From Arenicola marina (Eukaryota; Annelida; Polychaeta; Arenicolidae), in the NCBI GenBank assembly GCA_964019135.1, contig OZ025255.1, positions 42,686,811 through 42,750,810 of the forward strand: a stretch of 64,000 bases of DNA. Direction: 5' to 3'. The position numbers and the translations under genes are program-made. Below the pieces are notes generated by a model. It was not told the origin of the DNA and did no database searches. It saw only the letters and a list, made by a program, of their open reading frames with translations. Shown here in pieces: positions 1 to 64,000 of this stretch (position 1 is its first letter; the number at the start of each line of letters is the position of its first letter).

Positions 1-120
1 TAACTCACAATGAGGGCGGCGTGTGACTGATATAACTCACAATGAGGGCGGCGTGTGACTGATATAACTCACAATGAGGGCAGCGTGAGACTGATATAAC
101 TCACAATGAGGGCGGCGTGT
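1..120. repeat. 32-bp minisatellite, about 3.7 units, cut by the window edge
   Basis: Direct repeats of a 32-bp unit (core taactcacaatgagggcgg) begin at base 1 and end near 120, with a few substitutions in the third unit. On the minus strand each unit contains CTCATT followed by GTGAGT, a strong 5' splice-site match. The array continues beyond the left edge, so its full size is unknown. Confidence 0.9.
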
Positions 121-489
121 ATACGTGTCACGGACGACAGGATCAGGCTTCAAACAGCCATCAATACCTGAACCCGAAACAATGAAGCCAGCGCCATCGC
201 CGTCCCGGTATCACCACCCACTCCGTACCCACCCACTCCGTTCCCACCCACAAAGTATCTGTAGTAGGCAGTCCTAGATTTTTGTGGGTTGTTTTTGTTC
301 GTTTGCGAGTGTTTTTTTGTGCTAATGAACAGCGTGAAATTTACCGTCAGTGAATGCAGCCGGTGAAAAAAAAAAGCCCGAGCAATAAAAAGTAAGGCTT
401 GGCTTTTATGTGAGCGCAATGATCCACGTCCAATTGTGACATACGGTGTGGCCACACGTCGCTTTTCATGGCCCTCGTTAACAGCGCAC
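121..489. other. Unique stretch, no gene identified
   Basis: No recognisable coding similarity on either strand. The minus-strand open frame through here (150-602) is proline-rich only because it crosses G-runs at its start. A short minus-strand stretch from about 171 to 89 lies between an acceptor-like GGTTCAG and the GTGAGT of the neighbouring array and could be a small exon, but nothing supports it beyond the two sites. Confidence 0.5.
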
Positions 490-817
490 CGAGCCAAATC
501 ACTGGGGGGGTTTAGTGGCGGGGGGGGGGCAAGCCACTGTGTGGGTTCAGGGGGGGAGGGGGACAAGCCACTGTGTGGGTTCGGGGGGGGGGGGGGAGCC
601 AATGTGTGGGTTCAGTGGGGGAGGGGGGGCAAGTCACTGACAGTGTGTAGGTTCAGGGGGGGGGGGGCGTAGTTACTGTGGCGGTTCAGGGGGGAGGGGG
701 CAATTCATTGTAAGGGGTCAGGGCGGAGGGGGTAATTCACTGTAGGTTCAAGGGACGGGGGGGGGCATGTTACTGTGTGGGTTGAGGGGGTGGGAGGGGC
801 GTAGTTACTATGGGGGT
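490..817. repeat. Degenerate G-rich repeats, probably older relatives of the 28-bp array
   Basis: Irregular units of roughly 35-50 bp share a TGTGGGTTCAG core followed by long G-runs and a CACTG or GTTACTG element. They grade into the regular 28-bp array that starts near 818. G-runs reach about 14 bases. The plus-strand open frame here is a by-product of G-richness. Confidence 0.7.
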
Positions 818-1663
818 TCAGAGGGGGAGCAGTCAGTGTGGGGCTTCAGAGGGGGAGCAGTCAGTGTGGGGGTTCAGAGGGGGAGCAGTCAGTGTGGGGC
901 TTCAGAGGGGGAGCAGTCAGTGCGGGGCTTCAGAGGGGGAGCAGTCAGTGTGGGGCTTCAGAGGAGGAGCAGTCAGTGTGGGGCTTCAGAGGGGGAGCAG
1001 TCAGTGCGGGGCTTCAGAGGGGGAGCAGTCAGTGTGGGGGTTCAGAGGGGGAGCAGTCAGTGTGGGGCTTCAGAGGGGGAGCAGTCACTGTGGGGCTTCA
1101 GAGGAGGAGCAGTCAGTGTGGGGGTTCAGAGGGGGAGCAGTCAGTGTGGGGCTTCAGAGGGGGAGCAGTCAGTGTGGGGCTTCAGAGAGGGAGCAGTCAG
1201 TGTGGGGGTTCAGAGGGGGAGCAGTCAGTGTGGGGCTTCAGAGGGGGAGCAGTCACTGTGGGGCTTCAGAGGGGGAGCAGTCAGTGCGGGGCTTCAGAGG
1301 GGGAGCATTCAGTGTGGGGGTTCAGAGGGGGAGCAGTCAGTGTGGGGCTTCAGAGGGGGAGCAGTCAGCGTGGGGCTTCAGAGGGGGAGCAGTCAGTATG
1401 GGGCTTCAGAGGGGGAGCAGTCAGTGTGGGGGTTCAGAGGGGGAGCAGTCAGTGTGGGGCTTCAGAGGAGGAGCAGTCAGTGTGGGGCTTCAGAGGGGGA
1501 GCAGTCAGTGTGGGGCTTCAGAGGGGGAGCAGTCAGTGTGGGGCTTCAGAGGGGGAGCAGTCAGTGTGGGGGTTCAGAGGGGGAGCAGTCAGTGTGGGGG
1601 TTCAGAGGGGGAGCAGTCAGTGTGGGGCATCAGAGGGGGAGCAGTCAGTGTGGGGGTTCAGGG
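818..1663. repeat. 28-bp minisatellite, about 30 units
   Basis: Nearly identical 28-bp units with core GGGGCTTCAGAGGGGGAGCA then GTCAGTGT. Variation is limited to a few positions (CTT/GTT, GGGG/GAGG, TGTG/TGCG). 28 is not a multiple of three, but no frame of the unit contains a stop, so all three plus frames stay open for about 290 codons. That is a repeat artefact and not evidence for a protein. Confidence 0.93.
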
Positions 1664-1710
1664 GGCGTAGTCACCGTGACGGTGCATGGGGGGGGCTACG
1701 TGTATGATTA

Positions 1711-1745
1711 AAAAGGTGGCCTAGAACACCAACATTTAATTTTTT
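1711..1745 (+). mobile_element. SINE 3' tail fragment
   Basis: The segment GGCCTAGAACACCAACATTT closely matches the tail of the tRNA-derived SINE at 52214-52419 (GGCCTAAAACACCAACATTT when read on its own strand). Only about 35 bp is left and no tRNA-like head is present, so this is a truncated copy abutting the 28-bp array. Confidence 0.6.
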
Positions 1746-2064
1746 AAGAGGTTGACGACGATGGCAGAGATTGGTTATTCCATGGACACTTTCGTACAAA
1801 AGTGATGCCACACAAGGCCAAGGGGATATTATACAGACAGGTTTAGTCCTCTCGTCAAGCCATAATCTCCCATCCCAACCCCCACCGCCACCCCCTCCTG
1901 ACACGTCCGTCCACGCCACGACCAATGTCTCTGGCCTGTCGACGTCATAAGTCGGGAGTGCCCCCCCCACCCCCTCGCGGTAAACACCTCACATCCATCA
2001 TCCTAGCGGTGGTAAATGGAACTAAAGGTGGCGAATGGGAACTGTTGTATACATCTATAACCTG
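1746..2064. other. Unique stretch, nothing recognised
   Basis: Mixed composition with a C-rich patch near 1870-1905 and 1960-1975. No domain-like translation is visible on either strand. Confidence 0.5.
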
Positions 2065-2172
2065 TGACGTCTGCCTCTCTCCCTCCCCCTCTCTCTTTTC
2101 TCTTCATCTTCTATTCTCTTTTTTCTCTTTCTCTGTGTTTTCTCTCTCTCACTTTTGTCTCTTGTCTGTCAG

Positions 2173-2202
2173 CGGGCCGCGGTGCGGATCAACCGGTCCT
2201 GG
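2173..2202 (+). CDS. Candidate 30-nt micro-exon of an unknown plus-strand gene
   Basis: About 95 bases of almost pure pyrimidine (2070-2165) end in CTTGTCTGTCAG, a textbook 3' splice site. Thirty bases later TCCTGG is followed by GTAAGC, a good 5' splice site. The intervening 30 bases are open in the frame RAAVRINRSW and keep frame whether included or skipped. The evidence is only the two splice signals and the unusually long pyrimidine tract. No flanking exon of the same gene is identified and the peptide is too short to assign. The tract could also be a simple CT-rich repeat. Confidence 0.35.
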
Positions 2203-2550
2203 GTAAGCCGCGCCCTGCTACCTGCATCGTGTGTTTCATCATCCAACCTCATGTCATTGTGGCGAGATGATTCTTGGCTCAGCATAGCCTTTAACTATTG
2301 TACACCAATCGCTGGCAAGCTTCATTGCGGTATAATACTGTCAGACTGTGAGTCGTATCTCACATAGAAATAACATTCGGGTTCTATGCCAACCTTGTGT
2401 CCATTTAGGATCATCAATAAGAGTCAATTAGTCGCAGACATGTCCAGGGACAATGAAGTGTGTTCCTATCCAACTCTCCCACGGTCCCCTTCCCATGTCA
2501 GAGCCAACGAAAGGCATTATCATAGCCGTATAAGGTAGATGTGAATTATA
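2203..2550. other. Unique stretch, nothing recognised
   Basis: Balanced base composition, no tandem structure and no coding signal. It separates the candidate micro-exon from a tRNA-like fragment and the large C-rich array. Confidence 0.5.
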
Positions 2551-2559
2551 GAATAGCTA

Positions 2560-2690
2560 TGCTAAAGCAATGGTTCGTCCTGACATGGCAGAGCGACAAT
2601 ATCTAGCAAGCCCCATATTATGCCTGTGCCAGGTTCGAACCCATGACTGGTTGCCCGGGCGGCAGCTCAGCCCGCAGACGTGGCGCCAGG
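2560..2690 (-). mobile_element. Possible tRNA-derived SINE fragment
   Basis: On the minus strand GGGTTCGAACC (B-box-like, near 2633-2643) is preceded by an A-box-like AGCTGCC element with CGGGC and followed by a non-tRNA body. There is no full cloverleaf. It is weaker than the two SINEs at 7.5 and 52.4 kb. Confidence 0.35.
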
Positions 2691-2694
2691 AGGG

Positions 2695-5600
2695 TCCCCC
2701 CACCCTCGGTACGGGTACGTCAGAGACGTTTGACCCGGCAGTGTTGGCTGATGTGCCCCTCCCCTTCAGTACGTAAGAGACGTCTGTCCCGGTAGTGTTG
2801 GCTGACGTGCCCCCTCCCCCCCCCCTTCAGTACGTAAGAGACGTCTGTCCCGGTAGTGTTGGCTGACGTGCCCCCTCCCCCCCCCCCTTCAGTACGTAAG
2901 AGACGTCTGTCCCGGTAGTGTTGGCTGACGTGCCCCCTCCCCCCCCCTCCTCTCAGTACGTAAGAGACGTCTGTCCCGGTAGTGTTGGCTGACGTGCCCC
3001 CTCCCCCCCCCCCCTTCAGTACGTAAGAGACGTCTGTCCCGGTAGTGTTGGCTGACGTGCCCCCCCCCCCTTCAGTACGTAAGAGACGTCTGTCCCGGTA
3101 GTTTTGGCTGACGTGCCCCCCCCCCCTCCTCTCAGTACGTAAGAGACGTAGGTCCCGGTAGTTTTGGCTGATGTGCTCCCCCCCCCCACTCTCAGTACGT
3201 AAGAGACGTCTGTCCCGGTAGTTTTGGCTGACGTGCCCCCCCCACTCTCAGTACGTAAGAGACGTCTGTCCCGGTAGTGTTGGCTGACGTGCCCCCTCCC
3301 CCCCCCCCTTCAGTACGTAAGAGACGTCTGTCCCGGTAGTGTTGGCTGACGTGCCCCCTCCCCCCCCCCTCCCCTCAGTACGTAAGAGACGTCTGTCCCG
3401 GTAGTTTTGGCTGATGTGCCCCCCCCCCACTCTCAGTACGTAAGAGACGTCTGTCCCGGTAGTTTTGGCTGATGTGCCCCCCCCCCCCACTCTCAGTACG
3501 TAAGAGACGTCTGTCCCGGTAGTGTTGGCTGACGTGCCCCCCCCCCCACTCTCAGTACGTAAGAGACGTCTGTCCCGGTAGTTTTGGCTGACGTGCCCCC
3601 CCCCACTCTCAGTACGTAAGAGACGTCTGTCCCGGTAGTGTTGGCTGACGTGCCCCCTCCCCCCCCCCCCCTCCCCTCAGTACGTAAGAGACGTAGGTCC
3701 CGGTAGTGTTGGCTGACGTGCCCCCCCCCACTCTCAGTACGTAAGAGACGTCTGTCCCGGTAGTGTTGGCTGACGTGCCCCCTCCCCCCCCCCCACTCTC
3801 AGTACGTAAGAGACGTCTGTCCCGGTAGTGTTGGCTGACGTGCCCCCCCCCCCACTCTCAGTACGTAAGAGACGTCTGTCCCGGTAGTTTTGGCTGACGT
3901 GCCCCCCCCACTCTCAGTACGTAAGAGACGTCTGTCCCGGTAGTGTTGGCTGACGTGCCCCCTCCCCCCCCCCTCCCCTCAGTACGTAAGAGACGTAGGT
4001 CCCGGTAGTGTTGGCTGACGTGCCCCCCCCACTCTCAGTACGTAAGAGACGTCTGTCCCGGTAGTTTTGGCTGATGTGCCCCCCCCCCCCACTCTCAGTA
4101 CGTAAGAGACGTCTGTCCCGGTAGTGTTGGCTGACGTGCCCCCCCCCCCCCACTCTCAGTACGTAAGAGACGTCTGTCCCGGTAGTTTTGGCTGACGTGC
4201 CCCCCCCCCACTCTCAGTACGTAAGAGACGTCTGTCCCGGTAGTGTTGGCTGACGTGCCCCCTCCCCCCCCCCTCCCTCCCCTCAGTACGTAAGAGACGT
4301 AGGTCCCGGTAGTGTTGGCTGATGTGCCCCTCCCCCCCCCACTCTCAGTACGTAAGAGACGTCTGTCCCGGTAGTTTTGGCTGATGTGCCCCTCCCCCCC
4401 TCCCCTTCAGTACGTAAGAGACGTCTGTCCCGGTAGTGTTGGCTGATGTGCCCCTCCCCCCCCCCACTCTCAGTACGTAAGAGACGTCTGTCCCGGTAGT
4501 TTTGGCTGATGTGCCCCTCCCCCCCCCCCCACTCTCAGTACGTAAGAGACGTCTGTCCCGGTAGTTTTGGCTGATGTGCCCCTCCCCCCCCCACTCTCAG
4601 TACGTAAGAGACGTCTGTCCCGGTAGTTTTGGCTGACGTGCCCCCCCCACTCTCAGTACGTAAGAGACGTCTGTCCCGGTAGTTTTGGCTGACGTGCCCC
4701 CCCCCCACTCTCAGTACGTAAGAGACGTCTGTCCCGGTAGTTTTGGATGTGCCCCTCCCCCCCCCACTCTTAGTACGTAAGAGACGTCTGTCCCGGTAGT
4801 TTTGGCTGATGTGCCCCCCCCCCACTCTCAGTACGTACGAGACGTCTGTCCCGGTAGTGTTGGCTGACGTGCCCCCTCCCCCCCCCCTTCAGTACGTAAG
4901 AGACGTCTGTCCCGGTAGTTTTGGCTGATGTGCCCCTCCCCCCCCCCACTCTCAGTACGTAAGAGACGTCTGTCCCGGTAGTTTTGGCTGATGTGCCCCT
5001 CCCCCCTCCCCACTCTCAGTACGTAAGAGACGTCTGTCCCGGTAGTGTTGGCTGACGTGCCCCCTCCCCCCCCCCCCTCCCCTCAGTACGTAAGAGACGT
5101 CTGTCCCGGTAGTGTTGGCTGACGTGCCCCCCCCCCTTCAGTACGTAAGAGACGTCTGTCCCGGCAGTGTTGGCTGACGTGCCCCCTCCCCCCCCCCTTC
5201 AGTACGTAAGAGACGTCTGTTCCCGGTAGTGTTGGCTGACGTGCCCCCTCCCCCCCCCCCCCTTCAGTACGTAAGAGACGTCTGTCCCGGTAGTGTTGGC
5301 TGATGTGCCCCTCCCCCCCTCCCCTTCAGTACGTAAGAGACGTCTGTCCCGGTAGTGTTGGCTGATGTGCCCCTCCCCCCCTCCCCTCAGTACCTAAGAG
5401 ACGTCTGTCCCGGTAGTGTTGGCTGATGTGCCCCTCCCCCCTCCCCTCAGTACCTAAGAGACGTCTGTCCCGGTAGTGTTGGCTGACGTGCCCCCTCCCC
5501 CCCCCCCCCTTCAGTACGTAAGAGACGTCTGTCCCGGTAGTGTTGGCTGATGTGCCCCTCCCCCCCTCCCCTTCAGTACGTAAGAGACGTCTGTCCCGGT

Positions 5601-6040
5601 AGTGTTGGCTGATGTGCCCCTCCCCCCCTCCCCTCAGTACCTAAGAGACGTCTGTCCCGGTAGTGTTGGCTGATGTGCCCCTCCCCCCTCCCCTTCAGTA
5701 CCTAAGAGACGTCTGTCCCGGTAGTGTTGGCTGATGTGCCCCTCCCCCCCTCCCCTCAGTACCTAAGAGACGTCTGTCCCGGTAGTGTTGGCTGATGTGC
5801 CCCTCCCCCCTCCCCTTCAGTACCTAAGAGACGTCTGTCCCGGTAGTGTTGGCTGATGTGCCCCTCCCCCCCTCCCCTCAGTACCTAAGAGACGTCTGTC
5901 CCGGTAGTGTTGGCTGATGTGCCCCTCCCCCCCTCCCCTTCAGTACGTAAGAGACGTCTGTCCCGGTAGTGTTGGCTGATGTGCCCCTCCCCCCCTCCCC
6001 TCAGTACCTAAGAGACGTCTGTCCCGGTAGTGTTGGCTGA
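2695..6040. repeat. About 60-bp minisatellite with C-run and CAG in each unit, about 55 units
   Basis: Each unit consists of a conserved 46-bp part (CAGTACGTAAGAGACGTCTG onward to GCTGACGTG) and a C-rich run of variable length (about 10-25 bases). On the plus strand the C-run plus CTTCAG or CTCTCAG resembles a polypyrimidine tract with a 3' splice site. Units near the right end (about 5390-6010) mostly read TACCTAAG, whereas the majority to the left read TACGTAAG, which adds a GTAAG donor-like element. Short minus-strand open frames (SQNYRDRRLLRTE) are repeat artefacts. Confidence 0.93.
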
Positions 6041-7269
6041 CGCGGCCGGTGGTAGCGGCCCACCCACTCCACACTTGATTACCTCCGCTCCCCGACCGTT
6101 GTCACGTTATCGGGCTGCTGTCTGTTGGCGGATCAGCCAGCCCTCTACGGCGCGTGCTGTCGGCATTCTTTGTCCAGCAACTTCCGTGGAGAATTTATAC
6201 CCCGACTTAACTAACAGGGGGTGAGGGGGGCGGGGGCAGGGTTGACGAGGTTACGGCTTTACGGGACAGAGGAGGCTTTTTCTGTGCGCGGATGTAGAGT
6301 GTACTCCTCAAGGCATCGTAAAGATTATAATTTTTATATCATACTCCTCATATATATATATAAGTTGGTCTATGATTGTGAACTCACAGCTTATTCCTTA
6401 ACTGCCTGGAGGTTTCTTTCATGTTTCACTGGGTTAATATTGGAGGCTACTATTGGAAGAGCAGAAGATGGGAGCCGTTTGTCTAAGGGACTGACACATC
6501 AACTGAAGTGCCGCCGATTACTCACAACGATCACTCGGGCTTAGAGATAAACTCTCGTTTCTTAGGCCAGGACTTCCACACTAGCATTTCGACCCGTTTT
6601 TTTTCCCATGTCACCCCCCCCCCCCCTATTCCGCTCTCAAACGCATACACGTCAAGTCCACTCCCTTATCGATTGTTGTCTCCCCCACCCCCATCCTCTC
6701 TCTCGTTCTCTCTTTCGTACTCGCTTCCTCTCACTTGCTACACAAGTGGCACAAAACACACACCTAAAACACCTTCTCAAACAGAAGCCTTTTTAAAATC
6801 AATGTACTGTGGCCTCAACCCCAATTACCTAAAGTAAATAATCTACAAACTTTGAGTTACAAGTTCTCTCCTCGGGTGACACCACCACCTCGGTCCCCTG
6901 GGCGCTCCGCTGGTTCAGTTTTCCCTCTCTCTACTTCAGGCGCACGCCGCTCTGGTCCGCGCTGGCTGTGCCTTGTGCTTAACTCTGCCACCTCCCCCTC
7001 CACTCCCACCCACCCATACCCACTGAACCTTCATCTCAAAAACCTCAAGTGGGCCGTTAGTGGAACGACGGGGGACGTACAGTTAATGTAAAATTTACTT
7101 TGTCCCTTCACAAAGTGTGCGTAAGTGCGCTAGACAAACTGTCCGTGGGTTTTATACCCCGATCAAAGAGGGGTCAGGGTGGGGGGGGGGCGAGGGGGAG
7201 AGGGGTGCAGTGGCACAGATAGTGAGATCAGTCGCTACGATTATTTCGGCAACATATATAGAGTCTTTA
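6041..7269. other. Unique stretch, no gene identified
   Basis: Several overlapping open frames of 60-109 codons exist but have low-complexity or random-looking translations. A C-run sits at 6613-6627 and a G-run at 7176-7188. Nothing is recognisable as a domain. Confidence 0.5.
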
Positions 7270-7548
7270 CGAGACTACATGTAACTGTAAGGGTTGGTTG
7301 TATATTCAGGACGCGTTTAACCACTTTTGGTCATATCGCGTCAATGGGAGAAGGAAGGGAAAGTGGAGCAATTTCCCAGGGGGTAACCCCCTACTCTTTG
7401 CGGAGAAGGACATGGGATCTTTATCCAGCGACCACACAGACATGGCCACAGCGGGGCTCGAACTATCGATCCACGTGCCGTTAGGCTCTCAGGTGACTAG
7501 AGCACTCAAGGCGAGCGCTCTAGCCCACTGAGCTACCGGGCCGGCCCC
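7270..7548 (-). mobile_element. tRNA-derived SINE
   Basis: Read on the minus strand from about 7548, the head GCCCGGTAGCTCAGTGGG contains a good RNA polymerase III A box (TAGCTCAGTGG). A B box GTTCGAGCCCC follows about 70 bases later, near 7453-7463. The A-B spacing is longer than in most tRNA genes and the 3' side does not pair with the 5' end, so this is not a functional tRNA. A tRNA-unrelated body (GCTGTGGCCATGTCTGTGTG and beyond) continues to about 7270. The left boundary is approximate. Confidence 0.75.
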
Positions 7549-7693
7549 TACCTGTACGGGTAATTATACATATGTAATGAAATATAATGACAAATAAATG
7601 CAATTAATGGTAATCACATGAGATAAAAAATCCAAAATTACCTTTGCAGTGTCAAATTGGTTTACTTACATAAGGTAATGTATGCGAGATAAG

Positions 7694-7827
7694 TGCTGGT
7701 AATGATACACATGGCGACAGCTATAAGTCCTGGTAATGATACACATGGCGACAGCTATAAGTCCTGGTAATGATACACATGGCGACAGCTATAAGTGCTG
7801 GTAATGATACACATGGCGACAGCTACG
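7694..7827. repeat. 34-bp tandem repeat, four units
   Basis: Four almost perfect copies start at 7694, 7728, 7762 and 7796 (core CTGGTAATGATACACATGGC). The only differences are T(G/C)CTGG at the start of each unit and the diverged end of the last. Confidence 0.95.
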
Positions 7828-10142
7828 CGGCATTGTTTCACCTACATTATGATTTTCAAAATATTTTGGAAAAACGCTCTGGTCACATTGTCTGACTACG
7901 TGACTGTTACTTAATAATGAGAAGCATCCGTGTTATCAGATGTTAACAGGTAAACCAACGCCTTAATGTGCGCGTTTTGATGACGTAATACACAAAACAA
8001 GCCACACCTTCCCACACAAGATGCACCAATTTGGCTAAAACATGTGGCAAAACAATACGTCCGGTTATTTTCTGCCTATAATATATGCGTACTACTTATG
8101 TGCTAAGAATATAAATACATCATTTCCGGTCAAAAGGTTCAGTTTCTCAGGGAAATCATTGTTGTCTTAGTGCCAGTAATTGCGGTTAAATCGAGACACA
8201 TGAAGCCAATTTACGGTTTCGATAGAAATGTTAGCAGATAACTAACGGAGCCGCTCATACCGATCCAAAGTCCCTTGATAAAACACCTTTAAATGGCAGA
8301 GAAATACAAAGACACTTCGAGATAAATAGACGCAGTACATCGTCTGCTGACCCCATGGCTCTGACCTTCGTCATCCTTCACTTCCGGTCGTGGCCAGCTC
8401 GACGCCGGAAGTCGCCCATCCGTCTGTCTGATTGGCTCCGAGCGCCCACACGGTACATGGATCGGGCGAGACACTTGGTCCCGGTCTGCTTATCGGGACC
8501 GATGTGGGGATCGGAGGGAACGATTCGTCACCACGTTTTACCTTGAATGATGACCACTATCGAATGCCTGACACCTTGAGGCGAGTGTCTGCTGCAGTAC
8601 CATTAAAATAAGGCATCTCATGGGCTGATATGGGAGTGGTGGATGGGTGGCGAGGAGGCGGGGGTGGGGGGGGGGTGTAGGGTACCAGAGAAGGGTAAGA
8701 TGGTGGTTGGGTGGGGGCGGGGGAGGGGGGGGGAGGGTGAAAGAAGAGGGTGAAAGAAGAAGGGGAGGTTTCTGGGGGATGGTGAGAGCCAGGGGAGAGT
8801 GGCTGCTGTTGGGGTGATGGTGGCTGACGGGGGCAGAGAGGGATGGTGGCGAGTGATATTGCTAGGGCAAGGCATAAGTCACAATGATGCGGCCCAGGGA
8901 TGGCGGGCAGAGGGGAATGATAGAATGCCCAAGTACCCTGAACAATGGTTTTATCTAAGAGTTCGGGAAGGCTACTACTTCGTTCCTATCTCATCCACGA
9001 CCCACAATCTGCACCCCCCCCCCACCCCCCAACGCCACCTATCCGTCTTTTCCTCGTATCCACCCCGGTAGGGGACCCACGTGGCAGACACCCCGCCAGG
9101 ACACAGATTGATGAAGCCCCCCTCGCGCTATCTGGTGAGTCGTGTTACCACGGCGCCCAGGACAGCGCCACATCAAGGGGGGTGACGCCCTCGCCGCCAG
9201 GCCAACATCCGGGCACTCACCGCCCCAACACCACGTGGACCGTCCCCGAACCGCATCAACTTCAAACTTTTATCTTTCCTTCTGATTGGCTGAGTTCCGA
9301 GCCCCACAGGTGCCGCTGCACGAGCTGGCACTGATCCTTTGAACCGTTTGCCAATGTGGGGCGGGGGGGGGAGGCACCACATGGGGGTGGGGGGGGGGGG
9401 GCAGGGCACGGTCGTCCGAACATAAACCTTGAAGAAAGGTGAGGGAACGAATGTGGGGGAGGGATGTCGAAGGTTCCGGCTGCTATTGGTCAGTGCAGCA
9501 TCTGGCAAGACTATTATCAAGCCATTTATCTAATACCCATCTAAAGGTTAAAAGACATAAAAACAAGAATGACTCAATTAATTGGTGTACCATACCATTA
9601 TATTACTGGTGCCGTAGTGCATAAAATGCTTGGAGTAACATAAAACGACCTTCGCCATTGTATCAAGCGTCGTCGATGCCTGACTCCTGCCTGAAGCATC
9701 TGCCGCCATGAGTGAGACAGCATTGTCGAGAGCCACAACACATCGCGGGGCCCTATCGGTCGATCTCCTCTGACTCGTGACCGGGACCTCTGCTCGCAGA
9801 CAACGACCCTCTGTGACCAGGCCTCACGGGGGCTGCCCGCTAAACGGCGGTAATTGGTGGTGGCTTGGGGGCAGGCACCAGACCACACCTACCCCACCTG
9901 TCGGCTGCTGGCTTACATGCCCGTTCACTACTAGAGATAACTATCAAAAGCTCCTTTGTCTTAGGTTCGTTTCGGTGGATTTCTTTCCTTTCGGCCCGAT
10001 TGCTTGCCATCCGGCCGTGGTTATAGCGAGCGAGGCCGTCCAGCATGCGACGTCACGTTCGGGGGCGGTCACGTGGCATGGCGTGGGGGTGGGGGGTGGG
10101 GGGGCACCTGACGGTCCAGCCTGGCACTGATGACAACCAGAC
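7828..10142. other. Unique stretch with G-rich patches, no gene identified
   Basis: G-rich simple stretches occur at about 8655-8760 and 9358-9405, and C-rich ones near 9010-9030. Open frames (8355-8546, 9173-9520, 9598-9888) have no recognisable domain, and several overlap each other on opposite strands. Confidence 0.5.
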
Positions 10143-10143
10143 A

Positions 10144-10200
10144 CAGCCTGGCTCCATGTCACAGCCTGGTTCCATGTCACAGCCTGGCTCCATGTTACAG
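10144..10200. repeat. 18-bp tandem repeat, about three units
   Basis: The unit ACAGCCTGGCTCCATGTC occurs three times in a row with one or two substitutions. It lies inside an open frame of unknown meaning (10045-10680). Confidence 0.85.
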
Positions 10201-11072
10201 CTCCGCCTCATTGCCAATGCTCAATTATCAGGACGGGTTCACAATGCACGGATTGTGGTTTTATTCCACCCCCCCCAAAAAAATGCCAATATAAAAAAGG
10301 TCAAGGGTCGTCACCTGTTACTGATACTCACTCTATTAATTGTCGCCCCAAACTCAATGTGCACCAAGTTTCTTTCCGCTCAGATGGAGCGAGACCTGTT
10401 TCTAACCAAGAGCCTCTGGAAGGAAATACATGTGTCCGGTGACGGAAGCTGGGTGTTAACGCCAGCTGTCACATTACGTAATAAATTAGACAAAATTAAA
10501 ACAGGTTTCCTAGAGACATCGCCACATTTCAGGTTAAATGGCAAGACGACACCAAATGCAATAAAGTTAAAAAAAGAGACCACTGAAGATCAAGTTCAGG
10601 CCGCCTTTATACAGAAAAACATCAATGACGTATATCTTGATCAGATTAGTATGACTGCCATAATGAATTTCTGTTACTAACAGTTGAATACATATAGAGG
10701 CTAAAGGCCGTGCTGGGATTCTCTCATCGGACATCTACTTTCTGGCGGTTTCATATCGATTGAGGACGTCACAAAGGTTTCATTCATATAGAATTCGAAG
10801 GATGCCAAAAAAAAAACATACTCAAACCTCAAATTAATCCCCCGAACCATAATTTTACCATTAGGAAATAAGCTAAGGCATATTTAAATCTGCGGAAACA
10901 GATTGACATATGTGTGGTTTGGCCACATTTGCGCACTTGAATGGCAAAGTGGGAGTGGAATCCTCCCCGTAAATAGCGATGGGCAGATATGAGCTTCCAA
11001 ATCCTTGTACAAATAGCTCAAAATATGTATTCAACGCAGTGATTGCTTTGTGGTGATTAACACCGACGTCAC
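10201..11072. other. Unique stretch; one unassigned 211-codon open frame overlaps it
   Basis: A plus-strand frame with a true ATG at 10045 runs to TAA at 10678-10680. It begins in a G-rich repeat-like segment, crosses the 18-bp repeat, then has a hydrophobic stretch (LLLILTLLIVAP) and a lysine/threonine-rich tail. I recognise no family and the composition changes abruptly along its length, so I do not call a gene. The remainder up to 11072 holds no visible feature. Confidence 0.4.
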
Positions 11073-11098
11073 AATAATAATAATAATAATAATAATAA
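11073..11098. repeat. (AAT)n microsatellite
   Basis: About eight perfect AAT repeats. Confidence 0.95.
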
Positions 11099-11371
11099 AA
11101 AACACGTGATCAAAATAAAATGAAAAAATAAATGTCATTTAATATGAGATTAGTTATGGGTCAAAAACTGAGAGGCGATAACGTTTGCCGAGGAGCTATC
11201 ATGGTCAGACACGATATCTTTCCTTTCACGCTTGTTCAGACAATGCTGTCGTGTTTAACTGATCAGGCCCAGTCATCTGGTACATTGTCGTGGCTGCCGA
11301 ACCGGGCGAACTGCGCACTAAACAGGCGTCAGTCCGTCTGCACTGTGGTCAGGACCAGAATGGTTCACCCT

Positions 11372-11735
11372 TAGACCCTGAGCATCCCCGTGCCCTCTCC
11401 ACCCCACCCCAACCCCCCTTAACTGAGATCCCAAGCATCTCCCATCCCTCTCCACCCCCCTTAACTTAGACCACATCCATCCCTCTCCACGCCCCCCCCC
11501 CTTTAACTTTAACCCTGAGCATCCCCAGTCCCTCTCCACCCTGCCCCCCCCCTTAACTGAGATCCCAAGCATCCCCCATCCCTCTCCACCCCCCCCCCCC
11601 TTAACTTAGACCCCGAGCACCCCCGTCCCTCGCTACCCCCCACCCCTTACCTTAGACCCCAAGTATCCCCCACGCCTCTCCCCCTCAACTTTAACCCTGA
11701 GCATCCCCCATCTCTCTCCACCCCCATCCCCCTTT
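11372..11735. repeat. C-rich degenerate minisatellite, about six units of about 55-65 bp
   Basis: Units combine CCCTGAGCATCCCC or CCCAAGCATCCCC, CCTCTCCACC, a C-run of variable length and TTAACTTAGA or TTAACTGAGA. Plus-strand units are pyrimidine-rich. Copies are less alike than in the larger arrays, suggesting an older array. Confidence 0.8.
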
Positions 11736-13567
11736 ACTTCGCTCTCGTACTTTGGTCTTAACTTAAGAGACATTTGGGACATTGAGAGAGAGAGAAACGT
11801 TCTCTGTGCGTCCTTTATGCAATTCCAACCAAACCCACGCCGGGTTCTTGTTTGCCTTTGTGTATCCTCCTAGGAGTTTTGTCTGCCTCTCGACTGTCCC
11901 GTTGCGGTGTCTCGCACATTTATTTCCCTTTCACATGCATCGCAGAAGCCTGATATTTTGCCGTCCCCAACCCCACCCCCGTCTCTTCGTGTCCGACGTC
12001 GGCCCCCAACGAACCACCCTCCCCCACCCCCCCGCCCCCGCCCCAGCCTCCTCTCCCCGCAACCGTATCTCTTGCGACTCCTTTAATAACCATCAAAAAC
12101 CATCACGTGACAGCGATACATCTACAGCCATGACGAGGGTGTGTGTGTGGTGGGGTGGGGTGGGGGAGTGGGTTATTGGTGGTGGTGTGGGGGGGGAGGG
12201 TATATATGGATATCCCGGTATCAACTTCAGACAATAGAAATGAGACCTGATGGAAGTAAATGAGCCGAGCTTTCAAGCCTGCTCCTTGACCCCCCCCCCC
12301 ACCCCCCGACACCCCCAGCCCCATCCCCGTCGCCATCCCACGTGAGTCCGGGTTCACCAGATCCCGACAGTCCACAGGACAGCCAGACAGCCACGTCACG
12401 TAACACCAGCAGGTCGCCGGGCGAAATGGAGACCCAACATGTAGCACATTGGAACGGAAGGGCATCCTCCGTCCCGGCAGCGAGCACTGCTTGTATCACG
12501 TGATGGTTGCCAATCTCAGTTCCCGCTAATTAATCAACAAATCAACGTTATGACAGGGAATGATGGGATGGGGTCTAGGATTACAGTATCGCATTGAAAA
12601 TCCCATTTTCAGAGTTTTCCCTTCGCAAACAATTACCGCGCGACACCATGACTGATGATGGTGACTAACGTGATAAAGACATTGTATACGGTGAACACGG
12701 GACTCCGGCGTTCTTCTGTGGTTTGGGTTTCCAACTCGCTAAATGTGTTGCCAACTTGGTTGGTTCTATGGTTTGAGAAGGGTAACCTATCAAAGTCACA
12801 TCGCATCAGTGGGGAGGCTGAAGGGTGGAGCGGACGGCATTTTCGTCCTAGCCTCACCAGGACGTTGTGGTGGTGCTCATGATTAAAAAATCCTCTTCAA
12901 TATGAGTTCAGCAGTTTCTGAATTAAAAAAAGTCACTTCTTGGATGACTACTTATGTAGTTTGAACCCGATAATCGCTCGACAAATCTTGCACTTAGTGC
13001 TCAGTCTAGGGGCGTAGCCTAAGTGGCGATTATGAATACGGCCACAGGAGGCGTACTTTGAGGCACCTCTGATGGCAATCCAGGCATTGCTGGATCGTAA
13101 ATTTATAAAAAAAGTTTCAAGAAAAAGTAACCGATTAAATAATTAATTGCCTTTGACCTCTTAAAGATGTGCTGCGCCACAGACACAATGACTGGGAAAA
13201 TCATCGGAAAATGGCGACCTCCCTCCCCCCCACCTCGGCGATTTTAAACCGAATTCATATGCTTCACAAAAATAAATTCGCAATTAGAAAATGGACCCGG
13301 AATGAACCGTTTTATCATTATGTGATACTTTGGCCTGCTTCAGCTCGAAAAAAATTTATTCTCAAGCTATCAATCCAGCCACTAAACCGGAAGTGTGGTT
13401 CAAGATTCCACGCTTACCCATCTGCGGTGACTTTAACATCACCACAGCATTAAAACACATGGACGAACACCCCCCCCCCCCCCTTCAGGTTAATGGCGCC
13501 GCCATTACACGAAGGTTTACGGCTCACACGACCTCCCACGGCAGGCGGACCCAGGACTTGTTTGGTC
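11736..13567. other. Unique stretch, no gene identified
   Basis: Contains GT/GGGT-rich (12137-12200) and C-rich (12289-12310) simple stretches. Open frames of 60-151 codons on both strands overlap and have no recognisable domains. Confidence 0.5.
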
Positions 13568-13767
13568 NNNNNNNNNNNNNNNNNNNNNNNNNNNNNNNNN
13601 NNNNNNNNNNNNNNNNNNNNNNNNNNNNNNNNNNNNNNNNNNNNNNNNNNNNNNNNNNNNNNNNNNNNNNNNNNNNNNNNNNNNNNNNNNNNNNNNNNNN
13701 NNNNNNNNNNNNNNNNNNNNNNNNNNNNNNNNNNNNNNNNNNNNNNNNNNNNNNNNNNNNNNNNNNN
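13568..13767. other. Assembly gap, exactly 200 N
   Basis: A run of 200 N of fixed size. The true distance across it is unknown and the join may be uncertain. Confidence 1.
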
Positions 13768-15148
13768 GACAGTACAATATACCAAGCACTGGAATAACCC
13801 TTCTAGAGAGCCCGGACCTCGCCAAGTCGGACTGGCGTTTAGAGGCGCTGGGTGCAGCCGTATTGTCTGTTAGGGAGTTTTTTGGGGTGGCCAATGACAG
13901 CCACATGTCTACGATATAGTGAAGGCGCCCGCGTCTTGAGAACAACATGTGAATGAAAGATCTGTAAAACGACACTTGAAAGCGGCGCTAACAGCTGCTT
14001 AGGATGGACAGAAACCAGAGGACCTCGCGGAAAGCGGAGTCCGCTATCTTGGAAAGATATCAATGTCTCACCAACTTGGGGAAGGCAAAGACATCCCGCG
14101 AAGACGTTGATGTCCATGAATTAGGCGCATGGGTGCGGCGCTAAGCTCCATGGAATTAATGGAGGGAGGGTGGATCGGTGTAAAATTTAAGTTACTATTT
14201 CAACAAAATGTAAACAAGCGACCGGCGAAACAATCAATATTTCTATTAGCCTTATACTAACCGATTACAATCTGGGAGGGTTTTTTTCTCAAAAGGTGAC
14301 TACCATGGGTAAACTCCTTTTTCACCCTACACACGGGTGGCTATTTCAGTCAATGCAAAAACAAAGATGTGCCTCCACCCACATCTTGTCCGTCGCCGGT
14401 CGCGGCACCACGACAACAACCATGCCATGGTGACCTTACCGGAGTGACCCCTCTGATATCCTTTTCTCCCATTAGAAATGGCACACACCTCCAACCCATA
14501 GTATACCAAAGGCCACTTCCCTTAGCACGATACGCGCAACTCCCGAAGCCTTTCATCTCTGTTTGCCAACTGTCCGTCAAGGTTTAAAGCCAAAATCAAG
14601 AGCCGTACAGCTCGCTAAGGGCAAGGGGTAGGGTGGGTGGAGGTAGCTGTCACCATGGCGGCTGCCAGGGTGGGTGGGGGTGGTTGTCCCCATGGCGGCT
14701 GTCAGACATACTCCAGTCGTCGTGACACTGCTAGGGCTTCGACACTCGGAGTACGCCACGTCTGCCATAGATTTAATTAGAATTAAGTGCGTGGCGAACA
14801 GAGTTAAATGGATCCACTTCCATGCCCATATATTAGCATTTTATGACGGCACTATTGACCTTGGCGGCATAAATCCTAGGCGACGCCCGTTTGCTTTTTT
14901 TGTTTTGTTTTTTTGGAGCGCGCCCCGCTTTCTTCAACCCGAACCGTTCTGTGGTAAGTAGGCTCTAGCATCGTGCGGCGATAAGACCCAGGATTTACAA
15001 TGAGGATTGTAGGCTGTGGGTTGGCATTGCGAGGAGAGGGGTTAGGTAGGGTAACAACCTCCTCCTCCCCCCCCCACCCCCCCCCCCCTCCATCGCAGTG
15101 CGACAGGGTCACCGAAAGCCGTCGTCAGTTGATTCCGTCCACCCACTC

Positions 15149-15154
<6 letters not shown>
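13768..15154. other. Unique stretch, no gene identified
   Basis: Includes a short near-duplicate of GGTGGGTGGAGGTAGCTGTC at about 14630-14700 (CATGGCGGCTG appears twice) and a C-run at 15067-15090. No coding signal is convincing. Confidence 0.5.

Positions 15155-15182
<28 letters not shown>
15155..15182. repeat. (TA)n microsatellite
   Basis: About fourteen TA repeats. Confidence 0.95.
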
Positions 15183-15185
<3 letters not shown>

Positions 15186-15689
15186 ATATAAAAACAAAAA
15201 AGTTAAATATTTGGAAACTTTCCGAATTGCCTGGCTCGGGGCCAGTCATATGGGTATTAGGGTGGAGATCGTGAGGCAGGCAAAGAATGTCTTTCATATG
15301 CATTACATTCATGCTGCAACAAACTACTCCAACGTCACAACGATAAGAGAATGGCGTCTTATATTAGAGCTTTCAGCCAGCAGATGGACTTCTTCAAGCA
15401 TTATTGGAAAGCAACATTGGACCGATCCATTAGGACGAGACAGAAAATAGAAATAGATCTATGCACACATCTTACTAGAATGCTTTTACATATTATATTT
15501 TCAAATGGTCTGTATGTCCATTATGTGTGTGTTGTGTGTGTACCTAATGTACCGGAGGCCGGTGGCCTACATTACAAAATGAAACAAACCTTACTACAAT
15601 GCCAGTAAGTTATAATTTCTGTATTACGCCGGTACACGTCAGTTTTGATTTGATTAGGGATGATTTCATAAACCATTTCACCAACTTCA
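15183..15689. other. Unique intron-like DNA before the lectin array
   Basis: AT-rich sequence with no tandem structure. If the lectin gene extends to the left on the plus strand, this is part of its last intron. No upstream lectin exon (first half of the domain, signal peptide) could be recognised here or further left. Confidence 0.4.
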
Positions 15690-17725
15690 GTAATGTTCAG
15701 TGATGGTGATGTCAATGTTCTGTTTATTGTTCACAGTGACCTGGCGCAGTAATATCGTGATGGCAATGTTCTGATTGTGGTTCACAGAGCCCTGGCGCAG
15801 TAATATCGTGATGTCAATGTTGTGTTTGTTGTTCACAGAGCCCTGGCGCAGTAATATCGTGATGTCAATGTTGTGTTTGTTGTTCACAGAGCCCTGGCGC
15901 AGTAATTTCGTGATGTCAATGTTGTGTTTGTGGTTCACAGAGCCCTGGCGCAGTAATATCGTGATGTCAATGTTGTGTTTGTTGTTCACAGAGCCCTGGC
16001 GCAGTAATATCGTGATGTCAATGTTGTGTTTGTTGTTCACAGAGCCCTGGCGCAGTAATATCGTGATGTCAATGTTGTGTTTGTTGTTCACAGAGCCCTG
16101 GCGCAGTAATATCGTGATGGCAATGTTGTGTTTGTTGTTCACAGAGCCCTGGCGCAGTAATATCGTGATGGCAATGTTGTGTTTGTTGTTCACAGAACCC
16201 TGGCGCAGTAATGTCGTGATGGCAATGTTGTGTTTGTTGTTCACAGAGCCCTGGCGCAGTAATATCGTGATGTCAATGTTGTGTTTGTTCTTCACAGAGC
16301 CCTGGCGCAGTAATATCGTGATGTCAATGTTGTGTTTGTTGTTCACAGAGCCCTGGCGCAGTAATATCGTGATGGCAATGTTGTGTTTGTTGTTCACAGA
16401 GCCCTGGCGCAGTAATATCGTGATGGCAATGTTGTGTTTGTTGTTCACAGAGCCCTGGCGCAGTAATATCGTGATGCCAATGTTGTGTTTGTTGTTCACA
16501 GAGCCCTGGCGCAGTAATATCGTGATGTCAATGTTGTGTTTGTTGTTCACAGAGCCCTGGCGCAGTAATATCGTGATGTCAATGTTGTGTTTGTTGTTCA
16601 CAGAGCCCTGACGCAGTAATATCGTGATGGGAATGTTGTGTTTGTTGTTCACAGAGCCCTGGCGCAGTAATATCGTGATATCAATGTTGTGTTTGTTGTT
16701 CACAGAGCCCTGGCGCAGTAATATCGTGATGTCAATGTTGTGTTTGTTGTTCACAGAGCCCTGGCGCAGTAATATCGTGATGGGAATGTTGTGTTTGTTG
16801 TTCACAGAGCCCTGGCGCAGTAATATCGTGATGGGAATGTTGTGTTTGTTGTTCACAGAGCCCTGGCGCAGTAATATCGTGATGTCAATGTTGTGTTTGT
16901 TGTTCACAGAGCCCTGGCGCAGTAATATCGTGATGGCAATGTTGTGTTTGTTGTTCACAGAGCCCTGGCGCAGTAATATCGTGATGGCAATGTTGTGTTT
17001 GTTGTTCACAGAGCCCTGGCGCAGTAATATCGTGATGTCAATGTTGTGTTTGTTGTTCACAGAGCCCTGGCGCAGTAATATCGTGATGTCAATGTTGTGT
17101 TTGTTGTTCACAGAGCCCTGGCGCAGTAATATCGTGATGTCAATGTTGTGTTTGTTGTTCACAGAACCCTGGCGCAGTAATATCGTGATGTCAATGTTGT
17201 GTTTGTTGTTCACAGAGCCCTGGCGCAGTAATATCGTGATGTCAATGTTGTGTTTGTTGTTCACAGAGCCCTGGCGCAGTAATATCGTGATGGCAATGTT
17301 GTGTTTGTTGTTCACAGAACCCTGGCGCAGTAATATCGTGATGTCAATGTTGTGTTTGTTGTTCACAGAGCCCTGGCGCAGTAATATCGTGATGTCAATG
17401 TTCTGATTGTGGTTCACAGAGCCCTGGCGCAGTAATATCGTGATGTCAATGTTGTGTTTGTTGTTCACAGAGCCCTGGCGCAGTAATATCGTGATGTCAA
17501 TGTTGTGTTTGTTGTTCACAGAGCCCTGGCGCAGTAATATCGTGATGGCAATGTTGTGTTTGTTGTTCACAGAACCCTGGCGCAGTAATATCGTGATGTC
17601 AATGTTGTGTTTGTTGTTCACAGAGCCCTGGCGCAGTAATATCGTGATGTCAATGTTCTGATTGTGGTTCACAGAGCCCTGGCGCAGTAATATCGTGATG
17701 TCAATGTTGTGTTTGTTGTTCACAG
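15690..17725 (+). repeat. 51-bp minisatellite, about 40 units, each with the 3' splice site and first bases of the lectin exon
   Basis: Every unit contains TGTGTTTGTTGTTCACAG, then AGCCCTGGCGCAGTAAT, then ATCGTGATGTCAATGT. The first two parts are identical to the acceptor (ending at 17725) and the first 17 bases of the C-type lectin exon at 17726. The unit is 17 codons, so the frame EPWRSNIVMSMLCLLFT stays open over long runs on the plus strand and throughout on the minus strand. These are repeat effects. In-frame TGA codons interrupt the plus frame at 16609-16611, 17404-17406 and 17659-17661. The first unit, near 15730, is the most diverged. Confidence 0.95.
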
Positions 17726-17970
17726 AGCCCTGGCGCAGTAATTACGTGTGGACGGGCGGCACGGACATGACGGAGGAGAGCACATGGGAGTGGGTGGGTA
17801 CAGGCAAGGGGCTGGACTACACCAACTGGAGGGCCGGACAGCCCGACAACCACAACGGCGACCAGCACTGTATCTACTTCCGGGCTGATGGGGTGGATCC
17901 GCGCTGGGACGACTGGCACTGCCAGGCCGCGAGACTCAACTTCATCTGTGAGGTTACCCTCAAAGTCTAG
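17726..17970 (+). CDS. Last exon of a C-type lectin domain protein (C-terminal half of the domain)
   Basis: The exon encodes about 81 residues in phase 1 after the acceptor TTGTTCACAG. It reads PWRSNYVWTGGTDMTEEST, then WEWVGTG, then NWRAGQPDNHNGDQHC, WDDWHC and LNFICEV before TAG at 17968-17970. These are hallmarks of the second half of a C-type lectin fold: the W(I/T)GG strand, the QPD triplet of calcium site 2 (galactose-type specificity in classical family members), the WND-like motif (here WDD), and two of the conserved cysteines plus the FICE ending. Such proteins are normally secreted or membrane-bound carbohydrate binders, often in immune recognition in invertebrates. The first half of the domain and any signal peptide must lie in upstream exons, which I cannot see. 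The exon is preceded by about 40 tandem copies of its own acceptor and followed by tandem copies of its last 45 bases. Sugar specificity is inference. Confidence 0.9.
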
Positions 17971-18090
17971 GCCGCGAGACACAACTTCATCTGTGAGGTT
18001 ACTCTCCAAGTCCAGGCCGCGCGACTCAACTTTATTTGTGAGGTCACCCTCAAAGTCTAGGCCGCGAGACACATCTGCGAGATCAACTTC
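17926..18090 (+). repeat. 45-bp tandem duplication of the lectin C-terminal coding end, about 3.6 units
   Basis: Units start at 17926, 17971, 18016 and 18061 (the last partial). The first is coding (AARLNFICEVTLKV then TAG). The second ends in CAG in place of TAG and reads AARHNFICEVTLQV; the third again ends in TAG. The unit is 15 codons, so copies two and three are in frame with the exon but lie after its stop codon, in the presumed 3' untranslated region. Confidence 0.93.
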
Positions 18091-19971
18091 GATAAACCGG
18101 CAGTCTCAATGACCGACTAAAGTCACCCTATCAGCGACAACAACCCCCTTATAGGTATTCACACTCGCCAAGCCAACCGCTAGAAGCTTACATATAGGCA
18201 ATTTGGGAGAGTAGAACCCACCGCATCAACCTCAAGATTAAACGTGAACCTCAAAACGCGAAACTGACTTACACCTTCGCCCCAGCTTTGTGTTCCGGAC
18301 CGTATGATGTTCACATTTTACACTGGACCAGCGGGCAAGACAATGACCTCAATTATCGCCTACTAGCAGAGGCCACCAACTTGGAACCTCATCAAAGCCC
18401 AAAACAACGATTACAACCAAACAAGCAGTGCCAACCCCACAGTATTCCAGCGAAAAGAACAATACTTGTGTATCGATAGAGACTCAGAAGGGGTTGATGA
18501 CATGAACACCAAGAAGGACAAAACACACAATGGTGCAATAATACACAGCCACCCTGGGGTCCTCATGACCAGTGGTTAAACTCCATGTAACAACAACAAA
18601 CCAGAGTCCTTCGACCACCCACCCCCTGGGACGGGCAGGCGTACCCCAGACCAACGGCCGCCCAGGCCGGAACGGGATGCACGACGAAAAAATTGGTAAA
18701 CACCTGATCTCTGGGGAGAGTTCTGTTCGGTGTCGGCCTTGGTGTGATGGAAAAAGAAGCATGAAGCAACAACCTGAAGGTCAGAGCGCGTAAGCTTACG
18801 CCACTGACACACACCGGAGCCGGTAAACTGAATGCCAGCGCGAGATAAATAATCCTTTGAATAGCTGATATCTGGCGACTACGGTTATCTCCTATTTATA
18901 TGCGGACCGATAGGCCGATGGAGAACATGGCAGATATTATCGGTAGTTCGCAGCATTTCACCCGATAAGGTGAAATGTGTTCAATGCACCGAGGCACCTT
19001 TAGCGGTTGAGGTTCGGTTGCCGTATAAACCCCAAGCGCCTCAGCGATGGAGTGAGTTAGCACCAGTTGGTCTGTCAATGGTTAATCCTCACCGCCTGGT
19101 AGAACAATGGCAAAACCAGGGTGTGGTTAAAGCAATGGGAGCTGCGGTTATCTTCTCGCGTGCCGAGGCAAACCACGTCATCGAGCTCAAATAACCATCT
19201 GTAACAATGTGCCATCTGGCATCAGTCGGGCTCTTACGGCCATTTAATCATGTCCTATGCCATCGGAAACAAATCCCAGACAACCATCTGTAACAACCCC
19301 TCATTTGGCATGGAGCATGGAACTCCAGACAACCTTTTGTTGCTGCTATCTGGCATTAAGTTTAGATGACCAACTGAAACAACCGCATAGCGATCGGAGT
19401 TTAAACAACCATCTGAACGCTCTCCTTGGCTGGCTGCAGTGACGACATGGAGGAGAAAACCCTGCCTGGCGAGAACAATGCAGACCCGAGTACTCGGACG
19501 GCACAGGAAGCTAGCTGCGATAAAGATACGATTCGCTGCTGCAGTTGATCAGTGCACATTTGATATGTATACCTGTACATGAATCAGTACTTAAGACAAC
19601 AATATGAGGCATTAGATATCTGTCGAGTAAGTTATTAAGAGTTATACAGTACTTGAATGCGTTCTTTAGCGTGTATGTTATAGATAATGGTACTGTATAG
19701 TTTAGGTACAGTGTTACAAAGGTAAGATATTGTTGATTTTCTTATACCGTTTATTCGCAAAAAGGCACGTCCGTTGAACCGATTAAAGTTAGCCTAAAAT
19801 TAGTTTTAATATGTACACAGCATTCTATAGTCTAGGTCACCCAAACTTAAGCAAAGGTAATTTTACAAAAATAAGTATGGAATAATTATGATGGCGAACG
19901 CTTCAAACCACAATACGATTGATAACGAACGACTCTGACGATTATATGAGGCAAAGGGAAACATGTTTGGG
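18091..19971. other. Downstream of the lectin exon; no gene identified
   Basis: AT-balanced unique DNA. No clear polyadenylation signal could be tied to the lectin. Open frames on both strands overlap (for example four around 18560-18814) and look random. Confidence 0.5.
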
Positions 19972-20722
19972 TTATGAGAGGGAAAGCCTGGGTAACCAGT
20001 ACGGGAAGGGAAACCTGAGTAGCTTCGGTATGGGGGGGGGGGGGTTAACTTCGGTATGGTATGGGAAGCCTGGATAACTTGGTATGGCGAGGGACCTGGG
20101 TAACTTCGGTACGGAGGGGGGCTGAGTAACTTCGGTATGGGGGGGGGGGGCTGGGTAACTTCGGTATGAGGGGGGGCTGGGTAACTTCGGTATGGGGGGG
20201 GGCTGGGTAACTTCGGTATGGGGGGGGGCTGGGTAACTTCGGTATGAAGGGGTGTAACTGTGATATGGGGAGACTGGGTTACCGGTATGGGAGGGGAGGC
20301 CTGGGTAACTTCGGTATGGGGGGGGGAGCCTGGGTAACTTTGGAATGGAAGGGGGGGGGGGGGCTGGGTAACCTCGGTATGCTAGGGGAAGCCTGGGTAA
20401 CTTCGGTATGGGATGCGAATGTCTGGGTAAATTCGGTATGGGAGGGGTACCCTGGGTAACTTTAGTATGGGATGGTCCTGGGTAACTTTGGTATGGAGTG
20501 GGGAAGCCTGGGTAATTTCGTTTGGGGGGGGGGCTAGGTAACTCTGGTATGGATTGGGTACGCCTGGGTAATTTCGGTTGGGGGGGGGGGGCTGGGTAAC
20601 TTTGGTATGGAGGGGGGAAGACTGGACAATTTCGGTATGCGTGGGGGCTAGGTAAGTTCGGCATGGAGGGGGGGAGGGAAGGGTTCTGGGTAACGTCGGT
20701 ATAGGAGGGGAAGCCTGGGTAA
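19972..20722. repeat. Degenerate 25-35-bp minisatellite with G-runs, about 25 units
   Basis: Units share CTGGGTAACTTCGGTATGG followed by a G-run of variable length. On the minus strand the proline-rich open frame (PSYPGFP, PKLPRLP and similar) is a repeat artefact. Each plus-strand unit contains GGGTAACT, a moderate 5' splice-site match, and each minus-strand unit ends a pyrimidine-rich stretch with ACCCAG. Confidence 0.9.
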
Positions 20723-21425
20723 CTGGGTAACAAGTTTACTATTTTGTGACAAATGGTGTTTTGATGCGCATGAGTTTGCAAAAAAACCCTGTAATGTCCT
20801 ACCGCCTCGCTCGGAAATCTTAAAGGCAAACTGGAACCATGTCCCATGTGGTAAATCCATTCGTACGAGTACGAGTGGGTGTGCGAGAAGACGTGGACAC
20901 TAGCCGCGCAAGAGGGCCAAAGGTAAAGTTAAGATGTAAGCTGGAAGACCTAACCTAAGAGGTTTCCAAAGGGCAAGAAGAAAGCAATACTCATATGACA
21001 AGACTGGAGATCTTGCGGGGAGGGATACGGCTACAGCTACAGGCTAAAGGTGGGTGTGAACGGTGCAGTGGGTAAATTGGAGCTCTGCGCCACCTTGTTC
21101 ACCAATGGGTCGTCCCGGGCCAGACACCACCTGAACTTTTATATCTCTCAAACGACAAAGATGTAGGACTTGATACCATACACGGAAGTCACATGTCACT
21201 GATGACGTCACTGGGTGACTGGTAAGGACTGGACGTTGAGCAGAGCGATGTCACCAGATCGGTTTCTAAATAAACTTTATTAGCGGGGTTATCACTTCGA
21301 AACGATTATGTTCAGTTTTAACGGTTGAACCACAAACCAACTCTGTCTTATTTATTTGTTCGGCAACGAATGTTACGACCGGGGTTTTATGTTTGAAATG
21401 TGGGGCTTTATAATGAAGCATTAAT
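20723..21425. other. Unique stretch, nothing recognised
   Basis: No tandem structure, domain or RNA gene seen. Confidence 0.5.
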
Positions 21426-21640
21426 GGGGGTGTGGCGGGGACGGGTCCGGGGGGCGGGGCCAGGGAGGACGGGTTCAGGGGGGACGGGTCCGGGGGGCGG
21501 GTCCGGGGGGGACGGGTCCGGGGGGCGAGTCTAGGGGGGGGGCGGGACCAGGGGGGACCGGTCTAGGGGGGACGGGTCCGGGGGTCCGGGTCCGGGGGGG
21601 ACGGGTCCGGGGGGCGAGTGGGCAGCAAGTGTAGTTTGTC
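21426..21640. repeat. G-rich minisatellite (GGGACGGGTCCGGGG units)
   Basis: About twelve irregular copies of GACGGGTCCGGGGGG with G-runs of 4-8 bases. Four-G runs at short spacing are a classical G-quadruplex pattern on the plus strand. A further isolated G-run lies at 21686-21703. Confidence 0.85.
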
Positions 21641-22336
21641 TCACCGTTGTAGCAGTATAACGTATAAGTCCAGCTGACAGGGTTCCGGGGGGGGGGGGGG
21701 GGCTAGCAGGAGTTGTACCTTTGAGCAAGCCCAGCTGACGTAATCGGACGTTTTCCTACTTAACCATTGTCAAGGAATGCAAAGCAATAAAAGCAACCGT
21801 AGAAACATTTTTGGCTAATATTTGTTTGTGTTACCTTAATACGTTTTGTTCCGCGACGACAGCGAACGGGAGACACATGTGTTCCACCCAGTTACAATCC
21901 CAGGCGAGATAGAGAGATAAGATTGCAACATTAAAGAAACATCAGATAGCACAGTTCAAACGAAAAAAATCGAACGTCAAACGAAAGCCGACGTACACGA
22001 AATGAGACTCTTTCATTTTCTCTGCCACAACAGGCTGTAAGAACATGAATCGTGACCGACCGACTTACTCGACATAAAATTTCATCTTGCCAAAAATAAG
22101 CCGTGATATGATCTTGAACCAAGGCCAGGATGTGCCATTGTGGGAGACACACATCTCGGGACAAGCTAAGTGTATTTGGCCACATGAAGTTTGCTTGTTT
22201 AACCGTTCGACATCTGGGGTCCATGACCACCGGGATAGTTAATGTGGTGTCAGCAAGGATGGTATACACTATTCTCGGTGTCAGTGATAATAAACGGCAG
22301 TGGTCGTGACACTGTCAGAGGTGGCTACAGGGGGGT
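21641..22336. other. Unique stretch, no gene identified
   Basis: A minus-strand open frame of 112 codons (21931-22269) has no recognisable domain and no supporting splice or start context. No other feature is seen. Confidence 0.45.
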
Positions 22337-22390
22337 GGGGGGGTGAGGGTGTATAAGTCAATCACATCCCGCTATAAAGGGGGCACTGCC
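22337..22390 (+). repeat. Direct repeat, copy 1 (partner at 22571-22622)
   Basis: GGGTGAGGGTGTATAAGTCA followed by ATCACATCCCGCTATAAAGG and GGGCACTG. The second copy 231-234 bp to the right differs at only a few bases. The 39-bp array starts directly after the second copy. Confidence 0.85.
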
Positions 22391-22570
22391 ATATCAACAT
22401 TACCCCCCCCCCCCCTCCCCCTCCTCATCGACCTGAGTGTTACGACAACGGGAATATATCCAGTGATATCTATTAAGCAATGCCCTTGGAACTCGTATTC
22501 CACGGAAGTGCGCCTGAGATTTGCGGCATGGGTAGCGTGTTCACGGGTAGCGTGGCGGCGGGGGGGGGGG

Positions 22571-22622
22571 GGGGGTGAGAGTGTATAAGTTAATCACATC
22601 CCGCTACAAGGGGGGCACTGTC
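22571..22622 (+). repeat. Direct repeat, copy 2, abutting the 39-bp array
   Basis: Matches 22337-22390 (GTGTATAAGTTAATCACATC then CCGCTACAAG). It marks a local duplication of about 230 bp immediately beside the left end of the largest array. Confidence 0.85.
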
Positions 22623-22639
22623 CTATTACAACCCTATGA

Positions 22640-25600
22640 TCCTATGACCTAGGTGTGAACACATCCTATGACAACCCTCACCACGACCTAGGTGTAAACA
22701 CATCCTATGACAACCCTCACCACGACCTAGGTGTGAACGCCTTCTATGACAACCCTCACCACGACCTAGGTGTGAACACATTCTATGACAACCCTCACCA
22801 CGACCTAGGTGTGAACGCCTCCTATGACAACCCTCACCACGACCTAGGTGTGAACGCCTCCTATGACAACCCTCACCACGACCTAGGTGTGAACACATTC
22901 TATGACAACCCTCACCACGACCTAGGTGTAAACACATCCTATGACAACCCTCACCACGACCTAGGTGTGAACGCCGCCTATGACAACCCTCACCACGACC
23001 TAGGTGTGAACACATTCTATGACAACCCTCACCACGACCTAGGTGTGAACACATCCTATGACAACCCTCACCACGACCTAGGTGTGAACGCCTTCTATGA
23101 CAACCCTCACCACGACCTAGGTGTGAACACATCCTATGACAACCCTCACCACGACCTAGGTGTGAACACATCCTATGACAACCCTCACCACGACCTAGGT
23201 GTGAACGCCTCCTATGACAACCCTCACCACGACCTAGGTGTTAACACATCCTATGACAACCCTCACCACGACCTAGGTGTGAACGCCTCCTATGACAACC
23301 CTCACCACGACCTAGGTGTGAACACATTTTATGACAACCTTCACCAGGACCTAGGTGTGAACGCCTCCTATGACAACCCTCACCACGACCTAGGTGTGAA
23401 CGCCTCCTATGACAACCCTCACCACGACCTAGGTGTGAACACATCCTATGACAACCCTCACCACGACCTAGGTGTAAACACATCCTATGACAACCCTCAC
23501 CACGACCTAGGTGTGAACGCCTCCTATGACAACCCTCACCACGACCTAGGTGTGAACACATCCTATGACAACCCTCACCACGACCTAGGTGTAAACACAT
23601 CCTATGACAACCCTCACCACGACCTAGGTGTGAACGCCGCCTATGACAACCCTCACCACGACCTAGGTGTGAACACATTTTATGACAACCTTCACCAGGA
23701 CCTAGGTGTGAACGCCTCCTATGACAACCCTCACCACGACCTAGGTGTGAACGCCTCCTATGACAACCCTCACCACGACCTAGGTGTGAACACATCCTAT
23801 GACAACCCTCACCACGACCTAGGTGTAAACACATCCTATGACAACCCTCACCACGACCTAGGTGTGAACGCCTCCTATGACAACCCTCACCACGACCTAG
23901 GTGTGAACACATTCTATGACAACCCTCACCACGACCTAGGTGTGAACACATCCTATGACAACCCTCACCACGACCTAGGTGTGAACACATTCTATGACAA
24001 CCCTCACCACGACCTAGGTGTGAACACATCCTATGACAACCCATACCACGACCTAGGTGTGAACACATTCTATGACAACCCTCACCACGACCTAGGTGTG
24101 AACGCCTCCTATGACAACCCTCACCACGACCTAGGTGTGAACGCCTTCTATGACAACCCTCACCACGACCTAGGTGTGAACGCCCGCTATGACAACCCTC
24201 ACCAGGACCTAGGTGTGAACGCCTTCTATGACAACCCATACCACGACCTAGGTGTCAACACATCCTATGACAACCCTCACCAGGACCTAGGTGTGAACGC
24301 CTCCTATGACAACCCATACCACGACCTAGGTGTGAACACATCCTATGACAACCCATACCACGACCTAGGTGTGAACACATTCTATGACAACCCTCACCAC
24401 GACCTAGGTGTGAACGCCTCCTATGACAACCCTCACCACGACCTAGGTGTGAACGCCTTCTATGACAACCCTCACCACGACCTAGGTGTGAACGCCCGCT
24501 ATGACAACCCTCACCAGGACCTAGGTGTGAACGCCTTCTATGACAACCCATACCACGACCTAGGTGTGAACACATCCTATGACAACCCTCACCACGACCT
24601 AGGTGTGAACGCCTCCTATGACAACCCTCACCACGACCTAGGTGTGAACGCCTCCTATGACAACCCATACCACGACCTAGGTGTGAACACATCCTATGAC
24701 AACCCATACCACGACCTAGGTGTGAACACATTCTATGACAACCCTCACCACGACCTAGGTGTGAACGCCTCCTATGACAACCCTCACCACGACCTAGGTG
24801 TGAACGCCTTCTATGACAACCCTCACCACGACCTAGGTGTGAACGCCTCCTATGACAACCCTCACCACGACCTAGGTGTGAACGCCTCCTATGACAACCC
24901 TCACCACGACCTAGGTGTGAACACATCCTATGACAACCCTCACCAGGACCTAGGTGTGAACACATTCTATGACAACCCTCACCACGACCTAGGTGTGAAC
25001 ACATTCTATGACAACCCTCACCACGACCTAGGTGTGAACGCCTCCTATGACAACCCTCACCACGACCTAGGTGTGAACACATTCTATGACAACCCTCACC
25101 ACGACCTAGGTGTGAACGCCGCCTATGACAACCCTCACCACGACCTAGGTGTGAACGCCGCCTATGACAACCCTCACCACGACCTAGGTGTGAACGCCTC
25201 CTATGACAACCCTCACCACGACCTAGGTGTGAACGCCTTCTATGACAACCCTCACCACGACCTAGGTGTGAACGCCGCCTATGACAACCCTCACCACGAC
25301 CTAGGTGTGAACGCCTCCTATGACAACCCTCACCACGACCTAGGTGTGAACACATTCTATGACAACCCTCACCACGACCTAGGTGTGAACGCCTCCTATG
25401 ACAACCCTCACCACGACCTAGGTGTGAACGCCGCCTATGACAACCCTCACCACGACCTAGGTGTGAACGCCTCCTATGACAACCCTCACCACGACCTAGG
25501 TGTGAACGCCTCCTATGACAACCCTCACCACGACCTAGGTGTGAACACATCCTATGACAACCCTCACCACGACCTAGGTGTGAACGCCTCCTATGACAAC

Positions 25601-28600
25601 CCTCACCACGACCTAGGTGTGAACACATCCTATGACAACCCTCACCACGACCTAGGTGTGAACACATCCTATGACAACCCTCACCACGACCTAGGTGTGA
25701 ACACATCCTATGACAACCCTCACCACGACCTAGGTGTGAACACATCCTATGACAACCCTCACCACGACCTAGGTGTGAACACATCCTATGACAACCCTCA
25801 CCACGACCTAGGTGTGAACGCCGCCTATGACAACCCTCACCACGACCTAGGTGTGAACGCCGCCTATGACAACCCTCACCACGACCTAGGTGTGAACACA
25901 TCCTATGACAACCCTCACCACGACCTAGGTGTGAACGCCGCCTATGACAACCCTCACCACGACCTAGGTGTGAACACATCCTATGACAACCCTCACCACG
26001 ACCTAGGTGTGAACGCCGCCTATGACAACCCTCACCACGACCTAGGTGTGAACACATCCTATGACAACCCTCACCAGGACCTAGGTGTGAACGCCTCCTA
26101 TGACAACCCTCACCACGACCTAGGTGTGAACGCCCGCTATGACAACCCTCACCACGACCTAGGTGTGAACGCCTCCTATGACAACCCTCACCACGACCTA
26201 GGTGTGAACGCCTCCTATGACAACCCTCACCACGACCTAGGTGTGAACGCCCGCTATGACAACCCTCACCACGACCTAGGTGTGAACGCCCGCTATGACA
26301 ACCCTCACCACGACCTAGGTGTGAACACATCCTATGACAACCCTCACCACGACCTAGGTGTGAACACATCCTATGACAACCCTCACCACGACCTAGGTGT
26401 GAACGCCGCCTATGACAACCCTCACCACGACCTAGGTGTGAACACATCCTATGACAACCCTCACCAGGACCTAGGTGTGAACGCCTCCTATGACAACCCT
26501 CACCACGACCTAGGTGTGAACGCCCGCTATGACAACCCTCACCACGACCTAGGTGTGAACGCCCGCTATGACAACCCTCACCACGACCTAGGTGTGAACA
26601 CATCCTATGACAACCCTCACCACGACCTAGGTGTGAACACATCCTATGACAACCCTCACCACGACCTAGGTGTGAACGCCGCCTATGACAACCCTCACCA
26701 CGACCTAGGTGTGAACACATCCTATGACAACCCTCACCAGGACCTAGGTGTGAACGCCTCCTATGACAACCCTCACCACGACCTAGGTGTGAACGCCCGC
26801 TATGACAACCCTCACCACGACCTAGGTGTGAACGCCTCCTATGACAACCCTCACCACGACCTAGGTGTGAACGCCGCCTATGACAACCCTCACCACGACC
26901 TAGGTGTGAACGCCTCCTATGACAACCCTCACCAGGACCTAGGTGTGAACACATCCTATGACAACCCTCACCACGACCTAGGTGTGAACGCCCGCTATGA
27001 CAACCCTCACCACGACCTAGGTGTGAACGCCTCCTATGACAACCCTCACCAGGACCTAGGTGTGAACGCCTCCTATGACAACCCTCACCAGGACCTAGGT
27101 GTGAACGCCTCCTATGACAACCCTCACCACGACCTAGGTGTGAACGCCTCCTATGACAACCCTCACCAGGACCTAGGTGTGAACGCCTCCTATGACAACC
27201 CTCACCACGACCTAGGTGTGAACGCCCGCTATGACAACCCTCACCACGACCTAGGTGTGAACGCCTCCTATGACAACCCTCACCAGGACCTAGGTGTGAA
27301 CGCCTCCTATGACAACCCTCACCAGGACCTAGGTGTGAACGCCGCCTATGACAACCCTCACCACGACCTAGGTGCGAACACATCCTATGACAACCCTCAC
27401 CACGACCTAGGTGTGAACACATCCTATGACAACCCTCACCAGGACCTAGGTGTGAACGCCTCCTATGACAACCCTCACCACGACCTAGGTGCGAACACAT
27501 CCTATGACAACCCTCACCACGACCTAGGTGTGAACGCCCGCTATGACAACCCTCACCACGACCTAGGTGTGAACGCCGCCTATGACAACCCTCACCAGGA
27601 CCTAGGTGTGAACGCCTCCTATGACAACCCTCACCAGGACCTAGGTGTGAACGCCGCCTATGACAACCCTCACCACGACCTAGGTGCGAACACATCCTAT
27701 GACAACCCTCACCACGACCTAGGTGTGAACACATCCTATGACAACCCTCACCAGGACCTAGGTGTGAACGCCGCCTATGACAACCCTCACCACGACCTAG
27801 GTGCGAACACATCCTATGACAACCCTCACCACGACCTAGGTGCGAACACATCCTATGACAACCCTCACCACGACCTAGGTGTGAACACATCCTATGACAA
27901 CCCTCACCACGACCTAGGTGTGAACGCCGCCTATGACAACCCTCACCACGACCTAGGTGCGAACACATCCTATGACAACCCTCACCACGACCTAGGTGTG
28001 AACACATCCTATGACAACCCTCACCAGGACCTAGGTGTGAACGCCTCCTATGACAACCCTCACCACGACCTAGGTGTGAACGCCTCCTATGACAACCCTC
28101 ACCACGACCTAGGTGTGAACGCCTCCTATGACAATCCTCACCACGACCTAGGTGTGAACACATCCTATGACAACCCTCACCACGACCTAGGTGTGAACGC
28201 CGCCTATGACAACCCTCACCACGACCTAGGTGTGAACACATCCTATGACAACCCTCACCACGACCTAGGTGTGAACACATCCTATGACAACCCTCACCAC
28301 GACCTAGGTGTGAACACATCCTATGACAACCCTCACCAGGACCTAGGTGTGAACGCCTCCTATGACAACCCTCACCACGACCTAGGTGTGAACACATCCT
28401 ATGACAACCCTCACCACGACCTAGGTGTGAACGCCTCCTATGACAACCCTCACCAGGACCTAGGTGTGAACGCCCGCTATGACAACCCTCACCAGGACCT
28501 AGGTGTGAACGTCTCCTATGACAACCCTCACCAGAACCTAGCTGTGAACGCCTTCTATTACAACCCTCACCAGGACCTAGGTGTGAACGCCGCCTATGAC

Positions 28601-30910
28601 AACCCTCACCACGACCTAGGTGTGAACACATCCTATGACAACCCTCACCAGGACCTAGGTGTGAACACATCCTATGACAACCCTCACCAGGACCTAGGTG
28701 TGAACGCCTCCTATGACAACCCTCACCACGACCTAGGTGTAAACACATCCTATGACAACCCTCACCACGACCTAGGTGTGAACGCCTCCTATGACAACCC
28801 TCACCAGGACCAAGGTGTGAACACATCCTATGACAACCCTCACCACGACCTAGGTGTGAACACATCCTATGACAACCCTCACCACGACCTAGGTGTGAAC
28901 GCCTCCTATGACAACCCTCACCACGACCTAGGTGTGAACGCCTCCTATGACAACCCTCACCAGGACCTAGGTGTGAACACATCCTATGACAACCCTCACC
29001 AGGACCTAGGTGTGAACGCCCGCTATGACAACCCTTACCACGACCTAGGTGTGAACGCCCGCTATGACAACCCTCACCAGGACCTAGGTGTGAACGCCCG
29101 CTATGACAACCCTCAGCACGACCTAGGTGTGAACGCCTCCTATGACAACCCTCACCACGACCTAGGTGTGAACACATCCTATGACAACCCTCACCACGAC
29201 CTAGGTGTGAACACATCCTATGAGAACCCTCACCAGGACCTAGGTGTGAACACATCCTATGACAACCCTCACCACGACCTAGGTGTGAACGCCTCCTATG
29301 ACAACCCTCACCACGACCTAGGTGTAAACACATCCTATGACAACCCTCACCACGACCTAGGTGTGAACACATCCTATGACAACCTTCACCACGACCTAGG
29401 TGTGAACGCCTCCTATGACAACCCTCACCAGGACCTAGGTGTGAACGCCTCCTATGACAACCCTCACCAGGACCTAGGTGTGAACGCCTCCTATGACAAC
29501 CCTCACCACGACCTAGGTGTGAAAGCCCGCTATGACAACCCTTACCAGGACCAAGGTGTGAACACATCCTATGACAACCCTCACCAGGACCTAGGTGTGA
29601 ACGCCTCCTATGACAACCCTCACCACGACCTAGGTGTGAACGCCCGCTATGACAACCCTTACCAGGACCAAGGTGTGAACACATCCTATGACAACCCTCA
29701 CCAGGACCTAGGTGTGAACGCCTCCTATGACAACCCTCACCACGACCTAGGTGTGAACGCCCGCTATGACAACCCTCACCACGACCTAGGTGTAAACACA
29801 TCCTATGACAACCCTCACCACGACCTAGGTGTGAACACATCCTATGACAACCTTCACCACGACCTAGGTGTGAACGCCTCCTATGACAACCCTCACCAGG
29901 ACCTAGGTGTGAACACATCCTATGACAACCCTCACCAGGACCTAGGTGTGAACACATCCTATGACAACCCTCACCACGACCTAGGTGTGAACGCCTCCTA
30001 TGACAACCCTCACCAGGACCTAGGTGTTAACACATCCTATGACAACCCTCACCACGACCTAGGTGTGAACACATCCTATGACAACCTTCACCACGACCTA
30101 GGTGTGAATGCCTCCTATGACAACCCTCACCAGGACCTAGGTGTGAACGCCCGCTATGACAACCCTCACCACGACCTAGGTGTGAACGCCTCCTATGACA
30201 ACCCTCACCACGACCTAGGTGTGAACGCCTAAGACAACCCTCACCACGACCTAGGTGTGAACGCCTCCTATGACAGCACTCACCAGGACCTAGGTGTGAA
30301 CGCCCGCTATGACAACCCTCACCAGGACCTAGGTGTGAACGCCCGCTATGACAACCCTCACCACGACCTAGGTGTGAACGCCTCCTATGACAACCCTCAC
30401 CAGGACCTAGGTGTGAACGCCCGCTATGACAACCATCACCAGGACCTAGGTGTGAACGCCTCCTATGACAACCCTCACCACGACCTAGGGGTGAACGCCC
30501 GCTATGACAACCCTTACCACGACCTAGGTGTGAACGCCCGCTATGACAACCCTCACCAGGACCTAGGTGTGAACGCCCGCTATGACAACCCTCAGCACGA
30601 CCTAGGTGTGAACGCCTCCTATGACAACCCTCACCAGGACCTAGGTGTGAACGCCCGCTATGACAACCCTCACCAGGACCTAGGTGTGAACGCCCGCTAT
30701 GACAACCCTCACCACGACCTAGGTGTGAACGCCCGCTATGACAACCCTAACCAGGACCTAGGTGTGAACACATCCTGTGACAACCCTCACCACGACCTAG
30801 GTGTGAACACATCCTATGACAACCCTCACCAGGACCTAGGTGTGAACGCCTCCTATGACAACCCTCACCAGGACCTAGGTGTGAACGCCCGCTATGACAA
30901 CCCTCAGCAG
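22640..30910. repeat. 39-bp minisatellite, about 210 units, 8.3 kb
   Basis: The unit is CTATGACAACCCTCACCACG then ACCTAGGTGTGAACGCCTC. Because 39 bp is 13 codons and the unit lacks stops in this frame, the plus strand is open for about 2,525 codons (YDNPHHDLGVNAS repeated) up to a TAA at 30230-30232, where one unit is 3 bp short. The minus strand is open for up to 1,900 codons. There is no in-frame ATG between the upstream TGA (22637-22639) and the array, nor in the unit. Unit variation is concentrated in a few alleles (GCC/ACA, TCC/TTC/GCC/CGC, CAC/CAG) and most changes alter the amino acid, so there is no sign of protein-level constraint. I annotate it as non-coding satellite. Confidence 0.92.
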
Positions 30911-31440
30911 CACTACCACGAACATTCGCTCTCTTTCTTTATATTGAAAACAGGTCATTGACTCACGCTAAGAAGGATATCTGCCCCGTTCTGGATTCCC
31001 AATGACCCCTGAGCTGTAAATCCCAAGGAATTACTTCCAGTACCAAACAAAAGGAGACTGCCCGAGCTCTAAAAACATTCCCTGATTTATATCAGCATTG
31101 CTGTGAGGCAGTCTTAAAAACGCAAACCGGGTAAAAACGTTCAATGGATGTTTTCCTGTCAGTCTCAGGCGGAACGGAAACGGTTATTATAACCAGCTGC
31201 CCCGACAGAACCCAAATCGGTCGCCTGCCCAACATCATGGGTTTGCAAACACTTAGCTAATTACATTAGAAACAGTCAGCAGTTGTGAAAGGCTTAGTTT
31301 TGGAGTGTCCGGCGTTTTAGTCATAGAACGGTTTTCCAATGGATTGAAACATGCAACAAGTTTGGAGAAGGCGGGCAGAGGAATGTCATTACAACTACTA
31401 GGTGGGAACTTTTTTTATATGTACTATGGGCCGATGGCCT
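30911..31440. other. Unique spacer between two large arrays
   Basis: About 530 bp of ordinary sequence. No gene, RNA or repeat seen. Confidence 0.6.
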
Positions 31441-31449
31441 TTCAGTATA

Positions 31450-34400
31450 ATAAAGTTCCAAATTAAATTACTGCAATAGCACCGGGCGTGAAGAAAGGTC
31501 ATTATAACTACTGCAATAGCACAGGGCGTAAAGAAAGGTCATTGCAAACACTGCAACATCACAGGGCGTAAAGAAAGGTCATTGCAAACGCTGCAACACC
31601 ACATGGCGTAAAGAATGGGCATTGCAAACACTGCAACACCACAGGGCGTGAAGAAAGGTCATTGCAAACACTGCAAAACCACAGGGCGTAAATCAATGTC
31701 ACTACAAACACTGCAACACCACAGGGCGTGAAGAAAGGTCATTGCAAACACTGCAACACCACAGGGCGTAAAGAGAGGTCATTGCAAACACTGCAACACC
31801 AAAGGGCGTGAAGAAAGGTCATTGCAAACACTGCATCACCACAGGGCGTGAAGAAAGGTCATTGCAAACACTGCAACACCACAGGGCGTAAAGAGAAGTC
31901 ATTGCAAATACTGCATCACCACAGGGCGTGAAGAAAGGTCATTGCAAACACTGCAACACCACAGGGCGTAAAGAGAGGTCATTGCAAACACTGTAACACC
32001 ACAGGGCGTAAAGAAAGGTCATTGCAAACACTGCAACACCACAGGGCGTGAAGAAAGGTCATTGCAAACACTGCAACACCACAGGGCGTGAAGAAAGGTC
32101 ATTGCAAACACTGCAACACCACAGGGCGTGAAGAAAGGTCATTGCAAACACTGCAACATCACAGGGCGTGAAGAAAGTTCATTGCAAACACTGCAACACC
32201 ACAGGGCGTGAAGAATGGTCATTTCAAATACCGCAATAACACAGGTCGTAAAGGAATGTCATTATAACTACTGCAATAGCACAGGTCATAAAGGAATCTC
32301 ATTGCAAGCACTGCAACACCACAGGCACAGGGCACAAAGAAATGCAATTACAAATATTGCAACAAAAGAGGGAGGGCAAAAAATATCATTGTAAATACTG
32401 CAACACAGATCGTAAAGAAAGGTCATTCAAATACTGCAACAACACAGGGCGTAAAGAAAGTTCAATGCAAACACTGCAACACCACAGGGCGTGAAGAAAA
32501 GTCATTGCAAACACTGCAACACCACAGGGCGTAAAGAGAGGTCATTGCAAACACTGCATCACCACAGGGCATGAAGAAAGGTCATTGCAAACACTGCAAC
32601 ACCACAGGGCGTAAAGAGAGGTCATTGCAAACACTGTAACACCAAAGGGCGTAAAGAAAGGTCATTGCAAACACTGCAACACCACAGGGCGTGAAGAAAG
32701 GTCATTGCAAACACTGCAACACCACAGGGCGTAAAGAGAGGTCATTGCAAATACTGCATCACCACAGGGCGTGAAGAAAGGTCATTGCAAACACTGCAAC
32801 ACCACAGGGCGTGAAGAAAGGTCATTGCAAACACTGCAACATCACAGGGCGTGAAGAAAGTTCATTGCAAACACTGCAACACCACAGGGCGTGAAGAATG
32901 GTCATTTCAAATACCGCAATAAAACAGGTCGTAAAGGAATGTCATTATAACTACTGCAATAGCACAGGTCATAAAGGAATCTCATTGCAAGCACTGCAAC
33001 ACCACAGGCACAGGGCACAAAGAAATGCAATTACAAATATTGCAACAAAAGAGGGAGGGCAAAAAAGATCATTGTAAATACTGCAACACAGATCGTAAAG
33101 AAAGGTCATTCAAATACTGCAACAACACAGGGCGTAAAGAAAGGTCATTCAAATACTGCAACAACATAAGGCGTAAAGAAAGCTCATTCAAATACTGCAA
33201 CAACACAGGGCGTAAAGAAAGCTCATTCAAATACTGCAACAACACAGGGCGTAAAGAAAGCTCATTCAAATACTGCAACAACACAGGGCGTAAAGAAAGC
33301 TCATTCAAGTACTGCAACAACACAGAGCGTAAAGAAAGGTCATTCAAATACTGCAACAACACAGGGCGTAAAGAAAGGTCATTCAAATACTGCAACAACA
33401 CAGGGCGTAAAGAAAGCTCATTCAAGTACTGCAACAACACAGGGCGTAAAGAAAGCTCATTCAAATACTGCAACAACACAGGGCGTAAAGAAAGCTCATT
33501 CAAGTACTGCAACAACACAGGGCGTAAAGAAAGCTCATTCAAATACTGCAACAACACAGGGCGTAAAGAAAGCTCAGTCAAATACTGCAACAATACAGGG
33601 CGTAAAGAAAGCTCATTCAAATACTGCAACAACACAGGGCGTAAAGAAAGCTCATTCAAATACTGCATCACCACAGGGCGTGAAGAAAGGTCATTGCAAA
33701 CACTGCAACACCACAGGGCGTAAAGAGAGGTCATTGCAAACACTGTAACACCACAGGGCGTAAAGAAAGGTCATTGCAAACACTGCAACACCACAGGGCG
33801 TGAAGAAAGGTCATTGCAAACACTGCAACACCACAGGGCGTGAAGAAAGGTCATTGCAAACACTGCATCACCACAGGGCGTGAAGAAAGGTCATTGCAAA
33901 CACTGCAACACCACAGGGCGTAAAGAGAGGTCATTGCAAATACTGCATCACCACACGGCGTGAAGAAAGGTCATTGCAAACACTGCAACACCACAGGGCG
34001 TAAAGCGAGGTCATTGCAAACACTGTAACACCACAGGGCGTAAAGAAAGGTCATTGCAAACACTGCAACACCACAGAGCGTGAAGAAAGGTCATTGCAAA
34101 CACTGCAACACCACAGGGCGTGAAGAAAGGTCATTGCAAACACTGCAACACCACAGGGCGTGAAGAAAGGTCATTGCAAACACTGCAACATCACAGGGCG
34201 TGAAGAAAGTTCATTGCAAACACTGCAACACCACAGGGCGTGAAGAATGGTCATTTCAAATACCGCAATAACACAGGTCGTAAAGGAATGTCATTATAAC
34301 TAATGCAATAGCACAGGTCATAAAGGAATCTCATTGCAAGCACTGCAACACCACAGGCACAGGGCACAAAGAAATGCAATTACAAATATTGCAACAAAAG

Positions 34401-37400
34401 AGGGAGGGCAAAAAAGATCATTGTAAATACTGCAACACAGATCGTAAAGAAAGGTCATTCAAATACTGCAACAACACAGGGCGTGAAGAAAGGTCATTGC
34501 AAACACTGCAACACCACAGGGCGTGAAGAAAAGTCATTGCAAACACTGCAACACCACAGGGCGTAAAGAGAGGTCATTGCAAACACTGCATCACCACAGG
34601 GCATGAAGAAAGGTCATTGCAAACACTGCAACACCACAGGGCGTAAAGAGAGGTCATTGCAAACACTGTAACACCAAAGGGCGTAAAGAAAGGTCATTGC
34701 AAACACTGCAACACCACAGGGCGTGAAGAAAGGTCATTGCAAACACTGCAACACCACAGGGCGTGAAGAAAGGTCATTGCAAACACTGCAACACCACAGG
34801 GCGTGAAGAAAGGTCATTGCAAACACTGCAACACCACAGGGCGTGAAGAAAGTTCATTGCAAACACTGCAACACCACAGGGCGTGAAGAATGGTCATTTC
34901 AAATACCGCAATAACACAGGTCGTAAAGGAATGTCATTATAACTACTGCAATAGCACAGGTCATAAAGGAATCTCATTGCAAGCACTGCAACACCACAGG
35001 CACAGGGCACAAAGAAATGCAATTACAAATATTGCAACAAAAGAGGGAGGGCAAAAAAGATCATTGTAAATACTGCAACACAGATCGTAAAGAAAGGTCA
35101 TTCAAATACTGCAACAACACAGGGCGTAAAGAAAGGTCATTCAAATACTGCAACAACATAAGGCGTAAAGAAAGCTCATTCAAATACTGCAACAACACAG
35201 GGCGTAAAGAAAGCTCATTCAAATACTGCAACAACACAGGGCGTTAAGAAAGCTCATTCAAATACTGCAACAACACAGGGCGTAAAGAAAGCTCATTCAA
35301 ATACTGCAACAACACAGGGCGTAAAGAAAGGTCATTCAAATACTGCAACAACACAGGGCGTAAAGAAAGCTCATTCAAATACTGCAACAACACAGAGCGT
35401 AAAAAAAGGTTATTCACATACTGCAACAACACAGGGCGTAAAGAAAGCTCATTCAAATACTGCAACAACACAGGGCGTAAAGAAAGCTCATTCAAATACT
35501 GCAACAACACAGGGCGTAAAGAAATCTCATTCAAATACTGCAACAACACAGGGCGTAAAGAAAGCTCATTCAAATACTGCAACAACACAGGGCGTAAAGA
35601 AAGCTCATTCAAATACTGCAACAACACAGGGCGTAAAGAAAGGTCATTCAAATACTGCAACAACACAGGGCGTAAAGAAATCTCATTCAAATACTGCAAC
35701 AACACAGGGCGTAAAGAAAGCTCATTCAAATACTGCAACAACACAGGGCGTAAAGAAAGCTCATTCAAATACTGCAACAACACAGGGCGTAAAGAAATCT
35801 CATTCAAATACTGCAACAACACAGGGCGTAAAGAAAGCTCAGTCAAATACTGCAACAACACAGGGCGTAAAGAAAGCTCATTCAAATACTGCAACAACAC
35901 AGGGCGTAAAGAAATCTCATTCAAATACTGCAACAACACAGGGCGTAAAGAAAGCTCAGTCAAATACTGCAACAACACAGGGCGTAAAGAAAGCTCATTC
36001 AAATACTGCAACAACACAGGGCGTAAAGAAATCTCATTCAAATACTGCAACAACACAGGGCGTAAAGAAAGCTCATTCAAATACTGCAACAACACAGGGC
36101 GTAAAGAAATCTCATTCAAATACTGCAACAACACAGGGCGTAAAGAAAGCTCATTCAAATACTGCAACAACACAGGGCGTAAAGAAAGCTCATTCAAATA
36201 CTGCAACAACACAGGGCGTAAAGAAAGCTCATTCAAATACTGCAACAACACAGGGCGTAAAGAAAGCTCATTCAAATACTGCAACAACACAGGGCGTAAA
36301 GAAAGCTCATTCAAATACTGCAACAACACAGGGCGTAAAGAAAGCTCATTCAAATACTGCAACAACACAGGGCGTAAAGAAAGCTCATTCAAATACTGCA
36401 ACAACACAGAGCGTAAAGAAAGGTCATTCAAATACTGCAACAACACAGGGCGTAAAAAAAGCTCATTCAAATACTGCAACAACACAGGGCGTAAAGAAAG
36501 CTCATTCAAATACTGCAACAACACAGGGCGTAAAGAAAGCTCATTCAAATACTGCAACAACACAGAGCGTAAAGAAAGGTCATTCAAATACTGCAACAAC
36601 ACAGGGCGTAAAGAAAGCTCATTCAAATACTGCAACAACACAGGGCGTAAAGAAAGCTCAGTCAAATACTGCAACAACACAGGGCGTAAAGAAAGCTCAT
36701 TCAAATACTGCAACAACACAGGGCGTAAAGAAAGCTCAGTCAAATACTGCAACAATACAGGGCGTAAAGAAAGCTCATTCAAATACTGCAACAACATAGA
36801 GCGTAAAGAAAGCTCATTCAAATACTGCAACAACACAGGGCGTAAAGAAAGCTCATTCAAATACTGCAACAACACAGGGCGTAAAGAAAGCTCATTCAAA
36901 TACTGCAACAATACAGGGCGTAAAGAAAGCTCATTCAAATACTGCAACAACACAGGGCGTAAAGAAAGCTCATTCAAATACTGCAACAACACAGGGCGTA
37001 AAGAAAGCTCATTCAAATACTGCAACAACACAGGGCGTAAAGAAAGCTCATTCAAATACTGCAACAACACAGGGCGTAAAGAAAGGTCATTCAAATACTG
37101 CAACAACACAGGGCGTAAAGAAAGGTCATTCAAATACTGCAACAACACAGGGCGTAAAGAAAGCTCAGTCAAATACTGCAACAACACAGGGCGTAAAGAA
37201 AGCTCATTCAAATACTGCAACAACACAGGGCGTAAAGAAAGCTCAGTCAAATACTGCAACAATACAGGGCGTAAAGAAAGCTCATTCAAATACTGCAACA
37301 ACATAGAGCGTAAAGAAAGCTCATTCAAATACTGCAACAACACAGGGCGTAAAGAAAGCTCATTCAAATACTGCAACAACACAGGGCGTAAAGAAAGCTC

Positions 37401-37935
37401 ATTCAAATACTGCAACAATACAGGGCGTAAAGAAAGCTCATTCAAATACTGCAACAACACAGGGCGTAAAGAAAGCTCAGTCAAATACTGCAACAATACA
37501 GGGCGTAAAGAAAGCTCATTCAAATACTGCAACAACATAGAGCGTAAAGAAAGCTCATTCAAATACTGCAACAACACAGGGCGTAAAGAAAGCTCATTCA
37601 AATACTGCAACAACACAGGGCGTAAAGAAAGCTCATTCAAATACTGCAACAATACAGGGCGTAAAGAAAGCTCATTCAAATACTGCAACAACACAGGGCG
37701 TAAAATAAGCTCATTCAAATACTGCAACAACACAGGGCGTAAAGAAAGCTCATTCAAATACTGCAACAACACAGGGCGTAAAGAAAGCTCATTCAAATAC
37801 TGCAACAACACAGGGCGTAAAGAAAGGTCATTCAAATACTGCAACAACACAAGGCGTAAAGAAAGCTCATTCAAATACTGCAACAACACAGGGCGTAAAG
37901 AAAGGTCATTTCAATACTGCAACAGCACAGGGTGT
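31450..37935. repeat. 39/40-bp minisatellite, about 165 units, 6.5 kb, with two sub-families
   Basis: The left and middle parts are mainly 40-bp units (ACACTGCAACACCACAGGGC then GTGAAGAAAGGTCATTGCAA). At about 33110-33665 and throughout about 35090-37920 the units are 39 bp (AAATACTGCAACAACACAGG then GCGTAAAGAAAGCTCATTC). Only the 39-bp family keeps frame, giving artefact open frames on both strands (881 codons on the minus strand at 35244-37889). A marker block containing ACAGGCACAGGGCACAAAG and AACAAAAGAGGGAGGGCAAA recurs at 32321, 33004, 34353 and 34996, showing that longer segments have been duplicated. Confidence 0.93.
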
Positions 37936-38185
37936 AAGGAAAGGTCAGACGCGACCAGTTCACAACATCCGGCAGGACGAGCGGCGAGAGGCGGGCGATT
38001 CGAAATTTGTTGCGTGGAAAAAGGTAGACATGTCATGGAACATCGAGTCTGTTGAAAGATATCAACGTAGCTGCCGCGGAACATAACATCCATGAAGTCA
38101 AAAAATATTGCAGTTAGCGGTGAGTGTTGCTTAATTTGTTTGACAGAACTGCCCGTTGACGGCAACCCAAGGCGTTCAGGAGTAA

Positions 38186-38405
38186 CATGCTTGGTTGGCG
38201 CTGTGGAGACGGGCCCTATCCGATTTGCGGCAGTCCTACAGCCACAGAACTGGGAATAGAGCGAGCAGTGCTACTGAATGTGCCGACATCAGCATTCGAG
38301 TCAACTGGAGCCATGGATGGAGTCACCCGGCCTGTCGAGCGAGCGACGACAACACAAGGGACTCCATTGATCACCTTATCGTTAACATGGTCGACCGCGT
38401 CCAAG
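38186..38405 (+). CDS. Possible exon, unassigned
   Basis: A plus-strand frame is open from 38186 (after TAA at 38183-38185) and ends in natural-looking sequence (ECADISIRVNWSHGWSHPAC, then DNTRDSIDHLIVNMVDRVQ) just before CCAAG followed by GTGAGG, a strong 5' splice site at 38405/38406. A good acceptor (TTAATTTGTTTGACAG, ending at 38146) lies upstream but is out of frame with it. A weaker acceptor inside (ATTTGCGGCAG, about 38235) would be in frame. The other plus frame and the minus strand are also open here, which lowers confidence. I recognise no family. Confidence 0.25.
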
Positions 38406-41400
38406 GTGAGGCTTATCAAGACAATGATGCCTTCAATGCCAACAGTTCTTTTTCCTATTCAACCTGATACTGGTAAATAAATAAGGCATACGAAAGAAAG
38501 TGAAAGCTGCGGACGGTCTGTTTGGTAATGACCATCAATTATAGGGACATCAAGACGGTTCGTCATACATAGGACAGAGCTGGTGAATCACTGCCTGTTG
38601 TGGGCAAAAAATAAAACATGGAGATAACAGCCCTTTACGCCCACGTCTAATCTCGACAGAACCGTCAATCGTGGAGGGTGCATTTTTCACATGTTTCGCT
38701 TTCAATCACGGGCAAAATTTTTAGGGCATGTAATTGTTTATAACGCTCGTCGGTGACATAACGACCGCTTACACAAAGTAAAACGGCTACCTCAAATCAG
38801 ATGTTAGCCATCTATCAAACTTCTGGTCCACATATATATACACATTTACTCTATAGCGAAACAGATAAATCAATGCGTATTTTCTTGCTACGTTCATGTG
38901 TTTTTGTATATAAAACACAACGATATATATGCGCGATAAAATGAACACGAAAGTCAGTCACATAAATTAATCGGCCGTGAACACAAACACATTGCAGAAG
39001 GCGCAGCTTTAACGTGTTTAGACTACTGAGCATCCTATGCACTGGAGGAAGTGATAATTAGACTGTAGTTGCAGTTTTCAGAAGTCGAACCGAAGTGGGC
39101 GTTCTACACAGTAATTCACCTAATTTTACACAACAGGTGGTCCATGCCGTAACGATACTCGAGGCGAAGGACGTCACCACAGTATTAACACATTCCCAGT
39201 GCTCCACAGAGTGTCACATGAGATACGTGCTAACGAATGCATCACGCTGAATAAACGGTAAAAGTTGCACATTGGTTACATCTGGTATGCATGATAATCT
39301 GAAAGGAAAGCTTGTTGATAGAAAGGCAGAAAGCGCGTTGTGAAGTTTATTTTTTGTTCGTGATATTTGATTTGCCATTCCTCATGTGGTGTCAAGTGTA
39401 CCGGTATATGAACCCATTTCTACATCTAGACACGAGAGAGCAGTCAGACAGGTGACACGTAAGACAGGAATGACGTCGTCATATTACAAAGCAGACGACA
39501 CTTCTCTCCGTGTCCTAGCAACGCGCGTCATGGATTTCTTTTGCGCGTCGCCAGAGTTGAAATTTACAAGACCATCCAGGGCGAAAGGCTTCGCTGGAGT
39601 GTCTTCTTGGTGTCGTTAATAAGACACTGATGACACTTTGTCGAGAGCATCACCCAGTGCGATGCCTCCTTAAACCCAAGGAAAGCTTACCCAATGCGAA
39701 AAAACGTCTTTTTTTTCCGCGGGCCATGAGGTAATTAACACCTGGCAAGGATCAATACGCAACCATGTATGTCGCTGTCTTTCATTCGTTGATTTTTTGT
39801 GTGTTGAGTATGTATTTACATATGTCGGGAGTGTCGCCGCGACCACAAGCAATGAAAGCTCTTCCTGGGAGACTCCAGTACGGCGTGAGAAAACTAGACC
39901 TCTCCAGAGGCTTTCCTGTTCCCAGGGCTCTGGAACCTCCCTTCTCGGTCACCACACGAGCAGAGACCACATGGATGGGGGGCTAGCTGTTGAACTCTCC
40001 ACTTATATATATAACAAAAACATATTAGCGGGAGGGGGCGATTTATAAGTAAACCAGGGTGGCTAAGAGAGCAGAACATATCATAATTAAGGAGAACGCA
40101 ATCCATCATTTTCTACTACTACTACTACTACTACAACGAAATAGTCGTGTATTAGATAGCCTGAAAACAAGACGTCACGGTGTGTAAGACAGTTGGGAAT
40201 GGGGTGACATGGTAACGCCTGAACTCATCGTACTTCGTCGCTGTGGTTCAAGACACTTATTTTCCCATCTTGACTAAAACACTCACTTGTCAGCCGGATT
40301 TTGAAACAACAGATTTCTTGATATAAATGGAAGCGTGGGGGGTGGGGAGACAAGATTCGCACTCATTCAGGCAAGATGACTGCATAAATCAACATTTTAA
40401 CCGTCGAACGAACTTTTTTACTTCCCGCTCGACATGGTGTCTCATCGTAAACTTATGCCTCCAGGGCGGCGCCACCACGAACACGCATGTTGTCAACAGT
40501 TTTTTCTCAACATGTTTTTCTGCTCGATAAGGACTTGACATAGTAACAGTGATTCCGTGTGACGATGGCTATCACGTGCCTGGGTGTCCGCCGATAAGTC
40601 TTCGTGGACATTAACAGACAATTACTTCTGCGTTAAGCCAGGTTTCGGAAACACACAATTTCCTTTCGTCAGTTGGCTCTTGTCTGCAGATGTAGGAAAC
40701 GAGTTGTAAATTATTTCTCTAGTAAGTAACGTGACCGGATGTGAGGCTGTTGAATATCATGACTTGTAGGTCAATTGAGACAACCTATGTGCACACATGG
40801 GATAAAAAAAAGTCCTGGAAAGGGGCGGGGGGGGGGGGGGGGGGCAGAGAAATTCTTGGTTAAAAAAGGCATCCATAATAGACACTGACAGTCATGGCAA
40901 TGTATATAGAGATTAATTAATTGAACACTTTCTATATCAACTGGAATATATAGTCAAGAGCTGCAATCTTGATAAAACGTCAATCTCAAAAGGGCACATC
41001 GAGAGAAATTGCAGATTTCTCCTCCGAGGATTGAGAGAAAAAAATCCATGCCGGCTTACACGACAACATGATCAACAGTGACCTGCCTACAAAACCTCGC
41101 CAAACCTAACCCGAACATCGCTGCCTATCTCTTCTCTTGGCCAAAAAAAAACATATAGAAAAGTTATTCTGCAGAATAAGTAAAATATATATGAAAGTGA
41201 GCTTCATTTCGGAAAAAAACGACGTGCTTTATGAGGTCTGTGCTGTGTGCTAACCGTTGTTTATAAGATGTGGAAGCAGTGAATTATTGCACCAACATGA
41301 GTACGAGCGGTATACCTGATAATAACCCGCTAAACAACCAAGCTCGGATGCTATCTTTACCGGGACTTCGCGACCGAAGTATCTGGTGAGGCGGTCAGAC

Positions 41401-41877
41401 CAAAGATAACTCCGCAATGGAAAACTTACTAATTTCTTGCGCTTAGGTCCGACAGGTAGCGCAACCATTTAACGCGATACACATGAGTGACGTCACACCT
41501 GTCACGTGTCTCATCTGGTAGATATATATAGGATGTATATAGGATATTGATATATAGGAGGTTTTACATATATGGCATTTCCCGAGCGCCGTGCAAAATA
41601 GCGTAGACTAACTTGACGGGAAAACGAGCTGGTATACCCGACTTAGCATGTACTAAGGGAATGGTATGTCGGACACACAAAGCTATCTATACGCGCGGTA
41701 AATGCGAAACTCAGAAAAGGTGACTAATTACACAGATTTCTGTCTCTGGGTAGGGTGGGGTGGGGGGGGGGGGGTAGGGGCGCCCTGGGAGGGGCGGGGG
41801 GGGGGTAGGTGCTAAAACTGCAAGAGTCCGCACCTGACGCGAGTTACTCAGGTGACTTCATTAGCTGCCTATCTACA
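38406..41877. other. Unique stretch, no gene identified
   Basis: AT-rich, ordinary sequence. G-runs occur at about 40825-40845 and 41755-41805. I looked on the minus strand for the expected helicase C-terminal motifs of ythdc2 (SAT-like, NIAETSIT, QRKGRAGR) and did not find them. Confidence 0.5.
40114..40134. repeat. (TAC)n microsatellite
   Basis: Seven perfect TAC repeats. Confidence 0.9.
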
Positions 41878-42077
41878 NNNNNNNNNNNNNNNNNNNNNNN
41901 NNNNNNNNNNNNNNNNNNNNNNNNNNNNNNNNNNNNNNNNNNNNNNNNNNNNNNNNNNNNNNNNNNNNNNNNNNNNNNNNNNNNNNNNNNNNNNNNNNNN
42001 NNNNNNNNNNNNNNNNNNNNNNNNNNNNNNNNNNNNNNNNNNNNNNNNNNNNNNNNNNNNNNNNNNNNNNNNNNNNN
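41878..42077. other. Assembly gap, exactly 200 N
   Basis: A fixed-size gap directly at the left end of the 49-bp array. The next ythdc2 exon to the left may be hidden in it, or the scaffold join may be wrong. Confidence 1.
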
Positions 42078-43540
42078 TGACACGCGGCGTTGAGGGAAGA
42101 GGGGAGGGGGAGGGGTAATGACCTCCTGACACGTGGCGCTGGGGGGAGAGGGGAGGGGGAGGGGTAATGACCTGACACGTGGCGCTGAGGGGAGAGGGCA
42201 GGGGGAGGGGTAATGACACGTGGCGCTGAGGGGAGAGGGCAGGGGGAGGGGGTAGGGATCTCCTGACACGTGGCGCTGGGGGGAGAGGGGGAGGGGGAGG
42301 GGTAATGACCTCCTGACACGTGGCGCTGGGGGGAGAGGGGAGGGGGAGGGGTAATGACCTCCTGACACGTGGCGCTGGGGGGAGAGGGGAGGGGGAGGGG
42401 TAATGACACGTGGCGCTGGGGGGAGAGGGCAGGGGGAGGGGTAATGACGTCCTGACACGTGGCGCTGGGGGGAGAGGGGAGGGGGAGGGGTAATGACCTC
42501 CTGACACGTGGCGCTGGGGGGAGAGGGGAGGGGGAGGGGTAATGACCTCCTGACACGTGGCGCTGGGGGGAGAGGGGAGGGGGGAGGGGTAATGACCTCC
42601 TGACACGTGGCGCTGGGGGGAGAGGGGTGGGGGAGGGGTAATGACCTCCTGACACGTGGCGCTGGGGGGAGAGGGCAGGGGGAGGGGTGATGACCTCCTG
42701 ACACGTGGCGCTGGGGGGAGAGGGGAGGGGGAGGGGTAATGACCTCCTGACACGTGGCGCTGGGGGGAGAGGGGAGGGGGAGGGGTAATGACCTCCTGAC
42801 ACGCGGCGCTGAGGGGAGAGGGGAGGGGGAGGGGTAATGACCTCCTGACACGTGGCGCTGGGGGGAGAGGGGAGGGGGAGGGGTAATGACCTCCTGACAC
42901 GTGGCGCTGAGGGGAGAGGGCAGGGGGAGGAGTAATGACACGTGGCGCTGAGGGGAGAGGGCAGGGGGAGGGGGTAGTGATCTCCTGACACGTGGCGCTG
43001 GGGGGAGAGGGGAGGGGGAGGGGTAATGACCTCCTGACACGTGGCGCTGGGGGAAGAGGGCAGGGGGAGGGGTAATGACCTCCTGACACGTGGCGCTGGG
43101 GGGAGAGGGGAGGGGGAGGGGTAATGACTTCCTGACACGTGGCGCTGGGGGGAGAGGGGAGGGGGAGGGGTAATGACCTCCTGACACGTGGCGCTGAGGG
43201 GAGAGGGGAGGGGGGAGGGGTAATGACCTCCTGACACGTGGCGCTGAGGGGAGAGGGGAGGGGGAGGGGTAATGACCTGACACGTGGCGCTGGGGGAAGA
43301 GGGCAGGGGGAGGGGTAATGACCTCCTGACACGTGGCGCTGGGGGGAGAGGGGAGGGGGAGAGGTAATGACCTCCTGACAGGTGGCGCTGAGGGGAGAGG
43401 GCAGGGGGAGGGGTAATGACACGTGGCGCTGAGGGGAGAGGGCAGGGGGAGGGGTAATGACCTCCTGACACGTGGCCCTGGGGGAGGGGGGTAATGACCT
43501 CCTGACATGTGGCGCTGGGGGAAGAGGGGGCAGGGGCAGG
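42078..43540. repeat. 49-bp minisatellite, about 30 units, with acceptor-like element on the minus strand
   Basis: The plus-strand unit is TGACCTCCTGACACGTGGCG then CTGGGGGGAGAGGGGAGGGG and GAGGGGTAA, with shorter variants that lack CCTCCTGAC. On the minus strand, the sense strand of ythdc2, each unit is a strong pyrimidine tract (CCCCTCCCCTCTCCCCCCAG) followed by CGCCACGTGTCAGGAGG. The array lies in the intron that follows the ankyrin exon. The minus-strand open frames rich in P, S and L (up to 554 codons) are repeat artefacts crossing the gap. Confidence 0.93.
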
Positions 43541-43812
43541 GGCTAGTAACCTCCCGGAACGTGCCTCCCGGGGGAGAGGGCTGGGGAAAGCCGTCTTATA
43601 TGGCCGCTATACCCAGGAGGTCGCAGCCAAGGACATAAGGTACAGCAGACGGACACGTGACATAACCGAGAAGGCCAACAACTTACACAGAAGGTCGCCA
43701 TGAAGAGGTCAAAGGAAGCAAACCCATGTCGGTTCTTAGAGACGTAGCGACTTTTAATTAACATGGTCACTTTATGCTTAGGCGGCCGTTACAAACAGGT
43801 CACGTGACTCAC

Positions 43813-44005
43813 ATGTGCGACTCCAGCAGCTCGACGACGTCGTCTCTCTCGAACTTGCGGGCCCAGTCGAGAGCGGCCCAGTCGTTGCTGGCCCGGAGGT
43901 GGACGTTGGCGCCCAGACTGAGCAGCTGTTCGGCCAAATCCGCAAAGCCCCGGCCACAGATCACCATCAGGGGCGTGGCGCTCGTCTCACTGTGGCTGTA
44001 GTCCA
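43813..44005 (-). CDS. ythdc2: ythdc2 exon: ankyrin-repeat insert
   Basis: This 193-bp exon has acceptor CCCCGTACAG (before 44005) and donor GTGAGT (after 43813). It begins with two bases that complete a valine codon with the preceding exon, and ends with AT in phase 2. Translation: VDYSHSETSATPLMVICGRG, then FADLAEQLLSLGANVHLR, then ALDWARKFERDDVVELLESH. The pattern SATPLM..GRG....AEQLLSLGANV....A...ALDWA is an ankyrin repeat pair. An ankyrin insert between the two helicase lobes is specific to YTHDC2 among DEAH helicases, and the residues closely match the vertebrate proteins as I remember them. In mammals this region binds the exonuclease XRN1. This is the last ythdc2 exon I can find on the left. 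Confidence 0.93.
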
Positions 44006-44196
44006 CTGTACGGGGGAGGGGGGGCACATTTACTACAGGTCACAATGTCTGCCACAGAGCACCAATAAAATCCTATTTCTGTTTTTTGTTGATCGCATGA
44101 GATATAATTTGCCCTGTGATACTTTCCTTCTGTCACACTCCCCCCGAAGACCTAAGGAAATATCCGGCTTTGACTCACATTTCTTAATCTACTCAC

Positions 44197-44323
44197 CGGT
44201 CACATTTTCACTGAGGATGTAGTGGAATATCTGGGCGCAGAGTTCCCGTTTGCCGGTGAGCCAGAGGTCTGTCAGTAGCTGGTCCATCTCCTTCACCAGC
44301 CAGGGCTCCAGGTCTTCTTTCTC
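44197..44323 (-). CDS. ythdc2: ythdc2 exon: segment before the ankyrin insert
   Basis: A 127-bp exon reading EKEDLEPWLVKEMDQLLTDL, then WLTGKRELCAQIFHYILSEN, then VT plus one base, followed by the donor GTGAGT. The LEPWLVKEMD...WL...F...LSENV pattern matches the conserved segment that leads into the ankyrin repeats in YTHDC2. The acceptor is either GGGGCAG before 44323 or CGGTCAG before 44332. Both keep frame, the latter adding V-G-Q. The phase-1 end fits the next exon exactly (G plus TG gives valine). Confidence 0.92.
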
Positions 44324-44332
44324 CTGCCCCAC

Positions 44333-44959
44333 CTGACCGGACCACCCCCACACACTAGCATTACTACCATCACTAGTGCTACAAAGACAACTTCATATCG
44401 AAAACTTGGAATATTCGATGCCACATTGTTTGCATAATACAACACCGGGGGTGGTTTAATGGGAACACATCTACATGTCGGTCATAAATTAACACTGTTA
44501 TTCATTTAGATATAACATATACATATATTATGTCATTGCTCTTTTTTACAACTATCGCATTGTTCATTCGGTCTTAATTATATCTGCCAGCAGTGATACA
44601 AAGTTATCCATGCCATGCAACAAAGAGCAACATTACAATATTATCTTACAACTCTTAGATATTTCTAGAAAGTTTACTTCTTTACTAACGATAATAAGCT
44701 TACATACAGAAATATATATTTACTAATTATAATACATATATTATTTGTTATCTTAGTTATATATATTTATATTTATAACATATAAAATATATATAATTTT
44801 TATAAATATATATAATATTTATAAATATATATATATATTTTTTTTTTTATATTTATAAATATATATATTTATAATTATATGTAACCATAGAATAGTTCGT
44901 TACAACGACTTCGTGCTGTATTATTAGTAGTAAAAAATGGCATTGTAAGACCCACACAC
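44333..44959 (-). other. ythdc2 intron, AT-rich
   Basis: The right part (about 44700-44880) is almost pure A and T with TATATATTTATA-like repeats. No coding or RNA feature is seen. It is the one larger ythdc2 intron in the window without a minisatellite. Confidence 0.75.
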
Positions 44960-45114
44960 CTCAACCATTCTGCTCTCTATGTCGGGGCTATCTTCCTTCA
45001 CATCCACGGCGGCCATCCTCTTGGTGATGTCGTCCTCCGGGGGGTCCTCGGGGTCGTCCATTTCGGCCACCTCCCTGTTACACCAGTCCTCCAGCTCCTT
45101 CTGCTGGGTCTTCA
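44960..45114 (-). CDS. ythdc2: ythdc2 exon: acidic linker of the helicase
   Basis: A 155-bp exon. The acceptor is a long pyrimidine tract ending in TGTGTCCCGCAG, the donor is GTGTGT. It starts with TG, which completes a valine with the preceding exon, and encodes KTQQKELEDWCNREVAEMD, then DPEDPPEDDITKRMAAVDV, then KEDSPDIESRMVE, ending in phase 0. The sequence is charged and poorly conserved in the family, and position rather than motif places it: it joins exactly in phase on both sides. Its acceptor and first 75 or so bases have been copied about 20 times to the right (45115-49310). All decoy copies read KTQQRELE or KTQQRELD and VADMDD, whereas this copy reads KTQQKELE and VAEMDD, so the exon and the array have diverged. 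Confidence 0.9.
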
Positions 45115-48100
45115 CTGCGGGACACAGACAGAGAGACTAGATTGGGGGGTGGGGGGTGGGGGCAGACAGCGAGACTGAGGGGTAGGACACAGACACAGAG
45201 ACTAGACTGGGGGGTGGGGTGTGGGGGCAGACAGCGAGACTGGGGGGTAGGACACAGACACAGAGACTGGACTGGGGGGTGGGGGGCTCCTCGGGGTCGT
45301 CCATGTCGGCCACCTCCCTGTTACACCAGTCCTCCAGCTCCCTCTGCTGGGTCTTCACTGCGGGACACAGACAGAGAGACTAGACTGGGGGGTGGGGTGT
45401 GGGGGCAGACAGCGAGACTGGGGGGTAGGACACAGACACAGAGACTGGACTGGGGGGTTGGGGGGGTGGGGTCCTCAGGGTCGTCCATATCGGCCACCTC
45501 CCTGTTACACCAGTCATCCAGCTCCCTCTGCTGGGTCTTCACTGAGGGACACAGACAGAGAGTCTAGACTGGACGGTGGGGTGTGGGGGAAGACAGCGAG
45601 ACTGGGGGGTAGAACACAAGACAGAGAGACTAGACTGGGGGGTTGGGTGTGGGGGCAGACAGCGAGACTAGGGGGTAGGACACAGACACAGAGACTGGAC
45701 TGGGGGGGGCTCCTCGGGGTCGTCCATGTCGGCCACCTCCCTGTTACACCAGTCCTCCAGCTCCCTCTGCCGGGTCTTCACTGCGGGACACAGACAGAGA
45801 GACTAGACTGGGGGGTGGGGTGTGGGGGCAGACAGCGAGACTGGGGGGTAGGACACAGACACAGAGGCTGGACTGGGGGGTGGGGGGGGGTCTTCAGGGT
45901 CGTCCATATCGGCCACCTCCCTGTTACACCAGTCATCCAGCTCCCTCTGCTGGGTCTTCACTGAGGGACACAGACAGAGAGTCTAGACTGGACGGTGGGG
46001 TGTGGGGGAAGACAGCGAGACTGGGGGGTAGGACACAAGACAGAGAGACTAGACTGGGGGGTTGGGTGTGGGGGCAGACAGCGAGACTAGGGGGTAGGAC
46101 ACAGACACAGAGACTGGACTGGGGGGGGCTCCTCGGGGTCGTCCATGTCGGCCACCTCCCTGTTACACCAGTCCTCCAGCTCCCTCTGCTGGGTCTTCAC
46201 TGCGGGACACAGACAGAGAGACTAGACTGGGGGGTGGGGTGTGGGGGCAGACAGCGAGACTGGGGGGTAGGACACAGACACAGAGACTGGACTGGGGGGG
46301 GGTCCTCAGGGTCGTCCATATCGGCCACCTCCCTGTTACACCAGTCATGCAGCTCCCTCTGCTGGGTCTTCACTGAGCGACACAGACAGAGAGACTAGAT
46401 TGGACGGTGGGGTGTGGGGGCAGACAGCGAGACTGGGGGGTAGGACACAAGACAGAGAGACTAGACTGGGGGGTGGGGTGTGGGGGCAGACAGCGAGACT
46501 AGGGGGTAGGACACAGACACAGAGACTGGACTGGGGGGTGGGGGGGGGGGTCCTCAGGGTCGTCCATATCGGCCACCTCCCTGTTACACCAGTCATCCAG
46601 CTCCCTCTGCTGGGTCTTCACTGAGCGACACAGACAGAGAGTCTAGACTGGACGGTGGGGTGTGGGGGCAGACAGCGAGACTGGGGGGTAGGACACAAGA
46701 CAGAGAGACTAGACTGGGGGGTGGGGTGTGGGGGCAGACAGCGAGACTGGGGGGTAGGACACAGACAGAGAGACTGGACTGGGGGGTGGGGTGTGGGGGC
46801 AGACAGCGAGACTGGGGGGTAGGACACAGACACAGAGACTGGACTGGGGGGGGGGGGTCCTCGGGGTCGCCCATGTCAGCCACCTCCCTGTTACACCAGT
46901 CCTCCAGCTCCCTCTGCCGGGTCTTCACTGCGGGACACAGACAGAGAGACTAGACTGGGGGGTGGGGTGTGGGGGCAGACAGCGAGACTGGGGGGTAGGA
47001 CACAGACACAGAGGCTGGACTGGGGGGGGGTCCTCGGGGTCGCCCATGTCAGCCACCTCCCTGTTACACCAGTCCTCCAGCTCCCTCTGCTGGGTCTTCA
47101 CTGCGGGACACAGACAGAGAGACTAGACTGGGGGGTGGGGTGTGGGGGCAGACAGCGAGACTGGGGGGTAGGACACAGACACAGAGACTGGACTGGGGGG
47201 TTGGGGGGGTGGGGTCCTCAGGGTCGTCCATATCGGCCACCTCCCTGTTACACCAGTCATCCAGCTCCCTCTGCTGGGTCTTCACTGAGGGACACAGACA
47301 GAGAGTCTAGACTGGACGGTGGGGTGTGGGGGAAGACAGCGAGACTGGGGGGTAGAACACAAGACAGAGAGACTAGACTGGGGGGTTGGGTGTGGGGGCA
47401 GACAGCGAGACTAGGGGGTAGGACACAGACACAGAGACTGGACTGGGGGGGGCTCCTCGGGGTCGTCCATGTCGGCCACCTCCCTGTTACACCAGTCCTC
47501 CAGCTCCCTCTGCCGGGTCTTCACTGCGGGACACAGACAGAGAGACTAGACTGGGGGGTGGGGTGTGGGGGCAGACAGCGAGACTGGGGGGTAGGACACA
47601 GACACAGAGGCTGGACTGGGGGGTGGGGGGGGGTCTACAGGGTCGTCCATATCGGCCACCTCCCTGTTACACCAGTCATCCAGCTCCCTCTGCTGGGTCT
47701 TCACTGAGGGACACAGACAGAGAGTCTAGACTGGACGGTGGGGTGTGGGGGAAGACAGCGAGACTGGGGGGTAGGACACAAGACAGAGAGACTAGACTGG
47801 GGGGTTGGGTGTGGGGGCAGACAGCGAGACTAGGGGGTAGGACACAGACACAGAGACTGGACTGGGGGGGGCTCCTCGGGGTCGTCCATGTCGGCCACCT
47901 CCCTGTTACACCAGTCCTCCAGCTCCCTCTGCTGGGTCTTCACTGCGGGACACAGACAGAGAGACTAGACTGGGGGGTGGGGTGTGGGGGCAGACAGCGA
48001 GACTGGGGGGTAGGACACAGACACAGAGACTGGACTGGGGGGGGGTCCTCAGGGTCGTCCATATCGGCCACCTCCCTGTTACACCAGTCATCCAGCTCCC

Positions 48101-49310
48101 TCTGCTGGGTCTTCACTGAGCGACACAGACAGAGAGACTAGATTGGACGGTGGGGTGTGGGGGCAGACAGCGAGACTGGGGGGTAGGACACAAGACAGAG
48201 AGACTAGACTGGGGGGTGGGGTGTGGGGGCAGACAGCGAGACTGGGGGGTAGGACACAGACAGAGAGACTGGACTGGGGGGTGGGGTGTGGGGGCAGACA
48301 GCGAGACTGGGGGGTAGGACACAGACACAGAGACTGGACTGGGGGGGGGGGTCCTCGGGGTCGCCCATGTCAGCCACCTCCCTGTTACACCAGTCCTCCA
48401 GCTCCCTCTGCCGGGTCTTCACTGCGGGACACAGACAGAGAGACTAGACTGGGGGGTGGGGTGTGGGGGCAGACAGCGAGACTGGGGGGTAGGACACAGA
48501 CACAGAGGCTGGACTGGGGGGGGGTCCTCGGGGTCGCCCATGTCAGCCACCTCCCTGTTACACCAGTCCTCCAGCTCCCTCTGCCGGGTCTTCACTGCGG
48601 GACACAGACAGAGAGACTAGACTGGGGGGTGGGGTGTGGGGGCAGACAGCGAGACTGGGGGGTAGGACACAGACACAGAGGCTGGACTGGGGGGTTCCTC
48701 GGGGTCGCCCATGTCAGCCACCTCCCTGTTACACCAGTCCTCCAGCTCCCTCTGCTGGGTCTTCACTGCGGGACACAGACAGAGAGACTAGACTGGGGGG
48801 TGGGGTGTGGGGGCAGACAGCGAGACTGGAGGGTAGGACACAGACACAGAGACTGGACTGGGGGGTGGGGGGGTCCTCGGGGTCGCCCATGTCGGCCACC
48901 TCCCTGTTACACCAGTCCTCCAGCTCCCTCTGCTGGGTCTTCACTGCGGGACACAGACAGAGACACTAGACTGGGGGGGTGGGGTGTGGGGGCAGACAGC
49001 GAGACTGGGGGGTAGGGCACAGACACAGAGACTTGACTGGGAGGCGGGGGGTTCCTCGGGGTCGCCCATGTCAGCCACCTCCCTGTTACACCAGTCCTCC
49101 AGCTCCCTCTGCCGGGTCTTCACTGCGGGACACAGACAGAGAGACTAGACTGGGGGGTGGGGTGTGGGGGCAGACAGCGAGACTGGGGGGTAGGGCACAG
49201 ACACAGAGACTTGACTGGGAGGCGGGGGGTTCCTCGGGGTCACCCATGTCAGCCACCTCCCTGTTACACCAGTCCTCAAGCTCCCTCGGCCGGGTCTTCA
49301 CTGCGGGACA
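45115..49310 (-). repeat. Array of partial ythdc2 exons: 20 copies of a 3' splice site plus the first half of the linker exon
   Basis: Compound units of about 174-305 bp. On the minus strand each has several pyrimidine-rich blocks (CCCCCCAGTCTAGTCTCTCT, TGTCTGTGTCCCGCAG), then TGAAGACCCAGCAGAGGGAG and the following bases to GACGACCCCGAGGA, and then returns to intron-like CCCCCCAGTCC blocks. Copies of the acceptor lie near 45356, 45541, 45780, 45960, 46199, 46375, 46620, 46927, 47103, 47284, 47523, 47703, 47942, 48118, 48421, 48596, 48772, 48948, 49123 and 49297. A stretch of about 1.7 kb is itself duplicated (offset 1743 bp, for example 45820 against 47563). Confidence 0.93.
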
Positions 49311-49512
49311 CGCCACAATGTAAAGGGTCAAGGTAGAGAGGAGCCAAGTCTCCAGGAGAAAACCCCTATTATTTGCGAAACAACACGTTGGATGCTTGAG
49401 CTGGACTAGCATAGCACATATCACTTCAATGAAAGTTATAATAAATAGTATAAATAACTATGTCTCACAAGATATGAACATAGTTACAACATACTAGAAA
49501 AGTATGGCTCAC

Positions 49513-49565
49513 CTTTGTTGAGATCTTTCTTGAACTTATTCATCTGTTTATTGCTGTAGTTTGTA
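49513..49565 (-). CDS. ythdc2: ythdc2 exon: lysine-rich segment
   Basis: A 53-bp exon between TAATTACAG and GTGAGC. It contributes one base to a leucine codon started in the previous exon, then TNYSNKQMNKFKKDLNK, then one base of the next valine. The TNYSNKQM..FKK pattern corresponds to the lysine-rich segment after the EDIL motif of YTHDC2. It is too short to be seen by length alone. The identification rests on phase, splice sites and position between two clear exons. Confidence 0.88.
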
Positions 49566-49787
49566 CTGTAATTATAACAAGCAAAGAAGTGAGTATAAGT
49601 TACGTTGTGGGCTGATCATGACAAGAGGTATATGTGAGATACCTTGACTTGTGTGCTAATCTGATGGCAGCGCAATAAAAAAAGACAAGACATCTGTCCA
49701 GTATCATTCAAACGTGCCGTAAGTGAAATACTATTACAGCCAACAAACTTTTGTCCCGTGTTTCATCCATTTCGATCATCAACTCAC

Positions 49788-49842
49788 AGTTTGAGGATAT
49801 CTTCCAAGAAAAACTCTTGAACTTCAAACAGCTTCCCCGGGA
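49788..49842 (-). CDS. ythdc2: ythdc2 exon: end of helicase lobe 1
   Basis: A 55-bp exon between TTTTCTTTTCAG and GTGAGT. Together with the G of the previous exon it encodes VPGKLFEVQEFFLEDILK and two bases of leucine. The G(K/R).FEV.E.FLEDIL pattern is the strongly conserved segment that ends the first RecA-like lobe in DEAH helicases of this subfamily. Confidence 0.92.
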
Positions 49843-49964
49843 CTGAAAAGAAAACAAGAGCCAGTCATGGATCTATTGTGTTAAGTGGCAAGTACCATGA
49901 AACTTGTGATCACAGACGCGGAGATCAACCACCGACCACTGAACGATCAGAAGGTGGAGCGGGT

Positions 49965-50888
49965 GACTGACTCACTGACCGTGGGTGACGGGTGACTGAC
50001 TCACTGACCGTTGATGACGGGGGGTGACTCACTGACCGTTGATGACGGGGGGTGACTCACTGACCGTTGATGACGGGGGGTGCCTCACTGACCGTGGGTG
50101 ACGGGGGGTGACTCACTGACCGTTGATGACGGGGGGTGACTCACTGACCGTTGGTGACGGGTGACTGACTCACTGACCGTTGATGACGGGGGGTGACTCA
50201 CTGACCGTGGGTGACGGGTGACTGACTCACTGACCGTTGATGACGGGGGGTGACTCACTGACCGTGGGTGACGGGTGACTGACTCACTGACCGTTGATGA
50301 CGGGGGGTGACTCACTGACCGTTGATGACGGGGGGTGACTCACTGACCGTTGATGACGGGGGGTGCCTCACTGACCGTGGGTGACGGGGGGTGACTCACT
50401 GACCGTTGATGACGGGGGGTGACTCACTGACCGTTGGTGACGGGTGACTGACTCACTGACCGTTGATGACGGGTGACTGACTCACTGACCGTTGATGACG
50501 GGGGGTGACTCACTGACCGTTGATGACGGGTGACTGACTCACTGACCGTTGATGACGGGTGGTGACTCACTGACCGTTGATGACGGGGGGTGACTCACTG
50601 ACCGTTGATGACGGGTGACTGACTCACTGACCGTTGATGACGGGGGGTGACTCACTGACCGTTGATGACGGGTGACTGACTCACTGACCGTTGATGACGG
50701 GTGACTGACTCACTGACCGTTGATGACGGGGGGTGACTCACTGACCGTTGATGACGGGTGACTGACTCACTGACCGTTGAATGCGGGTGACTGACTCACT
50801 GACTGTTGGTGACGGGTGACTGACTCACTGACCGTTGATGACGGGGGGTGACTCACTGACCGTTGATGACGGGGGGTGACTCACTGAC
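49965..50888 (-). repeat. 28/29-bp minisatellite, about 32 units, copying a ythdc2 exon end and its 5' splice site
   Basis: On the minus strand each unit contains CCCGTCATCAACG followed by GTCAGTGAGTCAC. The first part is the last 13 bases of the exon ending at 50889 (coding P-V-I-N) and the second its donor. Two length variants alternate: CCGTTGATGACGGGGGGTGA and CCGTTGATGACGGGTGACTG on the plus strand, each followed by CTCACTGA. The intron thus carries about 32 extra copies of the GTCAGTGAG donor. Confidence 0.94.
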
Positions 50889-51045
50889 CGTTGATGACGG
50901 GGCAGCCGCCGTAGTAGTTGGAGAAGAGCTGGACGTTGAGGGCGGCACTCATGAGGACGACTTTGAGGTTCTTCTGTCGGGGCAGCAGATCCCTCAGCGC
51001 CGCCACCAGGAAGTCACTGAAGCGATCCCGCTCGTGGATCTCATC
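50889..51045 (-). CDS. ythdc2: ythdc2 exon: DEIH box and motif III
   Basis: A 157-bp exon with acceptor GACCCCTTCAG and donor GTCAGTGAG. It encodes DEIHERDRFSDFLVAALRD, then LLPRQKNLKVVLMSAALN, then VQLFSNYYGGCPVIN and one base. DEIH is helicase motif II (Walker B, Mg-ATP hydrolysis). SAAL occupies the place of motif III, which is SAT in most DEAH proteins; an SAA form is what I remember for YTHDC2. The end of this exon and its donor have been amplified into the 28/29-bp array directly downstream in the intron. Confidence 0.95.
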
Positions 51046-51346
51046 CTGAAGGGGTCAAGGGGCGTGTCACACGGGGCTCCAGAGGCGTGGGATATGTGGG
51101 TCAAGGGGAGTGATATAAATAGATCAAGGGGCGTGTCACACAGGGGTCCATGGGCGTGCTACAAAAGGGCGAGGGATATTTGGCTTTAATGACCGTATTT
51201 AAAGGGGTCATTTACTGGATTCGGATATCACTCATGCGCTAATAACAACATATAAATATTGTATAACAAGAGCATATTGTAATTGTATTGCCCCTCGGTG
51301 GTGAGGTATCTATATGACGTCACTGGTTGTAGACGTCGTAACGTAC
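51046..51346 (-). other. ythdc2 intron
   Basis: About 300 bp. Near 51050-51170 (plus strand) a short imperfect repeat of GGGGCGTGTCACACGGGGCT type occurs two to three times. Nothing else is seen. Confidence 0.75.
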
Positions 51347-51449
51347 CACGATGACGTGTGTGACGGTTGTCATGGAGCTGTCTCCGCCCATCAGCGTCCG
51401 CAGCAGGACGCCATTGGTGCAGAACGTCAACAGGGTCTTGGGAGAAACT
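51347..51449 (-). CDS. ythdc2: ythdc2 exon: helicase motif Ib region
   Basis: A 103-bp exon between CTCCCGCACAG and GTACGT. The first base completes an arginine codon. It then encodes VSPKTLLTFCTNGVLLRT and LMGGDSSMTTVTHVIV, which runs directly into the DEIH exon. The T.FCT.GVLLR.L pattern is the conserved motif Ib region of DEAH-box helicases, involved in RNA contact. Phases fit on both sides. Confidence 0.94.
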
Positions 51450-51933
51450 CTGTGCGGGAGAAACAACAATTCTCCAATTCAGCAATTCGCGTCTCATTTG
51501 TATATCGATATTAGTGGAAAGATTGGTTTGGCACTACTGTTAATAGCACACAAAGTAAAGCGAAGTGAACGAAGCCGAAACTTGTTCATGATAAAACCTT
51601 AACTGCCAAATAGTAAATAAATATTGTCTACAAAAAAGTAATTTACAATTTGTTAAAAGAACAATTGTAGTCGTGTCCTGCCACCTGTCACCAACGGTCC
51701 TAAATGTCGTAAATACTTAATAATCAGTGCTGCGATTTCAAAAACATTTAAATAACATTTAGATACGCGCAGCAATAAACTCAGATCTCAATTTCCACAA
51801 CTCACTGACGTCACCACGAGAACCGGATTCTCGAACAATACGATGTCTCAGTCCAAGATCTTTTTCAGTCTGCGACAGATATTCAAGTAACCATCATACA
51901 TACAGGAAACACTGCGGACTGTCCAGCCCTTAC
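51450..51933 (-). other. ythdc2 intron, unique
   Basis: About 480 bp of AT-rich unique DNA. No tandem repeat or RNA gene is seen. Confidence 0.75.
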
Positions 51934-52100
51934 CTGCTCTCCAGCCTGATCTGGTAGCCGACGGTCTGTCCGACCTTCTCGCCCCTCTCAGCCGCCACCC
52001 GCTCGGCCATGCTGAGGGCCGCCAGCCGCCGGGGCTGCGTGCAGAAGATACGGCACGGCCGGCCCTGGGCCTGGCAGTCGTCCAGGATCATCTGCGGCAC
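51934..52100 (-). CDS. ythdc2: ythdc2 exon: helicase motif Ia
   Basis: A 167-bp exon between GTGGCTCCAG and GTAAGG. It begins in phase 0 and encodes [19 protein letters not shown], then [19 protein letters not shown], then [17 protein letters not shown] plus two bases. TQPRR is motif Ia, and V(A)ERV..ERGE..G..VGY.IR is the DEAH-family core. In mammals YTHDC2 is a 3'-to-5' RNA helicase that binds m6A RNA through a C-terminal YTH domain and works with MEIOC at meiotic entry. Whether the mollusc-like protein does the same is inference. Confidence 0.96.
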
Positions 52101-52130
52101 CTGGAGCCACAACAACGGCTCGTACACTCA

Positions 52131-52225
52131 CTGGTGGGCGGTGGGTGGATGGTGGGTGGGTGGTGGGTGGATGGGCGGTGGGTGGCTAGGTGGGTGATGG
52201 ATAATTGAAGGGGTGGGTGGATGGG
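52131..52225. repeat. GGTGGGTGGATGG simple repeat in a ythdc2 intron
   Basis: Irregular GGTGGGTGGATGG and GGTGGCTAGG units just outside the SINE tail. G-rich on the plus strand, so pyrimidine-rich on the sense strand of the gene. Confidence 0.85.
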
Positions 52226-52419
52226 TGTTTAAATTGAAATGTTGGTGTTTTAGGCCGCTTTTGTGCACATGAAGACTAAATTGGGCCAAGGAACCTCGCG
52301 GGACGATGAAGGATGCAGGGATAAAAAAAAGGCCCCATATAAGGTGCCCGGGCCCGGATTCGAACCCAGGACCTATAGATCTGCGGTCTAGTGCGCTAAC
52401 CACTACACCAGAGAGCCAT
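52214..52419 (-). mobile_element. tRNA-derived SINE inserted in a ythdc2 intron
   Basis: On the minus strand the head GGCTCTCTGGTGTAGTGGTT (A box GTGTAGTGGTT) is followed by AGCGCACTAGACCGCAGAT and the B box GGTTCGAATCC, making a near-complete tRNA shape of about 72 bases. A non-tRNA body (CCTTATATGGGGCC and further) ends in GGCCTAAAACACCAACATTT. The element is in the same orientation as the gene and its head starts only about 15 bp after the 5' splice site of the Walker A exon. It shares its tail with the fragment at 1711-1745. Confidence 0.85.
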
Positions 52420-52434
52420 GACAAACTGACGTAC

Positions 52435-52640
52435 TTGGGTCGTTTTTCCCGAGCCTGTCTCCCCGGCCACCAAGACGACCTTGTTCTCATTGATGACCTT
52501 GGTGATCTCATCCTTCATCATGTAGACGGGTAGCGTCTGACGGAAGGATGCCAGGTCCGAGGGGCCCCTAGGGGGCGGCACCTGCGGGACGCCGTTGTTA
52601 AGGCGACCGGTCGTCGTCTTATTAAAGTCACGCGCCATGC
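52435..52640 (-). CDS. ythdc2: ythdc2 exon: pre-helicase linker and Walker A
   Basis: A 206-bp exon with acceptor CGTGGTTTCAG (rather few pyrimidines) and donor GTACGT. Two leading bases GC need one base from the previous exon. It then encodes MARDFNKTTTGRLNNGVPQ, then PRGPSDLASFRQTLPVY, then MKDEITKVINENKVVLVA, then GETGSGKTTQ. The last is helicase motif I (Walker A, ATP binding). The GRLNNG.PQ.P..RG....FRQ.LPV pattern before it is the family-specific linker of YTHDC2. The N-terminal R3H domain and start codon are not in the window. The methionine near the exon start is internal and I do not take it as the initiator, because the upstream linker residues seem to be present in the 74-bp array. 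Confidence 0.96.
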
Positions 52641-52825
52641 CTGAAACCACGCGTCAAAGACCTTAGGCAAACAGTCAAGACAAGCGTCAGCCATGATAAG
52701 CAACCTGCACGGTTGCGAACAAAATGGCTTTGGGCTATAAACGGTCTACGATTTATGTCAATTGAACAAGCACATGTGACGTCTTCAGCGTCTATGTCAC
52801 GTGTGATGGCTGTGACTGTGTCCTG

Positions 52826-55800
52826 CCTATCTGTCTGTCTGTGTGTCTGTCCGTATGTACCTTCATTGTACTGACTGCGCTCGGTGCGTGGCTGCAGGTC
52901 CTGTCTGTGTGTCTGTCCGTATGTACCTTCATTGTACTGACTGCGCTCGGTGCGTGGCTGCAGGTCCTGTCTGTCTGTCTGTGTGTCTGTCCGTATGTAC
53001 CTTCATTGTACTGACTGCGCTCGGTGCGTGGCTGAAGGTCCTGTCTGTCTGTCTGTGTGTCTGACCGTATGTACCTTCATTGTACTGACTGCGCTCGGTG
53101 CGTGGCTGCAGGTCCTGTCTGTCTGTCTGTGTGTCTGTCCGTATGTACCTTCATTGTACTGACTGCGCTCGGTGCGTGGCTGCAGGTCCTGTCTGTCTGT
53201 CTGTGTGTCTGACCGTATGTACCTTCATTGTACTGACTGCGCTCGGTGCGTGGCTGCAGGTCCTGTCTGTCTGTCTGTGTGTCTGTCCGTATGTACCTTC
53301 ATTGTACTGACTGCGCACGGTGCGTGGCTGCAGGTCCTGTCTGTCTGTCTGTGTGTCTGACCGTATGTACCTTCATTGTACTGACTGCGCTCGGTGCGTG
53401 GCTGCAGGTCCTGTCTGTCTGTCTGTGTGTCTGACCGTATGTACCTTCATTGTACTGACTGCGCTCGGTGCGTGGCTGCAGGTCCTGTCTGTCTGTCTGT
53501 GTGTCTGTCCGTATGTACCTTCATTGTACTGACTGCGCTCGGTGCGTGACTGCAGGTCCTGTCTGTCTGTCTGTGTGTCTGTCCGTATGTACCTTCATTG
53601 TACTGACTGCGCTCGGTGCGTGACTGCAGGTCCTGTCTGTCTGTCTGTGTGTCTGTCCGTATGTACCTTCATTGTACTGACTGCGCTCGGTGCGTGGCTG
53701 AAGGTCCTGTCTGTCTGTCTGTGTGTCTGTCCGTATGTACCTTCATTGTACTGACTGCGCTCGGTGCGTGGCTGCAGGTCCTGTCTGTCTGTCTGTGTGT
53801 CTGACCGTATGTACCTTCATTGTACTGACTGCGCTCGGTGCGTGGCTGCAGGTCCTGTCTGTCTGTCTGTGTGTCTGTCCGTATGTACCTTCATTGTACT
53901 GACTGCGCTCGGTGCGTGGCTGCAGGTCCTGTCTGTCTGTCTGTGTGTCTGACCGTATGTACCTTCATTGTACTGACTGCGCTCGGTGCGTGGCTGCAGG
54001 TCCTGTCTGTCTGTCTGTGTGTCTGTCCGTATGTACCTTCATTGTACTGACTGCGCTCGGTGCGTGGCTGCAGGTTCCGTCTGTCTGTCTGTGTGTCTGT
54101 CCGTATGTACCTTCATTGTACTGACTGCGCTCGGTGCGTGGCTGCAGGTCCTGTCTGTGTGTCTGTGTGTCTGTCCGTATGTACCTTCATTGTACTGACT
54201 GCGCTCGGTGCGTGGCTGAAGGTCCTGTCTGTCTGTCTGTGTGTCTGTCCGTATGTACCTTCATTGTACTGACTGCGCTCGGTGCGTGGCTGCAGGTCCT
54301 GTCTGTCTGTCTGTGTGTCTGTCCGTACGTACCTTCATTGTACTGACTGCGCTCGGTGCGTGGCTGCAGGTCCTGTCTCTCTGTCTGTGTGTCTGTCCGT
54401 ATGTACCATCATTGTACTGACTGCGCTCGGTGCGTGGCTGCAGGTCCTGTCTGTCTGTCTGTGTGTCTGTCCGTATGTACCTTCATTGTACTGACTGCGC
54501 TCGGTGCGTGGCTGCAGGTCCTGTCTGTCTGTCTGTGTGTCTGTCCGTACGTACCTTCATTGTACTGACTGCGCTCGGTGCGTGGCTGAAGGTCCTGTCT
54601 GTCTGTCTGTGTGTCTGTCCGTATGTACCTTCATTGTACTGACTGCGCTCGGTGCGTGGCTGCAGGTCCTGTCTGTCTGTCTGTGTGTCTGTCCCTATGT
54701 ACCTTCATTGTACTGACTGCGCTCGGTGCGTGGCTGCAGGTCCTGTCTGTCTGTCTGTGTCTGCCCGTATGTACCTTCATTGTACTGACTGCGCTCGGTG
54801 CGTGGCTGCAGGTCCTGTCTGTCTGTCTGTGTGTCTGTCCGTACGTACCTTCATTGTACTGACTGCGCTCGGTGCGTGGCTGAAGGTCCTGTCTGTCTGT
54901 CTGTGTGTCTGTCCGTATGTACCTTCATTGTACTGACTGCGCTCGGTGCGTGGCTGCAGGTCCTGTCTGTCTGTCTGTGTGTCTGTCCGTATGTACCTTC
55001 ATTGTACTGACTGCGCTCGGTGCGTGGCTGCAGGTCCTGTCTGTCTGTCTGTGTCTGCCCGTATGTACCTTCATTGTACTGACTGCGCTCGGTGCGTGGC
55101 TGCAGGTCCTGTCTGTCTGTCTGTGTGTCTGTCCGTATGTACCTTCATTGTACTGACTGCGCTCGGTGCGTGGCTGAAGGTCCTGTCTGTCTGTCTGTCT
55201 GTGTGTGTGTCTGACCGTATGTACCTTCATTGTACTGACTGCGCTCGGTGCGTGGCTGCAGGTCCTGTCTGTCTGTCTGTGTGTCTGTCCGTATGTACCT
55301 TCATTGTACTGACTGCGCTCGGTGCGTGGCTGAAGGTCCTGTCTGTCTGTCTGTGTGTCTGACCGTATGTACCTTCATTGTACTGACTGCGCTCGGTGCG
55401 TGGCTGAAGGTCCTGTCTGTCTGTCTGTGTGTCTGTCCGTACGTACCTTCATTGTACTGACTGCGCTCGGTGCGTGGCTGAAGGTCCTGTCTGTCTGTCT
55501 GCGTGTCTGTCCGTATGTACCTTCATTGTACTGACTGTGCTCGGTGCGTGGCTGCAGGTCCTGTCTGTCTGTCTGTGTGTCTGTCCGTATGTACCTTCAT
55601 TGTACTGACTGCGCTCGGTGCGTGGCTGAAGGTCCTGTCTGTCTGTCTGTGTGTCTGTCCGTATGTACCTTCATTGTACTGACTGCGCTCGGTGCGTGGC
55701 TGCAGGTCCTGTCTGTCTGTCTGTGTGTCTGACCGTATGTACCTTCATTGTACTGACTGCGCACGGTGCGTGGCTGCAGGTCCTGTCTGTCTGTCTGTGT

Positions 55801-58800
55801 GTCTGACCGTATGTACCTTCATTGTACTGACTGCGCTCGGTGCGTGGCTGCAGGTCCTGTCTGTCTGTCTATGTGTCTGACCGTATGTACCTTCATTGTA
55901 CTGACTGCGCTCGGTGCGTGGCTGCAGGTCCTGTCTGTCTGTCTGTGTGTCTGACCGTATGTACCTTCATTGTACTGACTGCGCTCGGTGCGTGGCTGAA
56001 GGTCCTGTCTGTCTGTCTGCGTGTCTGTCCGTATGTACCTTCATTGTACTGACTGTGCTCGGTGCGTGGCTGCAGGTCCTGTCTGTCTGTGTGTGTGTCT
56101 GTCCGTATGTACCTTCATTGTACTGACTGCGCTCGGTGCGTGGCTGCAGGTCCTGTCTGTCTGTCTGTGTGTCTGACCGTATGTACCTTCATTGTACTGA
56201 CTGCGCTCGGTGCGTGGCTGAAGGTCCTGTCTGTCTGTGTGTGTGTCTGTCCGTATGTACCTTCATTGTACTGACTGCGCTCGGTGCGTGGCTGCAGGTC
56301 CTGTCTGTCTGTCTGTGTGTCTGACCGTATGTACCTTCATTGTACTGACTGCGCTCGGTGCGTGGCTGCAGGTCCTGTCTGTCTGTCTGTGTGTCTGACC
56401 GTATGTACCTTCATTGTACTGACTGCGCTCGGTGCGTGGCTGCAGGTCCTGTCTGTCTGTCTGTGTGTCTGTCCGTATGTACCTTCATTGTACTGACTGC
56501 GCTCGGTGCGTGGCTGCAGGTCCCGTCTGTCTGTCTGTGTGTCTGACCGTATGTACCTTCATTGTACTGACTGCGCTCGGTGCGTGGCTGCAGGTCCTGT
56601 CTGTCTGTCTGTGTGTCTGTCCGTATGTACCTTCATTGTACTGACTGCGCTCGGTGCGTGGCTGAAGGTCCTGTCTGTCTGTCTGTGTGTCTGTCCGTAT
56701 GTACCTTCATTGTACTGACTGCGCTCGGTGCGTGGCTGCAGGTCCTGTCTGTCTGTCTGTGTGTCTGTCCGTATGTACCTTCATTGTACTGACTGCGCTC
56801 GGTGCGTGGCTGCAGGTCCTGTCTGTCTGTCTGTGTGTCTGTCCGTATGTATCTTCATTGTACTGACTGCGCACGGTGCGTGGCTGCAGGTCCTGTCTGT
56901 CTGTCTGTGTGTCTGTCCGTATGTATCTTCATTGTACTGACTGCGCTCGGTGCGTGGCTGCAGGTCCTGTCTGTGTGTCTGTGTGTCTGTCCGTATGTAT
57001 CTTCATTGTACTGACTGCGCTCGGTGCGTGGCTGCAGGTCCTGTCTGTCTGTCTGTGTGTCTGTCCGTATGTATCTTCATTGTACTGACTGCGCTCGGTG
57101 CGTGGCTGCAGGTCCTGTCTGTCTGTCTGTGTGTCTGTCCGTATGTATCTTCATTGTACTGACTGCGCTCGGTGCGTGGCTGCAGGTCCTGTCTGTGTGT
57201 CTGTGTGTCTGTCCGTATGTACCTTCATTGTACTGACTGCGCTCGGTGCGTGGCTGCAGGTCCTGTCTGTCTGTCTGTGTGTCTGTCCGTATGTACCTTC
57301 ATTGTACTGACTGCGCACGGTGCGTGGCTGCAGGTCCTGTCTGTCTGTCTGTGTCTGTCCGTATGTACCTTCATTGTACTGACTGCGCTCGGTGCGTGGC
57401 TGCAGGTCCTGTCTGTCTGTCTGTGTGTCTGTCCGTATGTACCTTCATTGTACTGACTGCGCACGGTGCGTGGCTGCAGGTCCTGTCTGTCTGTCTGTGT
57501 CTGTCCGTATGTACCTTCATTGTACTGACTGCGCTCGGTGCGTGACTGCAGGTCCTGTCTGTCTGTCTGTGTGTCTGTCCGTATGTACCTTCATTGTACT
57601 GACTGCGCTCGGTGCGTGGCTGAAGGTCCTGTCTGTCTGTCTGTGTGTCTGTCCGTATGTACCTTCATTGTACTGACTGCGCTCGGTGCGTGGCTGCAGG
57701 TCCTGTCTGTCTGTCTGTGTGTCTGACCGTATGTACCTTCATTGTACTGACTGCGCACGGTGCGTGGCTGCAGGTCCTGTCTGTCTGTCTGCGTGTCTGT
57801 CCGTATGTACCTTCATTGTACTGACTGTGCTCGGTGCGTGGCTGCAGGTCCTGTCTGTCTGTCTGTGTGTCTGACCGTATGTACCTTCATTGTACTGACT
57901 GCGCTCGGTGCGTGGCTGCAGGTCCTGTCTGTCTGTCTGTGTGTCTGACCGTATGTACCTTCATTGTACTGACTGCGCTCGGTGCGTGGCTGAAGGTCCT
58001 GTCTGTCTGTCTGCGTGTCTGTCCGTATGTACCTTCATTGTACTGACTGTGCTCGGTGCGTGGCTGCAGGTCCTGTCTGTCTGTGTGTGTGTCTGTCCGT
58101 ATGTACCTTCATTGTACTGACTGCGCTCGGTGCGTGGCTGCAGGTCCTGTCTGTCTGTCTGTGTGTCTGACCGTATGTACCTTCATTGTACTGACTGCGC
58201 TCGGTGCGTGGCTGAAGGTCCTGTCTGTCTGTGTGTGTGTCTGTCCGTATGTACCTTCATTGTACTGACTGCGCTCGGTGCGTGGCTGCAGGTCCTGTCT
58301 GTCTGTCTGTGTGTCTGACCGTATGTACCTTCATTGTACTGACTGCGCTCGGTGCGTGGCTGCAGGTCCTGTCTGTCTGTCTGTGTGTCTGACCGTATGT
58401 ACCTTCATTGTACTGACTGCGCTCGGTGCGTGGCTGCAGGTCCTGTCTGTCTGTCTGTGTGTCTGTCCGTATGTACCTTCATTGTACTGACTGCGCTCGG
58501 TGCGTGGCTGCAGGTCCCGTCTGTCTGTCTGTGTGTCTGACCGTATGTACCTTCATTGTACTGACTGCGCTCGGTGCGTGGCTGCAGGTCCTGTCTGTCT
58601 GTCTGTGTGTCTGTCCGTATGTACCTTCATTGTACTGACTGCGCTCGGTGCGTGGCTGAAGGTCCTGTCTGTCTGTCTGTGTGTCTGTCCGTATGTACCT
58701 TCATTGTACTGACTGCGCTCGGTGCGTGGCTGCAGGTCCTGTCTGTCTGTCTGTGTGTCTGTCCGTATGTACCTTCATTGTACTGACTGCGCTCGGTGCG

Positions 58801-61800
58801 TGGCTGCAGGTCCTGTCTGTCTGTCTGTGTGTCTGTCCGTATGTATCTTCATTGTACTGACTGCGCACGGTGCGTGGCTGCAGGTCCTGTCTGTCTGTCT
58901 GTGTGTCTGTCCGTATGTATCTTCATTGTACTGACTGCGCTCGGTGCGTGGCTGCAGGTCCTGTCTGTGTGTCTGTGTGTCTGTCCGTATGTATCTTCAT
59001 TGTACTGACTGCGCTCGGTGCGTGGCTGCAGGTCCTGTCTGTCTGTCTGTGTGTCTGTCCGTATGTATCTTCATTGTACTGACTGCGCTCGGTGCGTGGC
59101 TGCAGGTCCTGTCTGTCTGTCTGTGTGTCTGTCCGTATGTATCTTCATTGTACTGACTGCGCTCGGTGCGTGGCTGCAGGTCCTGTCTGTGTGTCTGTGT
59201 GTCTGTCCGTATGTACCTTCATTGTACTGACTGCGCTCGGTGCGTGGCTGCAGGTCCTGTCTGTCTGTCTGTGTGTCTGTCCGTATGTACCTTCATTGTA
59301 CTGACTGCGCACGGTGCGTGGCTGCAGGTCCTGTCTGTCTGTCTGTGTCTGTCCGTATGTACCTTCATTGTACTGACTGCGCTCGGTGCGTGGCTGCAGG
59401 TCCTGTCTGTCTGTCTGTGTGTCTGTCCGTATGTACCTTCATTGTACTGACTGCGCACGGTGCGTGGCTGCAGGTCCTGTCTGTCTGTCTGTGTCTGTCC
59501 GTATGTACCTTCATTGTACTGACTGCGCTCGGTGCGTGACTGCAGGTCCTGTCTGTCTGTCTGTGTGTCTGTCCGTATGTACCTTCATTGTACTGACTGC
59601 GCTCGGTGCGTGACTGCAGGTCCTGTCTGTCTGTCTGTGTGTCTGTCCGTATGTACCTTCATTGTACTGACTGCGCACGGTGCGTGGCTGCAGGTCCTGT
59701 CTGTCTGTCTGTGTGTCTGTCCGTATGTACCTTCATTGTACTGACTGCGCTCGGTGCGTGGCTGCAGGTCCTGTCTGTCTGTCTGTGTGTCTGTCCGTAT
59801 GTACCTTCATTGTACTGACTGCGCACGGTGCGTGGCTGCAGGTCCTGTCTGTCTGTCTGTGTCTGTCCGTATGTACCTTCATTGTACTGACTGCGCTCGG
59901 TGCGTGGCTGCAGGTCCTGTCTGTCTGTCTGTATGTACCTTCATTGTACTGACTGCGCACGGTGCGTGGCTGCAGGTCCTGTCTGTCTGTCTGTGTCTGT
60001 CCGTATGTACCTTCATTGTACTGACTGCGCTCGGTGCGTGGCTGAAGGTCCTGTCTGTCTGTCTGTGTGTCTGTCCGTATGTACCTTCATTGTACTGACT
60101 GCGCTCGGTGCGTGGCTGCAGGTCCTGTCTGTCTGTCTGTGTCTGTCCGTATGTACCTTCATTGTACTGACTGCGCTCGGTGCGTGGCTGCAGGTCCTGT
60201 CTGTCTGTCTGTCTGTGTGTGTGTCTGTCCGTATGTACCTTCATTGTACTGACTGCGCTCGGTGCGTGGCTGCAGGTCCTGTCTGTCTGTCTGTGTGTCT
60301 GTCCGTATGTACCTTCATTGTACTGACTGCGCACGGTGTGTGGCTGCAGGTCCTGTCTGTCTGTCTGTGTCTGTCCGTATGTACCTTCATTGTACTGACT
60401 GCGCTCGGTGCGTGGCTGCAGGTCCTGTCTGTCTGTCTGTGTCTGTCCGTATGTACCTTCATTGTACTGACTGCGCTCGGTGCGTGGCTGCAGGTCCTGT
60501 CTGTCTGTCTGTCTGTGTGTGTGTCTGTCCGTATGTACCTTCATTGTACTGACTGCGCTCGGTGCGTGGCTGCAGGTCCTGTCTGTCTGTCTGTGTGTCT
60601 GTCCGTATGTACCTTCATTGTACTGACTGCGATCGGTGCGTGGCTGCAGGTCCTGTCCGTCTGTCTGTGTGTCTGTCCGTATGTACCTTCATTGTACTGA
60701 CTGCGCTCGGTGTGTGGCTGCAGGTCCTGTCTGTCTGTCTGTGTCTGCCCGTATGTACCTTCATTGTACTGACTGCGCTCGGTGCGTGGCTGCAGGTCCT
60801 GTCTGTCTGTCTGTGTGTCTGTCCGTATGTACCTTCATTGTACTGACTGCGCTCGGTGCGTGGCTGCAGGTCCTGTCTGTCTGTCTGTCTGTGTCTGTCC
60901 GTATGTACCTTCATTGTACTGACTGCGCTCGGTGCGTGGCTGCAGGTCCTGTCTGTCTGTCTGTCTGTCTGTGTGTCTGTCCGTATGTACCTTCATTGTA
61001 CTGACTGCGCTCGGTGCGTGACTGCAGGTCCTGTCTGTCTGTCTGTGTCTGTCCGTATGTACCTTCATTGTACTGACTGCGCTCGGTGCGTGACTGCAGG
61101 TCCTGTCTGTCTGTCTGTGTGTCTGACCGTATGTACCTTCATTGTACTGACTGCGCTCGGTGCGTGGCTGCAGGTCCTGTCTGTCTGTCTGTGTGTCTGT
61201 CCGTATGTACCTTCATTGTACTGACTGCGCTCGGTGCGTGGCTGCAGGTCCTGTCTGTCTGTCTGTCTGTGTCTGTCCGTATGTACCTTCATTGTACTGA
61301 CTGCGCTCGGTGCGTGGCTGCAGGTCCTGTCTGTCTGTCTGTCTGTCTGTGTGTCTGTCCGTATGTACCTTCATTGTACTGACTGCGCTCGGTGCGTGAC
61401 TGCAGGTCCTGTCTGTCTGTCTGTGTCTGTCCGTATGTACCTTCATTGTACTGACTGCGCTCGGTGCGTGGCTGCAGGTCCTGTCTGTCTGTCTGTGTCT
61501 GTCCGTATGTACCTTCATTGTACTGACTGCGCTCGGTGCGTGGCTGCAGGTCCTGTCTGTCTGTCTGTCTGTGTGTGTGTCTGTCCGTATGTACCTTCAT
61601 TGTACTGACTGCGCTCGGTGCGTGGCTGCAGGTCCTGTCTGTCTGTCTGTGTGTCTGTCCGTATGTACCTTCATTGTACTGACTGCGATCGGTGCGTGGC
61701 TGCAGGTCCTGTCCGTCTGTCTGTGTGTCTGTCCGTATGTACCTTCATTGTACTGACTGCGCTCGGTGTGTGGCTGCAGGTCCTGTCTGTCTGTCTGTGT

Positions 61801-64000
61801 CTGCCCGTATGTACCTTCATTGTACTGACTGCGCTCGGTGCGTGGCTGCAGGTCCTGTCTGTCTGTCTGTGTGTCTGTCCGTATGTACCTTCATTGTACT
61901 GACTGCGCTCGGTGCGTGGCTGCAGGTCCTGTCTGTCTGTCTGTCTGTGTCTGTCCGTATGTACCTTCATTGTACTGACTGCGCTCGGTGCGTGGCTGCA
62001 GGTCCTGTCTGTCTGTCTGTCTGTCTGTGTGTCTGTCCGTATGTACCTTCATTGTACTGACTGCGCTCGGTGCGTGACTGCAGGTCCTGTCTGTCTGTCT
62101 GTGTCTGTCCGTATGTACCTTCATTGTACTGACTGCGCTCGGTGCGTGACTGCAGGTCCTGTCTGTCTGTCTGTGTGTCTGACCGTATGTACCTTCATTG
62201 TACTGACTGCGCACGGTGCGTGGCTGCAGGTCCTGTCTGTCTGTCTGTGTGTCTGTCCGTATGTACCTTCATTGTACTGACTGCGCACGGTGCGTGGCTG
62301 CAGGTCCTGTCTGTCTGTCTGTGTGTCTGACCGTATGTACCTTCATTGTACTGACTGCGCACGGTGCGTGGCTGCAGGTCCTGTCTCTCTGTCTGTGTGT
62401 CTGTCCGTATGTACCTTCATTGTACTGACTGCGCTCGGTGCGTGGCTGCAGGTCCTGTCTGTCTGTCTGTGTGTCTGACCGTATGTACCTTCATTGTACT
62501 GACTGCGCTCGGTGCGTGGCTGCAGGTCCTGTCTGTCTGTCTGTGTGTCTGACCGTATGTACCTTCATTGTACTGACTGCGCTCGGTGCGTGACTGCAGG
62601 TCCTGTCTGTCTGTCTGTGTGTCTGACCGTATGTACCTTCATTGTACTGACTGCGATCGGTGTGTGGCTGCAGGTCCTGTCTGTCTGTGTGTGTGTCTGT
62701 CCGTATGTACCTTCATTGTACTAACTGCGCTCGGTGCGTGGCTGTAGGTCCTGTCTGTGTGTCTGTCCGTATGTACCTTCATTGTACTGACTGCGCTCGG
62801 TGCGTGGCTGCAGGTCCTGTCTGTCTGTCTGTGTGTCTGTCCGTATGTACCTTCATTGTACTGACTGCGCTCGGTGCGTGGCTGCAGGTCCTGTCTGTCT
62901 GTGTGTCTGTCCGTATGTACCTTCATTGTACTGACTGCGCTCGGTGCGTGGCTGCAGGTTCTGTCTGTCTGTCTGTGTGTCTGTCCGTATGTACCTTCAT
63001 TGTACTGACTGCGCTCGGTGCGTGACTGCAGGTCCTGTCTGTCTGTCTGTGTGTCTGTCCGTATGTACCTTCATTGTACTGACTGCGCTCGGTGCGTGGC
63101 TGCAGGTCCTGTCTGTCTGTCTGTGTGTCTGACCGTATGTACCTTCATTGTACTGACTGCGCTCGGTGCGTGGCTGCAGGTCCTGTCTCTCTGTCTGTGT
63201 GTCTGTCCGTATGTACCTTCATTGTACTGACTGCGCTCGGTGCGTGGCTGCAGGTCCTGTCTGTCTGTGTGTGTGTCTGACCGTATGTACCTTCATTGTA
63301 CTGACTGCGCTCGGTGCGTGGCTGCAGGTCCTGTCTCTCTGTCTGTGTGTCTGTCCGTATGTACCTTCATTGTACTGACTGCGCTCGGTGCGTGGCTGCA
63401 GGTCCTGTCTCTCTGTCTGTGTGTCTGTCCGTATGTACCTTCATTGTACTGACTGCGCTCGGTGCGTGGCTGCAGGTCCTGTCTGTCTGTCTGTGTGTCT
63501 GACCGTATGTACCTTCATTGTACTGACTGCGCTCGGTGCGTGGCTGCAGGTCCTGTCTGTCTGTCTGTGTGTCTGACCGTATGTACCTTCATTGTACTGA
63601 CTGCGCACGGTGCGTGGCTGCAGGTCCTATCTGTCTGTCTGTGTGTCTGACCGTATGTACCTTCATTGTACTGACTGCGCACGGTGCGTGGCTGCAGGTC
63701 CTATCTGTCTGTCTGTGTGTCTGTCCGTATGTACCTTCATTGTACTGACTGCGCTCGGTGCGTGACTGCAGGTCCTGTCTGTCTGTCTGTGTGTCTGACC
63801 GTATGTACCTTCATTGTACTGACTGCGCTCGGTGCGTGGCTGCAGGTCCTGTCTGTCTGTCTGTGTGTCTGACCGTATGTACCTTCATTGTACTGACTGC
63901 GCTCGGTGCGTGGCTGCAGGTCCTGTCTGTCTGTCTGTGTGTCTGACCGTATGTACCTTCATTGTACTGACTGCGCTCGGTGTGTGGCTGCAGGTCCTGT
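52826..64000 (-). repeat. 74-bp minisatellite, about 151 units, over 11 kb and open at the right edge; each unit appears to carry a ythdc2 exon end and 5' splice site
   Basis: The plus-strand unit is CTGTCTGTCTGTCTGTGTGT, then CTGTCCGTATGTACCTTCAT, then TGTACTGACTGCGCTCGGTG, then CGTGGCTGCAGGTC. Variants lose or gain CTGT steps (68-90 bp). On the minus strand each unit reads CTGCAGCCACGCACCGAGCG, CAGTCAGTACAATGAAG, then the donor-like GTACATACGG and an ACAGACAG tract. In frame this is LQPRTERSQYNEG. It resembles the YTHDC2 linker (LLPKTERG in the vertebrate protein as I remember it) that stands directly before the Walker A exon, and GAAG followed by GT gives the one base that exon needs. Overlapping plus-strand frames such as SVCLSVCTFIVLTALGAWLQV are artefacts. 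Confidence 0.93.

What the first reader, a model, noticed from the sequence alone, without database searches (positions are those of the whole stretch)
52826..64000. An 11-kb, 74-bp minisatellite appears to be an amplified exon end plus 5' splice site of ythdc2
Seen: on the minus strand each unit carries LQPRTERSQYNE followed by one base and GTACATACGG. The next ythdc2 exon (52640 leftwards) begins with two bases, so joining GAAG to GC ATG gives NEGMARDFNKTTTGRLNNG in frame. Known: vertebrate YTHDC2 has a similar LLPKTERG segment shortly before SKTSGRLNNG (from memory). Inference: the true preceding exon lies beyond the right edge and its 3' end and donor were copied about 150 times into the intron, so the pre-mRNA carries over a hundred copies of this donor. 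Each unit also has ACAGACAG and CTGCAG acceptor-like steps, so units might act as 31- or 40-nt micro-exons.
Basis: partly seen in the sequence, partly recalled or inferred. Interest (0 to 1): 0.92.

Follow-up and report, generated by a model that had tools for sequence, protein, structure and literature searches.

The report
Exon-edge minisatellite with repeated splice sites
In a marine worm's gene, the last 40 letters of an exon and the splice signal after it have been copied about 170 times in a row into the next intron, so the cell must pick the one right splice site among a long run of near-identical copies.

Summary
Beyond the window's right edge lies the missing ythdc2 exon (extended coordinates 65694-65507), ending ..NKERQDLQPRTERSQYNE(G)|gtacatacgg. 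The 74-bp unit is its last 40 nt plus 34 nt of intron: 172 units with the real one, 161 with GT. Joined exons give an open YTHDC2 frame, and tubeworm orthologues share the peptide across the junction. The host is an annelid, probably near Phyllodocida, not a mollusc. Micro-exons are unsupported. Only unit 1's donor keeps the frame.

It is not isolated: 9 of 23 ythdc2 exons tested have an edge in a tandem array (5-172 copies), as do two other helicase genes. Of 71 edges, 10 of 36 donors but 1-2 of 35 acceptors are arrayed. About 45% of random positions there are arrayed too, so edges are not preferred seeds; four chaperonin genes showed none. The structures match amphioxus "mirages", here in another phylum with many more copies than the globin cases. 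Best reading: inert by-products of minisatellite growth, tolerated because splicing uses the exon-proximal site. Splicing was not tested.

The parts
52826..64000 (-). 74-bp exon-edge minisatellite in the intron after exon E4 (continues to 65546 in extended coordinates, L009:1546); unit = last 40 nt of exon E4 + first 34 nt of intron, 172 units with the real one
52435..52640 (-). ythdc2 exon E5 (MARDFNKTTTGRLNNG..GETGSGKTTQ), acceptor to which E4 must be joined
51934..52100 (-). ythdc2 exon E6 (VPQMILDDC..)
51347..51449 (-). ythdc2 exon E7 (VSPKTLLTFCTNGVLLRTLM..)
50889..51045 (-). ythdc2 exon E8 (DEIHERDRFSDFL..CPVIN)
49968..50902 (-). second exon-edge array: 28/29-bp units with E8 exon end and donor ATCAACG|GTCAGTG, 32 near-copies with the real one, all 32 with GT
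49788..49842 (-). ythdc2 exon E9 (PGKLFEVQEFFLEDILKL)
49513..49565 (-). ythdc2 exon E10 (TNYSNKQMNKFKKDLNK)
45114..49314 (-). third exon-edge array: units of 171-307 bp carrying the acceptor and first ~75 nt of exon E11, 21 near-copies with the real one, all 21 with AG
44960..45114 (-). ythdc2 exon E11 (VKTQQKELEDWCNREVAEMDDPEDPP..)
44197..44323 (-). ythdc2 exon E12 (EKEDLEPWLVKEMDQLL..)
43813..44005 (-). ythdc2 exon E13, ankyrin (VDYSHSETSATPLMV..)

Best explanation
A short tandem duplication once spanned the 3' edge of ythdc2 exon E4: 40 nt of exon, the donor and 34 nt of intron. Like the many other minisatellites of this repeat-rich annelid genome it then expanded, by slippage and unequal exchange, into a 12.7-kb array that now fills most of the intron. 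The copies are not exons: they have no acceptor with a pyrimidine tract, and the exon part drifts freely. The gene should still work because the spliceosome pairs the real E4 acceptor with the nearest donor, unit 1, and removes the rest as intron. Shown: origin, position, copy number in the assembly, frame and stop consequences, lack of coding constraint, recurrence at other exon edges. Inferred: the expansion mechanism and the choice of the proximal donor. Not shown: any RNA.
For: The exon with its own acceptor sits at the array's 5' end. The joined 563-aa frame is open; R3H and DEAD match over Pfam's cut-offs, ankyrin below it. Orthologues keep the peptide and length at this junction. 105 of 172 units have an exon part identical to the real exon; there are 51 distinct unit types, with excess identity at lags of 27 and 14 units, as block duplications by unequal exchange would give. 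Extending E4 to unit 2 shifts the frame, and to any of units 3-172 meets a stop at nt 330 (172 of 172 units examined). The same holds for E8 copies (31 of 31 distal donors read into a stop) and E11 copies (20 of 20). Exon-part variants are 2 synonymous:10 nonsynonymous, possible 24:93. Amphioxus globin and Adh3 mirages were reported not to disturb regular splicing (PMC3087553, passages).
Against: No transcript was seen. The E4 donor is weak by a recalled vertebrate matrix (1.31; the other 11 donors 1.36-7.43), and five units carry a better-scoring version (5.12), so proximal choice is not guaranteed. In E8 and E11 every near-copy found keeps GT or AG, and 54 of 55 do at the exon of L050. That could hint at constraint, although youth explains it too, and the near-copy filter favours intact copies. 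The exon part is somewhat less variable than the intron part (mean heterozygosity 0.019 against 0.032, p=0.034).
Confidence: 0.82

Rival explanations
1. Regulated or stochastic splicing: distal donors are used at a measurable rate, giving extended E4 forms with a frameshift or premature stop that are destroyed by nonsense-mediated decay, so array length tunes YTHDC2 output.
For: 161 of 172 units keep GT with nearly the same 40 nt upstream; five units have a donor scoring higher than the real one; distal use predicts a stop or frameshift.
Against: No RNA evidence. Amphioxus mirages reportedly leave splicing intact. GT is lost in 11 of 172 units without sign of maintenance.
Confidence: 0.1
2. 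U1 sponge: the many donor copies bind U1 snRNP and protect the long intron from premature cleavage and polyadenylation, which would make donor-side arrays tolerable or useful.
For: Donor edges are arrayed more often than acceptor edges (10 of 36 against 1 or 2 of 35; Fisher p 0.006 or 0.024, post hoc).
Against: The bias rests on few, non-independent edges. The donor is weak and is broken in 11 units. Other arrays of the window have not been tied to a donor. The idea comes from recalled work on telescripting, not from a call.
Confidence: 0.04
3. Micro-exons: units are included as 31- or 40-nt exons through the ACAGACAG or CTGCAG steps.
For: AG dinucleotides are present in the units.
Against: 30% pyrimidine before these AGs against 35-80% for the 12 real acceptors; no coding constraint; 40 and 31 are not multiples of three; RNA of two units has no unusual fold (z 0.94).
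Confidence: 0.02
4. Assembly artefact: the array is inflated or invented by the assembler.
For: Long near-identical arrays are hard to assemble; the window has two 200-N gaps elsewhere.
Against: 51 distinct unit types in structured order, no N in the array, and the same kind of structure at ten further edges on three contigs. Copy number may still be wrong.
Confidence: 0.03

Closest known systems
Amphioxus 'mirages' (minisatellite-like tandem duplications of exon-intron boundaries: Adh3, globin BflGb6/BflGb9, PGBD5, TnC), PMC3087553 and PMC3902484
   Same: Tandem units span an exon-intron boundary on the donor or acceptor side; many but not all copies keep AG/GT; concerted evolution inside the array; not claimed to be used as exons (passages read).
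   Different: Annelid, not chordate; 172, 32, 21 and 55 copies at single edges here, against 6 and 3 units in the two BflGb6 haplotypes and 2-7 in PGBD5; 9 of 23 exons of one gene affected. The Adh3 copy number was not seen: the original paper is not held.
Intron gain by tandem duplication of AGGT-bearing exon (Rogers model; potato RdRp, PMC4974935)
   Same: A tandem duplication carries an exon edge with its splice site.
   Different: No new intron is shown here; copies lie inside an intron and show no sign of exon use. Seen as search listing and start of abstract, and as the mention in PMC3087553.
Human internal tandem repeats at exon-intron boundaries in segmental duplications (PMC2812944)
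   Same: Minisatellite growth at exon edges can alter gene structure (passages).
   Different: On average 30-bp units repeated 4 times there; coding changes and novel introns are the stress.
Earthworm metallothionein intron minisatellites and exon-4 duplications (PMC12783039)
   Same: Annelid genes with minisatellite introns; exon-4 duplications absent from the transcript (passages).
   Different: The passages seen do not describe units made of an exon edge plus splice site.

Membership tests
mirage (exon-intron boundary minisatellite) | tandem units span an exon-intron boundary | tested here: met
   E4 donor 172, E8 donor 32, E11 acceptor 21 near-copies of a 28-nt junction
mirage (exon-intron boundary minisatellite) | the real boundary lies at one end of the array | tested here: met
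   E4 exon at the 5' end of its array; E8 at 50889; E11 at 45114
mirage (exon-intron boundary minisatellite) | many but not all copies carry the splice dinucleotide | tested here: met
   161 of 172 GT for E4; in E8 32 of 32 and E11 21 of 21 near-copies carry it
mirage (exon-intron boundary minisatellite) | regular splicing is not disturbed | not testable with these tools
   no RNA data at hand
mirage (exon-intron boundary minisatellite) | allelic or somatic length instability | not testable with these tools
   one assembled sequence only
mirage (exon-intron boundary minisatellite) | units at the array edge escape homogenisation | tested here: inconclusive
   exon-part identity to the real exon is 0.994 in the first 20 units, not lower than 0.988-0.993 in the rest, though unit 2 is divergent
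intron gain by tandem duplication | a new intron between the duplicates, absent in relatives | not tested
   only protein sequences of relatives were at hand
YTHDC2 gene | R3H + DEAH helicase with ankyrin insert + HA2/OB + YTH | tested here: inconclusive
   R3H and DEAD over cut-off, Ank_2 below cut-off; many of the named best hits are annotated YTHDC2; downstream exon hits on C8 to 42617181; YTH domain not looked for

The most novel reading that the evidence does not exclude
In this annelid, exon edges of conserved genes are repeatedly amplified into long intronic arrays, and donor-side arrays are tolerated far better than acceptor-side ones. The arrays are thus a natural, in-genome assay showing that donor choice is set by position (nearest to the defined exon) even against over a hundred near-identical competitors, and this has driven intron growth.
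Probability: 0.3. Interest if true: 0.8.

Novelty: new member of a known kind. Interest (0 to 1): 0.62.

Why it matters
Each array sets up to 172 copies of one splice site, with nearly identical exon context, against each other; they differ mainly in distance from the real exon. RNA-seq from this animal would test directly how splice sites are chosen by position rather than sequence. The case also carries a phenomenon reported for amphioxus into an annelid, with many more copies than the globin and PGBD5 cases. It suggests a route for intron growth: from E2 to E13, three exon-edge arrays make up about 17.9 of 24.2 kb (coordinates). Gene predictors may be misled by such arrays.

Tried and rejected
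Mollusc origin: rejected by YTHDC2 (Lamellibrachia and Ridgeia 69%, Patella 62%; candidates limited by length and number) and by COX1 from contig C762 (Pilargis 92%, other annelids to 91%, gastropods up to 86% in the 120 listed). Species not named.

Enrichment of arrays at exon edges: looked for and not found. 43-45% of 998 random positions in the region and 46% of 880 flank positions have near-copies, against 3 of 24 and 7 of 43 edges.

A subtelomeric cause: among 22 loci, not all independent, repeat fraction falls with distance from the contig end (rho -0.54, p 0.01). But one gene 1.65 Mb from an end has 1% (L052), and eight blind 1.5-kb samples gave 1.0, 0.99, 0.17, 1.0 near ends and 0.04, 0.85, 1.0, 0.17 inside, so this is left open.

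Genome-wide uniformity: rejected. In the fetched parts of four chaperonin genes (20 exon hits) I saw no edge array (by eye from the array list; not scored with the 28-mer test; one array starts 50 bp after the last hit of L054).

RNA structure in the unit: none. Rfam over the window: 0 matches at gathering scores. Own-genome DNA search with the unit found 8 weak matches elsewhere (70-94% identity); the tool skips common words, so this says little. A first donor-score script used the wrong offset for the array units and was redone; a stop test that skipped units lacking the exact anchor was redone on all 172.

Rows dropped before the edge count: of 30 loci, L019, L020, L041 (no intron edge at the hit), L025 (same as E13), L027, L028, L031, L032 (near-identical copies); L046's acceptor could not be placed. 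Two ythdc2 exon hits without a locus were tested afterwards on L050; one (42617181) was not tested, nor were hits of other genes without a locus. L030 has a weak 71% array at its acceptor that the test does not count. The L036 acceptor is arrayed by eye with a 3-nt indel and is missed by the gapless test. Further arrays in L046, L047 and L033 look like exon ends by translation but were not counted.
Full report
OBSERVATION. TRF finds a 74-bp array from 52901 to the window edge, 149.9 copies. The window is C8:42686811-42750810 of an 867-Mb assembly. I fetched the right flank. The array ends at 65546 in extended coordinates, 170.9 copies by TRF. An anchor allowing four substitutions gives 172 units, 139 of 171 spacings exactly 74 bp.

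THE MISSING EXON. Directly beyond the array, at 65694-65507 (L009:1694-1507), lies an exon with acceptor ctgtggcttcag| and the end ACAATGAAG|gtacatacgg. It reads KGANRYLTV...NKERQDLQPRTERSQYNE(G). The unit is therefore its last 40 nt plus 34 nt of intron. Joined with the exons on either side the frame is open: 12 exons give 563 aa with R3H and DEAD matches over Pfam's cut-offs and an ankyrin match below it. Exons upstream of E2 were not sought. Lamellibrachia and Ridgeia YTHDC2 have QDLQPRTDRGQYSDGMGRELNRTTTGRLNNG where the host has QDLQPRTERSQYNEGMARDFNKTTTGRLNNG. Further ythdc2 exon hits lie on C8 from 42644536 down to 42617181 (query recalled), so the gene spans at least 137 kb. No exon was found for query residues about 66-121.

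HOST. YTHDC2 is closest to annelid tubeworms (69%, against 62% for the limpet Patella). COX1 of contig C762, read with table 5, is closest to annelids, Pilargis wolfi (92%) and other Phyllodocida first.

WHAT THE COPIES ARE. GT is intact in 161 of 172 units (10 G-to-A, 1 G-to-T at +1). 105 of 172 exon parts equal the real exon. Distinct variants in the exon part are 2 synonymous and 10 nonsynonymous, with 24 and 93 possible changes, so there is no sign of coding constraint. There are 51 unit types with identity peaks at lags 27 and 14, which fits block duplication. RNA of two units does not fold better than shuffles. Extending E4 to donor 2 shifts the frame, and to any of units 3-172 meets a stop at nt 330.

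NOT ISOLATED. In the same gene the E8 donor recurs 32 times (mostly 28/29 bp apart, all GT) and the E11 acceptor 21 times (171-307 bp apart, all AG), each array starting at the real exon edge. Every distal E8 donor (31 of 31) and every distal E11 acceptor (20 of 20) gives a stop. Of eleven further ythdc2 exons tested, six have arrayed donors: L021 8, L024 22, L043 5, L023 5 and L026 29 copies, counted within about 3-kb loci, so lower bounds, and the exon at C8:42642533-42642435 with 55 copies in 10 kb, 54 with GT. So 9 of 23 ythdc2 exons are affected. Two other helicase-like genes show it: L036 on C17 (donor 29 copies; acceptor also arrayed, with an indel) and L038 on C19 (donor 22).

CONTROLS. 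Arrays are everywhere: TRF arrays cover 64% of the window. 43-45% of 998 random positions in 164 kb and 46% of 880 flank positions have near-copies. Edges at 3 of 24 and 7 of 43 are below that, so exon edges are not favoured seeds; selection may remove many. Parts of four chaperonin genes show none in 20 exon hits. Over 71 edges, donors are arrayed in 10 of 36, acceptors in 1 of 35 by the strict test or 2 with L036 (Fisher p 0.006 or 0.024; before the two added exons 9 of 34 against 1 or 2 of 33, p 0.013 or 0.045). This was noticed after the fact, and edges of one gene are not independent.

MECHANISM. Most likely a minisatellite seeded across an exon edge and expanded by unequal exchange. Copies on the donor side lack a good acceptor and copies on the acceptor side seem, by reading, to lack a good donor (not scored). 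Exon definition would then recognise only the exon with both ends, and the nearest site is used (inference). Distal use would be lost to stops. The three edge arrays account for about 17.9 of the 24.2 kb from E2 to E13, so intron growth is their main visible effect.

KNOWN KIND. Tandem repeats spanning exon-intron boundaries are called mirages in amphioxus (passages of PMC3087553 and PMC3902484). The globin BflGb6 haplotypes have 6 and 3 units and PGBD5 2-7; Adh3 units of 10-72 bp are mentioned, copy number not seen. The authors conclude that regular splicing is not disturbed. I found no report in annelids among the listed results of nine searches of the held open-access library; several lists were capped (for example 12 of 163 and 15 of 328 papers shown), only named annelids or polychaetes, and most subscription papers are not held. 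I file it as a new member of that kind, with many more copies than the globin and PGBD5 cases and in another phylum.

Noticed in passing
window 31462-37947: 39-bp array, about 164 copies, whose minus-strand unit looks like an acceptor (TTTCTTTACGCCCTGTGTTGTTGCAG|TATTTGAAT); I recognised no exon at its ends in the sequence read.
   Followed up: partly
window 15706-17742: 51-bp array whose plus-strand unit contains TTGTGTTTGTTGTTCACAG|AGCCCTGGC, acceptor-like; no gene assigned.
   Followed up: no
window 42078-43491: 49-bp array with CTCAG|CGCCACGTGTCAGG units that runs into a 200-N gap (41878-42077), so its far end is unknown.
   Followed up: no
window about 52330-52420, minus strand: tRNA-like stretch (TGGTGTAGTGGTTAGCGC..GGTTCGAATCC) in the E5-E6 intron, possibly a tRNA-derived SINE; ARAGORN and Rfam report nothing.
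   Followed up: partly
C8:42644536-42730622 (between E13 and the next exon hit): Up to about 86 kb of intron, array-rich in the part inside the window; an exon for query residues about 66-121 was not found and may lie in a gap.
   Followed up: partly
L036 (C17:1680859-1684098): One helicase exon has arrays on both edges: 31-bp donor units and 37-bp acceptor units.
   Followed up: partly
window 52826-64000 and on to 65546 (array units): Five units carry a donor variant AAG|GTACGT that scores higher than the real donor by a recalled matrix (5.12 against 1.31).
   Followed up: no
L055-L062: In eight blind 1.5-kb samples four are 99-100% tandem repeat and one 85%: the genome itself seems unusually repeat-rich.
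   Followed up: no
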